DNA of 64,000 nt, taken from contig NZ_CP045202.1 of assembly GCF_016864195.1 (NCBI RefSeq), positions 1,767,001-1,831,000 of the forward strand. The letters are read 5' to 3'. Made by a program: the position numbers and the translations under genes. Within the stretch, counting starts at the first letter, position 1; each line of letters opens with the position of its first letter. The notes beneath the pieces were generated by a model, which saw nothing but the letters and a program-made list of their open reading frames with translations, made no database searches and was not told the DNA's origin. The stretch is from Dechloromonas sp. TW-R-39-2 (lineage in GTDB: Bacteria > Pseudomonadota > Gammaproteobacteria > Burkholderiales > Rhodocyclaceae). Below, piece by piece: positions 1 through 64,000 of the stretch.

Positions 1-7
1 AGGCAAG

Positions 8-2197
8 GTGCTCAGCAATCAGTCTTGTTGCAGCGTGTCTGAGACCGGATTTTTCAAGGCCTTGTCGCGTACTGTGTTCTGTCGTCCGGATTACCCGGAT
101 GACGTTGATGATGTGCCGGATATGGCAGCCCTGTTTGCCCAGCTTGACGGCATGCTCTTCCGTTGCCGGGTGGATGAGGCCTGGACCCTGCTGTCGGTCA
201 GTCCCGGTTGCCGTGAGCTCACCGGTTACTGCGCCGCCGAACTGCTTCAGGACCGGCTTTGTTCGCTTGAAACCTTGACCCACCCGGAGGATCGTTCGGT
301 GGTTCGTGGAACGATCATGGCCGCGCTGGAGACCGGCTCGCGCTATCGGATTGAGTACCGGATCATTGGTCGCGACGGCGAAGAAAAATGGGTGCTTGAG
401 CGCGGTGTTGGCGTTACCGGCGAAGCTGGAGAACGTATTCTCGAAGCTTATCTGGAAGATATTACCGATCGGGTGTTGGCGCATCTCCAACTGGCTGAAA
501 CCGAATTGCGCTACCGCAGCATTTTTGAAAACTCGGTGGTCGGCATGTTTCAAACCACCGAGAGCGGGCGCTATCTGGCCGCCAACCAGGCACTGGCAAC
601 GCTTTATCGCTACCCGACGCCGGAGGACTTGATCAGTAGCCTGGCCGATATTTCGACCGGTTTGTATATCGATACCCGGCGGCGTGACGAATTCAAGTGC
701 ATGATCCAGCGCGATGGGCGGGTGATTGATTTCGAGTCGGAAATATTGTGTCGCGATGGCCGGAGGATCTGGATTTCGGAAAATGCCCATGCCGTCTTTG
801 CCGCCGATGGAAGCTTGTCTTACTACGAAGGAACGGTGGAGGACATTACCGAGCGGCATCGCTACCAGTCCGTCCTGCAGCATCAGGCGACGCACGATCC
901 ACTGACCGCGCTGCCCAACCGGAATTTGCTTGAGGATCGGCTGGGTCAGGCGGTTCTGGCCGGAGAACGGCAGGGCGGCAAAGTGGCTTTGGCCTTTGTT
1001 GATCTCGATAATTTCAAAGTTATCAACGACAGCCTGGGACATGCGGTTGGCGATCAGCTGTTGATCGAAATTGCCCATCGTTTGCGGACAGCCCTGCGCG
1101 GCGTCGATACCGTGGCCCGCTACGGGGGCGATGAATTTGTCTTGATCATGGGCGAGCAGGCTGTACGTGAGGACACGGTGCATTTGCTCGAACGCGTTCT
1201 CGATGCGGTCCAGGCGCCGCTGATGCTTGAAGGACACGCCTTGCGCATGAGTTGCAGTATCGGCGTCAGCGTTTATCCCGATGACGCGACGGATCTGGAT
1301 GGTCTGCTGCGGATTGCCGACGTGGCGATGTATCACGCCAAGGAGAGCGGCAAGGGACAATACTGTTTCTATACCCGGGACCTGAATCTCGCGGCACAAG
1401 AGCGTTTTGCCCTTGAAACCGCGTTGCGGGCCGCCATCGAGCATAACGAACTGGCCGTCGTTTATCAGCCGAAGGTCGATAGCCTGGGCCGTGTTCAGGG
1501 ATTCGAGGCATTGGTCCGCTGGAATAGCGCCGGTCAAGGACTGGTCACGCCGGACCGCTTCATTCCACTGGCCGAGGAAACCGGGCAGATTCTTGCGATT
1601 GGTGAGCAGGTGCTGTACGCCGCCTGTCGCACGGCAGCCAGTTGGCCGTTGATTGAGGGCCGGGCTTTGAGTGTGGCAGTCAATCTTTCGGCCCGGCAGC
1701 TCAAGGAACCGGGCTTGGTGGCCTTGGTGGCCGATGCCCTGAGTGTTTCGGGCTTGCCTCCCGAGTGCCTGGAACTGGAAATCACGGAAAGCATGATCAT
1801 GGGCGATGTCGAGCACACCATTCGTGTGCTGCGCTCGATCAAGGCGCTGGGCGTGAGGATTGCGGTCGACGATTTCGGCACGGGCTATTCCTCCTTGAGC
1901 TATCTGCAGCGGTTGCCGATCGATACCCTGAAAATCGACCGCTCCTTTGTCTCGGGTTGCGATCAGGGTGGGGCAGTGATGGCCATTCCGCACGCAATCA
2001 TTTTTCTCGGTAAAAGCCTCGATTTGCACATCGTGGCCGAAGGCGTCGAAACGGCTGCCGAGCGTGACATCCTGACGCTTTGCGGATGCAATGAATTCCA
2101 AGGCTATTATTTTTCCCGACCGATGCAACGTGCTGCGGTCGACGAGTATCTGATGGCAAAAACCGCCTGTTTCGACAAAGGGGTTTTACCGCGCTGA
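8..2197 (+). CDS. PAS-PAS-GGDEF-EAL cyclic-di-GMP signalling protein
   Basis: Predicted cytoplasmic bifunctional c-di-GMP enzyme. Counting from the GTG at 8, two PAS domains lie at about residues 40-155 and 165-280. They are followed by a GGDEF diguanylate cyclase domain (about 290-455, intact GGDEF at 373-377, preceded by [10 protein letters not shown]) and an EAL phosphodiesterase domain (about 470-720, intact EAL at 500-502, with [13 protein letters not shown] and the VAEGVET and FQGYYFSRP motifs). Both active sites look complete, so it could make or degrade c-di-GMP. No membrane segment is visible, so the PAS pair probably senses a cytoplasmic or redox cue (inference). The start is uncertain: only seven bases precede the GTG, the frame is open upstream, and an in-frame ATG lies at 122. 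The gene may begin outside the window. Confidence 0.9.
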
Positions 2198-2199
2198 TT

Positions 2200-2226
2200 G
2201 ACCGGTCGTGTGACCGGCCTGTTTTC
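2200..2226 (+). terminator. Possible rho-independent terminator after the GGDEF-EAL gene
   Basis: Six-base-pair stem CCGGTC/GACCGG with a GTGT loop, followed by CCTGTTTTCTCTG. The stem is short and the T-run is interrupted, so this is a weak candidate. Confidence 0.4.
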
Positions 2227-2389
2227 TCTGTCTTTCTGGGTTTGATGCGTTCCGGCTAGCGCATATTTTTTTGTCATTTCGGCGTAGAATGGGATTGTTG
2301 CGTTGCAGCAATCGGCGGCTCCGATTTATCCCGGAGTTCGTTTTTCTGCCTGCCGGAGAGCAGATGCAGACAAAAACAGGGAACAGCAC

Positions 2390-5300
2390 ATGAACCAGAT
2401 GCTTACCATCGACGGCAACGAAGCCGTTGCGCACGTGGCATTCCGCGTGTCCGAAGTGATCGCCATCTACCCGATCACCCCCTCGTCCGGCATGGGCGAA
2501 CTGTCCGACGAATGGGCGGCGCAGGGCAAACCGAATATCTGGGGCAGCGTTCCCCGCGTCGTCGAGCTGCAATCGGAAGGCGGCGCGGCCGGCACGGTGC
2601 ACGGCGCCCTGCAGGCCGGTGCGCTGGCCACGACCTTTACCGCCTCGCAGGGGCTGCTGTTGATGATCCCCAATATGTACAAGATTGCCGGGGAACTGAC
2701 GCCGACCGTTTTTCACGTCGCGGCCCGCGCCATTGCGACGCATGCGCTGTCGATTTTTGGCGACCACTCCGACGTGATGTCCACGCGTGCAACCGGCTTT
2801 GCGCTGCTCGCCTCCAATTCGGTCCAGGAAGCGCACGACATGGCGGTGATTGCCACGGCGGCGACGCTCGCCGGGCGTATTCCGGTGCTGCATTTCTTCG
2901 ACGGATTCCGCACCTCGCATGAAGTCGCCAAGATTGCCACGGTCGACGACGCGGTTTTGCTCAAAATGCTGCCGCAGGAACAGATCGTCGCCTTGCGCAG
3001 CCGGGCCTTGTCGCCGGAGCATCCGGTATTGCGCGGTACGTCGCAGAATCCGGATGTGTTTTTCCAGGCCCGTGAAGCGCAGAACCCGTGGTTCGATGCT
3101 TTCCCGGCTATCGTACAGACGGCAATGGATCGTTTCGGTGAACTGACTGGCCGCCATTACAAGCTGTTCGATTATGTCGGTGCGCCGGATGCCGAACGCG
3201 TCATCATCCTGATCGGCTCGGGGGCCGAAACGGTGCAGGAAACCGTTGAACACCTGAATCGTCAGGGCGAGAAGGTCGGCCTGCTCAAGATCCGCCTGTT
3301 CCGCCCCTGGGCGCCGACTGCCTTGCTCGCGGCGCTGCCGGCGACGACGCGGCAGATTGCCGTGCTTGACCGTTGCAAGGAACCGGGGGCCGAGGGCGAG
3401 CCGCTGTACAAGGATGTGCTGGTTGCGCTGGCCGAGGACATGGCCAACGACGCGCCGCGTTTCGCCGTCCTGCCGAAGGTGATTGGCGGACGCTACGGCC
3501 TGGGTTCAAAGGAATTCAACCCGGCCATGGTTTTGTCGGTTTTTGCCGCGTTGACCGTGACAGCACCGCTCAAGCGCCGGTTTACCGTTGGCATCCACGA
3601 CGACCAGACTGGCCTGTCGCTGCCTTTCGATCCAGCCTTCCGCACCCGGGCAGCGCACGAAACCTTTGCCGCCGTGTTCTATGGCCTGGGTTCCGATGGC
3701 ACGGTGTCGGCCAACAAGAATTCGATCAAGATCATCGGTGACGAAACCGAGTTGTATGCCCAGGGTTACTTCGTTTATGACTCGAAGAAATCCGGCGCGA
3801 TGACCGTGTCGCACCTGCGTTTCGGCCCGCAGCCGATCCGCTCGGCCTACCTGACCGGCGAGGGCGATGCGAAATTCGTCGCCTGCCACCAGCCGCTTTT
3901 CCTCGAAACGCATGATTTGCTGGCGCATGCCGCGCCGGGCGCGGTTTTCCTACTCAATACGCATTTGCCGGCTGACAAGGTCTGGGCGTCTCTGCCGCCG
4001 GCGATGCAGCGTCAGATGCTGGCCAAAAATATCCGGTTCTATGTGATCGATGCTTATCAGGTGGCGCTCGAAGCCGACATGGGGCGACGGATCAATACCG
4101 TGATGCAGACCTGCTTTTTCGCCATTTCCGGGATCTTGCCGCAAGAAACTGCGATTGCAGCGATCAAGCATGCGGTTGAAAAAACCTATGGCCGCAAGGG
4201 ACGGCGTATTGCCGAATTGAACTGCCGGGCCATCGACCAAACCGTGGCCTGCCTGCATCAGGTCGATTTTGCCGGGCAGACAGTGTCGACCGCGGTAGTT
4301 GAAAGTGCCGGGCGACAGGCCAGCGACTTCGTTCGTCGGCTGACCTTGCCGTTGATTGCCGGCAAGGGCGACAGCCTGCCGGTTTCGCTCTTTCCGGTTG
4401 ATGGCACCTGGCCGACCGGTACGGCCAAATACGAAAAACGTAACCTGGCCTTGCAGATTCCGGTTCTCGAAGCCGATCTGTGCACCCAGTGCGGCAAGTG
4501 CGTTTTCGTCTGTCCGCATTCGGCCATCCGTGCCAAGGTCTTCCCGGCCGAACTGGCTGATGTCGCGCCGGCCAGCTTCAAGCACATGCCGACGCGGAGC
4601 AAGGATTATCCGGCCGGCTGGCACATGAGCTACCAGGTCGCGCCGGAAGATTGCACCGGCTGCACGCTGTGTGTTGATATTTGCCCAATTCGCGATAAAT
4701 CGAATGTTTCGCGCAAGGCGTTGAACATGGCCGACCAGCCGCCGCTGCGCGTGCAGGAAGCCGGGAACTGGGATTTCTTCCTCAAGCTGCCCGATTACGA
4801 CCGGCGCATCGTCAAGCGCGGCACGGTGCCGGGCGCTGCCTTGCTCCAGCCGTTCTTCGAGTTTTCCGGCGCTTGCGTCGGCTGCGGCGAAACGCCTTAC
4901 ATCCGCCTCGCCACGCAGTTGTTCGGCGACCGCATGCTGGTCGCCAATGCCACCGGCTGTTCATCGATCTACGGTGGCAACCTGCCGACCACGCCGTACA
5001 CCACCGATGCCCATGGTCGCGGCCCGGCCTGGAACAACTCGCTGTTTGAAGACAATGCCGAATTCGGCCTGGGCATGCGCCTGGCGACCGATCAATTGGC
5101 CGAGGCGGCACGTACGCAGTTGCGTGCGCTGGCTCAGGATGTTGGCGATGAGCTGGTCGCTGCCTTGCTCGATGCGGACCAAGGCAGCGAGGCCGGCATT
5201 CACGAACAGCGCGAGCGGGTGGCTGAACTGCACATCCGGCTTGGCCAGCTGGCCACACCGGCTGCCACATCGCTGGCTGCGGTGGCCGAGTACCTGGTCA

Positions 5301-6013
5301 GGCGCAGTGTGTGGATCATCGGCGGCGACGGTTGGGCCTACGACATCGGCTTCGGCGGTCTCGACCATGTGCTCGCCTCGGGGGAGAACGTCAATATCCT
5401 GGTACTCGATACCGAGGTTTATTCCAATACCGGCGGCCAGAATTCCAAGGCCACGCCGCTGGGGGCCGTGGCCAAGTTTGCCGCGGGCGGCAAGGCGAAT
5501 CGCAAGAAAGATCTGGCCAAAATCGCGATGGACTACGAAAACGTTTTCGTCGCCCAGGTCGCTTATGGCGCCAAGGATGGTCATACGCTCAAGGCTTTCC
5601 TCGATGCGGAAAGTTATCCCGGCGTCTCGATCATCATCGCCTACAGCCCGTGTATCGCGCACGGCGTCGATATGTCGCACAACCACAGCCAGCAGGATCT
5701 GGCCGTTAAGTCCGGCCACTGGCCTTTGCTGCGCTACGACCCGCGCCGGCGCGAGCAGGGGAGCAATCCGTTGTCGGTCGATAGCGCCGCACCGAGCGTG
5801 CCGTACCGCGATTTTGCCCGCAACGAGGCGCGTTTCACCGTGCTTGAACGACAGCACCCGGAAGCTGCTTCTCGCTTCATGGACATGGCTGGGCAGAACG
5901 CCCGCGTGCGCCATCAGGAATATGTCGAACTGGCCGGGCTGGCCTTGCCGGAAACGGCGATCGAACCACAAGCGGTGGCCGACGCCGATGACCAGGGAGC
6001 GAAGCATGTCTGA
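2390..6013 (+). CDS. nifJ: Pyruvate:ferredoxin (flavodoxin) oxidoreductase
   Basis: Single-chain PFOR of 1207 residues (the family is usually about 1170-1200). It oxidises pyruvate plus CoA to acetyl-CoA and CO2 and reduces ferredoxin or flavodoxin in the cytoplasm. Visible features in order: the N-terminal pyruvate-binding motif YPITPSSGMGE; two CxxCxxC ferredoxin motifs near residues 698-708 (CTQCGKC) and 755-765 (CTGCTLC); the proximal-cluster motif CVGCGETPYIRL; and the C-terminal TPP site (GGDGWAYDIGFGGLDH, then TEVYSNTGGQ). I chose ATG 2390 because homologous sequence begins there (MNQMLTIDGNEA) and AGGG lies 8 bp upstream; the frame stays open back to about 2303. The stop overlaps the next gene by 8 bp, implying one transcript. 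It may feed low-potential electrons to nitrogenase or anaerobic metabolism (inference; no nif genes are in view). Confidence 0.97.
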   Translation: MNQMLTIDGNEAVAHVAFRVSEVIAIYPITPSSGMGELSDEWAAQGKPNIWGSVPRVVELQSEGGAAGTVHGALQAGALATTFTASQGLLLMIPNMYKIAGELTPTVFHVAARAIATHALSIFGDHSDVMSTRATGFALLASNSVQEAHDMAVIATAATLAGRIPVLHFFDGFRTSHEVAKIATVDDAVLLKMLPQEQIVALRSRALSPEHPVLRGTSQNPDVFFQAREAQNPWFDAFPAIVQTAMDRFGELTGRHYKLFDYVGAPDAERVIILIGSGAETVQETVEHLNRQGEKVGLLKIRLFRPWAPTALLAALPATTRQIAVLDRCKEPGAEGEPLYKDVLVALAEDMANDAPRFAVLPKVIGGRYGLGSKEFNPAMVLSVFAALTVTAPLKRRFTVGIHDDQTGLSLPFDPAFRTRAAHETFAAVFYGLGSDGTVSANKNSIKIIGDETELYAQGYFVYDSKKSGAMTVSHLRFGPQPIRSAYLTGEGDAKFVACHQPLFLETHDLLAHAAPGAVFLLNTHLPADKVWASLPPAMQRQMLAKNIRFYVIDAYQVALEADMGRRINTVMQTCFFAISGILPQETAIAAIKHAVEKTYGRKGRRIAELNCRAIDQTVACLHQVDFAGQTVSTAVVESAGRQASDFVRRLTLPLIAGKGDSLPVSLFPVDGTWPTGTAKYEKRNLALQIPVLEADLCTQCGKCVFVCPHSAIRAKVFPAELADVAPASFKHMPTRSKDYPAGWHMSYQVAPEDCTGCTLCVDICPIRDKSNVSRKALNMADQPPLRVQEAGNWDFFLKLPDYDRRIVKRGTVPGAALLQPFFEFSGACVGCGETPYIRLATQLFGDRMLVANATGCSSIYGGNLPTTPYTTDAHGRGPAWNNSLFEDNAEFGLGMRLATDQLAEAARTQLRALAQDVGDELVAALLDADQGSEAGIHEQRERVAELHIRLGQLATPAATSLAAVAEYLVRRSVWIIGGDGWAYDIGFGGLDHVLASGENVNILVLDTEVYSNTGGQNSKATPLGAVAKFAAGGKANRKKDLAKIAMDYENVFVAQVAYGAKDGHTLKAFLDAESYPGVSIIIAYSPCIAHGVDMSHNHSQQDLAVKSGHWPLLRYDPRRREQGSNPLSVDSAAPSVPYRDFARNEARFTVLERQHPEAASRFMDMAGQNARVRHQEYVELAGLALPETAIEPQAVADADDQGAKHV

Positions 6014-7016
6014 TCTATCGACCCATTATCTTGGCTTGAAACTGAAAAATCCACTGGTTCCGTCGTCTACGCCGCTCAGCCACAGGCTCGATGCCATGCT
6101 GCATCTTGAGGACGTCGGTGCGGCCGCCATCGTCATGCATTCCTTGTTCGAGGAGGATGTACGCAATGACGAACGGATGATCGATCGTTTTCTGATCAAC
6201 CCGGATTCATTCGGCGAGGCGGCAGGTCACTTGCCTTATGCCGGTGATTACCAGAGCAGGCTCGATGCTTATCTCGAACAGATCCAGACGCTCAAGTCGC
6301 GCCTGGCCATTCCGGTGATCGCCAGCCTTAATGGCTCGTCGCTCAGCGGCTGGGTCGAGCTGGGTAAGGAAATGCAGGCGGCCGGTGCCGATGCACTTGA
6401 GCTGAATGCCTGGTACATGCCGGGAGATCCGAAAATTTCCGGCGAGGCGCTGGAAGATCACTACATTTCCTTGCTGCAGGAGCTGAAATCGGTGGTCAGC
6501 ATCCCGGTCACGATGAAACTTTCGCCCTTTTTCTCGTCGCTGCCGCATTTCGTGCAGGCGGTTGAAAAAGCTGGCGCAGCCGGCGTGTCCTTATTCAACC
6601 GGTTTTTCCAGCCGGATATCGATTTAGCCTCTTTGACGGTGGTCGACCGCGTCACGCTGTCGAGTTCGGCCGATGTGCTGCTGACCATGCGCTGGATTGC
6701 CATCTTGCGTGGCCGGACCCGGCTGACACTGGCGGCGACGGGGGGCGTGCACTGTGCCGAGGATGCATTGAAGATGCTGCTGGCCGGCGCGGATGTCGTG
6801 CATCTGGCCAGTGCCTTGTTGCAGCGCGGTCCGCAGGCGCTGGCCGATATTCTGCGCGGCATGCGTTTGTGGCTTGAAGCCAACGAATACGAGTCGGTTG
6901 GTCAGTTGCAAGGCGCGATGAGCCAGCAGAATCTGCCTGATCCCAGCGACTTTTCCCGTGCGGCCTACCTGCATGCCATCGACGCGTTCACCCCGCCGGC
7001 CGGCGTGCGTTACTGA
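6006..7016 (+). CDS. Dihydroorotate dehydrogenase-like flavoprotein coupled to nifJ
   Basis: A 336-residue TIM-barrel flavoprotein of the class 1 dihydroorotate dehydrogenase-like group. It begins MSDLSTHYLGLKLKNPLVPSS and carries a phosphate/FMN-binding C-terminal section (LAATGGVHCAEDALKMLLAGADVVHLASAL). Substrate contacts of true PyrD were not verified. ATG 6006 lies inside the end of nifJ (8-bp overlap), so translation is probably coupled. Proteins of this group are recurrently annotated beside nifJ in anaerobic and facultative bacteria, but I know of no established reaction. A pyrimidine role is not supported by the context. A role moving electrons to or from PFOR is inference. No iron-sulfur motif is visible in it. 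Confidence 0.85.
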   Translation: MSDLSTHYLGLKLKNPLVPSSTPLSHRLDAMLHLEDVGAAAIVMHSLFEEDVRNDERMIDRFLINPDSFGEAAGHLPYAGDYQSRLDAYLEQIQTLKSRLAIPVIASLNGSSLSGWVELGKEMQAAGADALELNAWYMPGDPKISGEALEDHYISLLQELKSVVSIPVTMKLSPFFSSLPHFVQAVEKAGAAGVSLFNRFFQPDIDLASLTVVDRVTLSSSADVLLTMRWIAILRGRTRLTLAATGGVHCAEDALKMLLAGADVVHLASALLQRGPQALADILRGMRLWLEANEYESVGQLQGAMSQQNLPDPSDFSRAAYLHAIDAFTPPAGVRY

Positions 7017-7046
7017 GTCGTTGATTGTTACCCGGAGGCGCTCGGT

Positions 7047-7637
7047 TCAGATCGATCCCTTGATCAGGCTGTGGGTCGCGTCGAGTGGCGAGTCGATGTC
7101 GAGCAGAACACCGGGGTCGTCGACCGGGCAAAGCGTCAGCAGGGCGCGCTGAGCTTCGATGATGGTCTTGCCGCCGTGGTCGCCCTGCAAGGCGAGCAGA
7201 TCGCTTCGGAAGCGGGCGGAAAAGCCGACCGGATGGCCCGGTCGACCGGCGTGGCTTGTCCGGGCGAGAGGGGCGCCGGCCTGCAATGCCTGCAATACGG
7301 CGGCGTAACTGTCGAGTGTAATTGCCGGCATGTCGGCCAGCGCAATCAGCCAGCCGGCGGCTTGCTGCGATGCGGCGACGCCGGCTGCCAGGCTGTGTCC
7401 CATGCCACCAGCCGCTGTCGGGCAAACGACCACGGCTAAACCGGCTTCTCTGAATTGCGCCGCGAGTTGATCATCGTCGGGGCGAATAATCGCGATGCTG
7501 TTCGGGCAAGCTGCGTGCAGGCGACGTGCCGCCGCCAGTGCCATCGGCGTGCCGTCCGGCAGGGAATGCCGGCGCTTGTCGCTACCAAAGCGCCGGCTCA
7601 TGCCTGCGGCGAGCAGCAATCCGGTTACCGGGCTCAC
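7047..7637 (-). CDS. mocA: MocA/MobA-like nucleotidyltransferase for molybdenum cofactor
   Basis: A 196-residue protein of the MobA-like NTP transferase family. It begins VSPVTGLLLAAGMSRRFGSDKR, which contains the LAAGxSxRFGxxK nucleotide-binding signature. It continues with GGMGHSLAAGV, the metal-binding IALADMP and GRPGHPVGF, typical of MocA-type cytidylyltransferases that convert molybdopterin to the cytosine dinucleotide form used by xanthine-dehydrogenase-family enzymes. I chose GTG at 7637 because the family homology begins there and the GTG overlaps the xdhC stop (GTGA); the frame is open further upstream. It is the last gene of the iorA-iorB-xdhC-mocA operon, which supports a cofactor-maturation role. 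MobA (GMP transfer) is the alternative but fits the context less well. Confidence 0.85.
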   Translation of the reverse strand: MSPVTGLLLAAGMSRRFGSDKRRHSLPDGTPMALAAARRLHAACPNSIAIIRPDDDQLAAQFREAGLAVVVCPTAAGGMGHSLAAGVAASQQAAGWLIALADMPAITLDSYAAVLQALQAGAPLARTSHAGRPGHPVGFSARFRSDLLALQGDHGGKTIIEAQRALLTLCPVDDPGVLLDIDSPLDATHSLIKGSI

Positions 7638-8632
7638 GGGATACGGCAGGCGTGAGGGTCGTTGATCACAATGCGCGGACGGGCGCACACCCCGTTTTTC
7701 TCCGACGTCATTTCAGCCAGGATGGATACCGCGATTTCCGGCGGGGTCCGGCTGCCGATGGGCAAACCGACCGGCCCGTGCAAGCGGTCGACTTCAGAGG
7801 CGGAAAGATCGAAGTATTCAAGGAGCCTTGCCCGTCGTTTGTCATTGTTGGCATGCGAGCCCAGTGCGCCAACATAGAAGGCCGGCGATTTCAGTGCCTC
7901 CAGCAAGGCCATGTCGTCGAGTTTGGGATCGTGGGTGAGGGCGACGACCGCACTGCGCGGGTCCAGGTTGAGTTCGATCACGGCGTCGTCCGGCATGCCG
8001 GCAACGTAATGTGTGCCGGGAACTTGCCAGGTATCGGCGTATTCACTGCGCGGATCGCAGATATGAACCCGGTAGCCAAGCGCAAGCGCCATCGTGGCCA
8101 GATAGTGCGAAATTTGTCCGGCGCCGATGATCAGCAATCGCCAGGCCGGACCGTGTGGCGTGGTCAGTTTCTCACCGTCCCACTGCAGGTTATCGGCGGC
8201 ACTGCCAGGGCTGATCGTGACGCAGCCGCTACCCAGGTCGACGCTGCGCAGGGCCAGTTGGCCGGCGCTCAGGCGTTCCGCCAGATCGGTCAGCAGGGCC
8301 TGTTCGGGGGCGGGTTCCAGCACGAGTTCCAGCGTTCCACCGCAAGGCAGGCCAAAGCGATGGGCTTCGTCGGCGCTGACCCCGTAGCGCACGATGCGCG
8401 GCATCGTCTGGCCGGCAAATTCGCCGGCCAGGATACGCTGGATAAGGTCGTCTTCGATACAGCCGCCCGAGACCGAGCCGATGACCTGACCATCGTCGCG
8501 GATGACCATCCAGGCGCCGGGCGGACGGGGAGCCGATCCCCAGGTGCGGGCCACCGTGACCAGTGTGAAACGGTGGCCCCCGGCCGACCAGCGCAGGGTG
8601 GCTTCGAGTACCTGCATATCCAGACCATCCAT
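7634..8632 (-). CDS. xdhC: XdhC/CoxI family molybdenum hydroxylase maturation factor
   Basis: A 332-residue XdhC/CoxI family protein. Known members bind molybdenum cofactor, promote its sulfuration and hand it to xanthine-dehydrogenase-type enzymes. Visible: the N-terminal XdhC/CoxI domain (TLVTVARTWGSAPRPPGAWMVI, then GSVSGGCIEDDL), with the family's conserved SGGC cysteine, and a C-terminal Rossmann-like domain starting LLIIGAGQISHYLA. ATG 8632 was chosen because family homology begins at MDGLDMQVLEATLRW. It sits 1 bp after the stop of the upstream oxidoreductase gene (TGAcATG), showing tight coupling. Its stop overlaps the next GTG. It probably serves the iorAB enzyme. Confidence 0.92.
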   Translation of the reverse strand: MDGLDMQVLEATLRWSAGGHRFTLVTVARTWGSAPRPPGAWMVIRDDGQVIGSVSGGCIEDDLIQRILAGEFAGQTMPRIVRYGVSADEAHRFGLPCGGTLELVLEPAPEQALLTDLAERLSAGQLALRSVDLGSGCVTISPGSAADNLQWDGEKLTTPHGPAWRLLIIGAGQISHYLATMALALGYRVHICDPRSEYADTWQVPGTHYVAGMPDDAVIELNLDPRSAVVALTHDPKLDDMALLEALKSPAFYVGALGSHANNDKRRARLLEYFDLSASEVDRLHGPVGLPIGSRTPPEIAVSILAEMTSEKNGVCARPRIVINDPHACRIP

Positions 8633-8633
8633 G

Positions 8634-10892
8634 TCACACCGCCAATTCTTGAGTGTTGAACGGCAGATTGCGCAGGCGCTTGCCGGTGGCTGCAGCGATG
8701 GCATTGGCGACGGCGGGCAGCACCGGCGGCACGCCGGGTTCACCGATGCCGGTGGGTGCGGCTTGTGACGGGACAATATGAACTTCGACCTGCGGCATGT
8801 CGCCCATTCTCAGCGGTGCGAAACTGTCGAAGTTCCCTTGCTCGACCTTGCCGTCCTTGAGCGTGATGGCAAAATTCATCGCACTCAGCCCGAAACCAAT
8901 GCCGCCTTCGATCTGCGAGCGGATGTTGTCGGGATTGATCGGTGTACCGCAGTCGACCGCGCTGACGATGCGGTCTACCTTGATTGCGCCGTTTTTATGG
9001 ATGGTGACTTCGGCGACGTGCGCCACGCAGGAGTTGAATGATTCATGGACTGCAACACCACGCCCGCGGCGCTCGCCCGGCTTGGCCGGTAAAGGCGTTG
9101 CCCAGCCTGCTTTTTCGCTGGCCAGCCTGAGCACTGCCGCGTGGCGCGGATGCTTGTCGAGCAGTTCCAGACGCAGTGCGACCGGGTCCTTGCCGATGGC
9201 CTGTGCCACCTCGTCGAGAAAAGTCTCGGTCGAAAATGCCGTGTGCGACGAGCCGACCGAGCGCCACCACAGTACAGGCACAGCAATATCGGTCGGCGTG
9301 TGCAGGTCGACTGTCAGGTTGGGAATGGCATAGGGCAGGTTGGCGGCCCCTTCGACCGATACGCCATCGACCCCATCCTTGACCAGGAATGCCTCAAACG
9401 GCGAACCGATCAGGATCGACTGTCCGACCAGTCGGTGCTGCCAACCGGTGAGCCGGCCCTGGGCATCGATCGATGCCTGCAGGTTGTGGTGGAACAGCGG
9501 ACGATAGTAGCCTGCCCGCATGTCGTCTTCGCGCATCCAGACCAATTTGATGGCCGGATTGCCCGGCAGGCGGCCGTGGGTTTTTTTGACGATATGCGCC
9601 GCCTCGACCAGATAGTCGACGTCCTTGGAGGCTCGTCGCCCGAAGCTGCCGCCGGCATAGAGCATGTTCAGCTTGACTTGTTCCGGCTTCAATTCAAGCA
9701 CCTTGGCCAGCACGGCCTGGTCAATGGTGTGGAACTGTTCGCCATTCCATACTTCGGCACCATCCGGGTTCAACTTGATGACGCAATTCATCGGCTCCAT
9801 GGCTGCGTGGGCCAGGTAAGGGAAATCGTAGCTGGCCTGGATGACCTTGGCGGCACCGGCGAAAGCGGTATCCGTATTGCCGACCTGCCTGGCAAGCTTG
9901 CCTGGCGCCTTGGCCAGTGCCTTGTAGCGAGCGAGGATTTCATCGCTGCCGAGCTTGAAGGCGGTGCTGTCGTCCCACACCACGTTCAAGGCGTCGCGGC
10001 CTTTCTTGGCGCTCCAGGTGTCCTTGGCCAGCACGGCGACGCCCTGCGGAATTTGCACTACGTCGACCACGCCCTTGATCTTGCGCGCCTTGCGGTCATC
10101 GAATGACTTGACCCGGGCGCCAAACAGCGGCGGGTGGGCAACGACCGCAACCAGCATTCCCGGTAGATGAATATCCTGAGTGAATTGTGCCGTGCCGTTG
10201 GTTTTTGCCGCACTGTCCTTGCGGTTGGCCCGCTTGCCGATCAGTTTGAAATCCTTCGGGTCTTTGAGTTTGATGTCGCTGGGGACGGCTTCATGGGCTG
10301 CCTCTGCTGCCAGTTCGCCAAAACTGGCTTGCCGTTGGCTGGCCGGATGGCTGACCACGCCGTCGCTGACGGTGATTTCGCCTGCGCCGACTTGCCAGCG
10401 TCGAGCCGCTGCATTGACCAGCATGGCACGGCCAGCAGCGCCGGCTTGGCGCAATTGTTCCCAGGAATTGGCCATTGCGGTACTGCCGCCGGTGCCCTGG
10501 GTCGGGCCCCAAAACAGATTGTTGTAGCGCTTGGCATCGGCCGGTGCGCCTTCGATACGAACCTGCGCCCAGTCAGCGTCAAGCTCTTCGGCAACAATCG
10601 TGGCCAGTCCGGTGTAGCTGCCCTGGCCCATTTCAAGGTGCTTGGCAATAACGGTCACGCTGTTGTCTGCACCGATATGCAGAAAGGCGTTTGGTTCGAA
10701 GGTGACGTTCGTCGCCAGACCGATACCCGCCTTGCCTGGTCCGGCCGCCGGAAGTTTTTCGGCTGCCCCGGCCGGGAGAATGAAGCCCAGTGTCAGCGCT
10801 GTGCCGCCTTGGAGAAAGCGTCGGCGGCTGACGTTTTCCAGTGCGCCGCCGGCCGGGGTTTCGGTGCTTGATGCATTCAGTTTCTTGCTCAT
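8634..10892 (-). CDS. iorB: Molybdopterin-binding large subunit, isoquinoline 1-oxidoreductase beta-type
   Basis: A 752-residue molybdenum hydroxylase large subunit of the xanthine dehydrogenase superfamily, most like the IorB (isoquinoline 1-oxidoreductase beta) and aldehyde dehydrogenase types. A Tat signal (SRRRFLQGGTALTLGFILPAGA, about residues 24-45) predicts folded export to the periplasm. Further motifs are EMGQGSYTGLATIVAEELD, GGSFGRRASKDVDYLVEAA and, near the C-terminus, GIGEPGVPPVLPAVANAI, which includes the conserved active-site glutamate region. No FAD domain and no fused cytochrome c are present, so electrons must leave through the small subunit to an unseen acceptor. It lies 11 bp after iorA. 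The true substrate (N-heteroaromatic, aldehyde or other) cannot be read from sequence. ATG 10892 was chosen by the Tat motif position. Confidence 0.9.
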   Translation of the reverse strand: MSKKLNASSTETPAGGALENVSRRRFLQGGTALTLGFILPAGAAEKLPAAGPGKAGIGLATNVTFEPNAFLHIGADNSVTVIAKHLEMGQGSYTGLATIVAEELDADWAQVRIEGAPADAKRYNNLFWGPTQGTGGSTAMANSWEQLRQAGAAGRAMLVNAAARRWQVGAGEITVSDGVVSHPASQRQASFGELAAEAAHEAVPSDIKLKDPKDFKLIGKRANRKDSAAKTNGTAQFTQDIHLPGMLVAVVAHPPLFGARVKSFDDRKARKIKGVVDVVQIPQGVAVLAKDTWSAKKGRDALNVVWDDSTAFKLGSDEILARYKALAKAPGKLARQVGNTDTAFAGAAKVIQASYDFPYLAHAAMEPMNCVIKLNPDGAEVWNGEQFHTIDQAVLAKVLELKPEQVKLNMLYAGGSFGRRASKDVDYLVEAAHIVKKTHGRLPGNPAIKLVWMREDDMRAGYYRPLFHHNLQASIDAQGRLTGWQHRLVGQSILIGSPFEAFLVKDGVDGVSVEGAANLPYAIPNLTVDLHTPTDIAVPVLWWRSVGSSHTAFSTETFLDEVAQAIGKDPVALRLELLDKHPRHAAVLRLASEKAGWATPLPAKPGERRGRGVAVHESFNSCVAHVAEVTIHKNGAIKVDRIVSAVDCGTPINPDNIRSQIEGGIGFGLSAMNFAITLKDGKVEQGNFDSFAPLRMGDMPQVEVHIVPSQAAPTGIGEPGVPPVLPAVANAIAAATGKRLRNLPFNTQELAV

Positions 10893-10903
10893 GGGGGTGT
10901 TCC

Positions 10904-11362
10904 TCAGGCCAAGGATTTGGCGGCGTCGTGGATGGCGCTGCGGATGCGGACATAGGTGGCGCAACGACATAAATTGCCTGACATGGCAGCATCGATCTCG
11001 GCATCGCTCGGGTTCTTGTTGCCGGCCAGCAAGGCCACGGCGCTCATGATCTGGCCCGACTGGCAGTATCCGCACTGCACTACATCCAGCTTGCGCCAAG
11101 CTTCTTGTACGGCCTGGCCGACCTTGCCGGAATCTACATTTTCGATGGTGGTCACCTTGCGCCCGACCGCCGCAGAAACAGGCAGCACGCACGAGCGGGT
11201 GGGGGCGCCGTCGAGATGCACCGTACAGGCGCCGCACAGTGCCTGGCCGCAGCCATACTTGGTGCCGGTCAGTTGCAGGGTGTCGCGCAGGGCCCAGAGC
11301 AGCGGGGTGTCCGGATCGACATCGATGTTCACCTCTTTGCCGTTGATATTGAGTTTGATCAT
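10904..11362 (-). CDS. iorA: [2Fe-2S] small subunit of molybdenum hydroxylase
   Basis: A 152-residue electron-transfer subunit with two [2Fe-2S] clusters. The plant-type ferredoxin site uses Cys38, Cys43, Cys46 and Cys58 (CGQALCGAC...C). The second, helical site uses Cys97, Cys100, Cys132 and Cys134 (CGYC...CRC). This is the standard arrangement in IorA, CoxS and QorS. It has no signal peptide, so it is presumably exported as a hitchhiker with the Tat-bearing large subunit (known for the family; inference here). It is the first gene of the leftward iorA-iorB-xdhC-mocA operon and is divergent from the AraC regulator at 11578. Confidence 0.93.
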
Positions 11363-11577
11363 CTGCGGGGTCCTCTTCGGGTTGGCTGGCCGGCATCGAT
11401 GATGGCCGGACGGGTCGTTTTGCTGGTGCCTAGTGTCAGGCAGTCGCGGCGCTGGCCGATAACATAAAAATTGGTATTTATTGCCTAATAATCCAGAAGT
11501 TTCTGGAAGCGGCTCGCCTAATGAGGTCTAAGCGGCTAACCTGAATACCCGGATTTGTCCGCCAGAAAGAACATCCA
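11363..11577. promoter_or_regulatory. Divergent control region between iorA operon and araC-type gene
   Basis: A 215-bp non-coding interval that must hold the promoters of both divergent units. The middle part (about 11460-11490) is AT-rich compared with its surroundings, and a short inverted repeat CCAGAAGTTTCTGG (about 11492-11505) is a possible operator. I could not assign -35/-10 boxes with confidence. Confidence 0.5.
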
Positions 11578-12549
11578 ATGGATCAGTCGATTGTGACGCC
11601 GAGTGCGTTTGAAAGTTTCAACAGCACCTCAATGACGACCTTTTCAGCGCAACGCAGCGAGATGGTCGAGTTGATCGAACGTCACTGTGCCGCGGTCGAC
11701 CGGCAGGAAACGGCCATTCCCGGCCTGGTGCTGTTCCGTGGCTGTGTTGCCGACAAGCAGACTTGTGCCGTGGTCAACTCGGCGTTTGCGATGATTGCCC
11801 AGGGGGCAAAACGTATTTTGGTGGGCGATCAGGTCCATGACTATGACACGCGGCACTACATGATTGCCTCGGTCGAATTGCCGGTCTCATCGCGCGTCAC
11901 CATCGCCAGTCCGACCGAGCCTTACCTTGGCCTGGCAATCAGCATCGATCCGCTTAAAATCGCCGAACTGGTTACCAGCATCCCCAAAAACGGGCCTAAA
12001 AACATGGTCGACCGCGGCTTTGGGGTCGGCACTCTGGATGCCGACATCCAGGGGGCGGCGTTGCGCTTGCTGCGTTTGCTGGATACGCCGGACGATATTC
12101 CGGTACTTGCGCCGATGATCGAGCGGGAGTTGCTTTATCGCCTGCTGACCGGTCAGCTCGGTTCCTTGCTGCAACAGGCTGTGACCGTCGGCAGCCATAG
12201 CCAGCAAATTGTCAGGGCCATCGACTGGCTCAAGAATAACCTGGCAAAAACAGTCACCATCGACTACCTGGCCGATCTGGCCAACATGAGTAAATCGTCG
12301 CTGCATCACCACTTCAGGGCGCTGACTTCGATGACGCCGGTGCAGTATCAAAAGCAGTTGCGCCTGCATGAAGCGCGCCGCCTGATGCTCAGCGACCGGC
12401 ATGATGCGGCCAGTGCCGCGCATCGCGTCGGTTACGAAAGTCCCTCGCAATTCAGTCGGGAATACCGTCGCTTGTTTGGCTATCCACCAGGGCGCGATGT
12501 CGCCCAGTTAATGGCGGCCGGCACATCGGTCGATGGTGTTTCAGGATAA
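11578..12549 (+). CDS. AraC family transcriptional regulator
   Basis: A 323-residue regulator. The N-terminal part (about 30-190) matches the AraC_N type found in YqhC-like regulators (PGLVLFRGCVADKQTCAVVNSAFAMIAQGAKRILVGDQ). The C-terminal part (about 215-310) holds two helix-turn-helix motifs of the AraC DNA-binding domain (TIDYLADLANMSKSSLHHHF and SAAHRVGYESPSQFSREY). It is divergent from the iorA-iorB-xdhC-mocA operon across 215 bp, so it probably controls that operon in response to its substrate or a derived aldehyde (inference; YqhC itself responds to aldehydes). It starts at ATG 11578. Confidence 0.9.
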   Translation: MDQSIVTPSAFESFNSTSMTTFSAQRSEMVELIERHCAAVDRQETAIPGLVLFRGCVADKQTCAVVNSAFAMIAQGAKRILVGDQVHDYDTRHYMIASVELPVSSRVTIASPTEPYLGLAISIDPLKIAELVTSIPKNGPKNMVDRGFGVGTLDADIQGAALRLLRLLDTPDDIPVLAPMIERELLYRLLTGQLGSLLQQAVTVGSHSQQIVRAIDWLKNNLAKTVTIDYLADLANMSKSSLHHHFRALTSMTPVQYQKQLRLHEARRLMLSDRHDAASAAHRVGYESPSQFSREYRRLFGYPPGRDVAQLMAAGTSVDGVSG

Positions 12550-12614
12550 GGGCAGATTCGTTTGATTAAACGTCAGCCTGCGTGCTGCGCTGATTTTGTG
12601 CATGCTTCGGCAGG

Positions 12615-12620
12615 TATAAT
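12615..12620 (+). promoter_or_regulatory. Candidate -10 box before the VF530-type gene
   Basis: A perfect TATAAT 33 bp before ATG 12653. The -35 region is poor (ATTTTGT near 12593-12599), so only the -10 is supported. Confidence 0.4.
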
Positions 12621-12652
12621 GAGAAATTGCTACTTTCAGGCGTTTGCCATCC

Positions 12653-13129
12653 ATGAATACTGATGTGAATTATCAAAATAACCCTTTGCATGGCGTTAGT
12701 TTGAAATCATTGCTGACCGAAATTGTGAATTATTACGGCTTTAAAATTCTATATGCCTATTTGAATATCAATTGTTTCAACAGCAATCCCAGTATTGAAT
12801 CCAGCGTCAAGTTTCTCAAGAAAACCGATTGGGCGCGCGAGAAAGTCGAAGCTTTTTATTTGTATCAATTCAAGGGCTTGCCGCGTGCCTCCGACGAGCA
12901 ATTTGAATTGCCACCGAGAGATCGGGTTATTCCCCCGGATCAAGTACCGGGTGCTCCCGCCGAATTGAGTCTGGAAGATGCCGAGCGACTCAAGGAGAAG
13001 CGTGCCCGAAAGGCTGCCCTGCACGATTCGGATGCGCCGCGTGAACGGCGATTCAACAACCGGGAGTCGAATTCTCCACGGCCATCAACGACCGGCGATG
13101 CCGATCCATGGGCCAAGTGGAGAAAGTGA
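12653..13129 (+). CDS. VF530 family (DUF2132) DNA-binding protein with long tail
   Basis: A 158-residue protein. Its N-terminal 80 residues match the small VF530/DUF2132 family: [21 protein letters not shown], then [20 protein letters not shown] and [11 protein letters not shown]. The family has a solved fold and is described as DNA-binding, with no firm physiological role. The rest (about 85-158) is a charged, low-complexity tail rich in Arg, Glu and Pro that looks disordered; many family members are little more than the domain. ATG 12653 was preferred over an in-frame TTG at 12644. The coding region is more AT-rich at its 5' end than its neighbours. It stands alone, convergent with recJ. 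Confidence 0.85.
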
Positions 13130-13147
13130 ATCGTTGTTTTCCGGTAT

Positions 13148-13178
13148 TAAAAATCGATTCTCGGCGATCGATTTCTTA
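13148..13178. terminator. Possible bidirectional terminator between VF530-type gene and recJ
   Basis: Inverted repeat AAATCGAT/ATCGATTT flanked by A- and T-rich sequence in the 60-bp convergent gap. The loop is 8 nt and the stem is AT-rich, so the call is tentative. Confidence 0.4.
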
Positions 13179-13189
13179 GCCGGATATAT

Positions 13190-14878
13190 TCATTCCAGAT
13201 ATTCGATCATCAGCTGCGGTGATTCGACACCCATGTATTCATTGATCGACAGGCGATAAGCCGCACGGGTCCGGCTGCCGGGCTGGGTGCTGAAATTGAA
13301 CTGGATGGCATCAAGCTTGGCGTTGCCTTTGCGCAAACGCAATTTGAGATGCTTTTCCTTGAGCACGCGCTGTTGCTCGACATCAAACTCATCGACGAAC
13401 AGCGGTGCAGGGAAGCCCTGGCCCCACACCTCATTTTCGAGCAGCCGGGCTGTTTCCAGCGAGATGTAGCTCCCTTCGAGTGCGCCATCGGTTTCCAGCG
13501 TGCGGGTCAGGTCGGCCGGATCGAGTAGTTCGCCGGCGATTTCGGCGAAAAGCTGGGCGAAGCGTTCGAAATTTTCTTCGCGCAAGGTCGCGCCGGCGGC
13601 CATGGCGTGGCCACCAAAACGGAGCAGGATGCCGGGGGCACGCTTGGCGACCAAGTCGAGCGCGTCGCGCAGGTGCAAGCCGGGAATCGAGCGGCCGGAA
13701 CCCTTGACGATGCCACCTTCGCTGCGCGCAAAAGCGAACACCGGGCGATGCAGTTTTTCCTTGATGCGCGAGGCGAGGATACCGACGACACCTTCATGCC
13801 ATTCCGGCTCGAAGAGCGCGATGCCGGCCGCCGGGTTGTCCATGTCCATGGCTTCGAGCAGGATCAGCGCCTGATCCTGCATGCCGGCTTCGATTTCGCG
13901 CCGGGTGCGGTTCAGGGTGTCGAGTTCCTGGGCGATCTGCATGGCTCGTCCGGCATCGTTGGTGATCAGGCATTCGATACCGAGACGCATGTCGGCCAGC
14001 CGGCCGGCAGCATTCAGGCGTGGCCCGATCAGGAAACCGAGGTCGAAGGCCGAGGCGCGTTTCGGATCGCGGCTGCTGGCCTTGAACAATGCGGCGAGGC
14101 CGGGTTGCAGGCGGCCGGCGCGCATGCGCTTGAGGCCTTGGCTGACCAGGATGCGATTGTTGCGGTCGAGCTTGACGACGTCGGCCACGGTGCCGAGGGC
14201 GACGAGGTCGAGCAGGTCGGCAAAATTGGGTTCCGGACGGTCGCTGAAAAAACCTCGCTCGCGCAATTCGGCGCGCAGGGCGAGGGCGACGTAGAACATG
14301 ACGCCGACACCGGCGATGCATTTGGACGGAAAGTCGCAGCCTGGCTGGTTTGGATTGACGATGCAGTCCGCCTCCGGCAGCGTTGCGGCGGGTAGGTGAT
14401 GGTCGGTGATCAACGTGGCGATGCCGAGTTCCCTGGCGCGGTCGACGCCCTCCAGACTGGCAATTCCGTTATCGACGGTGATGATCAGGTCGGGCGACTG
14501 TTCCGCCGCCAGATCGACGATTTCCGGCGACAGGCCGTAGCCGAACTTGAAACGGTCCGGCACCAGGAAATTGACGTCGGCCCCCAGCGCCTTCAGGGCG
14601 CGCATGCCGACAGCGGTGGCCGTGGCGCCGTCGCAGTCGTAGTCGCCGATGATCAACATCCGGGCTTCAGCCTCGATGGCGTCGGCCAGGATGTGCGCCG
14701 CCTGATCGGTATTGGTCAGCGCCGCCGGCGGAATCAGCGATTTCAGTTCGTAATCCAGTTCAGCCTTGTCGGTCACGCCGCGCGCCGCATAAAGGCGGGC
14801 GAGCAATGGATGCAGGCCTTGCTGTTCGAGTTGCCAGACCGTGCGCGGTGCGCTGTTGCGGGTGACGATGCGGGTCAA
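13190..14878 (-). CDS. recJ: Single-stranded-DNA-specific exonuclease RecJ
   Basis: A 562-residue 5'-3' single-strand exonuclease of the DHH family acting in recombinational repair, mismatch repair and fork processing. Visible: motif I IIGDYDCDGATAT, the VDNG motif in DLIITVDNGIAS, the DHH motif in TLITDHHLP, and the DHHA1 region ending FGGHAMAAGATL. The C-terminal OB-like domain (KLDAIQFNF) is present, so it looks full-length (family about 560-580). Its ATG overlaps the stop of the upstream rpfE-type gene by 4 bp (14875-14878). The recJ-rpfE neighbourhood is also known from Xanthomonas. Confidence 0.97.
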   Translation of the reverse strand: MTRIVTRNSAPRTVWQLEQQGLHPLLARLYAARGVTDKAELDYELKSLIPPAALTNTDQAAHILADAIEAEARMLIIGDYDCDGATATAVGMRALKALGADVNFLVPDRFKFGYGLSPEIVDLAAEQSPDLIITVDNGIASLEGVDRARELGIATLITDHHLPAATLPEADCIVNPNQPGCDFPSKCIAGVGVMFYVALALRAELRERGFFSDRPEPNFADLLDLVALGTVADVVKLDRNNRILVSQGLKRMRAGRLQPGLAALFKASSRDPKRASAFDLGFLIGPRLNAAGRLADMRLGIECLITNDAGRAMQIAQELDTLNRTRREIEAGMQDQALILLEAMDMDNPAAGIALFEPEWHEGVVGILASRIKEKLHRPVFAFARSEGGIVKGSGRSIPGLHLRDALDLVAKRAPGILLRFGGHAMAAGATLREENFERFAQLFAEIAGELLDPADLTRTLETDGALEGSYISLETARLLENEVWGQGFPAPLFVDEFDVEQQRVLKEKHLKLRLRKGNAKLDAIQFNFSTQPGSRTRAAYRLSINEYMGVESPQLMIEYLE

Positions 14879-15912
14879 GACGATTTCTCTCCAGCCAGTT
14901 GTTCGGCAATCTGCCTTGGCGAGCGGCCCTTGCGCCAGAATTTCCAGCGGTCGCCGGCGCTGAGCTGATATTCAAGCTGGCCGTAAACGGTCGGGGCGAT
15001 GATGGTCAGTGCTTCAACTTTTCGGCCGAGTTGCTTGCGCAGCGGGGCAAACCAGTTTTGCTCAAGCGCTTCGCTGGATCGACGCCAGCCATTGCTGTCT
15101 TCATAGAGGACGGGAGATTGCAATGAATCAAGTACAACCAGTGTTGACGAGCCAGTCGGGTGCTTGGCAAGCAAGGCATCGAGACCGGTCGGGCAGGCTT
15201 GCGGGCTGAGGCCGCTGGCCAGAGACAGGCCGATGGCCAGTGGGTTGTCAGTGCAGACGGCATCGAAAGGCGGACGGCCGAGGGTTGGCAGGCTGCCGGT
15301 TCCCCACAACCACAGGCTGTTGACCGCCGGTTTGCCTTGATTCTGGCGGGCCTCGTTGACCGGGTGGCCGTGCAGGAACATCTGGACTTCATTCAGCCAG
15401 CGGGTGAGCGGTGAGTTTTTGCCGGATAGTTCGCCATCAACACGGCGACCGGCCACGGCGGAAATCGGCTTGACGGCATGGTCGACCGCACTGTTCAGGC
15501 GCAGATACCAGCGACGTGAGGTGGCGGCGTGAAACTGGCCGATATCGGCAAATTCACTGTTGAGCGAGGCGATAATGGCTTGCGCTTCGGCGTCGTCGAG
15601 GTCGAATGCGCCGGCATCGGCCAGAATGATGCGTTCCTGATGAAAGCGCAGATGTACCGGATCAGCACACAGCCAGCAGCCATCCTGTGCCGTTTGGCCG
15701 GATTTTTCGCCCAGCAGGCGTAGCGGTGCGAAAGCGTCGAGGCCGGGCTTGAACAGATTGCTCAGCGCCAGTTCGAAGGGCTGGCGTGCCTGTCGGGAAA
15801 AACGGGCGCGTGCTTCAAGCCAGGAAAGGCCGTCGGTCGGCTTTTCTCCCAGGGCGATTTGGTCGGCTGGCTCGGGCCAGATCAGTTCAGGAACAAGCAG
15901 GGTGAGACGCAC
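14875..15912 (-). CDS. RpfE-type conserved protein upstream of recJ
   Basis: A 345-residue protein resembling the RpfE-type proteins (COG4255) that sit next to recJ in Xanthomonas and many betaproteobacteria. It begins MRLTLLVPELIWPEP. It has WLWGTGSLP and GLSLASGLSP segments in the middle, suggestive of a remote relation to cofactor-independent phosphoglycerate mutase/alkaline phosphatase folds, and it ends with a WKFWRKGRSPRQIAEQLAG tail. No signal peptide or membrane segment is visible. It overlaps recJ by 4 bp, so the two are co-translated. In Xanthomonas the rpf cluster affects virulence factor production, but the biochemical function is not established and I do not assign one. Confidence 0.75.
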   Translation of the reverse strand: MRLTLLVPELIWPEPADQIALGEKPTDGLSWLEARARFSRQARQPFELALSNLFKPGLDAFAPLRLLGEKSGQTAQDGCWLCADPVHLRFHQERIILADAGAFDLDDAEAQAIIASLNSEFADIGQFHAATSRRWYLRLNSAVDHAVKPISAVAGRRVDGELSGKNSPLTRWLNEVQMFLHGHPVNEARQNQGKPAVNSLWLWGTGSLPTLGRPPFDAVCTDNPLAIGLSLASGLSPQACPTGLDALLAKHPTGSSTLVVLDSLQSPVLYEDSNGWRRSSEALEQNWFAPLRKQLGRKVEALTIIAPTVYGQLEYQLSAGDRWKFWRKGRSPRQIAEQLAGEKSS

Positions 15913-15987
15913 GGATCGCGGGGCCAGACAGGGTGGGGAGAACGGATGAGTGTACCATAGCGCCTTTTGATGACCGGCCTACCACGC

Positions 15988-17235
15988 ATGGCTTTGCCCT
16001 ATGAATTGATGATCGGCTTGCGCTACACCCGCGCCAAACGCCGAAACCACTTTATTTCATTTATCTCGCTGATTTCGATGCTCGGCATCGGACTCGGTGT
16101 GGCGGCGCTGATCGTTGTGCTGTCGGTGATGAACGGCTTCCAGAAAGAGCTGCGCACGCGCATTCTCGGTGTCGCTTCGCACATTCAGATTACCGGCGTG
16201 ACCGGCGAGTTGAGCGACTGGTCGTCGATTGCCGCGCAGGCTGCCAAACATCCCGAAGTGCGGGCGACGGCGCCTTTTGTCCAGTCGCAGGCGATGTTTA
16301 CGGTCGATGGCGGCGTCAAGGGATCGCTCGTCCGCGGCATCCTGCCCGATCAGGAAGATCGCGTTGCCGATTTTCGTCAGACGATCAAAAGCGGCAGCCT
16401 GGACGATCTGCGCCCCGGCGAGTTTGGGGTCGTGCTTGGTGCGGACCTGGCCCGGGCCTTGCGCGTCTTTACCGGCGACAAGGTGACGCTGATTGCGCCG
16501 CAGGGCACGGTCACGCCGGCCGGCGTCGTGCCGCGCCTGAAGTCCTTCAAGGTGGTTGGTATTTTCGAAGTCGGCATGTTCGAGTACGACAGCGGGCTGG
16601 CGCTGATTCACCTGCAGGATGCGCAAAAGCTCTACCAGATGGATGATCGTGTCACCGGCGTACGGCTCAAGGTGGACGATCTCTTTCAGGCACCGCGCAT
16701 TGCACGGGAACTTGTGCGTTATATCGATGCCGATGCTTATTTGCACGACTGGACGAAAAGCCACGCCAATTTCTTCCGCGCGGTACAAATTGAGAAAAAT
16801 ATGATGTTTATCATTTTGTCGTTGATTGTTGCGGTGGCAGCATTTAATCTGGTGTCTACGCTGGTCATGGCGGTGACCGACAAACAGGCTGATATCGCAA
16901 TTTTGCGCACACTCGGTGCCCGGCCTTTGTCGATCATGGCGGTCTTTGTCGTGCAAGGAGCGCTGGTCGGTTTTATTGGTCTGGGCATGGGGGTGTTGGG
17001 CGGTGTGGCTCTGGCGCTCAATATCGATGTCGTCGTTCCGTTCATAGAAAGAATTCTGGGCGTGCATTTCCTCTCGAAAGAGGTTTATTACATTTCCGAT
17101 CTGCCATCCGACCTGCAGTGGGGCGATGTCTGGGGCGTCACCTTGATCGCCTTTGTGCTGGCGCTGCTGGCCACGCTTTATCCGAGCTGGCGTGCTTCAC
17201 GGGTTAACCCGGCAGAGGCGTTGCGCTATGAGTGA
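15988..17235 (+). CDS. lolC: Lipoprotein-releasing ABC transporter permease (LolC/LolE type)
   Basis: Inner-membrane permease of the MacB/LolCE class that extracts lipoproteins for transfer to LolA. The N-terminus [27 protein letters not shown] is typical, followed by a first membrane segment, a large periplasmic domain (about 50-260) and three C-terminal membrane segments in the FtsX-like domain ([19 protein letters not shown] onward). It ends [15 protein letters not shown], the family signature. ATG 15988 gives 415 residues; ATG 15970 or TTG 15967 in the same frame are possible and none has a clear Shine-Dalgarno. It overlaps lolD by 8 bp. Only one permease is encoded here, so the transporter is probably a homodimeric permease with LolD (inference), unless a second lies elsewhere. 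Confidence 0.92.
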
Positions 17236-17908
17236 TCCGATTCTCGATGCTGCCGGGCTGGGCAAAGTTTTTCGTGGCAACGGCCTGGATGTTGCGGTAC
17301 TGAGCGCAGTCGACCTGAGGATTCAACCGGGTGAAACTGTTGCCATCGTAGGTGCTTCGGGGTCGGGCAAAAGTACCTTGCTGCATCTGCTGGGAGGACT
17401 GGACTCTCCTTCCAGCGGGCATGTCCGGCTGATGGGGCGTGATTTTTCCTCGCTTGGTGAGGTAGACCGCGGTGATTGGCGCAATCGGCATCTTGGTTTC
17501 GTCTATCAGTTTCATCACCTGCTGCCGGAGTTTTCGGCCCAGGAAAATGTCGCCATGCCACTCCTGATTCGCCGTATCGAGCGTCAGGAAGCCCTGGAAA
17601 AAGCAGCGGAAATGCTTGTTGCCGTCGGTCTTGGGCATCGCCTTGAACACCGTCCGGGCGAGTTGTCCGGCGGAGAGCGTCAGCGGGCCGCGATTGCCCG
17701 TGCGCTGGTCAGCGAACCTTCCTGTCTGTTGGCCGACGAACCGACAGGTAATCTGGATCGCCAGACGGCGAATGCTGTTTTTGACTTATTGCTGGAGCGG
17801 GTTCAGTCCCAGAATGCCAGCCTGATCATGGTGACGCATGATCGACAACTGGCTGAGCGAGCCGGGCAAGTGTTACATTTGAATGACGGTGTATTGACCA
17901 GGCAATAA
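17228..17908 (+). CDS. lolD: Lipoprotein-releasing ABC transporter ATP-binding protein LolD
   Basis: A 226-residue ATPase. It contains Walker [10 protein letters not shown], the Q-loop region [16 protein letters not shown] (the HHLLPEF context is typical of LolD), signature [15 protein letters not shown], Walker [13 protein letters not shown] and the switch histidine in MVTHD. It powers release of outer-membrane lipoproteins together with the overlapping permease. The start at ATG 17228 lies within the lolC end (ATGAGTGA), showing coupling; the longer upstream frame is just the lolC shadow. Confidence 0.96.
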
Positions 17909-17945
17909 GTCTGGAAATCATGATAACCATTTGATCGAGAAACCA

Positions 17946-19961
17946 ATGAGAACCATTTTCCTGCCAGCGATTCGCTTGATGAATGCGATCCGTTATCCCA
18001 GTAAATTTCTTTTGCTGGGGGCTGCAGTATCGATTGTGATCTTGATGCTGCTGCTTTTTGCATTCAAAACCCTGAGCAGGGATATCGTTTTTGCCGAGAA
18101 TCAGTTGCAGGGCGTCCAGATGCTCAAGCCGCTCAATCGCTCGGCCCAGTATCTCCAGCAACATCGTGGCCTGTCGGCCGGATTGCTGGGGGGCAACGAA
18201 GGCATGCGCGACAAGCGTGCTGCCAAGGAAAAGGAAGTCGGCGATGCCATCACGGCGACAGAAAACCTGCTGCTCCCCGTGCTGCGTCAGGGAGCGGGCT
18301 GGAAAAAAATTCGTGCCGATTGGGAAACTTTGCGAGCACAGGGTCTGAACTGGAGCGTGCCGGACAACATCAAGGCGCACAATGCCTTGATCGACCAGAT
18401 GCTGCTATTCATGGTGGAAACGGCGGATGCGACAGAAATGACGCTGGATCCGGCCATGGATACCTTCTACATGATGGATACCGTCGTGGTCAAAATGCCG
18501 GCCATGCTCGAACGGCTGGGCCAAACCCGGGCGCGCGGTACCGGTGTGCTGGCCAAGAAGGAAATTTCCCAGCAAATGAAAATCGACATTGCCAGTACCC
18601 TGGCTGAGATGTCGAATACCTTGCGGGCCCAGAATATCAATCTCGACAAGGTCGTTCATTTTGCCCCAGCACTTTCCGGTTCGCTTTCTGGTCCGGGCAA
18701 GGAGTTCTCCGATAATGTCGGCAAGGTTTTTTCGCTGGTTCGTGAAGACATCCTGACCGAACGCTTCCAGACCCCGGCGCAGGACTATTTCACGCTGACG
18801 ACCGGAATCATCGATTCGGGCTACAAAACGATGTTCGATGTGCTGATTGTCGAGTTCGAGCGTCAGATCAACAGCCGCAAGAATGAAGCTGAACGTACCC
18901 TTTCCCTGATGCTGCTGCTTTCTCTCGGGGTTCTCCTGGCCGTCATCTACCTGGCTGTCGGGATGTATTACTCGGTGGTCGGCAGTGTTGGTGTTTTCTC
19001 CCAGGGAGCCAAGCGTCTGGCGGAGGGCGACCTGACCGCGCGCTTTGCGACCGAAGGCAATGATGAGCTGCATGCGGCAGGCGAGGATTTCAACGCCATG
19101 GCCCTGGCTTTCCGCAATTTGCTGGGAAATATCCAGCAGGAAGCCATTCAGTTGCGCCAATCTGCCGAACAGCTTTCACTTTCCAGTGCCCAGATTTCAG
19201 CCAGCGCCAGTGCCCAGAGTGATTCAGCATCGAGCATGGCGGCTTCGGTCGAAGAAATGACCGTGGGTGTCGATCACATTGCCAAAAACGCCCAGGATGC
19301 CCAATCCTCTTCTCGCCAATCTGACGCAGTCGCTGCCGATGGCGGTGCGATTGTTCAAGGGGTGGTCGATGAAATCCAGGGGATTGCCGAAACAGTCAAT
19401 GATTCTGCGATGGCGGTTGAAGCGCTCGGCAAGCAGTCCGAGCAGATTTCGGCCATTGTCGGAACGATCAAGGAGATTGCCGACCAGACCAATCTGCTGG
19501 CCCTGAATGCGGCAATCGAGGCCGCTCGTGCCGGGGAGTCCGGGCGTGGCTTTGCGGTGGTGGCTGATGAAGTTCGCAAATTGGCCGAGCGCACCGCACA
19601 TTCAACCCAGGAAATTGCCGGAATGATTGGTGCAATCCAGTCCGGTACCGGTGTTGCAGTCAGCAGCATGAAGCGTGGTGTCGGTCGCGTCGCCAGTGGT
19701 GTTGAGAAAGCGCAGCAGGCAGGTGAGGCAATTCTCAAGGTTCAGCAGCAATCGCGTGAAGTGGTTGAGTCGGTTGCTGAAATTTCTGTTGCCTTGCGCG
19801 AACAGGCTGCGGCCAGTACCGAAATTGCCCAGAATGTTGAACGGATTGCCCAGATGGCAGAGGAAAACGATGCCGCATCGGGGGTCAATGCAGCAACTGC
19901 GGGTCGCTTGCTGCAACTCGCCGAAACACTGAGCAGCCAGGTGGCGTGTTTCCGCACTTGA
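17946..19961 (+). CDS. Methyl-accepting chemotaxis protein (first of tandem pair)
   Basis: A 671-residue transmembrane chemoreceptor. TM1 is at about residues 20-42 and a helical periplasmic domain spans about 43-320. TM2 ([22 protein letters not shown]) is followed by a HAMP domain containing [19 protein letters not shown]. The cytoplasmic signalling domain carries the hairpin tip [21 protein letters not shown], with [18 protein letters not shown]. The periplasmic domain has a [14 protein letters not shown] motif resembling NIT-type or four-helix sensor domains, but the ligand is unknown. ATG 17946 was chosen over an in-frame start at 17931. It starts 37 bp after lolD and is followed by a strong terminator. 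The protein at 20083 is a close paralogue. Confidence 0.93.
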
Positions 19962-19984
19962 TTTGATTGGAATTGACGTAGATC

Positions 19985-20010
19985 AAGGCGGCCATGGGCC
20001 GCCTTTTTTA
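19985..20010 (+). terminator. Rho-independent terminator between the tandem chemoreceptors
   Basis: A perfect stem GGCGGCC/GGCCGCC with an ATG loop followed by TTTTTTT. It separates the two chemoreceptor genes transcriptionally. Confidence 0.9.
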
Positions 20011-20082
20011 CTTGAGTGTTGTCGTGTTTTGCAGGTAAAGTCCGGCTATTGTTAAATTTAATATTTTTTCGGAGCCGAGATC

Positions 20083-22098
20083 ATGAAATCCCTGTTCAGC
20101 CCGGCCGTTGCGCTGATGAATCGTCTTCGTTATTCAAGCAAGTTCCTGTTGCTTGGCGTAGCGGTTTCCTGTGTCATTGTGACGCTGCTGTTGACGGTCT
20201 TTGTGACATTGAACCGGGATATCGAAACGGCCCGTCAGGAAATTGCCGGTTTGCAGATGCTCAAGCCGATGAACAAGATGGTGCAGTTCATGCAGCAACA
20301 TCGCGGTTTGTCTTCAGGTGTTCTGAATGGCAATGAGGCAATGAAGGAAAAGCGTGCCGCCAAGGAAAAAGACGTGGCGGAGGCTGTACTTGCGACCGAT
20401 GCCGGCTTGTCGCCCACCTTGCGCCAAATGCCCGCCTGGAAAGCCATTCGCGATGACTGGGAGGCTGTGCGCAGCCAGGGCTTGAGCTGGACTCCGGCCG
20501 AGAATATCAAGCGCCACTCACAGATGATCGACAAGGCGCTGGTTTTCATGGTCGAAGTGGCCGATGAAACCCAGCTGACGCTTGATCCGGCCATGGATAC
20601 CTACTATTTCATGGATACCGTGGTCACCAAGATGCCTGCCATGCTTGAGCCGCTGGGGATCACGCGTGCACGCGGCACTGGTGTCCTGACCAAGAAGGAG
20701 TTGACCGGGCAGCAGCGGGTCGATGTGGCTTCACTGGTGGCTCAGATGACCAGCACGCTGCGCGCGCAGAACAACAACCTGCAAAAGGTCATGCGCATGG
20801 CACCTGCGCTTCAGCCGTCCCTGAGCGGCCCGGCAAAAGAGTTTTCGGATGGTGCCGAGAAGGTGTTTGCGCTGGTGCGTGACGACATTCTGGGTGAGAA
20901 ATTTGCCACTCCGCCGCAGGAATACTTTGCACTAACGACCCAGGTCATCGATCTGGGCTACAAGGTGATGTACGAGGTGCTGATTCCCCAGTTCGAAAAG
21001 CAATTGAACGAGCGGGTCAACGAGTCGCGCCGGATTCTGTGGTTGAACGCTTTGGCGGCCTTGATCGTCATGCTTGTCGTGGCTTACCTCTCGATCGGCA
21101 CCTATTATTCGGTCATCAACAGCGTCAATGTTTTCTCGCAAGGTGCACGCCGTTTGGCAGATGGCGACCTGACCATCCATTTTGAAACGGCAGGGCAGGA
21201 TGAACTGCATGCTGCCGGGGTTGATTTCAACGATATGGCGGCGGCTTTCCGCCAATTGCTCGGACGTATCCAGAGCGATGTCCAGCAGTTGCGCGGCGCA
21301 GCCGAACAACTGGCGACATCGAGCCAGGAAATTTCGACCAGCACCGGCGCGCAGAGTGATTCGGCTTCGAGTATGGCGGCTTCGGTCGAGGAAATGACGG
21401 TCGGTGTCGATCATATTGCGAGGAATGCGCAGGACGCCCAGAGTTATTCGCGTGAATCCGACGAAGTGGCCGCCAATGGCAGCCGCATTGTGCAAAATGT
21501 CGTGAACGAGATTCAGGGAATTGCCTCGACCGTCAATCAGTCTGCGGCTGCAGTCGAGGCGCTTGGGCAGCAGTCTGACCAGATTTCGGCCATTGTCGGG
21601 ACCATCAAGGAAATTGCCGACCAAACCAATCTGCTGGCCTTGAATGCGGCGATTGAAGCGGCGCGGGCTGGCGAGTCAGGGCGTGGCTTTGCGGTCGTGG
21701 CTGATGAAGTCCGCAAGTTGGCGGAACGGACGGCCAAGTCGACCCAGGAAATTGCCGGCATGATCGGTTCGATTCAGTCCGGTACGGCAACGGCTGTGAG
21801 CAGCATGAAGCAGGGGGTCGAGCGCGTGGCCACCGGTGTGGAGCAGGCTCAACTGGCCGGTGATGCAATCGAAAAGGTTCAGCAGCAGGCTCGCCAGGTG
21901 GTTGATTCAGTTTCTGAAATTACCGTTGCCTTGCGCGAGCAGGCCAGCGCCAGTACGGAAATTGCCCAGAACGTCGAACGGATTGCCCAGATGGCGGAAG
22001 AGAATAACGCAGCCGCTTGTGGCAATGCCAATACGGCGACCAAGTTGCGCGAACTGGCGGAAACCTTGAGTAAAGAGGTCGCCCGCTTCAGGACTTGA
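20083..22098 (+). CDS. Methyl-accepting chemotaxis protein (second of tandem pair)
   Basis: A 671-residue chemoreceptor with the same architecture and exactly the same length as its upstream paralogue: TM1 near 20-42, helical periplasmic sensor ([28 protein letters not shown]), TM2, HAMP ([19 protein letters not shown]) and an MCP signalling domain with the same [21 protein letters not shown] tip. The periplasmic halves are clearly homologous but more diverged than the signalling halves, which suggests duplication followed by ligand divergence (inference). GGAG lies about 9 bp before ATG 20083. Its end overlaps the convergent DUF2062 gene by 11 bp. Confidence 0.93.
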
Positions 22099-22621
22099 TC
22101 CTGCGGCGTTGCCTGGCACGTATCAGGTAGATACGCCAGGCTGCATGCGTCATCAGGTAGCCAGCAATTGCCAAGCCGCAGGCCAGGATGAAAAGTCCGA
22201 CGCCGAGCGGCTTGGCTGCTTCCAGCATCCAGGACTGCATTGCCGCGGTCCACGCCACGAAATCAGCCGGATTCAGCGCCGGCGGTGCGACGAATCCAGA
22301 TTGATCGCCGAGCAGCAAACGCCCCATCTGGTAAGCCACGATATACAGCGGAACAATGGTCAGCGGGTTGGTGTACAGCGTGACCAGCATGGCCAGCGGC
22401 AGGTTGACCCGGAATATCAAGGCACAAATCGCGGCACCGATCATCTGCAAAGGGCCGGGAATCAGTCCGCAAAAAAGACCGGCAGCCACAGCTCCGGCGG
22501 CCGAATGGCGATTCAGGTGCCATAACCGGGGGTGCAGCAGCGAAGACGCAAATGGCTTCAGCCAGGGATTGCGGCGAATGCTGTCGTGATCCGGCAGATA
22601 TTTCTTGATGGTGCGGCGCAT
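22088..22621 (-). CDS. DUF2062 domain membrane protein
   Basis: A 177-residue inner-membrane protein of the DUF2062 family. Hydrophobic segments lie at about 43-65 ([22 protein letters not shown]), 66-98 ([29 protein letters not shown], including the family TNP motif) and 135-165. The ends are very basic ([16 protein letters not shown] and [10 protein letters not shown]). Its function is not established; some members lie beside glycosyltransferase genes, which is not the case here. It converges with the second chemoreceptor gene with an 11-bp overlap and no visible terminator between them. Confidence 0.85.
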
Positions 22622-22715
22622 GAGTGCATTATTACAGCAGATGGGGGAATAATCGTCTTTGCAGATCGGTGTGTCGGGGATCTATCGCCTCGTGCCGATG
22701 CCGGGTGGTTTATGG

Positions 22716-22744
22716 TTGTATGACGAGAGTCTTGTCTTTATAGT
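22716..22744 (+). promoter_or_regulatory. Candidate sigma-70 promoter for the PhnD-like/kinase operon
   Basis: TTGTAT (22716-22721), a 17-bp spacer and TATAGT (22739-22744). This predicts a leader of about 75 nt to ATG 22826. The 204-bp gap from 22622 holds nothing else recognisable. Confidence 0.5.
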
Positions 22745-22825
22745 CTGTGAAACAATGTGCGGGCAATGATTCCAGGCTGTGGTTCAAGCTAGCACTGTAT
22801 AAGGGGTCGAAAAATCTTTGTCTTG

Positions 22826-23725
22826 ATGCTTTTTCTTCCGGTTGCTCGTTATTTTCGGTGCAGGTTTCGCCGAACGTGTCCTTTTCTTTTGCTGTTTTTG
22901 TCGATTTTTGTTGGCCAGCCTGTTGCTGCGGTCGACTCCCCGCCAATAACTCAAAAAACTCGCGTACTGCGATTCGTGACCTACGCAGCCGAGCGCCCAA
23001 GCGAGGAGTTGCGCAAGATCGAACCTTTTCAGCGCCATGTTGAAGCGGTTCTGAATGCCAAAGGATTCAATCTCAGGATTGAATTGCGGATTTTTTCCAC
23101 CTACACCGAAGCTCAGGAAGCCCTGTACAGCGGCAACTTCGATTTTGCCCGTATCGGACCGGCCAATTACGTGCTTGCCAGGGAACGCAAGGCACCGGTT
23201 CGCTTGCTGGTGATGGAAAGCCACCAGGGAGATACCTTCTTTGAAGGGGCGATATTTACCCGGAGTGATTCCGGTGTGACCTCGATGGCCGATATCAAGG
23301 GCAAGCGTTTCGCCTTTGGCGAGCAGACATCGACGACCGGGGCGTATCTGGCTCAGGCGGCACTGGTTCAGGCTGGGATCAAAGCGAGCGATCTGGGTGG
23401 TTTCGAATACCTGGGTCGCCATGACAAGGTTGCGCTTGCCGTTGCTGCCGGGACCTTCGATGTGGGCGCGACGAACGAGCGGACCATTGAAAAATACGCC
23501 GGCCGTGGATTGAAAAAGCTGAAGACATTTGTCACGCCGACCCAAGCCTGGGTCGTCAATGAAAGGCTCGACGGGCGTTTGGCCGATGCAATGCGGACGG
23601 CGCTGTTGCATGTCGATCAGAATGCCTTGAAATACATCGATCGCGATGGTTTTCTGCCTGGGCGGGAAAGCTATTTCGATGAGCTGCGCAAGGCCATGCG
23701 TCTTTCCCGACAGTTCGGAGGCTGA
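22826..23725 (+). CDS. PhnD-like periplasmic substrate-binding protein paired with kinase
   Basis: A 299-residue periplasmic binding protein of the phosphate/phosphite/phosphonate (PhnD-like) class. A signal peptide is visible ([15 protein letters not shown], cleavage near residue 34). The mature part starts like PhnD proteins ([31 protein letters not shown]), with [36 protein letters not shown] and [16 protein letters not shown]. No transporter permease or ATPase is adjacent. Instead the gene ends 2 bp before a membrane hybrid kinase, so it more likely acts as the ligand-binding partner of that sensor than in uptake (inference from context). The real ligand is unknown. The start is uncertain (ATG 22826; no good Shine-Dalgarno). 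Confidence 0.85.
22923..22936 (+). repeat. Recurrent 14-bp word, exact copy
   Basis: TTGCTGCGGTCGAC, here inside the signal-peptide coding region of the PhnD-like gene (reads Val-Ala-Ala-Val-Asp). Confidence 0.6.
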
Positions 23726-23727
23726 TC

Positions 23728-26019
23728 ATGATCAAGCTTTCCACCCGAATCATTACCGGCATGATCCTGGCGCTCACGCTGGTCTTGCTGCCGATGGCCT
23801 GGTATTCGGTACAAAAGGAAAGCGGTGAGTTGCGCGACATCATGCGTAATCAAGGGGAGGCTGTTGCCAGGTCGTTGGCTGCATTTGTCATCGAACCGAT
23901 GGTTGCCCTTGATTACCCTGCGCTGGAGTACGCTCTGGAGACCATGGGTCGGGCAACGGAGCAAATCCAGTACGTCGAGGTTCGCCAGAAGGACAAAGTC
24001 CTGGCGCACTACGGTGAACGTCAGGCCAAGGGCGAAATATTCATTGTGCCGATTGAAATGCCTGGTCTGCACGATGCGCCAAAGCGTTATTTCGGTGAGC
24101 TTGAACTGGTCTATTCGCCCGAGCATTTCGAGCGCATCGTCAATAACCGGGTCGATGACCTGCTCATTTCTTCCTTGGTCATTTTTGTCATCCTGGCCTT
24201 GAGTTTGCGTTTTGTTGTCTCCCGCCTGGTCACACGACGACTGACCAAGTTGAGCAAGCTGACCAACCGGATCATTGCCGAGGAGTTGCGCGAGCAGGTC
24301 GCGCATGGCGCTGGTTCGCCAGTCTATGGCGATGAACTGGATCTTCTGCGCGAACGTTTCATGACCATGCTGGATGGCATTCATGCCCGGGACCGGGCGC
24401 GCGACGAGGCCGAACAAACGCTGCGCCAGTTGATGGTTGCCGTCGAGCAAAGTCCGGTCGGTATCTTGATGACCAATGTCCAGGGGGGAATCGAGTACGT
24501 CAATTCCGCCTTTACACAAGTCAGCGGCTATACCTTCGATGAAGTACGCGGACAAAACCCCCGTATTTTGAAGTCTGGCCTGACGCCACCCGAGGTTTAC
24601 ACCGATCTTTGGGGGACTTTGCTGGCCGGCAAGGTCTGGAAAGGGGAATTTACCAACCGACGCAAGAACGGCGAACTGTTCGCCGAGTTCTGCCTGATTT
24701 CTCCGGTGCGCGGAGCGGATGGCCAGATCAGCCACTACATGGCGACGAAGGAGGACATTACCGAGAAACGCGAGAATGCCCGCGAGCTGGACCGCTATCG
24801 CAACCATCTCGAAGCCTTGGTTGACGAGCGGACCACCCAGCTTGAAGAGGCTCGTGCAGTGGCTGTCGAGGCAAGTCAGGCGAAGAGCGTTTTCCTGGCC
24901 AATATGAGTCATGAAATTCGTACGCCGATGAATGCCATCATGGGCATGTTGCACCTGATGCGGCGCGATACCATCGATGTCCAGCAGCATGTCCGCCTCG
25001 ACCGGATTGATGCTGCCGCACGCCATCTGCTGAGCGTGATCAACGATATCCTCGATCTCTCAAAAATCGAGGCCGGCAAGCTGGCGCTGGAGGAAACACG
25101 CTTGCACCTGCCCACCTTGATGGATAACACCGTGGCGATGCTGGCTGAACGGGCCGCCGACAAAGGGCTGGCACTGACACTGATGCCGGTTCGCTATGAC
25201 GCAGATCTGCTGGGCGATCCGACACGCGTGATGCAGGGGCTGATCAATTTTGCCGGAAATGCCATCAAGTTTACCGAGCGGGGCTCGGTGATCCTGAGTT
25301 GCGACGTCATCGAAGAAAGCGCCGTCGATGTCCTCCTGCGCCTGAATGTGAGCGATACCGGCATCGGCATATCGCCGGAGGTGCTTGGCCGTTTGTTCAA
25401 TGCTTTTGAGCAGGCAGATGGTTCGACTACCCGCAAATTCGGCGGCACCGGTCTGGGTCTATCGATTACACGGAGCCTGGCCCAGTTGATGGGCGGGCAG
25501 GTTGGGGTTGAAAGTATTCCGGGGCAAGGCAGCACTTTTTGGTTCACCGCTCGTCTGCGCAAGGCCGGACAGCACTTGCAGGCCGAGCCGGTCGTGGCGG
25601 AAACGCCGCCGGGCGAAGCCATTCGTCGCGATTTTTCCGGATTGCCTGTGTTGATCGTCGATGACGAAATGATTAACCGGGAAATCGCCGGTGAATTCCT
25701 CACCGAAACGGGGTTGACCGTGGAATTTGCCGAAAACGGGCTGCAGGCAGTCGAACTTTGTCGAACCCATGATTACGCGCTGGTGTTCATGGACATGCAG
25801 ATGCCGGTGATGGATGGCCTGACTGCCACGGCGCAGATTCGTCGCCTGCCGAATGGCCTGACGTTGCCTATCCTGGCAATGACGGCAAATGCCTTCGCCG
25901 AAGATCGTGAAGTCTGTCTGGCTGCCGGGATGACGGATTTCATTCCCAAGCCGATCGACCCGGAGCGCATGTTTGCAACGGTTTATCGCTCCCTGCTCAA
26001 GGTCCGATCGACCGGCTAG
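23728..26019 (+). CDS. Hybrid sensor histidine kinase with PAS and receiver domains
   Basis: A 763-residue membrane hybrid kinase. TM1 is at about 7-27, a short periplasmic domain at about 30-140 and TM2 at about 148-166. A HAMP-like linker follows, then PAS at about 236-340 ([21 protein letters not shown]) and a coiled linker. HisKA has the phospho-accepting His395 in [14 protein letters not shown]. HATPase carries [19 protein letters not shown] and [14 protein letters not shown]. The C-terminal receiver has its phospho-acceptor Asp near 688 ([14 protein letters not shown]). No Hpt domain is present, so phosphotransfer must go to a separate Hpt or stay internal. Spacing of 2 bp from the PhnD-like gene implies co-translation and a binding-protein-triggered sensor. 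The output partner is not identifiable here. Confidence 0.93.
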
Positions 26020-26055
26020 TTTCGATCTGCCGACAAAATATCCGGACAAAGCTGC

Positions 26056-28398
26056 ATGTCTGGATATTATATTGTCATGCGCTGTTCAATCCTTGCCTTT
26101 GCCTTCGGGGTGCTGTGCCTGCAAATGCAACCCGCTTTGCCGCACTGGATGCCTGCCTGCTTGGCGGCCGTTCCCGCACTGCCTTATCTCTGGACAAAGC
26201 CGGCAATAGCGTACCGGATTGCGGCGATTTTCCTGTGTTTTGCCATTGGTTTCGGCTGGGCGGCATGGTCGGCTGGGCAGCGTTTGCAGGATGAATTGGC
26301 CACCGAGCTGGAGGGGCAGGATATCCAGGTGCTTGGTGTCGTTGCCGAATTGCCGCAAGGCTTTGGGCGCGGTTCGCGTTTTGAATTTGTCGTTGAAAAG
26401 ACGTTGACCGTGGCATCCGGTGTGCCACGACGCATCATGTTGTCGTGGTTTCAGGTGAACGATGCGGAGGGTGCCGCCGGTTTGCCGGCTATTCACCCAG
26501 GGGAACGCTGGCGCCTGACGGTTCGTTTGAAAAGGCCGCACGGCAACGCCAATCCCGGTGGCTTCGATTACGAAGCCTGGCTGCTTGAGCGCAACATCCG
26601 GGCGACCGGTTATGTCAGGCATAGTCCGGCTGCCGAGCGCCTGGATGCGCTGGTCTGGCAGCCGGCTTATCTGGTCGAGCTGCTGCGCGACAAGGCCCGG
26701 CAGCGTCTCGCTGAAATGCTGCCGGCGACCAGTCATCCCTGGGCTGGCATTCTCGTCGCGTTGACCATCGGCGATCAGCGGGCGATCGACGGTGACCTGT
26801 GGGTGACCTTCAACCGGACAGGAACCACACACTTGATGAGCATTTCCGGTTTGCATGTCACGATGGTTGCGGCCTTGTTCGGCTGGCTTGTTTCAACACT
26901 CTGGCGGCGAGTCCCCGCGCTTGCCTTGCGCCTGCCGGCCCAGAAGACCGGCCTCTTGGCTGCCTGCCTGGCGGCTTTCATCTATACCTTGCTGGCTGGT
27001 TTTGCCGTGCCGGCACAGCGTACTTTCTACATGTTGCTGGTCGCTGCGCTGGCGATGTTTTCGGGGCGCATCATCGCGCCCAGCCGGACGCTGTGCCTGG
27101 CTTTGCTGGTCGTGCTGTTGCTTGATCCGTGGGCGATTCTGGCCGCCGGGTTCTGGTTGTCGTTCAGCGCGGTCGGCGTGCTGCTTTATGTCGGATCGGC
27201 CGGCATTGGCCGGGTTGTCGGCTGGCGGCAGCACCTGGCGGCCTGGAGTCTGGTTCAGTGGGCCGCCACACTGGCATCGCTGCCGGTATTGCTTCTGGTC
27301 TTTCAGCAATTTTCACTGATTTCGCCGCTAGCCAATGCGCTGGCCATTCCCGTGGTCAGCTTTATCGTGACGCCGCTAGCCTTGCTCGGTGCGGTGCTGC
27401 CTTGGCCACCGATATTGGCTCTGGCGCATGCCGTGTTCGATGTGCTGATGGTTTTTCTGGCGTGGTGCGCTCTCTGGCCGGTCTGGCAAGCACCTGCGCC
27501 GCCGCTTTGGGTCGCGTTGGTCGCCGGACTGGGCGTGCTGGTCATTCTGTTGCCGCGTGGCGTACCCGGTCGGTTGATGGGGCTGGCGTTGCTGATTCCG
27601 GCGATATTCTGGCCAACGCTCAAACCTCAGCCCGGTGAGGTGTGGGTCAGCGTACTTGACGTTGGGCAGGGCTTGGCCAGTGTGGTACGCACTCGTCACC
27701 ATACCTTGATTTATGATCCCGGCCCGCTCTACAGCGCCGAATCAGATGCCGGGCAGCGCGTTGTGGTGCCTTATTTGCGCTGGCTCGGCATCGATCGTGT
27801 CGATACTCTGGTGGTGACGCATCGTGACAGCGATCATTCCGGCGGTTCGGCCTCTGTCCAGTCGGCCATCAAGGTCGATCAACTGCTTTCGTCGGTCAGC
27901 CATTCAGGCGGCGAGCGTTGTCTCGATGGCCAGCACTGGAGCTGGGATGGCGTTTATTTCGAGGTGCTTCATCCGACATTGCAGGATTACGCGGTCAACG
28001 GCAAAGCCAACCATATTTCCTGCGTATTGCGGATCAGCAGTGGTGGACATCGCTTGCTCCTGACCTCGGATATCGAAGCGCCGGACGAGGCTGCGTTGCT
28101 TGCCCGTTATCCTGCCGATCTGCAGGCCGATGTCCTGCTTGTCCCGCACCATGGTTCACGGACTTCTTCGACGCCTCCGTTCATTGCCGCCGTTGGCGCC
28201 CGCCATGCAGTGATTCCGGTTGGTTACCGGAACCGCTTCGGGCATCCGAAAGAAGAGGTTGTCGGGCGCTATGAAGCGGCCGGTGTCGAGCTCTGGCGGA
28301 CGGATCGTGATGGCGCCGTGCTCATCGCCCTTGATCAGGACGGTGTGGCGGTATCGGGCTGGCGACCCATGCATCAACGTTACTGGCATGGCCGTTGA
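26056..28398 (+). CDS. comEC: DNA internalisation competence protein ComEC/Rec2
   Basis: A 780-residue polytopic inner-membrane protein forming the channel for single-stranded DNA entry in natural transformation. The N-terminal DUF4131/OB-like part (about 30-210) is followed by the multi-helix Competence domain (about 225-500, with GTTHLMSISGLHVTMVAALFG). The C-terminal metallo-beta-lactamase-like domain (about 530-770) shows VLDVGQGLASVV, THRDSDHSGG and LLVPHHGSRTSS, so its nuclease-like motifs are present. ATG 26056 gives the longest form; ATG 26077 (MRCSILAFAFGV) is an equally plausible start. No other competence gene is in the window, so competence itself is not shown. Confidence 0.93.
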   Translation: MSGYYIVMRCSILAFAFGVLCLQMQPALPHWMPACLAAVPALPYLWTKPAIAYRIAAIFLCFAIGFGWAAWSAGQRLQDELATELEGQDIQVLGVVAELPQGFGRGSRFEFVVEKTLTVASGVPRRIMLSWFQVNDAEGAAGLPAIHPGERWRLTVRLKRPHGNANPGGFDYEAWLLERNIRATGYVRHSPAAERLDALVWQPAYLVELLRDKARQRLAEMLPATSHPWAGILVALTIGDQRAIDGDLWVTFNRTGTTHLMSISGLHVTMVAALFGWLVSTLWRRVPALALRLPAQKTGLLAACLAAFIYTLLAGFAVPAQRTFYMLLVAALAMFSGRIIAPSRTLCLALLVVLLLDPWAILAAGFWLSFSAVGVLLYVGSAGIGRVVGWRQHLAAWSLVQWAATLASLPVLLLVFQQFSLISPLANALAIPVVSFIVTPLALLGAVLPWPPILALAHAVFDVLMVFLAWCALWPVWQAPAPPLWVALVAGLGVLVILLPRGVPGRLMGLALLIPAIFWPTLKPQPGEVWVSVLDVGQGLASVVRTRHHTLIYDPGPLYSAESDAGQRVVVPYLRWLGIDRVDTLVVTHRDSDHSGGSASVQSAIKVDQLLSSVSHSGGERCLDGQHWSWDGVYFEVLHPTLQDYAVNGKANHISCVLRISSGGHRLLLTSDIEAPDEAALLARYPADLQADVLLVPHHGSRTSSTPPFIAAVGARHAVIPVGYRNRFGHPKEEVVGRYEAAGVELWRTDRDGAVLIALDQDGVAVSGWRPMHQRYWHGR

Positions 28399-28425
28399 GC
28401 GCAGCGTGATGATAAAGTCAGGGAC

Positions 28426-28431
28426 AGGAGG
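28426..28431 (+). promoter_or_regulatory. Strong ribosome binding site deciding a start
   Basis: AGGAGG four bases before ATG 28436. It fixes the start of the first alpha/beta hydrolase gene although the frame is open much further upstream. Confidence 0.8.
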
Positions 28432-28435
28432 CAAT

Positions 28436-29290
28436 ATGCAATTCACTCAACGCAGCGTGCAATGCATCAGCCCATCCGGCTTGCACCGGATGGCTTATAC
28501 CGAATGGGGCGAACGCGACAATCCCCGCGTATTGCTCTGCGTTCATGGTTTGACGCGTAATGCGCGTGATTTCGACAAGTTGGCCGAAGCCATGTCCAGC
28601 CATTACCGGGTGATTTGTCCGGACGTTGTCGGGCGTGGTCGCAGCGGTCGTTTGCGCAATCCGGCCGGTTACGGCATTCCGCAGTACGTGGCCGACATGG
28701 TGACGCTGATTGCCCGGCTCAACGTCGAGACGGTCGATTGGGTTGGTACCTCGATGGGCGGCCTGATTGGCATGGCGCTGGCCAGCCAGGAAGGCTCGCC
28801 AATCCGCAAACTGCTGCTTAACGATGTCGGGCCGGTGATTACCGTCGAATCACTCAAGCGGATTGGCAGCTATGTCGGCACCGATCCCACCTGGGCGGGC
28901 TTCGACGAAGCGCTGGCTTTTGTCAAAGCGGTCAGCGCGCCTTTTGGGGCGCTGACCGAGGCCCAGTGGTACGCATTGACTGAAAGCAGTGTGGCGCAGC
29001 GGGCTGACGGGCGCTGGGGCTTTGTCTACGATCCGCAGATCGCCGCACCGTTCAAGGCCGCTTTTGGCGATCAGGATATCGATCTATGGCCAGTCTACGA
29101 GCAAATTGCTTGTCCGACGCTGGTCTTGCGCGGCGCCGACTCCGATTTGTTGACGCGCGAAACCTGGCAGGCGATGGGATTGCGCGGTCCACGGGCCAGA
29201 CTGGCCGAAATTCAAGGGGTCGGCCATGCGCCGATGTTCATGACCGAAGAGCAGATTTCAGTTGCTCGCGACTTTTTACTCAGCGTATGA
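28436..29290 (+). CDS. Alpha/beta hydrolase (first of an overlapping pair)
   Basis: A 284-residue cytoplasmic alpha/beta-fold hydrolase. Motifs: oxyanion-hole region LLCVHGLTRNARDF, PDVVGRGRSGR, nucleophile elbow GTSMGGL (Ser106), a late acid (LRGADSDLL) and the catalytic histidine in GVGHAPMF. The perfect AGGAGG upstream makes ATG 28436 secure. It overlaps the next hydrolase gene by 4 bp (ATGA). The substrate is unknown; the fold covers esterases, lactonases and C-C hydrolases, including MenH-like enzymes. A MenH role is conceivable because other men genes are in the window, but nothing in the sequence proves it. Confidence 0.88.
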   Translation: MQFTQRSVQCISPSGLHRMAYTEWGERDNPRVLLCVHGLTRNARDFDKLAEAMSSHYRVICPDVVGRGRSGRLRNPAGYGIPQYVADMVTLIARLNVETVDWVGTSMGGLIGMALASQEGSPIRKLLLNDVGPVITVESLKRIGSYVGTDPTWAGFDEALAFVKAVSAPFGALTEAQWYALTESSVAQRADGRWGFVYDPQIAAPFKAAFGDQDIDLWPVYEQIACPTLVLRGADSDLLTRETWQAMGLRGPRARLAEIQGVGHAPMFMTEEQISVARDFLLSV

Positions 29291-30060
29291 AACATATTGT
29301 TGTTGATGGCCTGAAGCTGGAATACCGTGATTTTCCGGCGCAGGATGCCGCGTTGCCAACCTTGCTGCTGCTGCATGAAGGTCTGGGTTGTGTGGCGATG
29401 TGGCGTGATTTTCCCGAGAAACTGGCGAAGGCAACGGGTTGTCGCGTCATCGTCTGGTCGCGGGCTGGCTACGGTGGTTCCGAGCCTTATGCCGAGGTGC
29501 GTGAGTGGCGCTACATGCACCACGAAGGCGAGAAGGCTTTGCCGGCCTTGCTGGCGGCGCTCAATATCGAGCGGCCTGTCCTGGTCGGCCACAGCGATGG
29601 CGGTAGCATCGCGCTGATTTTTGCCGGTGCCTTTCCGGAAAGACCGCTCGGAGTCGCCGTCATGGCGCCGCATGAATTCGTTGAAGCGGAAACCCTGGCC
29701 GGGATTTCGGCCGCAAAAACGACGTGGACCGCGACAGACTGGCCGAACAAGCTGGCGCGTTATCACGCCAATGCGCCACGTGTCTTCAGCGACTGGAACG
29801 ATACCTGGCTGTCGCCACCGTTTCGGGACTGGAACATCGAAGCGTATCTACCGCGCATCACCTGCCCGGTGTTGGCCATTCAGGGCTACGACGACGAGTA
29901 CGCCACGATGCGCCAGATTGACGTGATCGCCGAGCAGGTGGCGGGTACTGAATTGCTCAAGCTGGAAAACTGCGGCCACTCGCCGCAGCGTGATCAGGAG
30001 GCTGCAGTGCTGGCCGCACTGGCCGCTTTTGTCCGTCGGCTGAGCGGGTCCTGCCGGTAG
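29287..30060 (+). CDS. Alpha/beta hydrolase (second of an overlapping pair)
   Basis: A 257-residue alpha/beta hydrolase with LLLLHEGLGCVAMWRDFP, WSRAGYGGSEPY, nucleophile elbow GHSDGG (Ser103), the late acid in IQGYDDEYA and histidine in CGHSPQRD. The GHSDGG elbow and HEGLG oxyanion loop are a recognisable subgroup distinct from the upstream gene, so the pair is not a recent duplication. ATG 29287 overlaps the previous stop (ATGA). Its last 67 bp overlap the 3' end of mtfA on the other strand. The substrate is unknown. Confidence 0.87.
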   Translation: MKHIVVDGLKLEYRDFPAQDAALPTLLLLHEGLGCVAMWRDFPEKLAKATGCRVIVWSRAGYGGSEPYAEVREWRYMHHEGEKALPALLAALNIERPVLVGHSDGGSIALIFAGAFPERPLGVAVMAPHEFVEAETLAGISAAKTTWTATDWPNKLARYHANAPRVFSDWNDTWLSPPFRDWNIEAYLPRITCPVLAIQGYDDEYATMRQIDVIAEQVAGTELLKLENCGHSPQRDQEAAVLAALAAFVRRLSGSCR

Positions 30061-30773
30061 TAGTTTTTGAGCAAGGCGTAAAGTGCCGGATATTCGCGGT
30101 CAACGACCTCGGGAAGCTCAAAAAAGCTTTCCGACATGACCGCAAAAAACTCGGCCGGCTCTTCGCTGGCATAGGGGTCGATGATCGTCTCTTCGTCGTT
30201 GTCGACACGCCGGCAGAAATCCTCGTAGGCGGCAAAAAAGGTTTCTTGCCACTGCTCGGCGGTCAAGCCTGAGTGCAGCGCCGGCATGCCGTCCGGCTCG
30301 CCGTTCAGCATGTCGAGCTTGTGGGCGAACTCGTGAATGACGACGTTGTAGCCATTGCCTGCCAGCTGGACATCGTGCCAGGAAACAACCAGTGGTCCGC
30401 CGACCCAGGCTTCTCCGGAGAGGATGTCGTCGTATTCATGCACGATGCCATTCTCGTCGGCAATCTGGCGTGGTACGACGAATTCATCGGGATAGGTGAT
30501 GATGCCGACCCAGTCGCGGTAAGCGCCGAGACCGAGCTTGAGAATCGGCAGGCAGCCTTGTGCGGCAATTGAAACGCAGATCTCGTCGCTCAAGACCAGA
30601 CCGCCGGCCGTGCTGAATTCTTTTTCGGCGAGAAAGGCTTCGGCGAGCATTTTCAACTGTTTTTGCTCGTCGACCGCAAGATCGGCCAGAAAAGGGTGGG
30701 CTGCCAGGGTGGCGGCCCAGAGGCTTTCCGGAATCTTCTGTCGGCGCTGGCGAAACCAGTCGAACAGGCCCAT
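29994..30773 (-). CDS. mtfA: Zinc-dependent peptidase of the MtfA family
   Basis: A 259-residue cytoplasmic M90 family protein. The metallopeptidase motif HEFAHKLDMLNG (HExxH) is intact, followed by EEPAEFFAVMSESFFELP with the distal glutamate region, as in E. coli MtfA. In E. coli MtfA binds the Mlc repressor and has aminopeptidase activity; whether a Mlc-like partner exists here is unknown. ATG 30773 was chosen because MGLFDWFRQRRQKIP is the typical start, and its A is shared with the upstream stop (TAATG). The 3' end runs 67 bp into the convergent hydrolase gene. Confidence 0.92.
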   Translation of the reverse strand: MGLFDWFRQRRQKIPESLWAATLAAHPFLADLAVDEQKQLKMLAEAFLAEKEFSTAGGLVLSDEICVSIAAQGCLPILKLGLGAYRDWVGIITYPDEFVVPRQIADENGIVHEYDDILSGEAWVGGPLVVSWHDVQLAGNGYNVVIHEFAHKLDMLNGEPDGMPALHSGLTAEQWQETFFAAYEDFCRRVDNDEETIIDPYASEEPAEFFAVMSESFFELPEVVDREYPALYALLKNYYRQDPLSRRTKAASAASTAAS

Positions 30774-31657
30774 TATTTTTTCATCGTCAGCCAGATACCG
30801 CTGAAAATCAGGCCGATTCCCAGGTAGTGGTACCAGTGCGGTATCTCGCCGAGGAAAACGGCCGAGAGCAGGGTGCCGAAAACCGGCATCAGGTGGATGA
30901 ACAGGCTGGCCTTGTTGGCGCCGACTTCGGCCACGCCGCGGTTGTAGAAAATATAACCGAGGAAACTCGGAAAAATGCCGACGTAAGCCAGTGAGGCGAG
31001 TGAAGCAAGGTGAACGTTGATCTGCCGGCCACTGGCGATTTCCCAGAGGTAGGCCGGGCACAGGGCAAGCAGCCCGACACTGGTCATCGCGGCAAGCATC
31101 AGCATCGGATGAACGCCCGATGGGCGCCAGGCCAGGCCGACGGTGTAAATCGCCCAGACCAGCACGGCGCCAAGCATCCAGACGTCCCCGACGTTGAGGT
31201 TGAGGTGTGCGAGAACCTGCAGATCGCCGCGCGCCACAATCGTCAGCGCGCCGCACAGTGAAATCATTACGCCCAGCCCTTCGAGTCGGCCCAGGTGCTT
31301 GCCGAGAAAGGCCCAGGAAATGGCGATGGTGGCAATCGGAATGAAAGAATTGAGCAGCACCGCATTGGTCGCCCCGGTGTATTGCAATGCAACGTAGGCA
31401 AAGGTGTTGTAGCAGCCGACACCGAGCAGGCCGAGCGTGACGACCGGTTTCCAGCCCTTCTTGAGCAGCGGCCACTGTGCTTTGAAATGCGGCAGGGCCA
31501 GCGGCAGGACGAGCATCAGGGCGATGGCCCAGCGCCAGAAAGCCAGGGCCATGGGCGGGACGTCGGCACGAATGCCGCGACCGAGGACCATGTTGCCGGA
31601 CCAGAATAAAGTGGTCAGGACAAGCAGGGTGTAGGGATTGGTGAGCAGTTTGGGCAT
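30773..31657 (-). CDS. EamA/RhaT family inner-membrane transporter
   Basis: A 294-residue drug/metabolite transporter superfamily protein with ten predicted membrane segments in two EamA repeats (the first begins NPYTLLVLTTLFWSGNMVLGR, the second DVWMLGAVLVWAIYTVGL). Members export amino acids, nucleosides or other small molecules; the substrate cannot be predicted. ATG 31657 (MPKLLTNPYTLL) was preferred to the longer open frame because the first membrane helix follows directly. Its stop overlaps the mtfA start by one base (TAATG), so the two are co-translated. Confidence 0.9.
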   Translation of the reverse strand: MPKLLTNPYTLLVLTTLFWSGNMVLGRGIRADVPPMALAFWRWAIALMLVLPLALPHFKAQWPLLKKGWKPVVTLGLLGVGCYNTFAYVALQYTGATNAVLLNSFIPIATIAISWAFLGKHLGRLEGLGVMISLCGALTIVARGDLQVLAHLNLNVGDVWMLGAVLVWAIYTVGLAWRPSGVHPMLMLAAMTSVGLLALCPAYLWEIASGRQINVHLASLASLAYVGIFPSFLGYIFYNRGVAEVGANKASLFIHLMPVFGTLLSAVFLGEIPHWYHYLGIGLIFSGIWLTMKK

Positions 31658-31763
31658 GGTCGCCGGATTATGCCTGAAGCTGCCGGCCGGACAGCAATCA
31701 GTTGTGCCGCGAAAATGCTGATCTGCACCGGTCCTGAGTGGAACGGACATATAATGCCGGCCT

Positions 31764-33986
31764 ATGGTTTCCGTCGTTCACTCCGTCGCTGCCCAGAGCG
31801 ACTTCGATCAGTTTCTCGCCACCCTTTCGGAAGGTCTGGCTGCCGACGATGCAGCGCGCCTGAAGCGGGCGGTCGAGTACGCCTGGGAAGCTTATGGTGA
31901 CAAAAAACTGGGGAGCGGCGAGCGTATCTGGTCGCACGCCCTCGGCATGTCGGTCATCATTGCCGGCTTGCGGATGGATGTCGAATCGCGCATTGCGGCC
32001 ATCATGTTCGCCATACCGTCCCATGACGAGCATGGCATCGCCCGGATCGAGGAGCATTTCGGCAAGCCGGCAGCGCATCTGGTCAATGGCATTTCGCGCC
32101 TGAATCGGCTGCGGCCGATCACCAAAGGCTTCGTGGCGGCCAATATTGAAGCCGGTGAAGCAAATCCGGCCGAGATGAAGGCGCAGGTCGAAGTGCTGCG
32201 CAAGATGCTGCTGGCGATGGTCGAGGACATTCGCGTCGTGCTGCTGCGCCTGGCCAGCCGGACGCAGACCCTGCGCTTCTACGCGGCCAATCCGGACGAT
32301 CTGCGCATCCAGGTGGCGCGGGAAACGCTGGAGCTCTATTCGCCGCTGGCCAACCGCCTCGGGGTCTGGGAACTGAAGTGGGAACTGGAGGATTTGTCCT
32401 TCCGCTTCATCCACCCGGAGACTTACAAGAAAATCGCCAAGATGCTCGACGAGAAGCGCTCGGAACGCGAGCAATTCATCGTCGATGCGGTCGCCAGGGT
32501 GCGCAGCGAGCTGGAAGCGGCCGGTGTAAAAAAGGCCGAAATTTACGGTCGACCGAAGCATATCTACAGCATCTGGAACAAGATGCGGAAGAAGGGCGTC
32601 GAGTTCTCCGAGGTGTACGACGTGCGCGCCTTGCGCATCATCGTCGATGATCTGAAGGATTGTTATACCGCGCTCGGCATTGCGCATAACCTGTGGTCGC
32701 CGATTTCCAAGGAGTTCGACGATTACATCTCGAATCCCAAGGGCAACTACTATCGCTCGCTGCACACGGCGGTGCGTTGTCCGGACGGGCGCAGCCTGGA
32801 AATCCAGATTCGCACCTGGGAAATGCACAAGCATGCCGAACTCGGCGTGGCCGCCCACTGGCGTTACAAGGAAGGCAGCAAGCGGACTTCCGAGGATGAT
32901 TACGACGAGAAAATCGCCTGGTTGCGTCAACTGCTGACCTGGAAGGAAGAGGTCGCCGACAGTTCCGACTGGGTCAATCATTACAAGCAGGCGGCGCTCG
33001 ACGAAACGCTCTATGTGATTACGCCGCAGGGCAAGGTGGTTGATCTGCCGCAAGGGTCTACGCCGGTCGACTTCGCTTACCGGGTCCATACCGATCTTGG
33101 CCACCGTTGCCGGGGCGCCAAGGTCAATGGTCATCTGGTGCCGCTCAACACGGCGCTCGAAACCGGGCAGCAGGTCGAGATCGTGACCACCAAGCAAGGC
33201 GGGCCGTCACGCGACTGGCTCAATCCGACGCTGGGTTACATCCACACCAAGAGCGCCCGGGTCAAGGTGCGCAGTTGGTTCTCGAACCTGGCGCTGGAAG
33301 AAACGTTGTCCGAAGGACGCAGCCTGATCGCCAAGGAGTTGCAGCGGGCCGGGCAGACCAGTGCGAATATCGAGGAGCTGTCGCACAAGCTCGGCTTTTC
33401 CAAGGCTGACGACCTGTATATCGCTGCCGCACGGGGCGATCTCAATCAGCGTCAGTTCCAGTCGGTTGCCCGGGGGGGCGATCTGCTGGCCGAAACCCTG
33501 TTGCCGGACGAGGTCCAGACCAAGCCGAGCAAACCGGTTGAAGGTAACCAGGGCATCCTGATCGTCGGTGTCGACAAGTTGCTGACCCAGCTGGCACGCT
33601 GTTGCAAACCGGCGCCGCCAGACGAAATCCAGGGCTTTATCACGCGCGGCAAGGGCATTTCGATTCACCGGATGGATTGCTCCAATTTTGCCAACCTGGC
33701 GGCACTGCATCCGGAGCGGGTCATCGAAACCGACTGGGGGGTTCAGACGACCGGCGTCTTTGCGACCGATATCGTGGTCGATGCCCACGATCGCCAGGGT
33801 TTGCTGCGCGATATTTCGGAAGTCTTCACACGCGAAAAGCTGAATGTGATCGGGGTCAACACCCAGTCCAAGCAGGGCAAGGCACACATGAGCTTCACCG
33901 TCGAAGTGACCAACCTGCGCCAGATGCAGCGCACGCTGGCCTTGATTCATGAAGTCGAAGGGGTGGTCGGCGTCCGCCGGGCCTGA
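31764..33986 (+). CDS. relA: (p)ppGpp synthetase RelA
   Basis: A 740-residue long RSH protein making the alarmone (p)ppGpp from GTP/GDP and ATP on stalled ribosomes. Order: N-terminal pseudo-hydrolase domain; synthetase domain (about 230-400) with YGRPKHIYSIWNKM and YRSLHTAV; TGS (LYVITPQGKVVDLPQGSTPVDFAYRVH); zinc-finger-like/conserved Cys region (ARCCKPAPPDEI); C-terminal ACT. Two marks point to monofunctional RelA: the acidic EFDD motif near residues 317-320 (bifunctional enzymes carry RxKD), and loss of the metal-binding HD of the hydrolase domain (AAIMFAIPSHDE at about 77-88 where LLHDVVED is expected). SpoT must lie elsewhere. It starts at ATG 31764 and converges with norF. Confidence 0.95.
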   Translation: MVSVVHSVAAQSDFDQFLATLSEGLAADDAARLKRAVEYAWEAYGDKKLGSGERIWSHALGMSVIIAGLRMDVESRIAAIMFAIPSHDEHGIARIEEHFGKPAAHLVNGISRLNRLRPITKGFVAANIEAGEANPAEMKAQVEVLRKMLLAMVEDIRVVLLRLASRTQTLRFYAANPDDLRIQVARETLELYSPLANRLGVWELKWELEDLSFRFIHPETYKKIAKMLDEKRSEREQFIVDAVARVRSELEAAGVKKAEIYGRPKHIYSIWNKMRKKGVEFSEVYDVRALRIIVDDLKDCYTALGIAHNLWSPISKEFDDYISNPKGNYYRSLHTAVRCPDGRSLEIQIRTWEMHKHAELGVAAHWRYKEGSKRTSEDDYDEKIAWLRQLLTWKEEVADSSDWVNHYKQAALDETLYVITPQGKVVDLPQGSTPVDFAYRVHTDLGHRCRGAKVNGHLVPLNTALETGQQVEIVTTKQGGPSRDWLNPTLGYIHTKSARVKVRSWFSNLALEETLSEGRSLIAKELQRAGQTSANIEELSHKLGFSKADDLYIAAARGDLNQRQFQSVARGGDLLAETLLPDEVQTKPSKPVEGNQGILIVGVDKLLTQLARCCKPAPPDEIQGFITRGKGISIHRMDCSNFANLAALHPERVIETDWGVQTTGVFATDIVVDAHDRQGLLRDISEVFTREKLNVIGVNTQSKQGKAHMSFTVEVTNLRQMQRTLALIHEVEGVVGVRRA

Positions 33987-33989
33987 GTT

Positions 33990-34295
33990 TTACAAACTCG
34001 CCCAGCGGGCGAACTGCGTGCCGAAAAATCCGGTCAGGATCAGGGCGGCTGGCGCAAAGGCGATGAAAATCGCCAGCACCCGTGCAATGAACGGGTGTGC
34101 CAGCCGGGATTCGATGAAGCGATGCGCCACCAGCATGCCCTTGAACCAGACAATTGCGGCGACCAGCAAGGGAAGCCAGGGGGCGCCGTGAAACCATTGG
34201 CCCAGCCCGAGGCTGAGCACGGTCAGCAGGCATAAAACCAGCCATGCCTCGGTCAGCGGGCGCAGCGAAGTGCTCGGTGTCGGATGATTGTCCAT
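33990..34295 (-). CDS. norF: NorF-type small membrane protein of nitric oxide reductase system
   Basis: A 101-residue membrane protein of the prokaryotic cytochrome c oxidase subunit IV type with about three hydrophobic segments (AWLVLCLLTVLSLGLGQW; APWLPLLVAAIVWFKGMLVAHRFIES; FIARVLAIFIAFAPAALILTGFFG). It lies 3 bp after norE, the arrangement known for norEF, whose products support nitric oxide reductase assembly or activity. No norCB genes are in the window. Its stop is only 3 bp from the convergent relA stop. Confidence 0.82.
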   Translation of the reverse strand: MDNHPTPSTSLRPLTEAWLVLCLLTVLSLGLGQWFHGAPWLPLLVAAIVWFKGMLVAHRFIESRLAHPFIARVLAIFIAFAPAALILTGFFGTQFARWASL

Positions 34296-34298
34296 GGT

Positions 34299-34907
34299 TC
34301 AGGCCAGCACGTAAAAGAACGGGAAAATGATCAGCCAGATAATGTCGGTTGCGTGCCAGTAACTGGCCAGCGCTTCCAGTCCGACGTGGTCTTCGACCGT
34401 GTAGCCGCCGACCAGGTGGCGGGCAAGCACCCAGATGATGCCAAGAATTCCCCAGGTGGCATGGACCAGATGATTGAAGGTCAGGTAGTAATACACCGTG
34501 AAAAAGATGCCTGACTCGCCATTGATACCGTGTGCCAGGTTCCACTGGATTTCCAGATATTTGGCAACCGGGTAGCCGAGGGCGACGATCAGGCCGGCGA
34601 TCAACCAGTACAGCGACGCCTTGCGGCGGCCGGCGCGCATCGTCGTGACCGAGCAGGCAATGAAGAAACTGCTGGTGACCATGAGCAGCGTAATGACCGT
34701 GCCGGACACCCGGGAAAGACGGTCGGCGCCTTGTTGAAATGCTTCGGGAAAGTGTGAGCGGGCAACGAAGTACACGATGAACAGGACGGCAAACTCGACA
34801 AATTCACAGGTGATACCAACCCAGATCCCCTTGTTGCCGGGAATCCGGCCGGCCGCAGGGGCGGAGGGCGTATCCGGCATCGTATCGAGCGTCGCTTCAG
34901 AGGACAT
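34299..34907 (-). CDS. norE: NorE-type cytochrome c oxidase subunit III family protein
   Basis: A 202-residue membrane protein with five predicted helices, matching heme-copper oxidase subunit III proteins of the NorE type: GNKGIWVGITCEFVEFAVLFIVYFVA, then RVSGTVITLLMVTSSFFIACSV, TFNHLVHATWGILGIIWV and ASYWHATDIIWLIIFPFFYVL. The short length and missing long subunit III features favour NorE over an aa3 oxidase subunit. It is followed by norF. It implies denitrification or NO detoxification by the organism. The 201-bp upstream region shared divergently with the hemerythrin gene has no clear FNR/DNR box. Confidence 0.87.
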   Translation of the reverse strand: MSSEATLDTMPDTPSAPAAGRIPGNKGIWVGITCEFVEFAVLFIVYFVARSHFPEAFQQGADRLSRVSGTVITLLMVTSSFFIACSVTTMRAGRRKASLYWLIAGLIVALGYPVAKYLEIQWNLAHGINGESGIFFTVYYYLTFNHLVHATWGILGIIWVLARHLVGGYTVEDHVGLEALASYWHATDIIWLIIFPFFYVLA

Positions 34908-35007
34908 GGGGCGTCACAATGGGTATTCGAAAAGAGATAGTCTGGCAGGCACAGAAAGAAAATACTGCCGCATGGATCAAACATTCTGAAAATGGATTTT
35001 CTGGCCT

Positions 35008-35021
35008 GTCGACCGCAGCAC
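35008..35021 (-). repeat. Recurrent 14-bp word, 13/14 copy, intergenic
   Basis: GTCGACCGCAGCAC on the plus strand, the complement of TTGCTGCGGTCGAC with one mismatch, in the norE-hemerythrin intergenic region. Nearby, CTGAAAATGG is repeated at about 34986 and 35025. Confidence 0.5.
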
Positions 35022-35108
35022 ATGCTGAAAATGGCTTATTCGTAATAAACTGATAAAAATAATTGAGTTCACCTTTGTTGGTCGGTTCCCGCATTCAAGG
35101 AGTTCGCA

Positions 35109-35519
35109 ATGTCTGCCGTCGCACCCGCTTTTCTGCCTGAAGCACTGCATATCGATGTTCCGGAAATCGACAACCAGCACGCTGCGCTGTTTGCCCGCCT
35201 GGCCAATTTGAAGGCGCTGTGCATCGCAGCGAATGCCTTGCCGGTCGTCGAGGCCGAAGCCCTGATGCTGGCCTTGCGCGAACACTGTGCGACCGAGGAG
35301 CGTCTGGCGACTGCCGCCGGGCTGGATTTTTCGCTCCATGCCGTGAAGCATGGAAAAATGCTGAAGAGCATCGCCAAGACGCTGGCCGATGTGCAGGCCG
35401 GGAAAATGGATGTGTTCAGCCTGATCCGCTTCGTCGAATACTGGTTTGAGCGCCATATTTCGGAAGAGGACAAGAATCTTGGCCGGCACCTGCAGCAAGC
35501 GCAGGCCGCCCAGCAGTAA
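35109..35519 (+). CDS. Bacteriohemerythrin
   Basis: A 136-residue single-domain hemerythrin. The diiron ligand pattern is complete: His24 (DNQH), His59/Glu63 (HCATE), His77/His81 (HAVKH) and His116/Asp121 (HISEED). Such proteins bind O2 or NO and may store, deliver or detoxify them. It is divergent from norE across 201 bp, consistent with a shared NO or oxygen theme (inference). AAGGAG lies about 6 bp before ATG 35109. Confidence 0.92.
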   Translation: MSAVAPAFLPEALHIDVPEIDNQHAALFARLANLKALCIAANALPVVEAEALMLALREHCATEERLATAAGLDFSLHAVKHGKMLKSIAKTLADVQAGKMDVFSLIRFVEYWFERHISEEDKNLGRHLQQAQAAQQ

Positions 35520-35622
35520 AGGGTGTATTGCTGAACAATCCGGATCGAGCACCGGATATCGGCTCGCGACAGGGTAAACTCCGCCCATTCCGTTTTTTGC
35601 CCTTGCCGGCCAGCCCACTCCC

Positions 35623-36960
35623 ATGACTTTTGCTTCACTCGGTCTGATCGACCCGCTTCTCCACACGCTCGAAAGACTCGACTACAAAACGCCAACGCCG
35701 GTTCAGGCCCAGGCCATCCCGGCGGTGCTTGCCGGTCGCGACCTGATGGCCGCAGCCCAGACCGGGACAGGTAAAACCGCCGGTTTCGCCTTGCCGTTGC
35801 TGCATCGTCTGGTCAGCGAAGGTCCGCCGGTCAATGCCAATTCCGTGCGTGTTCTGGTGCTGGTGCCGACCCGTGAGCTGGCCGAACAGGTTCATGCCAG
35901 TTTCCGCGAATATGGCGAAGGCTTGCCACTGCGGACTTACGCGGTCTACGGTGGGGTCAGCATCAATCCGCAGATGATGGCGTTGCGCAAGGGCGTCGAT
36001 GTGCTGGTCGCGACGCCGGGTCGTCTGCTCGACCTGCATCGCCAGAATGCCGTCAAATTTACCCAGGTGCAGGCCTTGGTGCTGGATGAAGCCGACCGCA
36101 TGCTCGATCTCGGTTTTGCCAATGAATTGAACGCCGTGTTTGCCAGCTTGCCGAAGCGTCGCCAGACCCTGCTGTTCTCGGCCACTTTTTCGGACGAAAT
36201 CCGGGCGATGGCCGCCAAGCTGCTCGACAAGCCGCTGAGTATCGAGGTTAGCCCGCGCAATACGACGGTCAAGAGCGTCAAACAGTGGGTTGTCCCGGTC
36301 GACAAGAAACGCAAGAGCGAATTGTTTTGCCACTTGCTCAAGAAAAGGCGCTGGGGACAGGTGCTGGTTTTCGTCAAGACCCGCAAGGGCGTCGAGCAAC
36401 TGGTTGAAACCCTGCTGGCGATGAAGATCAGTGCCGACTCGATTCACGGCGACAAGCCGCAGGCCAGCCGTCAGCGTGCGCTGGATAGCTTCAAGGCTGG
36501 CGAGGTGAAGATTCTCGTCGCTACCGATGTGGCGGCCCGAGGACTGGATATCGACGATTTGCCGCAGGTGGTCAATTTCGATCTGCCGATCATCGCCGAA
36601 GACTATATTCATCGTATCGGGCGGACCGGTCGGGCGGGGGCGACCGGCGAGGCCATTTCACTGGTCTGTGCCGATGAGGTCAATCTGCTGTCGGCCATCG
36701 AAACCCTGACCAAGCAGACGCTGGTGCGTCATGAAGAGCCGGGGTTTGAACCGGATCATCGCGTTCCGATGACCAACGGTGCCGGTCAGGTGCTGAAAAA
36801 ACCCAAAAAACCGAAAGTGCCCAAATCTTCCGGCAAAGGTGTGCCGAGCAACTGGGTCGGTTTTGATGATCAGCCGGCCGGGCGGGGGCGTCGTGGCCAG
36901 GCCAGGAATGCAGCCGCGCCTGCCGGGCGCAAACCTGCGGCCAAACCGCGCGGACGTTGA
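35623..36960 (+). CDS. rhlE: DEAD-box ATP-dependent RNA helicase RhlE
   Basis: A 445-residue RhlE-type helicase acting in RNA decay and ribosome maturation. Motifs in order: Q motif region (YKTPTPVQAQAIP), I AAQTGTGKT, Ia PTRELAEQV, Ib ATPGRLLDL, II DEAD (VLDEADRMLDLGF), III SAT, V VATDVAARGLDID and VI HRIGRTGRAG. After residue 375 comes a basic low-complexity tail (LKKPKKPKVPKSSGKG and a terminal Arg/Ala/Pro-rich run) typical of RhlE. It starts at ATG 35623 and is followed by a strong hairpin terminator shared with ppk1. Confidence 0.95.
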   Translation: MTFASLGLIDPLLHTLERLDYKTPTPVQAQAIPAVLAGRDLMAAAQTGTGKTAGFALPLLHRLVSEGPPVNANSVRVLVLVPTRELAEQVHASFREYGEGLPLRTYAVYGGVSINPQMMALRKGVDVLVATPGRLLDLHRQNAVKFTQVQALVLDEADRMLDLGFANELNAVFASLPKRRQTLLFSATFSDEIRAMAAKLLDKPLSIEVSPRNTTVKSVKQWVVPVDKKRKSELFCHLLKKRRWGQVLVFVKTRKGVEQLVETLLAMKISADSIHGDKPQASRQRALDSFKAGEVKILVATDVAARGLDIDDLPQVVNFDLPIIAEDYIHRIGRTGRAGATGEAISLVCADEVNLLSAIETLTKQTLVRHEEPGFEPDHRVPMTNGAGQVLKKPKKPKVPKSSGKGVPSNWVGFDDQPAGRGRRGQARNAAAPAGRKPAAKPRGR

Positions 36961-36976
36961 TGGTTGATGAAATGAA

Positions 36977-37008
36977 AAATGCGGCTTTCAGGCCGCATTT
37001 TTATTTTT
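36977..37008. terminator. Bidirectional rho-independent terminator between rhlE and ppk1
   Basis: A stem AAATGCGGC/GCCGCATTT with a loop of about 6 nt and T-runs in both directions (TTTATTTTT on plus, TTTTTCATTTC on minus). It serves convergent rhlE and ppk1. Confidence 0.88.
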
Positions 37009-37014
37009 CCGAAG

Positions 37015-37028
37015 GTCGACCGCAGCAA
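37015..37028 (-). repeat. Recurrent 14-bp word, exact copy, intergenic
   Basis: The complement of TTGCTGCGGTCGAC, in the gap between the rhlE/ppk1 terminator and the ppk1 stop codon, outside any coding sequence. Confidence 0.6.
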
Positions 37029-37035
37029 ACCGCGC

Positions 37036-39117
37036 CTAGATATCTCCCAGCGTGACCATCAGTTCGCCTTGCGCATTGTGTGGCTTGGCGCGCGGAGAGC
37101 GGCGGCGCTGGTAATTGCCCTGGCTGTTCATGTCCCAGCCTTGCTGGTTGTCGGCCAGATAGAATTTCAGACCTTCGGTGATGACGCGTTTTTTCAGCTT
37201 GGGGTCGAGAATGGGGAAGGCCAGTTCGATCCGTTTGAAGAAATTGCGCTCCATCCAGTCGGCACTTGAAAGATAGACCGTTTCCTGGCCGCCGGCGTAG
37301 AAATAGAACACCCGGTGATGCTCAAGGAAGCGACCGATGATCGAACGGACGCGGATGTTCTCGGACAGGCCGGGAACGCCCGGGCGCAGTGCGCAGACAC
37401 CGCGGATGATCAATTCGATCTCGACGCCGGCTTTCGAGGCTTCGTAGAGTTCATGGATGACTTCGGCTTCGAGCAGTGAATTCATCTTGGCGACGATGCG
37501 AGCCTTGCCGCCGGCCCGTGCTGTTTCGGCTTCGGCCCGGATGCCGGCAACGACATTGGGCTGCAGCGTGAAGGGCGCTTGCCACAGATGCTTCAGCGTA
37601 CGCGCCTTGCCGAGGCCGGTGAGCTGTTTGAAAACTTCACTGACATCGTGGGTGATTTCCTCATTGGCCGTCATCAGGCCGAAGTCGGAATAGAGCCGGG
37701 CGGTGCGCGGGTGGTAGTTGCCCGTCCCCAGATGGGCGTAGCGTTTCAGGCCGCCTTCCTCGCGGCGTACGATGAGCAGTGCCTTGGCGTGGGTCTTGTA
37801 GCCGACGACGCCATAGACCACATGGGCGCCGACTTCCTCAAGCTTGGTAGCCCAGCCGATATTGGCCTCTTCATCGAAGCGGGCCATCAGTTCGACGACG
37901 ACAGTGACTTCCTTGCCGTTCTGGGCGGCGCGGATCAGCGATTGCATCAGCACCGAATCGGTACCGGTGCGATAGACCGTCATCTTGATCGCGACAACCA
38001 GCGGATCGATCGCCGCCTGGTTGAGCAATTCAATGACCGGGGCAAAAGACTGGTAGGGGTGGTGCAACAGGATGTCGTTCTTGCGAATGCTGTCAAAAAT
38101 GTTCATGCCCTTGCCGACAGCCTTGGGCAGCCCGGGGACGAAGGGCGTGAATTTCATGTCCGGGCGGTCGACCCAGTCCGGTACCTGCATCAGGCGAACC
38201 AGGTTGACCGGCCCGACGACGCGGTAAAGATCCTGTTCGTTCAAGCCAAACTGGGCGAGCAGGAACTCGGTCATCGCTTCTGAACAGTTGTCGGCAATTT
38301 CGAGACGCACAGCGTCGCCAAAGTGACGGTGCGGCAACTCGCCCTGCAACTTGGTGCGCAGGTTGGTGACTTCTTCTTCATCGACGAACAAGTCGGAGTT
38401 GCGTGTCGCGCGGAACTGGTAGCAGCCGAGCACGGTCATGCCGGTGAATAGTTCGCCGACAAATTCATGAAGAATGGACGACAGGAAAACAAAGCCGTAT
38501 TCGACCCCGGCCAGTTCTTCCGGCAAGCGGATGACGCGTGGCAGGACGCGCGGTGCCTGGACGATCGCGGCATTCGAACTGCGCCCGAAAGCATCCTTGC
38601 CCTCAAGTTCGACGGCGAAATTGAGACTCTTGTTGAGTACTTTCGGGAAGGGATGCGACGGGTCCAGCCCGATGGGCGTGAGTACCGGCACCATTTCGCG
38701 GATGAAGTAGCTGCGGATCCACTCACGCTGTGCTTCATTCCATTTGGAGCGGCGCAGGAAGTGGATGCCCTGTTCGGCCAGAGCCGGAAGAATGACCGAA
38801 TTTAGATGCTGGTACTGGTCGGTCACGATGGCATGGGCTTCGGCTGAAACCAGTCGGAAAGCTTCTTGTGCCGTGCGGCCATCGGTTGTAATGCCGGGAG
38901 CGTTGGCCTTGAGTTGTTCCTTCAGTCCGGCCATGCGGATTTCGAAAAACTCGTCCATATTGCTTGAAACGATGCAAAGGAAGCGCAGTCGTTCAAGGAG
39001 GGGAACACGTTCGTCCTGGGCTTGGGCGAGAACACGGCGATTGAAGGCAAGCAGGCCAAGCTCGCGATTCAGGTATTGATCAGCCGGAAAGCGGGGTTGT
39101 AATTTTGGATGGGTCAT
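37036..39117 (-). CDS. ppk1: Polyphosphate kinase 1
   Basis: A 693-residue enzyme that reversibly polymerises ATP gamma-phosphate into polyphosphate at the inner membrane. N-terminal domain: LNRELGLLAFNRRVLAQAQ and SSNMDEFFEIRMAGL. Catalytic domains: HHPYQSFAPVIELL, GYKTHAKALLIVRRE with the His region of the phospho-enzyme, HLGTGNYHPRTARLYSDFG, and LSSADWMERNFFKRIELAFP near the end. Length matches the family. ATG 39117 was chosen because GGAG lies 8 bp upstream; a GTG nine bases earlier is less likely. No ppx is adjacent. It would support phosphate storage and stress survival alongside relA. Confidence 0.96.
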   Translation of the reverse strand: MTHPKLQPRFPADQYLNRELGLLAFNRRVLAQAQDERVPLLERLRFLCIVSSNMDEFFEIRMAGLKEQLKANAPGITTDGRTAQEAFRLVSAEAHAIVTDQYQHLNSVILPALAEQGIHFLRRSKWNEAQREWIRSYFIREMVPVLTPIGLDPSHPFPKVLNKSLNFAVELEGKDAFGRSSNAAIVQAPRVLPRVIRLPEELAGVEYGFVFLSSILHEFVGELFTGMTVLGCYQFRATRNSDLFVDEEEVTNLRTKLQGELPHRHFGDAVRLEIADNCSEAMTEFLLAQFGLNEQDLYRVVGPVNLVRLMQVPDWVDRPDMKFTPFVPGLPKAVGKGMNIFDSIRKNDILLHHPYQSFAPVIELLNQAAIDPLVVAIKMTVYRTGTDSVLMQSLIRAAQNGKEVTVVVELMARFDEEANIGWATKLEEVGAHVVYGVVGYKTHAKALLIVRREEGGLKRYAHLGTGNYHPRTARLYSDFGLMTANEEITHDVSEVFKQLTGLGKARTLKHLWQAPFTLQPNVVAGIRAEAETARAGGKARIVAKMNSLLEAEVIHELYEASKAGVEIELIIRGVCALRPGVPGLSENIRVRSIIGRFLEHHRVFYFYAGGQETVYLSSADWMERNFFKRIELAFPILDPKLKKRVITEGLKFYLADNQQGWDMNSQGNYQRRRSPRAKPHNAQGELMVTLGDI

Positions 39118-39233
39118 CGCGCGCACTCCACGTTATTTCTCAAGTATATGCCGTAAGCCCGTCATTTTGTTGCACAAATATTTCATTTGAATGACAGGCG
39201 GCGCTGAAAAACAAGTGGCTGGCAGGGGGCGCC

Positions 39234-39258
39234 CCAAAAAGCCGGGTTTTTCCCGGAA
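39234..39258 (-). terminator. Rho-independent terminator of the menE-menF unit
   Basis: On the minus strand CCGGG, AAAAA loop, CCCGG, then CTTTTTGG. It lies just beyond the menF stop. The 150-bp ppk1-menF gap otherwise holds only the ppk1 upstream region. Confidence 0.8.
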
Positions 39259-39267
39259 AACTCGCTG

Positions 39268-40608
39268 TCAGTCGTGCAGGGTACCGGTCAGCGGGGGCGT
39301 TTCCGGTGCAGCAAAGGCGCTGAGCAAGGTGCTTAGTTTGGCTTCCGTTTCAGCCAGTTCCTGCCGTGGATCGGAACCGGCAACAATGCCTGCGCCGGCA
39401 TGGAATTCGGCGATGCAGCCGTTGATCTGCGCCGAGCGCAGGGCGACCGAAAATTCACCCTCGCCATGGCTATCGAGCAAGCCGAAAGCACCGCTGTACC
39501 AGCTTGGTCGCCGCTCGCCATGCTGCTTCAGCCAGTGCCGGGCAGCCGGACCGGGAAAGCCGCCAACCGCCGGTGTCGGGTGCAGAGCACGGACCAGGTC
39601 GAAGAGTGTGGTTTGTTCCTTGATGCGGGCAGAAATCCGGCTGCGCAAATGACGAAGATGGCCGGCTGGATGCTCGGTCGGTGTACCGGCCTGGGGGCGG
39701 GTCTGGCAGAGCGGTGCCAGGGCGTCGATGATGGCATCGACGACCAGCGATTGCTCGTGCCGGTTTTTGGGATCGCTCAATGAGGGCGACTCGGCCCATG
39801 CCGTACCGGCCAGCGCATCAGCTTCAACCGCGCCGTTCTGTAGCCGGAGCAGGCGCTCCGGGCTGGCGCCGAGAAAGGTTTGTTCGCTCTGGCCGTGGGC
39901 GTAGATCAGGCTGTCAGGTTGGCGGTCGATCAGGTTGCGCAGAATGGTTGCGGCCGAAAAAGGCGCGCTTGCCTGAATACTGCGCTGGCGACTGAGAACC
40001 AACTTGTCCAGCGTGCCTTTTTCAATTTCCCGCAAGGCGGCGCGGACTCTGGCCATCCACGCCTGTTCGGCCAGTGTTTCCGGGCGTTCCGGCAGTCGGC
40101 GTACGGGGCGGGCGATTGCCGGCTGGGCGATCAGCTCCAGCCATGTTGCTCGTGCCTGATCGCGGCGAGCCGCGGGAATCGTCAGGGTGACGGAGTTTAG
40201 CCCGTTGATCGAGGTGAGCAGGATGGATGGAATGGCGAGCAGCGCATTGGGCAATCCATCATGTGTTTCCGGATCGAAGGCGAAGCCGGCAAAGGCGTAG
40301 GCGCTCCCTTCGTGCCGCCATTCCTGGCACAGCCCCTGAAAGGCATTGTCGAGAGCGGCAAAGCGATTGCTGCCGGCTGTGCCGAGATGCAGTGCATGGC
40401 CAATGCCGAGCCGGAATTCGCCCTGTTGCGGACGGGCCCGATACCAGAATGGTGCATTTTCGGGGAGCAGGCTCAGCCAGTCGGCGCTTGTGCCAGCCAG
40501 TGGCCGGCTGATGCTGATTGGCGCCGAGGCCGGCGCGCCTGTCGCCAGCGCTTCGAGTTGCGCTGCCCAGCTTTGATCGTTGATCAGTTTGTGCAGAAGT
40601 GACTTCAT
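39268..40608 (-). CDS. menF: Isochorismate synthase MenF
   Basis: A 446-residue chorismate-utilising enzyme that makes isochorismate for menaquinone. The C-terminal catalytic half shows the family signatures KGTLDKLVLSRQRSI, FLGASPERLLRL, ALAGTAWA, LFDLVRALHPTPAVGGFPG and SGAFGLLDSHGEGEFSVALRSAQI. Single-subunit length and the AGTA/PTPAVGG forms fit isochorismate synthase better than anthranilate synthase. EntC-like siderophore synthesis is excluded by context: the upstream gene is menE, overlapping by 4 bp (ATGA at 40605-40608). Confidence 0.93.
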   Translation of the reverse strand: MKSLLHKLINDQSWAAQLEALATGAPASAPISISRPLAGTSADWLSLLPENAPFWYRARPQQGEFRLGIGHALHLGTAGSNRFAALDNAFQGLCQEWRHEGSAYAFAGFAFDPETHDGLPNALLAIPSILLTSINGLNSVTLTIPAARRDQARATWLELIAQPAIARPVRRLPERPETLAEQAWMARVRAALREIEKGTLDKLVLSRQRSIQASAPFSAATILRNLIDRQPDSLIYAHGQSEQTFLGASPERLLRLQNGAVEADALAGTAWAESPSLSDPKNRHEQSLVVDAIIDALAPLCQTRPQAGTPTEHPAGHLRHLRSRISARIKEQTTLFDLVRALHPTPAVGGFPGPAARHWLKQHGERRPSWYSGAFGLLDSHGEGEFSVALRSAQINGCIAEFHAGAGIVAGSDPRQELAETEAKLSTLLSAFAAPETPPLTGTLHD

Positions 40609-41897
40609 GACGCGCTTTCGCCGGCCAGGCGCCGCAATTCTGCCCTGACCAGTTTTCCGGTCGGGTTACGTGGCAATCGGTCGAGAAAAACCAGTTTGCG
40701 TGGTACGGCTGCCGAGGGCAGGTGCTGGCGGGCATGTCGGGTAATCTGTTCGGCACTGGCCGTGCCAACAATCAGTGCGACGACCAGGTCGCCCCATACC
40801 GGGTCGGGCTGGCCGGTGACGGCAATGTCGATGATGCCGGGGCAAGCGGCAAGGCAGGCTTCGACATCGAGCGGGTGAATGTTGCGTCCGCCGCTGATCA
40901 GCATGTCATCGGCCCGGCCGGTCACGGTCAGACAGCCCGCCGCATCGATCCGGCCCAGGTCGCCGGTTGTCAGCCAGCCGTCGGCATCGATCCCGCTGCC
41001 ATCGAGGTAGCCGAGCATGAGTTGCTGGCCGCGAACCCGGATCCGGCCATTCGTGCTGATGGCAATTTCGCTGCCGGTCAATGCTTTGCCAACCAGACCT
41101 TGTTGCCAGGGGCCGTCGGCCGGATGGTACGTCGCAATCTGGGCCGATGTTTCACTCATGCCGTAGCTGGGGGAGACCGGCCAGCCGGCACCGAGGGCTT
41201 TTTCGTACAGCGCAGGGGTGAGTGCCGCGCCGCCGACCAGAACGTGGCGCAGGCTGGCGGGGGCGGCGATCTGCTTGTCGAGCAATTGGGCCAGCATGGC
41301 CGGAACCAGAGATATATGTGAAACCGGGTATTTTTCGAGGTCGACCGCAATATTCTCGATGCTAAAGCCTTCATGCAGCAGCACGCTGGCGCCGGCCAGG
41401 GCGCAGCGCCACAGGATCGACTGGCCGCCGATGTGGTAAAGCGGCAGGCAGTTGAGCCAGATGTCACCCGGATGGAGCGGCAAGTGCTGATTGGATGCCC
41501 GGGCGGCCGCGGCCATGCCTGTGCTGCCGAGCAATACGGCACGGGCTTCGCCCTCGCTGCCGCTGGTCGAAATGATCAATGCTGTCTCGCCAGGAAGCTC
41601 GATGTTTTGCAGTGCAGCCCGGTTTTTCTCGATACCGGCCGGATTGTTGCGGTCGACGGGCCAGAAAGGGCGTTTTTCGATGGCACAGCGATACGCTTGT
41701 CGTGCCAGCGCCAGGCTGCTGCCTGAGGCGATCAGTGGTGTGTTGGGTGCGCCTGTTGTGCTGCTTTTTTCTGCTTGGGCGTCGGCCAGTAGTCCGGCGT
41801 AGCTCCAGGATTGGCCGGCAGCGATCAGGGCTGGTGCAGCCTGTCCATGGCGGGCGTGAATGTAGAGGCTGTCGGCGAGTGAAATGGCATCCTTCAT
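40605..41897 (-). CDS. menE: o-Succinylbenzoate-CoA ligase MenE
   Basis: A 430-residue acyl-CoA synthetase of the ANL family. It has IISTSGSEGEARAVLLGS as a P-loop-like A3 motif, SYGMSETSAQIAT, DGWLTTGDLGRID (A7), GRADDMLISGGRNIHPLDVE (A8) and the C-terminal catalytic lysine in PRNPTGKLVRAEL (A10). Short length and coupling to menF (4-bp overlap) identify it as the menaquinone ligase rather than a general acyl-CoA ligase. It is first in the menE-menF unit. A 13/14 copy of the recurrent 14-bp word lies in its coding sequence at 41644-41657. Confidence 0.92.
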   Translation of the reverse strand: MKDAISLADSLYIHARHGQAAPALIAAGQSWSYAGLLADAQAEKSSTTGAPNTPLIASGSSLALARQAYRCAIEKRPFWPVDRNNPAGIEKNRAALQNIELPGETALIISTSGSEGEARAVLLGSTGMAAAARASNQHLPLHPGDIWLNCLPLYHIGGQSILWRCALAGASVLLHEGFSIENIAVDLEKYPVSHISLVPAMLAQLLDKQIAAPASLRHVLVGGAALTPALYEKALGAGWPVSPSYGMSETSAQIATYHPADGPWQQGLVGKALTGSEIAISTNGRIRVRGQQLMLGYLDGSGIDADGWLTTGDLGRIDAAGCLTVTGRADDMLISGGRNIHPLDVEACLAACPGIIDIAVTGQPDPVWGDLVVALIVGTASAEQITRHARQHLPSAAVPRKLVFLDRLPRNPTGKLVRAELRRLAGESAS

Positions 41898-42036
41898 GAG
41901 CGAACCATTATACGCAGTGAGATGGTTTTTTCGGGATAACGCAGATCAAGGAAAAGATCCTTCCATTGCCTGTATTTGGCTGATTTCACCGAGCATCACA
42001 CAGATATCAGAAATAAGTTTGAAAAGGATATCTTGA

Positions 42037-42050
42037 CCTTGCTTGCAAGG
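42037..42050. promoter_or_regulatory. Inverted repeat upstream of the TonB-receptor operon
   Basis: CCTTGCTTGCAAGG, a perfect 6-bp inverted repeat with a 2-nt centre, 54 bp before ATG 42104 and just downstream of TTGACC (42034-42039). It is a possible operator for the receptor-kinase operon. The remainder of the 206-bp gap shows nothing I can assign. Confidence 0.35.
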
Positions 42051-42103
42051 CTTAATGTGGGGAAAATCAGTACATCAATAACGATAAATTTCGGCAAACG
42101 AAA

Positions 42104-44146
42104 ATGCGCTGCAAAAAAGTGCTTTCGCTTATGCTGCTGGCCTGGGGGGGCGATGTACTGGCTAGCAATGCAGTGGATGAGATGGGTCTTGAGGAGCTGA
42201 CCAAGGCCGATATCACCTCGGTTTCCCGCAAGAGCCAGAGTCTGTCCGATGTGCCGGCCGCAGCGTTCGTGATTTCGGCCGAAGACATCCGGCGCTCCGG
42301 TGCGCAGGCCTTGCCCGATGTGCTGCGGATGGTGCCCGGGATCGAGGTGGCGCAGATCGATAGCGCACGCTATGCGGTGACCGCACGCGGCTTCAATGGC
42401 CGCTTTGCCAATAAACTGCAGGTTCTGATCGATGGTCGCAGTGTTTATCACCCGATTTTCTCCGGGGTGATGTGGGAGGCTGACCTGATCGCGCTGGAAG
42501 ATATCGAGCGCGTCGAGGTGATTCGCGGACCGGGAGCTGCGATGTGGGGCGTCAATGCCGTCAATGGCGTGATCAACATCATCAGTCGTCACACCCGCCA
42601 TCAGGGCGGGGGAGAGGCCGTGGCCAGCCTTGGAACGCAGGGTAAGGCCGGCCTTTATGCCCGTTACGGTGGACAGCTGGATGAGTACACTCGCTGGAAA
42701 ATGTCGGTTCAGGGACGTCACGCCGAGCCGTCGCAACTTTACGCCTCAGGCGGTGAGAACGTTGATCGCCTGAATAACGGCGTGCTTGATTTTCGTCTGG
42801 ACAAGGATCTGGGTGCCGGCCACGACCTGACTCTCTGGGCCAATGCCGTGCGCTCCTCGCTTGGCGATCAGTGGCGTCTGAATCCGCAGTATTCGGGAGG
42901 CGGCAGTTTTCTCGGGATGAACAACTATCTGATCCAGCAAAGCTATACGAGCCAAAGCTTGATGGGGCGTTATCGCTGGTTGTCCGATAGTGGTGTCGAG
43001 TCATCGCTGCAAATGGCCATGACCGATTCGGGCATCGAGATCAGCGAGTATTTCAAGGAAGAACGCACAACCTACGATCTTGATTACCAGGCGCGCTACG
43101 CATTTGCCGGGCACGACCTGCTGTGGGGCGGGAGCCACCGGACAACGTCGGATTCGGTGACTTCTGCAACCAGTGTGGTGTCGATGGCCAATCCGGACTA
43201 TACGGATCGCAGCACCGGGGTGTTCGTTCATGACGACTGGACGCTGATCCGCGATCGTCTCGTTCTGGGGGCCGGGGCGCGCTGGGATCATCCGATGCGT
43301 GGCGGCAATACTTTTTCACCCAGCGCCAGCCTGATGTGGACGCCGGGTCGCAGCGACAGCGTGTGGTTGAAATACGCCCGGGCACCCAGAGTGCCGGCGA
43401 GAGCCGAACGCGATGTCACCATCTTTGCCGGCGTGGTTCGTCCATCGGCCGAATCCATGGGCTTGCCGGTCTTTCTTCGGACGCGTCCTTCTTCGCGCAC
43501 GCTGAAACCGGAGGAAGTGGAAGGTTTCGAACTCGGTTACCGCAAGCAACTGACAAGCAACTTCAGTACGGATCTTGCGGTCTACCGCTATCGCTACAAG
43601 AATTTGATTTCCGGGCTGCCAGTAAGCCAGGATTTCAGCATGTTGCCCTTGAACATCATCCAGAATGTCGAGACATACAATTGCATGGCAGCCTGGAGCA
43701 ATGGTGCAGAATTCAGTGCCGACTGGCTGGTGTCTGCTGCTTGGCGCTTGCAGCTTTCCTATGCCTGGACACGGCTTGAATTTGATCGCTCGGCTAATCC
43801 AACCTTGAATGCAACGGCGGAAAATGATGAAAAAAGCGGACCGCGTCATTTCGGCGCTTTGCGCTCGCAATGGAACATCTCGCCAATCCAGCAGTTCGAT
43901 GCCTGGATTCGTGGCTCGGCCGGTTTTTACCGGGCCAATGCGCCTTATACCGAGCTGGTTCGCGTGCCGGGATACATGACGCTGGACCTGCGCTATGGCC
44001 GCAAGTTCGGCAAGGACGTCGAGCTTGCCCTGAGTGGCCGCAATTTGCTGGGGCCGCGTCGTATCGAGTTCATTTCGGATTACATCCCGAGTCCGCAGAG
44101 TGAAGTCACGCCTTCCCTGTTGTTGTCCGTGCGCTGGAAATTCTGA
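42104..44146 (+). CDS. TonB-dependent outer-membrane receptor heading a signalling operon
   Basis: A 680-residue outer-membrane receptor. A signal peptide is visible (VLSLMLLAWGGDVLA). The plug domain (about 45-160) contains AAAFVISAEDIRRSGAQALPDVLRMVPGIEV, ARGFNGRFANKLQVLIDGRSVY and IERVEVIRGPGAAMWGVNAVNGVINI. A beta-barrel follows and ends in aromatic LSVRWKF, the usual outer-membrane assembly signal. The ligand is unknown; no siderophore or B12 genes are near. It is followed after 6 bp by a YfiR-like periplasmic protein and then a kinase and c-di-GMP regulator, so it may signal or supply a ligand to that system (inference). Confidence 0.92.
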   Translation: MRCKKVLSLMLLAWGGDVLASNAVDEMGLEELTKADITSVSRKSQSLSDVPAAAFVISAEDIRRSGAQALPDVLRMVPGIEVAQIDSARYAVTARGFNGRFANKLQVLIDGRSVYHPIFSGVMWEADLIALEDIERVEVIRGPGAAMWGVNAVNGVINIISRHTRHQGGGEAVASLGTQGKAGLYARYGGQLDEYTRWKMSVQGRHAEPSQLYASGGENVDRLNNGVLDFRLDKDLGAGHDLTLWANAVRSSLGDQWRLNPQYSGGGSFLGMNNYLIQQSYTSQSLMGRYRWLSDSGVESSLQMAMTDSGIEISEYFKEERTTYDLDYQARYAFAGHDLLWGGSHRTTSDSVTSATSVVSMANPDYTDRSTGVFVHDDWTLIRDRLVLGAGARWDHPMRGGNTFSPSASLMWTPGRSDSVWLKYARAPRVPARAERDVTIFAGVVRPSAESMGLPVFLRTRPSSRTLKPEEVEGFELGYRKQLTSNFSTDLAVYRYRYKNLISGLPVSQDFSMLPLNIIQNVETYNCMAAWSNGAEFSADWLVSAAWRLQLSYAWTRLEFDRSANPTLNATAENDEKSGPRHFGALRSQWNISPIQQFDAWIRGSAGFYRANAPYTELVRVPGYMTLDLRYGRKFGKDVELALSGRNLLGPRRIEFISDYIPSPQSEVTPSLLLSVRWKF

Positions 44147-44152
44147 CTGATC

Positions 44153-44695
44153 ATGCGCTCCCGGCCTCTTCTTTCGACACTTCGCAGCCTTGCCGCCGTG
44201 CTTTTGCTCAGCCTGGCCGGCTCGTCGAGCTTTGGCGAAGTGGCGTCCGAAGGGCAGTTGAAGGCCGCCTACCTAGTTAATTTCCTGAAATATGTCGAGT
44301 GGCCGGCGTCGCGGTCGACGGCGACGATCTGCCTGTTTGGCCGTGATAGTCTGGGACCGTATCTGGCGTCTTACGAGGGGCGGCAGATTGTCGGCAGGGA
44401 ATTGCGCATTCGTAAAGTGACCAGTCCTGACCAATTGGCCGATTGTCAGTTGCTGTTCGTGCCAGATACCGAGGAGTCGCGTTTCGCTGCAGTACTGCGC
44501 TGGTCCGACAAGCAGGCGATCCTGACGGTCAGCGACGCCGAAATTTTTACCCGTGATGGTGGTGTAATCGCTTTGGTGCGATCGGAGGGCAGGTTGCAAT
44601 TTGACATTAATACCGATGCACTGGGGCGCGCCGGACTGAAGGCCAGTTCTCAGATGCTGCGTCTGGCCCGCCAGGTGAGCGGGGGCGGCCGATGA
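44153..44695 (+). CDS. YfiR-like periplasmic protein (DUF4154)
   Basis: A 180-residue secreted protein of the YfiR/DUF4154 family. The signal peptide is [16 protein letters not shown] (cleavage near residue 28). The mature protein begins with the family pattern [20 protein letters not shown] and contains [20 protein letters not shown] and CQLLFVP, then [39 protein letters not shown]. In Pseudomonas YfiR restrains the diguanylate cyclase YfiN from the periplasm. Here the partner is more likely the membrane kinase that overlaps it by 4 bp (ATGA), since no YfiN-type cyclase is in the operon (inference). Confidence 0.9.
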
Positions 44696-47418
44696 TCCAC
44701 AAGCTTCCCATCCGCCGCCGTCTGGCTGCGATTATCGCCACTTCGGTCGGCGTCGGGCTGGCCCTGACATTTCTGCTCTTCGCGCTGCGTCAGGTCGACC
44801 ACCGCCGCGATGCCAAACTGACCGAATTGCGCTCGATGGCTGAAGTCATCGCTTTCAATGCCTCGGCTGTGGTCGAGTTTCAGGATATCGGTGGGGCTGA
44901 GCGCCTGTTTTCATCGCTGGTTCCGCATCGCGAAATTGTGGCTGCAACGATGCGCAGCGTGGATAGTGATTTCAGCTACCGCTATCGCCAGCTTGCCGTT
45001 CCCGTTCCGGAACAGGCACGCCAAGCCGACCAGGCGCATCTCGATGTGGCGAGTTACATCAATTTTTCGAATGTCACCGTCGTTGTTCCAATTCGTACCG
45101 TCGAAGGTGTCATTGGTTCCGTATCACTGACGGCCAGCCTCGATAGCGTCTGGCACGATACGCGGCTCGACTTTCTCTGGTTCATGGCCGGTTCGCTGGT
45201 GGCCTTCATTTTTGCCCTGCTGATTGCCCGGCGCATGCAGGAATCCCTGCTCAATGCCCTGGGGGCGTTGACCGAGACGGCCCGGGATGTGGCGGAGTCG
45301 AAAAACTTTCTGCAGCGCGCCACCAAGTACTCCGATGATGAAATAGGCCAACTGGCCGATGCCTTCAACACCATGCTGGTTGAAATTGCCGACCGGGACA
45401 CCGAGCTTGTCCGTCATCGGGCGCATCTGGAAGAGGTGGTTGAAAAGCGGACGCAGGAGTTACGGCAGGCCAAGGAAGTTGCTGAGGAGGCAAATCGTGC
45501 CAAGAGTGCTTTTCTGGCCAATATGAGCCATGAAATCCGGACGCCGATGAATGGCATTATCGGTGTGGCGGATTTGCTGGCAGCCAGCACGTTGACCGCG
45601 AAACAGCAGTATCAGCTGACTACCTTGCGCAGTTCGGCCGATACGCTGCTTTACCTGCTGAATGATATTCTCGATTTTTCACGCATCGAGGCTGGCGGCT
45701 TGCAACTGGAGCGCTTCCCATTTGATGTACGCGAAACGATAGAACAGGTCATTTCGGTTTTCGCCCCGGCCGCCCGCAAGAAAGGCCTCGATCTCTGGTT
45801 CGATATCGACCCGGATGTGCCCGGCTACATTTTTGGCGACAAATATCGCCTGGGTCAGGTTCTGACCAATCTGGTCAACAACGCGGTCAAATTCACCGAA
45901 GTCGGCAGCATTCGTCTTTCGTGCCGGGTCAAGGTGCTTGGCCGAGGCTCAGAGCGTCTGTTGCTGACCGTTCGCGACTCCGGCATTGGCGTCAACAATA
46001 CGGCACTGGAAGATATTTTTTCGCCTTTCCGTCAGGCCGACAACAGCATGAGCCGCCGCTTCGGTGGCAGTGGGCTGGGCCTGGCGATCGTGCGCGACCT
46101 GATCGGCTTGATGGGCGGTGAAATCCACGCCAGCAGCAAGCCGGGCGAGGGGTCGGTGTTCTCGATCGATTTGCCGCTGGAGGTTGCCCAGGCGGTACGC
46201 AGCCTGCCCGAATGGCTGGCGCCTCTGGCCGGGCGTTCGGTGGTTCTGGCCGCAACACCTGGCGATCGCGCCAATTACTGGCTGACGCTATTGAACTGGG
46301 GGGGAATCAAGGCCCGGTTGGCGCATGAACCCGGGCAGCTTGAAGGGCTGCTCGGTGAATTGCATCCCGATGCCGTGCTGCTTGAGGATACGGCGGCCTT
46401 CGAAGTCTTGCTCGATTCGGATGGGGCATATTTTGCCGGCATCCCCGTGTTGGTCATCCACAATATTGAAACCGACAAGGGAGATGCCACGCCGTTGCCG
46501 GCATGGGTGGCCGGGGATGTTCGCAAACCGTTCAGTGACCTCGACTTGTTCTGCGAGCTGGCCGAAATCTGGGGTGTCCTGGCTGAAGCGCCGCAGCAGG
46601 AGGAAGAGCAGGGGATTCTGCAGTTCGATGCCAAGGTACTGATGGTCGAGGATAACGATACCAACCGGATCATTCTCGAACAGATACTGGTGACGCTGGG
46701 GTGTAGCGTCAAACTGGCAGTGAATGGCCAGCTGGCAATCGAAGCCCTGAAAGCGGAGCGTTTCGATCTGGTGCTGATGGACGTCCAGATGCCGGTGATG
46801 GACGGTCTGCAGGCCACCCGTATCATCCGCGAAATGGAACGCAGCAATCAGCAGACCCGGCAACTGATCATTGCACTGACTGCCAATGCGCTGGCGGGCG
46901 ATCGGGAAATGTGTCTGCAAGCGGGGATGGACGACTATGTCACCAAGCCGGTGACCATCGACCGGGTTGCTTCGGCCGTTGCACGCTGGCTGCCTTCTGT
47001 CCGGCGCACGCCAGCGCTGCAGGCAGAAAATTCGGGCGGCGCCGCCGAGAGTGTTCCGCTGATCGATCTGAATGAATTACGCAGCAGCCTGGGGGCCGAG
47101 TCAGAACGCGTCATTCCGGTTGTTCTGGCGTCTTATCTGAGGGAAGGTGAGGCGCATATCAAGGTCTTGAACAACGTTGACCGTGACTTTGATCTCGAAC
47201 GGATCACCCGGATTGTCCATAACCTCAAAAGCTCCAGTGCTGCACTCGGCATCATGGGTTTTTCCGGTTTGTGCAAGGAAGCCGAGCTGGCCGCACGGAG
47301 TGGCGATCAGGATAGGACCAAGGCCTTTATCGAGCGGGTTGTGCACGACTTTGCCGTCGTCAAGGCAGCCGTCGGCAAAATCCTGTCGCCGGTCGACGAT
47401 GTGAAGGAAAAATCATGA
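44692..47418 (+). CDS. CHASE8-type hybrid histidine kinase with receiver and Hpt domains
   Basis: A 908-residue unorthodox kinase. TM1 is at about 10-30. A periplasmic CHASE8-like domain follows at about 33-150 ([20 protein letters not shown]), then TM2 ([19 protein letters not shown]), HAMP and a coiled linker. HisKA has its His in [15 protein letters not shown] near 279, and HATPase carries [16 protein letters not shown] and [14 protein letters not shown] receiver-like section at about 505-625 lacks the canonical acidic pocket. A true receiver lies at about 645-765 ([24 protein letters not shown]). The C-terminal Hpt domain has His near 842 ([13 protein letters not shown]). It overlaps both neighbours by 4 bp. 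The Hpt probably phosphorylates the REC domain of the next protein. Confidence 0.93.
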
Positions 47419-49532
47419 ACTCACCGGGTAAACAGCGCATTCTGGTGGTCGACGATGAGCCGGTGATGCGAACCATCACCCAGACCGTTCTTGCCCAGCA
47501 TGAATTCGACGTGATCGTTGCCGAATCGGCCGAAGAAGCCTTCGAACTGATCGGCCGGGGAGAATTGCCGGATTTGCTGCTGCTTGACGTGCTGATGCCG
47601 GGCATGAACGGCTTTGACGCCTGCCGCGCCCTGCGCCGCCAGCATCATCTCGAACATCTGCCGATCATCATGCTGACCGCGCTCGACGATCAGGCCTCGA
47701 TCGATGAGGCTTATCGCTGCGGTGCCACCGACTTCATCACCAAACCCCTGAACATGCCCTTGCTGCCTCACCGCGTGCGCTATCTGCTGCGTTCGGCCCA
47801 GGCGTTCAAGGAGTTGATGGATAGTCAGGAAAACCTGATCAATACCCAGCAAATCGCCCATCTGGGCAACTGGATGATGGATGAGCATGGCGCGGTCGTG
47901 AATGCCTCGCGCCAGTATCTCGACATCATCGGTGCGAGCATGCTGCCCGTGCCGAAGGAGCGCCTGCTCGCCCGTGTCCATCGCGAAGACCGGGCGGCAC
48001 TGGTCCGTGGCCGGACGGAGCTGAAATCTGGCCGTTCATATCGGCTGGATTACCGTTTGCGCGGTCTACACGATGAAAGCACATGGTTTCATGTGCATGA
48101 AATGGGTTTTCCGCGCTTTGGCGATGTCGGCGAATATCTCGGCGCCAGCGGTTTCATCCAGGACATTACCCAGCGCGTCGAACAGGAAGAGAAAATCCGC
48201 CAGCTGGCCTGGCATGACAGCCTGACCGGCCTGTACAACCGGAATCGTCTGCTTGAGTTGCTTGATCGTGACCTGAACAATGCCGAGACGCCGTATGTGC
48301 TGGCCCTGCTGTTCATCCATTTTGATCACCTGCGCCAGATCGCCATGGTGGCTGGGCAGGATATCGCGGATACCGTCATCAAGGTGCAGGCCAGCCGGCT
48401 GAGCAGCCTGCTCGATGCATCAACTGAAGATCCCGGCAAAGCGATGCTCGGAGCTGCTGCGCTGGCACGTTACGACGAGCAGTCGTTGATTGTCGCCTTG
48501 CCCGGCCAGCAGGATCACGAGGTGATCCGCCGTCTGGCCGAGGCCATCTGCGAGACGCTGGCACGCCCGGTTTTCCTCGGTGCTGAAGAGTTCTTGAGCA
48601 AGCCATTCATCGGGATTTCGTGCTATCCGGAAGATGCGACAGATTCGCAGGAACTGATGCGGCGTGCGACGCTGGTCGCCTTGCGGGCCGCGCGCTCGGA
48701 AGGTGCCACGGTTAATTTCTTTGATCCGGAACATGACCGCGAGGCGATGCAACGCATGGTCATGGAGCGCAGTTTGCGTGTCGCGCTGGAGCAGGGTAAC
48801 GAACTGTTGCCATTCCTGCAGCCCAAGATCTCGGCCCGGACCGGCCAGGTGCTGGGGGCGGAAGTCCTGCTGCGCTGGCAACATCCGCTCAAAGGGCTGG
48901 TCTCCCCGGCACAGTTCATTCCACTGGCCGAGGAAACCGGCCTTATCCACCCGATCAGCGAATGGCTGATCAGTCATGTCTGCGAAATGCTGGCACGCTG
49001 GCAGCAAAAAAATCCGAATCTGGGCTGCATCAGCATCAACCTTTCAGCCCACAGCTTCTTTGATCGCACCCTGGTCCAGTTTGTCGATGAAGTGTTGTAC
49101 CGAACTGGCGTGGCGCCTTCGCAACTGATTGTTGAATTGACCGAAACCGTGCTGATGCAGGACACCGATGCAGCCAATCGCGTGATCGCCAGCTTGCGTC
49201 AGCGAGGTATCCGGATTTCGCTGGACGATTTTGGGACCGGTTTTTCCTCGTTGGGCTATTTGAACCGCTTCGATATCGATGAAATCAAGATCGACCGTTC
49301 CTTCGTCCTCGATCTGGAGGCTGATCGGACGGCGCAGGCGCTGGTGCAGGCGATTATCAGTCTGGGCCATGCGCTCGGGCTGGAGGTCGTCGCCGAAGGT
49401 GTCGAAACCGAGGCGCAGGCGAGCTTGCTGCGGCAGATGGGCTGCGATATTTTCCAGGGTTTCCTGTTTGCCCGCCCGATGCCTGCCGGTGATTTTCCGG
49501 CCTTTGTCGAGGCCCGTCAGGGACTTGGCTGA
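47415..49532 (+). CDS. Response regulator REC-PAS-GGDEF(degenerate)-EAL phosphodiesterase
   Basis: A 705-residue c-di-GMP response regulator and likely output of the operon. The REC domain (about 5-125) has [20 protein letters not shown] and the lysine in FITKPLN. A PAS domain with a [11 protein letters not shown] linker follows. The GGDEF domain is degenerate (RYDEQS where GGDEF is expected), so it is probably not a cyclase. The EAL domain reads EVL but keeps the other catalytic motifs ([49 protein letters not shown]), so it is probably an active phosphodiesterase. It overlaps the kinase gene by 4 bp (ATGA). Confidence 0.93.
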
Positions 49533-49554
49533 GCCCCGATTCGAAATATCGAAC

Positions 49555-49578
49555 ATTGCCGCGGTCGACCGCGGCAAT
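49555..49578. repeat. Perfect 24-bp palindrome in a convergent gap
   Basis: A fully self-complementary 24-mer centred on GTCGAC, with outer arms ATTGCCGCG/CGCGGCAAT, between the response regulator gene and menC. Each half matches the recurrent 14-bp word with one mismatch. It has no loop and no strong T-run, so it resembles a protein-binding site more than an intrinsic terminator, though it could weakly terminate both genes. Confidence 0.75.
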
Positions 49579-49588
49579 ACCGCAAAAT

Positions 49589-50557
49589 CTAGCGTCCCGG
49601 CCAGCTTGTCGCGGGCTGGAATCCCAGTCCATCGAACATTGGTAAATCAAGCTTGCCACGATGAATCGCCGGGCCGACGCCGGTGTCGCTGGCAAACCAG
49701 TCGGCGGTGGCCAGGCCATGGATCGAATCCGGTGTCAGTGCCGCAGCCAGATGAGCTACCGCCAGCAAGCCGCAGGCACTTTCCAGGCTGCTGGTGAAAA
49801 TGCATTCGACACCCGCAGCGTGAGCCTGCAGTACCGTTTCGATACAGGCCAGCAGGCCGCCGTGGCGGGGGGGCTTGATGATCAGGCGCTGGACGGCGGG
49901 GGCGGCCATGAACTGCCGGTCAATCAGATGGAAGGATTCATCGATGGCGATCGGGAAACGACTGGTCGCCTGAAGTTCGCCCAGCATCGCCAGTGTCGGC
50001 ATGCGCAGAGGTTCTTCCAGACCTTCGATCGGCAATTCGGCGCAGGCGGCAATGAAGTGCCGCGCCTCGGCCATCGACCAGGCGCCGTTGGCATCCAGGC
50101 GCAACTTCAGGCCATCCGGCAAGTCTTGGCAGCGTTGTTGCAAGGCTGCGATCTCGTCATCGAGCGAGGCGTTGCCGACTTTGATCTTGATGACCTGGAA
50201 GCCAGCATCGGCGGCATCCTTCAGTGCGGCTGGCGGGGTATGCAAAATTGCCCCGAGTACCGCGTTGACCGCAACGTGCTGGATAGCCGGCCGGCCACTC
50301 AACCAGGCGTTCAGCGCCAGGTTGGCGCGCTGGGCGGCGAGGTCGAGCTGGGCGCATTCTTCGGCAAAGTCGCTGGCGGCTTGCGCTGTGATGCCGAACT
50401 CAGGCCATGGCGCACAATCGCCCCAGCCGGTTCGGCCATCTGCCGTCTTCAGGCGCAACAGGCGCCCATCGCGGTGCTGGAAAACGCCCCGGCTGGTGTG
50501 CCAGGGCTGCTTGAGCGGCAGGCTGTACGGCAGCCAGTCGGCCGCAAGCGGTCTCAC
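49589..50557 (-). CDS. menC: o-Succinylbenzoate synthase MenC
   Basis: A 322-residue enolase-superfamily dehydratase making o-succinylbenzoate for menaquinone. Visible catalytic elements: the KIKVG lysine pair, metal ligand Asp in [10 protein letters not shown], Glu in IEGLEEPL, acid in IAIDESFH and the second-side lysine in [11 protein letters not shown], then [10 protein letters not shown]. It begins with GTG 50557, overlapping the menB stop (GTGA), so it is translated with menB. Dipeptide epimerases share the fold, but the menB context decides the call. Confidence 0.93.
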
Positions 50558-51381
50558 GGGCGTTTGCGGAATTTGCCGAAATCGGGCGGGCGACGTTCAA
50601 GCCAGGCATTGCGGCCTTCTTGGCCTTCCTCACTCATGTAGAACAGCCCGGTGGCGTTGCCGGCCAGTTCCTGGATGCCGGCCAGGCCGTCGGTGTCGGC
50701 GTTGAAGCCGGCCTTGATCATGCGCAGCGCCATCGGTGAAAGTTGCAGCATCTGGCGGCACCAGTCCACCGTTTCGGCTTCGAGCTGGTCGAGCGGTACG
50801 ACGGCGTTGACCAGCCCCCAGTCGAGCGCCGTGGCGGCATCATATTGACGGCAGAGCAGCCAGATTTCCTTGGCCCGCTTGAGGCCGATGGTCCGGGCCA
50901 TCAGCCCGGCGCCCAGGCCGGCATCGAAGCTGCCGACACGCGGACCGGTCTGGCCGAAACGGGCGTTTTCGGCGGCAATCGACAGGTCGCAGACGAGGTG
51001 CAGGACATGGCCGCCACCAATGGCAAAGCCGGCAACCATCGCAACCACCGGTTTCGGACAGCGGCGAATTTGCATCTGCAGGTCGAGCACGTTGAGATGC
51101 GGCGTGCCGCCTTCGTCGATATAGCCTTCATCGCCGCGCACTTTCTGGTCGCCGCCCGAACAGAAGGCTTCGCCGCCGGCGCCCGTCAGGATGATCGCAC
51201 CGATGCTGTTGTCGTGATGTGCCCGGTGAAAGGCATCGATCAGCTGGCTGACCGTTTCGGGACGGAAGGCATTGCGTTTTTCCGGGCGATTGATCGTGAT
51301 CCGGGCGATACCTTCGGCGGTGTCGTAAAGGATGTCGGAATAAGTCTGGGCGCTTTGCCAGTCGGGGGTGCGGTTCGGCAT
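50554..51381 (-). CDS. menB: 1,4-dihydroxy-2-naphthoyl-CoA synthase MenB
   Basis: A 275-residue crotonase-family enzyme closing the naphthoate ring. Motifs: [19 protein letters not shown], the [12 protein letters not shown] stretch characteristic of Men[40 protein letters not shown], and the C-terminal [17 protein letters not shown] signature. ATG 51381 fits the family length; the upstream frame is open to 51405. It lies 75 bp downstream of ilvN with a long hairpin in the gap, and overlaps menC by 4 bp. Confidence 0.96.
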
Positions 51382-51398
51382 GGTTTGTCGAAAGAGAT

Positions 51399-51434
51399 GG
51401 GACAAGCGGCAAGTATAGCCTTGCCGCTTGTCCC
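51399..51434 (-). terminator. Long perfect hairpin between ilvN and menB
   Basis: A 15-bp perfect stem (GGGACAAGCGGCAAG/CTTGCCGCTTGTCCC) with a TATAGC loop. On the minus strand it is followed by ATCTCTTTC, a weak T-tract. It may end ilvBN transcripts partly, or mark an RNA processing point before menB. Confidence 0.6.
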
Positions 51435-51456
51435 CGGGCTTTGATACTGAGCAGTC

Positions 51457-51768
51457 TCAAGCCTGGAAGAACGGCTCCAGTTGAGCAAAGACCGGATGTT
51501 CGCCGGCATGGCGGTGGACCGCGATGACATCGACCAGTTTCTCGGCTTGCTTGATCATTTGCGGCAGCCGGGAGTCTTCGTTGACCAGCAGCCAGATGCG
51601 GCTGCGTTCGCCGTTGCCGACCGGCATGCAGAGAATGCCTTCGACGTTGTAGGCGCGGCGTGAAAACAGGCCGACGACGTGGGACATCACGCCGGGATGA
51701 TTATTGACATCGATTTCCAGCACGGCGCGGGCGATGGCTTGTTGTTCGTTGCGGTTGATGGCGTTCAT
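51457..51768 (-). CDS. ilvN: Acetolactate synthase small subunit, IlvN type
   Basis: A 103-residue ACT-domain regulatory subunit of acetohydroxyacid synthase that confers activity stimulation and valine feedback. The sequence NHPGVMSHVVGLFSRRAYNV followed by EGILCMPVGNGERSRIWLLV is strikingly like enteric IlvN (96 residues) and unlike the roughly 160-residue IlvH usual in betaproteobacteria. ATG 51768 follows the ilvB stop by 1 bp (TGAgATG), implying coupled translation; a TTG at 51780 is an alternative. Confidence 0.92.
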   Translation of the reverse strand: MNAINRNEQQAIARAVLEIDVNNHPGVMSHVVGLFSRRAYNVEGILCMPVGNGERSRIWLLVNEDSRLPQMIKQAEKLVDVIAVHRHAGEHPVFAQLEPFFQA

Positions 51769-51769
51769 C

Positions 51770-53440
51770 TCAGTTTCCAATCATGTCGTGGTTGGCTGCA
51801 CCCGGCGGGACCATCGGGTAGACCTTCTGTTCGGCGTCGATGCTGGCGTGGATCAGGCAGGGGCCGGGGCGGGTAATCGCTTCCTTCAGCGCAGCCGCCG
51901 GATTGCTGGCCAGATCAAGGTCGACCGCAGCCATACCGAAACCCTCGGCGACCTTGATGAAATCCGGCATGCCCTTGAATTTCGACGCAAACAGGCGTTC
52001 ACCGTAGAACAAGGTCTGCTGCTGGTGCACCAGGCCGAGAACGGCGTTATTCATCACGACAATTTTGAGATTGACGTTTTCTTCCGCTGCCGTGACCAGT
52101 TCCTGGATATTCATCAGGATCGAACCATCGCCGGTAAAGCAGACCACGGTGCGCTGCGGTTCGGCCAGGGCAGCACCAATCGCAGCCGGTACACCGAAGC
52201 CCATCGTGCCAAGGCCGCCGGACGTCAGCCATTGACGCGGACGGCGCAGCGGGTAGCCTTGGGCAACCCACATCTGGTGCTGACCGACATCGGTGGCGAC
52301 GGTGGCCTGGTCGTCGAGGCAGGCAGCAACTGCCTTGATCAGGCCGAAATGCGAGCGGGGATTGTCGGCTTCCGGCATGTTCAGCGGGAAGTCGGCTTTC
52401 AGCGTGTTGATGCGGTCGACCCAGGTTTCACGTTGATTTTGATTGACGGCCGGCAGCAGGCGGTTCAGTGCTTCGCCGACATCGGCAGTGATCCCGATGT
52501 GCGCCGTCTTGATCTTGTCGAGTTCGGCCGGATCGATATCGATGTGGATGATTTTCGCGTTACGGCAGAAGGCGGCGACCTTGCCGGTGGCCCGGTCGTC
52601 GAAGCGGGCGCCGACGGCGATCAGCAGGTCGCATTCGTCGAGTGCCAGATTGGTGTAGCGGGCGGCGTGCATGCCGAGCATGCTGAGCGAGAGCGGGTGA
52701 TCGACCGGCATGGTGCCGAGCGCCATCAGGGTCATCACGGTGGGCAAATTGGCCTTTTCAGCCAGGTCGACCGCGACAGCCGCCGCGCCGGAGTGAACCA
52801 CGCCGCCACCGAGGTAAAGGATGGGCCGTTCGGCCGCGTTGATCATTGCGGCGGCTGTGGTGATGGCTTCGGCATCGGCCGGGGCGCAAGGCACGGCGCG
52901 ACCCGGTGCCGGCCATTGGCCAATCTCGATCGCCTGGGTCTGGACATCCTTGGGGATGTCGATCAGCACCGGGCCGGGGCGGCCGGAGGCTGCCAGTTCA
53001 AAGGCGCGCGGCACGACGTCGAGCAGTTCTTCAACCGAGGAAACGAGGAAGTTGTGTTTGGTGATCGGCAGGCTCAGGCCGTAGGTGTCGACTTCCTGGA
53101 AGGCATCGGTGCCGATCATCGCGCGCGGTACCTGGCCGGTGATTGCGACCAGTGGAATGGAGTCGAGCTTGGCATCGGCGATGGCCGTCAGCAGATTGGT
53201 CGCGCCCGGCCCGGAGGAGGCCATGCAGACGGCGACTTCACCGGTGGCACGGGCCATGCCCTGGGCGATGAAACCGGCCCCCTGCTCATGGCGGGCGAGT
53301 ACATGGCGGATTGCGGTCGACTGGCTGAGCGCATCGTAAATCGGCAGGATTGCGCCACCCGGGTAGCCGGTGACGATGCGGATGCCCTGGCGTTCGAGCA
53401 GGCGTATGGTGATCTGGGCGCCGCTGAGAGTTTCTGTCAT
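51770..53440 (-). CDS. ilvB: Acetolactate synthase large subunit, IlvB type
   Basis: A 556-residue TPP/FAD enzyme forming acetolactate and acetohydroxybutyrate for Val, Leu and Ile. Visible: VTGYPGGAILPIYDAL with the catalytic Glu in ARHEQGAGFIAQGMAR, GPGATNLLTAIADAKLDSIPLV, ITGQVPRAMIGTDAFQE, and the TPP site TGDGSILMNIQELVTAAEENVN. It ends EKVYPMVPPGAANHDMIG, nearly as in enteric IlvB. AAAGGA precedes ATG 53440. It sits under a dedicated promoter, a Val-rich leader peptide and an attenuator. Its coding sequence has a 13/14 copy of the recurrent 14-bp word at 51920-51933. Confidence 0.96.
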   Translation of the reverse strand: MTETLSGAQITIRLLERQGIRIVTGYPGGAILPIYDALSQSTAIRHVLARHEQGAGFIAQGMARATGEVAVCMASSGPGATNLLTAIADAKLDSIPLVAITGQVPRAMIGTDAFQEVDTYGLSLPITKHNFLVSSVEELLDVVPRAFELAASGRPGPVLIDIPKDVQTQAIEIGQWPAPGRAVPCAPADAEAITTAAAMINAAERPILYLGGGVVHSGAAAVAVDLAEKANLPTVMTLMALGTMPVDHPLSLSMLGMHAARYTNLALDECDLLIAVGARFDDRATGKVAAFCRNAKIIHIDIDPAELDKIKTAHIGITADVGEALNRLLPAVNQNQRETWVDRINTLKADFPLNMPEADNPRSHFGLIKAVAACLDDQATVATDVGQHQMWVAQGYPLRRPRQWLTSGGLGTMGFGVPAAIGAALAEPQRTVVCFTGDGSILMNIQELVTAAEENVNLKIVVMNNAVLGLVHQQQTLFYGERLFASKFKGMPDFIKVAEGFGMAAVDLDLASNPAAALKEAITRPGPCLIHASIDAEQKVYPMVPPGAANHDMIGN

Positions 53441-53480
53441 GGAGATTTCCTTTGGGTTGTTGGCTCAACCGGCGGGCTCC

Positions 53481-53515
53481 AAAACAAAACCCCCGCCGGT
53501 TTGCGCCGGCGGGGG
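53481..53515 (-). terminator. Attenuator terminator of the ilvBN leader
   Basis: On the minus strand, a 10-bp perfect GC stem CCCCCGCCGG/CCGGCGGGGG with loop CGCAAA, followed by TTTTGTTTT. It lies between the Val-rich leader peptide and ilvB, the position expected of a transcription attenuator. Confidence 0.92.
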
Positions 53516-53538
53516 TTGGGGATTCTGTGCTCTTTCTC

Positions 53539-53649
53539 TTACCCGACCCGCGACGGCGCGTGCGCAATGACGACGCTGACGACGACACGTACGACGACCG
53601 GGGCGACTGCGTGCGCAGCAGCTGAACGGAGGGTACGGGAAGTTGGCAT
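53539..53649 (-). CDS. ivbL: ilvBN leader peptide, valine-rich (ivbL-like)
   Basis: A 36-codon reading frame (ATG 53649 to TAA 53539) with ten Val, one Ile and one Leu, most of them in the stretch APVVVRVVVSVVIAHAP. This resembles the E. coli IvbL leader, which also carries an AP-VVVVRVVVV-AP pattern. It precedes the GC-rich attenuator at 53481-53515 and starts about 28 nt after the predicted transcription start. Ribosome stalling at the Val codons when charged tRNA-Val is scarce would favour an antiterminator and ilvB expression (mechanism established for ivbL; inferred here). No strong Shine-Dalgarno is visible. Confidence 0.88.
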   Translation of the reverse strand: MPTSRTLRSAAAHAVAPVVVRVVVSVVIAHAPSRVG

Positions 53650-53683
53650 GGGATTTCAGGTATGAAAATAAAAGCGAGGCCAG

Positions 53684-53712
53684 ACTATCGCCGAGGCTGG
53701 AGAGAAAATCAA
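53684..53712 (-). promoter_or_regulatory. Predicted sigma-70 promoter of the ilvBN operon
   Basis: On the minus strand TTGATT (53712-53707), a 17-bp spacer, then GATAGT (53689-53684). This places transcription start near 53677, just ahead of the leader peptide. Confidence 0.6.
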
Positions 53713-53747
53713 GCCCTTTGCCGAGCGCCTTGCGCAAGGGGTCAAAT

Positions 53748-56255
53748 TCAGGCGTTTGATCCGTCGACCGCAGCAAGGGGCTCGTTCGCGCAGCGAATGG
53801 CGTTGCGTCCGGCCTGCTTGGCTTGGTACATCGCATTGTCTGCCGCACTGAGCAGGGCTTCGGGATCGTTGTTGTTTTCTGGAAAGAAGGCGATCCCGAT
53901 GCTGCTGCCTATTGTGGCGGTTGTCGTGGCTAGTTCGATCGGGGCCATCAGTGCGGTGTTCATTTTTTCGGCAATGAGCAGCGCATCTTGCTTGCTGTGC
54001 AGATTTTGCAGGATGACCGTGAATTCATCTCCGCCGAGACGGGCAACAGTGTCGCTTTCACGGACCAGTCCTCGCAGCCGGTGGCTGACTTCGATCAGGA
54101 CAATATCCCCCATCGCATGTCCGTATTGGTCGTTGATCGCCTTGAAGCGATCAAGGTCGATGAAGAGCAGGGCGCCAAACGTTTCGTTGCGTCGTGCAGA
54201 AATGATCGCCTGCTGGAGTCGGTCATGAAAGAGCGCACGGTTCGGCAAGTCGGTCAGCGCATCGTAGTGGGCCATGTGGCGTACTTGCATTTCCATGGTT
54301 CGGCGTCTGGAAATGTCTTCAACGATGCTGATGTAGTGACTGATCTTGTTGTCGTTATCGACCAGTGGCGTGACGATGGCGTGTACCGGGAAGACGTGGC
54401 CGTCCTGATGCAGGAACATCAGTTCTCCATCAAATGCATTTCCCCCTGCGGTCATTTCCTTGATTTCAGAAAGCTGTGCCGTATTTTTCATGTCGCCCTG
54501 GAACAGGGCTGGCGTCTGCTCCAGGACATCCTGCTGGCTGTAGCCACAAATCCGGGTGAACGCGGGGTTTGTCCAGATGATGCGGTGCTCGGCATCGCTG
54601 ATGAAAACAGCTTGTTCGATACCGGTCAGCGCAGTGTTGAACAGGGCGAGCCATTCTTGCTGCAAGGCTGATTCCAGCGAGACGGAGAGGCGGCTGGCAA
54701 TGCCGGCCAGACGCTGCTGGCTATTGGCCAGCAAGGGGGCATTCTTGCTGTAGAGCGTCAATGTTCCCCAGGTTTTTTTCTCGAGCAGCAAGGGGAGCGT
54801 GATGGCTGACTGGACGCCAGCCGCCAGTGCAGCCTGGGCATGTTGTACGGCAATGCTCGGATCAATGTGGCTGATCTGCCGGTAGCCGCTGCGAATGACG
54901 GCCGAGACCGGGGGCCAGCCTGATTCATGGTTGTTCCAGTGTTGCGGCAGATCGGCTGTATCGAGAAAGTGTTGGGCGGGCATTTCTGCCTTGGCAACGA
55001 CGGTGATTCTTCCGTCGCACTCTGCCTTGCCGATCCAGGCGCCGGCCAGGTTGAATACCGGCAGGATGTTGTCGCAAAAAATCTGGGCAACAATGGTGGA
55101 GTCCATCTGCCATTTGAGCAGCACGCTATCCAGGTGGCGAAAAATCTCATCGATGGCCTTGGTCTGGTGTGCTTCAGTGACGTCCTTGGCGTAGACGGCC
55201 ACACTGGTTGCTTCACCTTTCTGGTTAAAAACTGGATAGATGGTGTTTTCAAAATGCGTACCATTGCGGTCATCCCGAAGAACCAGTGGTTCACCGGTAG
55301 CAAGAACCTGTTCGGAGGCTTCGCGGCGAGATTGGGCCAGCAACGGCGGGAGGATGGCAAAAAAATCGATGCCGAGCAGTTCTTCAGGTTTTTTGTTGAA
55401 ACGCTGGGCGCCAAAGAAGTTGATTGCCTTGATTTCACCGCTTTTACCCAGCAGAAGAACTGACTCGGAGGTTGCATCGATCAGCGTCTGCATCCTGATT
55501 TTGGCATTTTTGAGCTCGGACTCGATCTGGCGGATACCGTAGGCAATCGCGCTGGCAACCATCAGCAGCAACAGGCTGGCAAATGTCGCACGCATGAGTA
55601 CCTGCCGGGTTTGTTCGGCAATGATTCGATCAATGTCGTCAATGTATATTCCCGAGCCGATGACCCAGCCCCATGCATCGAACTTCTTGACGAACGAAAG
55701 CTTCGGGGATTTTTCGGCAGATATTTTTCCGTCGGGCAATTGCTTGTGCCACAGGTAGCGAACCAGCCCTTGGTTGGAATGATTGGCGACCTCCTGGAAG
55801 GCATGGAAAATGTTTTTCGAACCGGCGACGTCAATGAATTCATTGCTGTCGCCATAACTGATCTGGAGTGCCGAATTAAACGTTGCCCCATCCAGCAACA
55901 AGCCCTCCAGCTCCGGTTGAACCGGGTGCATGACCATCTGGGGGAAGGGCGCGCCGAGATCGTTGATCCAGAAATAATTGTTGTCGCCATAACGCATGGC
56001 ACGAATAGCTTCGCTGGCATTGTGCTGCGCTTCGGCTTTGCTCAGTTTGCCGGATTGTTCCTGGCTGCTGTAGTGAGCCAGTACGGCGTGCGCTGTTTCG
56101 ACGACTTGCCGGGTTTGAATGGTTTTCTCGCGCAGCAGCGATGTCCGCAACATCGAGGTGTCGGCAAGGTAGGCGGCAACCGTACTGATCAGGAAGAGCA
56201 CGACGATGATCCAGATCCGGTTGTGGATACTGTTTCCGGGCAGGTTGAGTTTCAT
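53748..56255 (-). CDS. Cache-PAS-GAF-PAS-GGDEF membrane diguanylate cyclase
   Basis: An 835-residue membrane sensor cyclase. TM1 is at about 12-32. The periplasmic single-cache (sCache_2-like) domain spans about 35-220, with AIRAMRYGDNNYFWINDLG, MVMHPVQPELEG and WGWVIGSGIYIDDID. TM2 is at about 223-243. PAS lies at about 255-370, a GAF-like section at about 370-530 (GAWIGKAECDGRITVVAKA), PAS at about 535-660 (ALTGIEQAVFISDAEHRIIWTN) and GGDEF at about 665-825 with intact GGDEF (RLGGDEFTVIL). No EAL domain is present, so it is a likely c-di-GMP producer. Cache domains of this class often bind small organic acids; the ligand is unproven. It is divergent from no gene and ends next to the ilvBN promoter. 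Confidence 0.92.
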   Translation of the reverse strand: MKLNLPGNSIHNRIWIIVVLFLISTVAAYLADTSMLRTSLLREKTIQTRQVVETAHAVLAHYSSQEQSGKLSKAEAQHNASEAIRAMRYGDNNYFWINDLGAPFPQMVMHPVQPELEGLLLDGATFNSALQISYGDSNEFIDVAGSKNIFHAFQEVANHSNQGLVRYLWHKQLPDGKISAEKSPKLSFVKKFDAWGWVIGSGIYIDDIDRIIAEQTRQVLMRATFASLLLLMVASAIAYGIRQIESELKNAKIRMQTLIDATSESVLLLGKSGEIKAINFFGAQRFNKKPEELLGIDFFAILPPLLAQSRREASEQVLATGEPLVLRDDRNGTHFENTIYPVFNQKGEATSVAVYAKDVTEAHQTKAIDEIFRHLDSVLLKWQMDSTIVAQIFCDNILPVFNLAGAWIGKAECDGRITVVAKAEMPAQHFLDTADLPQHWNNHESGWPPVSAVIRSGYRQISHIDPSIAVQHAQAALAAGVQSAITLPLLLEKKTWGTLTLYSKNAPLLANSQQRLAGIASRLSVSLESALQQEWLALFNTALTGIEQAVFISDAEHRIIWTNPAFTRICGYSQQDVLEQTPALFQGDMKNTAQLSEIKEMTAGGNAFDGELMFLHQDGHVFPVHAIVTPLVDNDNKISHYISIVEDISRRRTMEMQVRHMAHYDALTDLPNRALFHDRLQQAIISARRNETFGALLFIDLDRFKAINDQYGHAMGDIVLIEVSHRLRGLVRESDTVARLGGDEFTVILQNLHSKQDALLIAEKMNTALMAPIELATTTATIGSSIGIAFFPENNNDPEALLSAADNAMYQAKQAGRNAIRCANEPLAAVDGSNA
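53763..53776 (-). repeat. Recurrent 14-bp word, exact copy
   Basis: The complement of TTGCTGCGGTCGAC within the last codons of the cache-GGDEF gene (Ala-Ala-Val-Asp on the minus strand). Confidence 0.6.
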
Positions 56256-56375
56256 GGCCTGAGGTGCTTTTTGCAGTCTGGAACGATGTTTCGGCTATTT
56301 CTTGTTTAACTCTATTCAGCGCCTTCCACTGTCTTTTCGTCAAGCCAGGTTCGTGATCTGGATCATGTTTGGCCA

Positions 56376-56405
56376 ATAAAAAAGCCCGGCTTGTGCCGGG
56401 CTTGA
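56376..56405 (-). terminator. Rho-independent terminator after fumarase gene
   Basis: Stem AAGCCCGGC/GCCGGGCTT with a 4-nt loop, followed on the minus strand by TTTTTATTGG, just beyond the fumarase stop. Confidence 0.88.
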
Positions 56406-56422
56406 TTTGACGTTGCCGAGGT

Positions 56423-57955
56423 TCAGGCAGAAGCCTGTTTCTTGGCAATCTTGATTTGCCATTCCTGCGGGCCGGTGGTGTGAACCGAGGTTCCGGAGGA
56501 GTCGACCGCAACAGTCACTGGCATGTTCTGGACATCGAATTCATAGATCGCTTCCATGCCCAGATCGGCAAAGCCGACGACCTTGGCCGACTTGATGGCC
56601 TTGGCCACCAGGTAGGCAGCGCCGCCAACAGCCATCAGGTAAGCCGACTTGTTGTCCTTGATCGCCTCGATGGCAACCGGGCCGCGTTCGGACTTGCCGA
56701 TCATCGAGATCAGGCCGGTCTGTTCCAGCATCATGCGGGTGAACTTGTCCATCCGGGTGCCGGTGGTCGGGCCGGCAGGTCCGACGACTTCGTCACGCAC
56801 CGGGTCAACCGGGCCGACGTAGTAAATGACGCGATTGGTGAAGTCGACCGGCAGCTTTTCGCCCTTGGCCAGCATGTCGGCGATGCGCTTGTGGGCGGCA
56901 TCGCGACCGGTCAGCATTTTGCCGTTGAGGAGCAATTTCTGGCCCGGCTTCCAGGCAGCAACCTGTTCCTTGGTCAGGGTGTTCAGGTCAACAGCGGTGG
57001 CCGCCTTGAGGTCCGGCGTCCAGGTGACGGCCGGCCAGTCTTCCAGCTTCGGTACTTCCAGCTTGGCCGGACCGGAGCCGTCGAGGTGGAAGTGGCAGTG
57101 GCGGGTTGCTGCACAGTTCGGGACCAGCGCGACCGGCAGGTTGGCTGCGTGGCAGGGGTAATCGAGCACCTTGACATCGAGTACGGTGGTCAGGCCGCCG
57201 AGGCCCTGGGCACCGACGCCGAGCGCGTTGATCTTTTCCATCAGTTCGAGGCGCAGTTCTTCCGGACGGGTCAGCTTGGCGCCGGTGGCAGCTTTTGCTT
57301 TCAGTTCGTGGATGTCGACCGGTGCCATGATCGACTCCTTGGCCAGCAGCATCGCCTTTTCCGGCGTGCCGCCGATGCCGATGCCGATGATGCCGGGCGG
57401 ACACCAGCCGGCACCCATTTCCGGAATCTTCTTGAGGACCCAATCGACGAGGTCGTCGGACGGGTTGAGCATGGCAAACTTGGACTTGGCTTCCGAACCG
57501 CCGCCCTTGGCTGCACAGATGACTTCAACGTGGTGGCCCGGGACGAGCTCGAAGTGGACCACGGCCGGGGTGTTGTCCTTGGTGTTCTTGCGGGCGCCGG
57601 CAGGATCGGCCAGCACCGAGGCGCGCAACGGATTGTCTGGGTTGCCGTAGGCGCGACGCACGCCTTCGTCGATCATCTGCTGGATGCTCATCGTCGCATC
57701 CGGCCAGGTGACCTGCATGCCGACCTTGATGAAGACCATGCCGATGCCGGTGTCCTGGCAGATCGGGCGGTGGCCTTCGGCAGACATGCGCGAATTGGTC
57801 AGGATCTGGGCAATCGCATCCTTCGCAGCCGGGGATTCTTCGCGGTCGTAGGCCTCACCGAGTGCCTTGATGTAATCCAGCGGGTGGTAGTAGCTGATGT
57901 ACTGAAAAGCATCGGCGACGGACTGGATCAGGTCTTCCTGTTTGATAGCGGTCAT
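56423..57955 (-). CDS. fumA: Class I iron-sulfur fumarate hydratase
   Basis: A 510-residue [4Fe-4S] fumarase interconverting fumarate and malate in the TCA cycle. The cluster cysteines appear in RPICQDTGIGMVF, GAGWCPPGIIGIGIGGT and VPNCAATRHCHFHLDG. The C-terminal beta half follows (LNTLTKEQVAAWKPGQKLLLNG onward, with GPTTGTRMDKFTRMML). Alpha and beta halves are fused as in FumA/FumB, not split as in archaeal-type enzymes. ATG 57955 has GGAG upstream. It lies 13 bp downstream of the YqhA-type gene, suggesting co-transcription. Class I enzymes are oxygen-labile, fitting a microaerobic lifestyle. Confidence 0.95.
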   Translation of the reverse strand: MTAIKQEDLIQSVADAFQYISYYHPLDYIKALGEAYDREESPAAKDAIAQILTNSRMSAEGHRPICQDTGIGMVFIKVGMQVTWPDATMSIQQMIDEGVRRAYGNPDNPLRASVLADPAGARKNTKDNTPAVVHFELVPGHHVEVICAAKGGGSEAKSKFAMLNPSDDLVDWVLKKIPEMGAGWCPPGIIGIGIGGTPEKAMLLAKESIMAPVDIHELKAKAATGAKLTRPEELRLELMEKINALGVGAQGLGGLTTVLDVKVLDYPCHAANLPVALVPNCAATRHCHFHLDGSGPAKLEVPKLEDWPAVTWTPDLKAATAVDLNTLTKEQVAAWKPGQKLLLNGKMLTGRDAAHKRIADMLAKGEKLPVDFTNRVIYYVGPVDPVRDEVVGPAGPTTGTRMDKFTRMMLEQTGLISMIGKSERGPVAIEAIKDNKSAYLMAVGGAAYLVAKAIKSAKVVGFADLGMEAIYEFDVQNMPVTVAVDSSGTSVHTTGPQEWQIKIAKKQASA

Positions 57956-57968
57956 GCGCAACTCCGGG

Positions 57969-58505
57969 TCAGTGGTGTTTTTGGTGTTGAAGGGCGAGGG
58001 TCTGGGTCATGGTCTTGTCGACAAGCGCCATGGCCAGGGCGGAGAAAAGGAATACGACGTGGATGATCACCTGCCACATCAGGGTGTGCTCGCTCAGATT
58101 GGCGGCATTGATGAAACTTTTCAGCAGGTGGATCGACGAAATGCCGATGATCGCGGTCGACAGCTTGATTTTCAGTACGCCGGCGTTGACGTGCGACAGC
58201 CATTCCGGCTGGTCCGGATGGTCTTCGAGGTCCAGGCGGGAAACGAAGGTTTCGTAGCCGCCGACAATAACCATGACCAGCAGGTTGGCGATCATCACCA
58301 CATCAATCAGACCGAGTACGACCAGCATGACTTCGGTTTCGCTGAAGTGGGCTGTATCAAATGCGTTGTGTACCAGGTGGCTCAACTCAACCATGAACAG
58401 CCAGCAATAAACGATCTGGGCGACGATCAGGCCAATGTAGAGAGGGGCCTGTATCCAGCGGCTGGCAAAAATGAATGATTCGAGAAATTTGATCGGTGAA
58501 CGCAT
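57969..58505 (-). CDS. YqhA/UPF0114 family inner-membrane protein
   Basis: A 178-residue membrane protein of the UPF0114 (YqhA) family with about four hydrophobic segments. It has the family patterns [79 protein letters not shown] and [19 protein letters not shown]. Function is not established. It precedes the fumarase gene by 13 bp. ATG 58505 was preferred to the longer open frame because family homology begins at [11 protein letters not shown]. Confidence 0.88.
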
Positions 58506-58687
58506 CACGGAAAGCTTTTGGAATTGGGGGCGAAAGTTTAGCACGCAGCCAGCAGAATGCCGGGATATGCCAAATTGCTGCGGCGCAGCGTGCTTTCGTA
58601 AGCGCTTTGTAAGATTATCGACGTCTAATGCCGCCTCAACGCTGGCGAGGGGAGTGGGTTTGTTCTCCAGCTTGCGCGGCTTTAACC

Positions 58688-58708
58688 ATTCAGCATTTAC
58701 TGCTGAAT
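58688..58708. promoter_or_regulatory. Operator-like inverted repeat upstream of acs
   Basis: ATTCAGCA-TTTAC-TGCTGAAT, a perfect 8-bp inverted repeat with a 5-nt spacer, 51 bp before the acs ATG in the 253-bp gap divergent from yqhA. It is a candidate regulator site. A second short hairpin GCTGC-GGC-GCAGC lies at about 58577-58589. No confident -35/-10 was found. Confidence 0.45.
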
Positions 58709-58758
58709 ATGATCGGTTGTTTCAACATAAATTGCGAAGTACCGCAGAGGAGAAGAAT

Positions 58759-60720
58759 ATGTCGAATGAGTCCGTGCAGCTTATTTATCCATCAGAAGAA
58801 ATGGTCAAGAACGCGGCAGTTTCAGGGATGGATGCCTACCGCGCACTGTGCGCGGAAGCGGATGCCGACTACCCGGAATTCTGGGCCAAGCGCGCCCGCG
58901 AATTCATCACCTGGAAGCAGCCTTTTACCCAGTCGCTTGATGAATCCAATGCCCCGTTTTTCAAATGGTTTGCCGACGGCAAACTGAATGTTTCTTACAA
59001 CTGCCTCGACCGTAACGTCGAAGCCGGTCTCGGTGACAAGGTTGCCCTGATCTTCGAAGCCGACAACGGCGAAGTGACCAAGGTCACGTACAAGGAACTG
59101 CTCTCCAAGGTTGCCAAGTTCGCCAATGCCCTGCGCGGCATGGGTGTCAAAAAGGGTGATCGCGTCGTCATCTACATGCCGATGACCGTCGAAGGCATCT
59201 GCGCCATGCAGGCTTGTGCCCGCCTCGGTGCCATCCACTCCATCGTTTTCGGCGGTTTCTCCGCCCAGTCCCTGCGTGATCGTATCCACGACGCCGGCGC
59301 TGTTGCCCTGATTACCTCCGACGGTCAATTCCGCGGCGGCAAGGCCATCCCGCTCAAGCCGATCGCTGACGAAGCCTTCGCCATGGGTGGTTGCGAGTCG
59401 GTCAAGAACGTCATCGTCTTCAAGCGCACTGGCGCCGAAGTCAACATGGTTGCCGGTCGTGATACCTGGTTGCACGACGCTGTTGCCAACCAGTCCGACG
59501 TCTGCGAACCAGAATGGGTCGAAGCCGAACACCCGCTGTTCCTGCTCTACACGTCCGGCTCTACCGGCAAGCCGAAGGGTGTCCAGCACTCCACCGGCGG
59601 CTACCTGCTGCACGCCATCATGACCATGAAGTGGACCTTCGACATCAAGCCGTCGGACGTCTTCTGGTGTACGGCCGACATCGGCTGGGTTACCGGTCAC
59701 ACCTACATCACCTATGGCCCGCTGGCCTGCGGCGCCACCGAAATCGTATTCGAAGGCGTGCCGACCTACCCGGATGCAGGCCGTTTCTGGAAGATGATCC
59801 AGGATCACAAGGCCACGATCTTCTATACCGCACCGACCGCCATCCGTTCGCTGATCAAGTCTTCCGACACCAATGCCGCTGTGCATCCGAAGAGCTACGA
59901 CCTGTCTTCGCTGCGCATCCTCGGTTCCGTTGGCGAGCCGATCAATCCGGCAGCATGGACGTGGTACTACGAGAACGTTGGCGGCGGCCGTTGCCCGATC
60001 GTCGATACCTTCTGGCAAACCGAAACCGGCGGTCACATGATCACCCCGCTGCCGGGCGCAACCCCGCTGGTTCCGGGTTCCTGCACCCTGCCGTTCCCGG
60101 GCATCCAGTTCGCCGTGGTCGATGAGACCGGTGCCGACCTGCCGTGGGGCCAGGGCGGTATCCTGGTCTGCAAGAAGCCGTGGCCGTCGATGATCCGCAC
60201 GATCTGGAACGATGACGAGCGCTTCGTCAAGTCGTACTACCCGCAAGACTTCCAGGGCAAGTACTACCTGGCTGGCGACGGCGCGATCCGCGACAAGGAT
60301 ACCGGCTACTTCACCATCACCGGCCGTATCGACGACGTGCTGAACGTTTCCGGTCACCGCATGGGCACGATGGAAATCGAATCCGCGCTGGTTGCCAACC
60401 CGCTGGTTGCCGAGGCCGCTGTTGTTGGCCGTCCGGATGACCTGACCGGTGAAGCCATCGTCGCCTTCGTTGTGCTCAAGGGCCAGCGTCCGACCGGTGA
60501 CGACGCCAAGCGCATCATCAAGGAACTGTCTGACTGGGTGGGCAAGGAAATCGGTCCGATCGCCAAGCCGAAGGACATCCGTTTCGGTGACAACCTGCCG
60601 AAGACCCGTTCGGGCAAGATCATGCGTCGTCTGCTGCGTGGCCTGGCCAAGGGCGAGGAACTGACGCAAGACACGTCTACGCTGGAAAATCCGGCCATTC
60701 TCGAACAGCTCAAGGGCTGA
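58759..60720 (+). CDS. acs: Acetyl-coenzyme A synthetase
   Basis: A 653-residue AMP-forming acetate:CoA ligase that activates acetate through acetyl-AMP. Visible: [13 protein letters not shown] (A3), [28 protein letters not shown] with the acetate-pocket tryptophan, [35 protein letters not shown] (A7/A8) and the catalytic, acetylation-prone lysine (Lys620) in [23 protein letters not shown] precedes ATG 58759. Its codon use is strongly biased to C/G-ending optimal codons compared with neighbours, suggesting high expression. The adjacent downstream CrbS-type kinase points to acetate-responsive control. Confidence 0.97.
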
Positions 60721-60738
60721 TCGGCGAAAGGTCGGGGT

Positions 60739-60764
60739 GGAGAGTGCGGCTTGCCGTGCTCTCC
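60739..60764 (+). other. Stable hairpin after acs without T-run
   Basis: An 11-bp stem GGAGAGTGCGG/CCGTGCTCTCC (two G-U pairs) with a CTTG loop, 18 bp past the acs stop. Without a U-tract it is likelier an mRNA-stabilising 3' structure or part of a regulatory leader than a terminator. Confidence 0.6.
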
Positions 60765-60790
60765 TGCCGATTAAAGGCGAGGAGGAGTCA

Positions 60791-60895
60791 ATGGGCGCCA
60801 TCAGGCAGCCCCCACAAGTAGTCGATACAGGCTACGCCTTAACGGCTGGCACGCTTGGCGTGCCAGCCGTTTCCTTTTTTGGAGCCAGTGCTTGA
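60791..60895 (+). CDS. Candidate 34-aa ORF translated across the acs-crbS hairpin
   Basis: ATG 60791 is preceded by GAGGAGGAG (one of the best Shine-Dalgarno sequences in the window) at 60779-60787. It opens a 34-codon frame (starts MGAIRQPPQVVDTGYALTAG, ends SFFGASA). The frame runs through the terminator-like hairpin at 60841-60880, and its TGA overlaps the TTG start of the next small gene (TTGA, 60892-60895). I recognise no family. It could be a leader peptide whose translation melts the hairpin and couples downstream expression (inference), or the Shine-Dalgarno could be fortuitous. Confidence 0.45.
   Translation: MGAIRQPPQVVDTGYALTAGTLGVPAVSFFGASA
60841..60880 (+). terminator. Terminator-like hairpin between acs and the crbS-type operon
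   Basis: A 14-bp perfect stem AACGGCTGGCACGC/GCGTGCCAGCCGTT with a TTG loop, then TCCTTTTTT. The Shine-Dalgarno GGAG of the next gene begins immediately after the T-run, leaving no room for a promoter downstream of it. Confidence 0.85.
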
Positions 60896-61086
60896 AACGT
60901 ATCAACCCCGTTCGGCAGCGCCTGGCTGCGCTTGGCATGCTGGGCTTCGCCGGGCTCAATTTCCCGCTGGTCGGTCTTTCGTCTGGCGATTGGTTGGGTA
61001 TGCCAGCCTCTTATCTATATCTTTTCGGGGGATGGGGCGGCCTGATTCTGCTGGCTGCCTGGCTGGCCGAAAGGCGAGGCGGCTGA
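60892..61086 (+). CDS. Small two-helix membrane protein preceding symporter-kinase
   Basis: A 64-residue membrane protein with a TTG start and GGAG 7 bp upstream. It has a basic N-terminus (MKRINPVRQR), helix 1 at about 11-30 (LAALGMLGFAGLNFPLVGLS) and helix 2 at about 37-60 (MPASYLYLFGGWGGLILLAAWLAE), then ERRGG. Size, topology and position 1 bp before an SSS-family protein resemble the small companion subunits of sodium:solute symporters (such as YjcH-like or DUF3311-like proteins), but I cannot place it firmly in a named family. It probably associates with the symporter-kinase (inference). Confidence 0.75.
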   Translation: MKRINPVRQRLAALGMLGFAGLNFPLVGLSSGDWLGMPASYLYLFGGWGGLILLAAWLAERRGG

Positions 61087-61087
61087 G

Positions 61088-63799
61088 ATGCTTTCGGGTT
61101 GGTTCATTGCGCTTGTTGCCACGGTTTACGTTGCAGTTCTGTTTGCCGTCGCTCGCTTTGGGGATGCCCGGGCGGATGCCGGCAAGTCAATTATTTCGGC
61201 CAATGTCTATGCCTTGTCGCTGGCCGTATATTGCACTTCATGGACTTTTTACGGCAGCGTTGGCCGGGCCAGTACTGGCGGCCTTTCATTCCTGACCATC
61301 TATATCGGGCCGACGTTGATGTTGCTGTGTGTCGGGGTGATCATCAAGATGATCCGCATCAGCAAAACGCAGCGGATTACGTCGATTGCCGATTTCATTG
61401 CTTCGCGCTACGGTAAAAGCCAGTTGCTGGCCGGTCTGGTCACGGTGATTGCCGTCATTGGGGTCGTGCCTTACATCGCCCTCCAGTTGAAGGCCGTTTC
61501 GGCCAGCCTTGCTGTGCTGTTTGCAAATTCGGATGCAGGGCTCTTGCCGTGGTGGCTTGATTCAACCTTTGTGGTGGCTGCCGTACTGGCTCTTTTTGCC
61601 ATTCTTTTCGGGACACGGCATCTGGATGCCACCGAACGCCATGAGGGCATGGTGGCCGCCGTTGCTTTCGAATCCGTCGTCAAATTGCTCGCCTTCATGG
61701 CTGTTGGTATTTTTGTCACCTACAGTTTGTTCGACGGTTTTTCGGACGTTTTCCGCCGGGCGGCAGCTTCTCCCGAGTTGGCGCGCTTGCTGCAACACGA
61801 TTCGGCCCGTTCGGGCACGTGGACCGCGCTGATTCTGGTCTCCGGGCTGGCGATCATTTTTCTGCCGCGCCAGTTCCAGATCATTGTGGTCGAAAACGTC
61901 GATGAAGCGCATCTCAAACGAGCCGTCTGGCTGTTTCCGCTCTATCTGCTGCTGATCAATATTTTTGTCCTGCCGCTGGCACTGGGCGGCTTGCTGCATT
62001 TCCAGGGACAGACGGTCAATCCCGATACCTTTGTGCTGACGCTGCCCATGGTGCATGGTGCCGAAGCACTGGCCCTGCTGGTTTTTGTCGGTGGTTTGTC
62101 CGCCGCCACGGGGATGGTAATTGTCGAAACCATCGCATTGTCGACCATGGTCTGCAACGATCTGGTTATGCCATGGTTGCTGCGGTCGACCCTGCTGAAA
62201 GGGGAAAAAAGCCAGGATCTGTCCGGCTTGCTGATTGCCATTCGGCGAATTGCGATCGCCCTGATCCTGCTGCTGGGCTACATCTATTTTCGGGCTGCCG
62301 GTGAAGCTTATGCGCTGGTCGGCATTGGTTTGATTTCATTTGCTGCCGTTGCCCAATTTGCGCCAGCCATGTTTGGCGGCATGTACTGGAAACAAGGGAC
62401 GCGTTCAGGGGCCATCGCCGGTTTGCTCGGTGGCTTTGCAGTTTGGGCTTATACCCTGCTGCTTCCCTCATTTGCCAAATCGGGCTGGATCGCGCCGGAT
62501 TTTGTCGAACACGGCTTGTTCGGGATCGCCGCATTGAAGGCCCAGGCTTTGTTCGGACTGGCCGGCATGGACGAGATATCCCACTGCCTGTGGTGGAGCT
62601 TGCTGGTTAATACCGGGCTGTATGTTGCCGTTTCGCTGAGCTCGCGCCCGAGCGCCGTCGAAGCTCGGCAGGCTGAACGTTTTGTCGACGTCTTTCGCCA
62701 TTCATCTCCGCTGGCTGAAGCGCGTTTGTGGCGTGGCCAGGTTTCGGTTGAAGGGCTGGTCGGATTGCTGGAGCGCTTTCTCGGGCCGCAACGTGCGCAT
62801 CAACAACTGGATCTTTACGCTGCGTCGCGTGGTGTGCATGTCTGGCGCAAACTGCCAGCCGATGCCGATTTCGTTCGCTTTGCCGAAGCCGAGCTGGCGG
62901 GAGCGATCGGCTCGGCCAGCGCCCGGGTGATGGTTGCTTCGGTGGCCCAGGAAGAAGATCTCGGTTTGGACGAAGTGCTCGATATTCTCGATGAAGCGTC
63001 GCAGGTGCGGGCTTATAGCCGCGATCTGGAAATCAAGCAGCAGGAGCTGGAAGCGGCGACTCAGGAATTGCGCGAGGCAAATGAGCGTTTGCGCGAGGTC
63101 GACCGCATGAAAGACGATTTCATTTCAACGGTGACCCACGAACTGCGTACGCCGCTGACGTCGATTCGCGCCTTGTCCGAAATGCTGCATGAAGATCCCA
63201 AGCTGGAACTGGTCGAACGGCGGCGCTTTCTCGGCATCATCGTTGGTGAAGCCGAGCGTCTGACACGGTTGATCAACCAGATCCTGGACATGGCCAAGAT
63301 GGAATCGGGACATGCCGAATGGACCAGCAGCGAGGTTGATGTTGGTGAAGTCGTGCGTGAAGCCATCGAGTCCCTGGGCCAGCTTTTCCGCGAAAAAGGC
63401 GTTCGTCTCGACAGCGAAATTGCGCCCGATATTCCGAGGGTGCTGGCGGATCGGGATCGCCTGACGCAAGTGATGATCAACCTGTTATCGAATGCGGTGA
63501 AATTCGTTCCCGGTCAACGTGGACAGGTTCGTGTCAGGGTGACGGCAGATACTGGGCAGGTTCGAGTCGAGGTTTCAGACAATGGCCCCGGCTTGACGGC
63601 TGACGAATGCAATGTCATTTTTGAAAAATTCCGTCAGGGTGGGAATACACTGACCGACAAGCCGCAGGGAACCGGGCTGGGTCTGCCGATCAGCCGGCAG
63701 ATCGTTGAATTTTTTGGTGGTAATCTCTGGGTTGAAAGCCGACCCGGAGACGGTGCGAATTTCATTTTCACGGTGCCCTTGCCGGCATCGGAGGAATAA
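61088..63799 (+). CDS. crbS: CrbS-type sodium/solute symporter-histidine kinase
   Basis: A 903-residue fusion. The N-terminal sodium:solute symporter (SLC5/PutP-like) domain has about 13 helices over residues 1-510 ([44 protein letters not shown]). A STAC-like linker follows at about 520-640 ([27 protein letters not shown]). A coiled coil leads into HisKA with His684 ([23 protein letters not shown]) and HATPase ([39 protein letters not shown]). The architecture and position next to acs match CrbS, which with CrbR controls acs in Vibrio and Pseudomonas. Acetate sensing here is inference from that parallel. No own receiver is present. Confidence 0.92.
62177..62190 (+). repeat. Recurrent 14-bp word, exact copy
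   Basis: TTGCTGCGGTCGAC within the symporter-kinase gene, in the reading frame Leu-Leu-Arg-Ser-Thr, different from the Ala-Ala-Val-Asp frame used at other coding copies. Confidence 0.6.
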
Positions 63800-63816
63800 C
63801 AAGGGAGACAAAACGC

Positions 63817-64000
63817 ATGCCTAAAAAAATCCTTATCGTTGACGACGAACCCAATATTGTCATTTCGCTCGAATTCCTGATGAAAAAGGAAGGTTTCGAG
63901 GTAGCGGTCGCCGGTGATGGCGATGAAGCGCTGGGCAAGGTAGCCAGCTTTGCGCCGGATCTGATTTTGCTCGATGTCATGATGCCGAAAAAATCCGGAT
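63817..64000 (+). CDS. Response regulator, 5' part (cut by window end)
   Basis: The first 61 codons of a receiver domain: [20 protein letters not shown] with the acidic pair, and the phospho-acceptor aspartate in [15 protein letters not shown] near residue 54. AAGGGAG lies about 12 bp before ATG 63817 and the gene starts 17 bp after the symporter-kinase, so it is presumably the cognate regulator (CrbR-like role). The output domain is outside the window, so NarL-type, OmpR-type or receiver-only cannot be decided. Confidence 0.88.

Follow-up and report, generated by a model that had tools for sequence, protein, structure and literature searches.

The locus described here raises the question of what a TonB-dependent receptor (TBDR) does at the head of an operon whose other products, a YfiR-like periplasmic protein, a hybrid kinase and a response regulator, point to c-di-GMP signalling. 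The window, i.e. the whole stretch of DNA analysed, is 64 kb long, and the locus comprises four genes:

42104..44146, + strand: gene 1 of four, TonB-dependent receptor, 680 aa ORF
44153..44695, + strand: gene 2 of four, YfiR/DUF4154 protein, 180 aa ORF
44692..47418, + strand: gene 3 of four, unorthodox hybrid kinase, 908 aa ORF
47415..49532, + strand: gene 4 of four, REC-PAS-GGDEF-EAL response regulator, 705 aa ORF

The tight packing of these genes on one strand, stated in an earlier note on this DNA, was confirmed on the sequence letters, with 6 bp between the receptor gene and the yfiR-like gene and ATGA overlaps at 44692 (yfiR-like/kinase) and 47415 (kinase/regulator). No sigma-70-like promoter was found by consensus match in 41850-42200. 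Control by an RNA switch was rejected, since no known RNA or riboswitch was matched in Rfam at gathering scores within the window.

The second product matches DUF4154 of Pfam with 144.9 bits against a cut-off of 24.9 and the solved YfiR chains with a profile E-value of 1.5e-27, and its AlphaFold model matches the solved YfiR structures (4yn9/4yn7; Foldseek E 1.2e-9, TM 0.79 by target). Its best NCBIfam match, TOL_0243, scores 117 bits against a cut-off of 125. Cys60 and Cys98 align with the first disulfide pair of YfiR; the second pair, common in YfiRs of the GGDEF group, is absent from the window's protein. Pro178 of the YfiB pocket is replaced by Ser or Ala in 92% of kinase-linked YfiRs. Two residues mark the proposed contact between the protein and the kinase sensor:

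44600..44602, + strand: Phe150 of the YfiR-like protein, aligned with Phe162 of P. aeruginosa YfiR
44878..44880, + strand: Phe63 in the sensor of the kinase, counterpart of YfiN Phe70 and the proposed YfiR-binding residue

Phe162 of P. aeruginosa YfiR lies within the proposed YfiN-binding patch, as described in a passage of PMC3375315, and a Phe occupies the position of Phe150 in 87% of the kinase-group YfiRs. On the other side of the contact, the sensor motif AVVEF, which includes Phe63, matches the YfiR-binding motif of the AAVVF type. The Phe of this site is found in 99% of 159 kinase sensors, is invariant in group A3 (54 sequences) and is absent from four of the five CHASE8-like sensors occurring without YfiR.

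The CHASE8 protein has no GGDEF output; HisKA, HATPase, receiver and Hpt domains stand in its place, and Pfam also recognises a HAMP domain. The receiver and Hpt domains attributed to the kinase were borne out, but the CHASE8-like sensor is weaker than had been stated: it scores 26.1 bits in the single-protein scan, 0.9 bits under the Pfam cut-off of 27, and 30.4 bits in a six-frame search. In a confident model of residues 1-240 (mean pLDDT 92.4), two long helices flank a PAS/Cache-like sensor. The phospho-sites are His280, Asp697 and His843, and all 90 aligned relatives that have an Hpt domain keep these H/D/H residues; many relatives carry an extra receiver ahead of the last one. Elsewhere in the same genome, a phosphonate-binding-type protein is found with a Cache/CHASE8-like kinase and a TBDR (locus L346). 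The earlier view of the YfiR-like protein as a periplasmic connector is supported, but not the view that it replaces the usual YfiR-YfiN pairing, as the CHASE8 sensor of the YfiN type is kept and a kinase takes the place of the cyclase output. Judging by the sequences, the partner replaced is the outer-membrane YfiB, by a TBDR, and the YfiR-YfiN-type pairing itself is kept.

The fourth product contains receiver, GGDEF and EAL domains according to Pfam, while the PAS domain ascribed to it is less distinct than written (PAS_3, 18.1 bits against a cut-off of 25.6). Its receiver Asp is Asp58, RYDEQS occupies the GGDEF site (residues 352-357), and all EAL catalytic motifs looked for are present, in agreement with the degenerate GGDEF and complete EAL reported previously. 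The receiver Asp is found in all 64 regulators compared and the EAL is intact in 61; the GGDEF is degenerate in 44 and intact in 20. The EAL is 70% and the GGDEF 47% identical to those of the nearest loci, mostly of Dechloromonas (medians of nine). The regulator is predicted to be a c-di-GMP phosphodiesterase. A signal might nevertheless fail to bring c-di-GMP down through this protein, whose EAL domain may be inhibited by phosphorylation or which may itself serve as a c-di-GMP sensor; the ligand would then raise c-di-GMP or act otherwise. The sign of the kinase and the receiver is unreadable from the sequence, and the one-component relatives (CHASE8-GGDEF-EAL) keep an intact GGDEF in 22 of 22 cases; the module may therefore work in both directions. 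However, the retention of the EAL residues beside a decayed GGDEF, together with the higher identity of the EAL, makes this alternative quite improbable. Coupling of the kinase to an EAL regulator is supported, also by locus L300, where the two are fused in one protein of 1680 aa; yet a regulator is in the run at only 34 of the 85 kinase loci, and 40 show none in the run, some being cut by contig ends.

The receptor itself has Plug (79.7 bits) and TBDR barrel (119.4 bits) domains, and no STN domain was found among Pfam matches up to E 0.01. Its nearest NCBIfam family is TOL_0244 (459.6 bits, under the cut-off of 645). The solved receptors nearest by sequence, the colicin I receptor and BtuB, are uninformative about the ligand. 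Conservation is higher in the plug (82%) than in the barrel (46%).

A neighbourhood survey had been named beforehand as a possible refutation of the link between these genes; it did not refute it, and the receptor was found to stay with most YfiR-kinase loci. Linkage was counted by domain position. In one bacterial family, 145 matches less one at a contig edge (G166:C82) and one weak (G140:C10) gave 143 yfiR genes, of which 112 have a TBDR in the same run and 103 directly upstream. The presence of a TBDR in the run splits by the output type of the YfiR system: 77 of 85 loci with a kinase, 21 of 21 with GGDEF-EAL and four of 21 with GGDEF alone. Eight of the 31 genes without a TBDR in the run have a CHASE8 kinase. 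A YfiB-like OmpA lipoprotein is encoded near 12 of the 143 genes and near none of the 112 with a TBDR in the run; there is none near the window's yfiR. Because the run was defined by a 900-base rule, some partners were missed: of the six weak yfiR genes L165-L170, scored as lacking a TBDR, five have one that is farther upstream by one gene, and L198 is an example of a short locus scored likewise though a receptor lies 2 kb on. With 216 Plug genes in 26 genomes (~94 Mb), i.e. about one per 435 kb, the chance that any one gene has a TBDR immediately ahead of it is by our estimate ~0.1-0.2%; with 103 of 143 observed, chance adjacency is ruled out.

The linkage extends beyond this family. In a phylum survey of short loci (best-scoring matches with 1.5 kb flanks), a TBDR was in the run at 23 of 29. 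In a named set that overlaps the family survey and includes Geobacter, Nitrospirota, Acidobacteria, Limisphaerales and Thermodesulfobacteriota MAGs, this holds for 76 of 82 yfiR genes across 80 loci. A TBDR is immediately upstream at 73 of the named loci; in seven of these the run lacks a CHASE8 partner, and three of the seven have the order receptor - yfiR - receptor (L245, L250, L251). On the receptor side, a cut of our own at 280 bits gives 65 TOL_0244-type receptors in 398 Pseudomonadota genomes; 62 are in genomes with DUF4154, which is present in 94 of the 398. On the same strand and within 10 kb of DUF4154 lie 52 of the 65, including 35 directly before it. Besides these 35, another 11, all of family code f39, are located 2-3 kb behind DUF4154, which indicates that the linkage outlived at least one rearrangement. 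In Cognatazoarcus (L036 = L268) and Nitrotoga (L309), the receptor and YfiR pair is duplicated before one kinase.

Mixed-gene operons are frequent, and the receptor could be an unrelated or merely co-regulated nutrient transporter, present in the operon by history. D. hortensis (L246) and D. denitrificans (L243) have no upstream receptor at the corresponding site, and another receptor lies behind the regulator in D. hortensis. In Dechloromonas agitata (L241) the gene order matches that of the window. Set against linkage across phyla in more than one gene order, the exclusion of YfiB, the duplication paired with yfiR and the receptor segment described below, this explanation is very unlikely. 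The proposal that the four genes act as one functional unit gains from their conservation far beyond the source genome, and they very probably form one signalling unit.

The divergence of the receptor tracks YfiR rather than the kinase. Across 96 loci, the partial distance correlation between plug and YfiR given the kinase is 0.48 (subsamples 0.39-0.59; highest of 200 permutations, 0.157), against 0.06-0.07 between plug and kinase given YfiR; the corresponding values for 47 dereplicated loci are 0.25 and 0.01. The correlation could stem from adjacent genes moving as a block. Between YfiR and CHASE8 the distance correlation is weak (0.25; 0.12 given the kinase). In a quick YfiR tree of 209 rows with many weak branches, the output type needs at least 13 changes and the receptor-less cyclase-only type needs two.

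One further feature of the receptor bears on the question:

42185..42232, + strand: receptor N-terminal segment GLEELTKADITSVSRK, between the signal peptide and the plug

This segment is a candidate YfiR contact or an altered TonB box. A segment of the LSLEEL type occurs in 93 of 125 YfiR-linked receptors, rows with fewer than 30 residues before the plug being excluded, vs one of 45 control receptors; by our own pattern it is missing in 32 of the 125. The controls were 36 loci with the best Plug matches, mostly one per genome, and 10 completing the window's own genome, less the window's receptor (L206). Since a yfiR behind the receptor would fall outside the short control flanks, as it did for L206, which went unflagged, places were compared by eye with those of DUF4154, and none of the 45 adjoins one. 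The segment is a clade signature among the receptors, and the same genome encodes a receptor that carries it with no YfiR alongside (L351, L357).

The locus is probably a receptor-coupled version of the YfiR/CHASE8 module. The TBDR would bind a ligand and probably import it with TonB energy, and this event would alter the hold of the YfiR-like protein on the CHASE8 sensor. YfiR may be drawn to the periplasmic face of the receptor (LSLEEL segment and plug), as by YfiB in YfiBNR, or the receptor may let it go. The conserved contact residues suggest that YfiR binds CHASE8 around Phe63, as with Phe70 of YfiN. Its release would switch the kinase, and the predicted relay, whose sites are present and conserved, would pass phosphate from His280 to Asp697, His843 and Asp58 of the regulator. 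The EAL, alone among the regulator's catalytic domains in having its motifs intact, would then cleave c-di-GMP, and the ligand would shift cells towards motility and away from stickiness. Signalling by contact between receptor and YfiR is fairly likely in our view; the prediction that the ligand lowers c-di-GMP on balance stands at about even odds.

Contact would be unneeded if the TBDR only imported the ligand and YfiR, a half-size relative of substrate-binding proteins, bound it and reported to the kinase. The model of the YfiR-like protein also matches substrate-binding proteins, including Trp-bound 3lft (E 3.1e-5), and the composition of L346 fits such a scheme. Weak binding of vitamin B6 and Trp by P. 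aeruginosa YfiR at the YfiB site is described in passages of PMC4887326, but the affinities given there are only in the ten-millimolar range. Contact at one and the same face of YfiR accounts better for the specific N-terminal segment and for the exclusion of YfiB, and transport followed by sensing seems unlikely, if worth keeping in view.

If receptor coupling is true, many Gram-negative lineages would have a direct line from outer-membrane nutrient receptors to c-di-GMP, single receptor ligands would allow a direct test of how cells choose between settling and moving, and a sequence mark would be available for spotting signalling receptors among transporters. A broader and more tentative reading, held with slightly less than even confidence, is that YfiBNR is a side branch and that common YfiR signalling is driven by TBDRs. 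These would form a general transmembrane class apart from the sigma-factor type, with the LSLEEL N-terminus and plug capturing or releasing YfiR and c-di-GMP set via interchangeable outputs (cyclase, cyclase-phosphodiesterase, phosphorelay).

Among known systems, those of the FecA-FecR-FecI type have a TBDR that signals via periplasmic contact to an inner-membrane protein. The proposed mechanism shares this feature; however, Pfam finds no STN domain in the receptor and neither an anti-sigma nor a sigma factor in the other three products. The tags of the NCBIfam families TOL_0244, from Thalassolituus oleivorans, and TOL_0243 mark them as a receptor and a YfiR-like protein encoded side by side, and both are the best, sub-cut-off matches given above. 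The passages of PMC6304351 concerned treat TOL_0244 as an alkane-induced receptor and mention neither TOL_0243 nor c-di-GMP. Four papers in which both YfiR and the term TonB-dependent occur (PMC9611778, PMC8959810, PMC5311112, PMC8228696) draw no connection between them in the passages around these words.

The swap of cyclase for kinase output on a YfiN-type sensor is already known in silico from Malone et al. 2012 (PMC3375315), where the relevant passages describe YfiR-YfiN cores with histidine-kinase, Hpt or GGDEF-EAL outputs, yfiB being mostly missing, and a system of Thauera in which one kinase goes with two YfiR genes. The YfiR and CHASE8 kinase core is exactly that of the present locus. 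"TonB" is absent from the text of that paper, which in the same passages leaves open the outer-membrane partner of yfiB-less operons. The TBDR as the usual outer-membrane partner of YfiR seems to be new, and it offers an answer to the question left in 2012 of what feeds many YfiR systems without YfiB.

Also among the closest known systems is YfiBNR of Pseudomonas aeruginosa (AwsXRO, TpbB), with HmsCDE as a relative. The present locus shares with YfiBNR a repressor of the YfiR fold, a CHASE8/PAS sensor that carries the Phe for YfiR binding, a third partner in the outer membrane and c-di-GMP as output, here predicted. It differs in the absence of the second YfiR disulfide pair, and its YfiR belongs to the kinase-linked group, where Pro178 of the YfiB pocket is mostly Ser or Ala; the YfiB lipoprotein gives way to a TBDR, and the cyclase output to a phosphorelay leading to an EAL regulator.

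The operon comprises four genes:

42104-44146, + strand, TonB-dependent receptor (TBDR)
44153-44695, + strand, YfiR/DUF4154 protein
44692-47418, + strand, hybrid kinase
47415-49532, + strand, response regulator

The head-to-tail packing described in the earlier note was confirmed, with one 6 bp gap and two ATGA overlaps. The domain content proposed there was reproduced by Pfam, apart from the CHASE8 sensor of the kinase (26.1 bits against a cut-off of 27, and 30.4 in a six-frame search) and the PAS domain of the regulator, both of which score under their cut-offs in the Pfam scan. The only match to DUF4154 in the whole 3.46-Mb genome is the YfiR-like gene of the window. The closest named loci belong to Dechloromonas and other Azonexaceae or Rhodocyclaceae. 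The four genes do form a conserved signalling unit.

In the bacterial family to which the window belongs, 101 of 199 genomes have DUF4154 (145 matches), and the surroundings of 143 matches, the window among them, made up the family survey. Such a neighbourhood survey had been suggested as a check on the proposed grouping, and the receptor proved to be kept beside yfiR: a TBDR is present in the run (the same-strand series of genes around yfiR, by a 900-base rule) for 112 of the 143 genes and stands immediately upstream of 103. By CHASE8 partner, a TBDR accompanies 77/85 yfiR genes with a kinase, 21/21 with a GGDEF-EAL protein, 4/21 with a GGDEF-only protein and 2/2 with other outputs, as well as 8/14 where no CHASE8 was found. 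A YfiB-like lipoprotein of the OmpA family (four examples confirmed by Pfam) lies near 12 of the 143 genes, every one GGDEF-only and without a TBDR; none was found with the 112 TBDR-linked genes, and 19 genes have neither. Six weak DUF4154 matches (loci L165-L170) have another kinase and no TBDR or CHASE8 in the run, and in five of them a TBDR is present one gene further upstream. The weak DUF4154 genes of L165-L169 stand with a kinase and a REC-GGDEF regulator, with a TBDR nearby; upstream of yfiR in L165 and L168 is a gene for a CrtC/lipocalin-like protein that has a carotenoid-synthesis domain.

Across the phylum, DUF4154 was found in 94 of 398 genomes, and a TBDR in 23 of 29 short, best-scoring loci. 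In a set of 80 named loci, which overlaps with the family survey, 76 of the 82 yfiR genes have a TBDR (73 immediately upstream) and six do not; no YfiB-like lipoprotein was found in these 80 loci, and a CHASE8 partner is absent from the run at seven of the 73 with the TBDR immediately upstream. In three loci (L245, L250, L251) yfiR is followed directly by a second receptor, and the run showed no kinase. In seven Dechloromonas-like loci (L236, L237, L238, L240, L241, L244, L246) the regulator is followed by a further, distinct receptor, which the window lacks. At one place (L056/L252) the upstream receptor is split over two ORFs (248 and 436 aa), either because the gene is broken or because of an error in the sequence.

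TOL_0244-type receptors, defined by a threshold of at least 280 bits that was chosen after the scores were seen, were located by coordinates only in the 398 genomes. With at most three candidates scored per genome, 65 were found, of which 62 were in DUF4154 genomes, 52 within 10 kb of DUF4154 and 35 directly before it, while of 32 receptors with weaker scores two were within 10 kb of DUF4154 and not one stood directly before it. Eleven of the 65, all from the family coded f39, lie 2-3 kb after DUF4154, as if behind the kinase; this placement is a rearrangement in one lineage.

A segment of the LSLEEL...SVSRK type between signal peptide and plug was found in 93 of 125 non-redundant YfiR-linked receptors, as against one of 45 control receptors (Fisher p 8e-19), and many of the 32 linked receptors missed by the pattern resemble near variants. 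The sole control match comes from the window's own genome (L351, 1312-3327, and L357), where no yfiR or kinase was seen beside this receptor. Since the linked receptors form a related group, the segment is a clade mark and does not prove receptor-YfiR contact. Over 96 loci, plug and YfiR distances correlate at 0.57 (0.48 with the kinase held constant), and plug and kinase distances given YfiR at 0.06-0.07; in 47 dereplicated loci the two conditional values are 0.25 and 0.01. YfiR and CHASE8 distances correlate at 0.25 (0.12 given the kinase), which is low because CHASE8 is short and fast-changing. The window receptor and those of the nearest loci are 82% identical in the plug and 46% in the barrel (medians of 15): the outer part of the receptor changes and the inner part is kept.

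In YfiN, Malone et al. (PMC3375315) located the YfiR-binding site at the AAVVF motif, whose exposed residue is Phe70; in YfiR they located the YfiN-binding patch in the surroundings of Phe162. In our alignments 99% of 159 kinase sensors, 24/24 GGDEF-EAL and 21/21 GGDEF partners carry F at the Phe70 position, which is one of two invariant columns among 54 diverse proteins. As a control, 30 CHASE8 loci were taken, 26 of which have DUF4154 in the fetched flanks; in the other four and one sensor from the window's genome, F occurs once (locus L328), and the sequences of the remaining four, read by eye, carry N, R, R and Q. The fifth control is only CHASE8-like (21.9 bits, below cut-off; sCache_3_2 matches better). 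The window's genome also holds a row of genes for a phosphonate-binding-type periplasmic protein, a Cache/CHASE8-like hybrid kinase that lacks the YfiR-site Phe, and a TBDR (L346, 1647-6745), a layout similar to that of the window's operon with another connector. The Phe of the Phe162 patch is present in 87%, 96% and 67% of YfiRs of the three groups. PMC4887326 describes the YfiB-binding pocket of YfiR, including Pro178. Transferred along the YfiR alignment, this position is P in 71% of GGDEF-group YfiRs, but 92% of the kinase-linked YfiRs and every GGDEF-EAL-linked one have S or A, as expected if the YfiB-binding face meets another partner there.

For the AlphaFold model of the YfiR-like protein (mean pLDDT 89.9), the top 15 matches among solved structures are all YfiR. 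Kinase residues 1-240 (pLDDT 92.4) were modelled as a long helix (7-56) leading into a PAS/Cache-like sensor, followed by another long helix and HAMP; the top match is a WalK-YycH model, and CitA and LapD-type domains were also matched. WalK is a kinase with extracytoplasmic partners. In the predicted structure Phe63 directly follows helix 58-62, and this end of the sensor would be membrane-distal.

In Cognatazoarcus (L036 and L268, the same place) and a Nitrotoga (L309), two tandem copies of receptor plus yfiR precede one kinase and one regulator. At locus L300 of a Pseudomonadales MAG, one ORF (4763-9805, 1680 aa) runs from CHASE8 to EAL, a CHASE8 hybrid kinase fused to the REC-PAS-GGDEF-EAL regulator, and in several loci two receptors precede one yfiR. 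All three arrangements point to pairing. On a FastTree tree of 209 YfiRs, many of whose branches are weak, output type requires at least 13 changes, the cyclase-only state without receptor two and the kinase without receptor 17; the last figure reflects sporadic gene loss, contigs that stop early or flanks that are too short. The window's operon interrupts a menaquinone cluster, with menF- and menE-like genes before it (39268-41897; menE-like under cut-off) and menC- and menB-like genes after it (49589-51405), all on the opposite strand. D. denitrificans and D. hortensis have menE and menF upstream of yfiR and lack the upstream receptor; in D. hortensis a different receptor follows the regulator, and the D. 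denitrificans contig stops inside the kinase.

All three phospho-sites are kept in 90/90 aligned kinases with an Hpt domain, and the receiver Asp in 64/64 distinct regulators. EAL is intact in 61 of these 64 (one altered, two cut off). The GGDEF motif has degenerated in 44 of them and is intact in the other 20; all 22 one-component CHASE8-GGDEF-EAL partners keep it intact. With EAL mostly intact and GGDEF mostly degenerate, the relay output probably leans towards phosphodiesterase. Only 34 of 85 kinase loci have a GGDEF-EAL regulator in the run (REC-GGDEF in five, other receivers in six, none in 40), implying that in many cases the kinase acts elsewhere.

Malone et al. 2012 (PMC3375315) already report that almost all distant YfiR-YfiN operons are without yfiB, that GGDEF-EAL, Hpt or sensor-kinase outputs are common with contact residues kept, and that a Thauera system has two YfiR and a hybrid kinase. 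The kinase swap is thus already known in silico; the word TonB is absent from the text of that paper. NCBIfam has named families for TOL_0244 receptors and TOL_0243 YfiR-like proteins, therefore curators had noticed the receptor/YfiR pair. According to PMC6304351, TOL_0244 is sevenfold up on C28 alkane versus Tween 80 and is likened to the alkane-sensing OmpS. No report of a YfiR-TonB receptor link was found in one open-access library; four of its papers mention both YfiR and TonB-dependent and, in the passages where these words occur, do not connect the two. What appears to be new is the TBDR, not found alongside YfiB in the surveyed loci and bearing an N-terminal mark of its own, as the putative usual partner of YfiR in the outer membrane.
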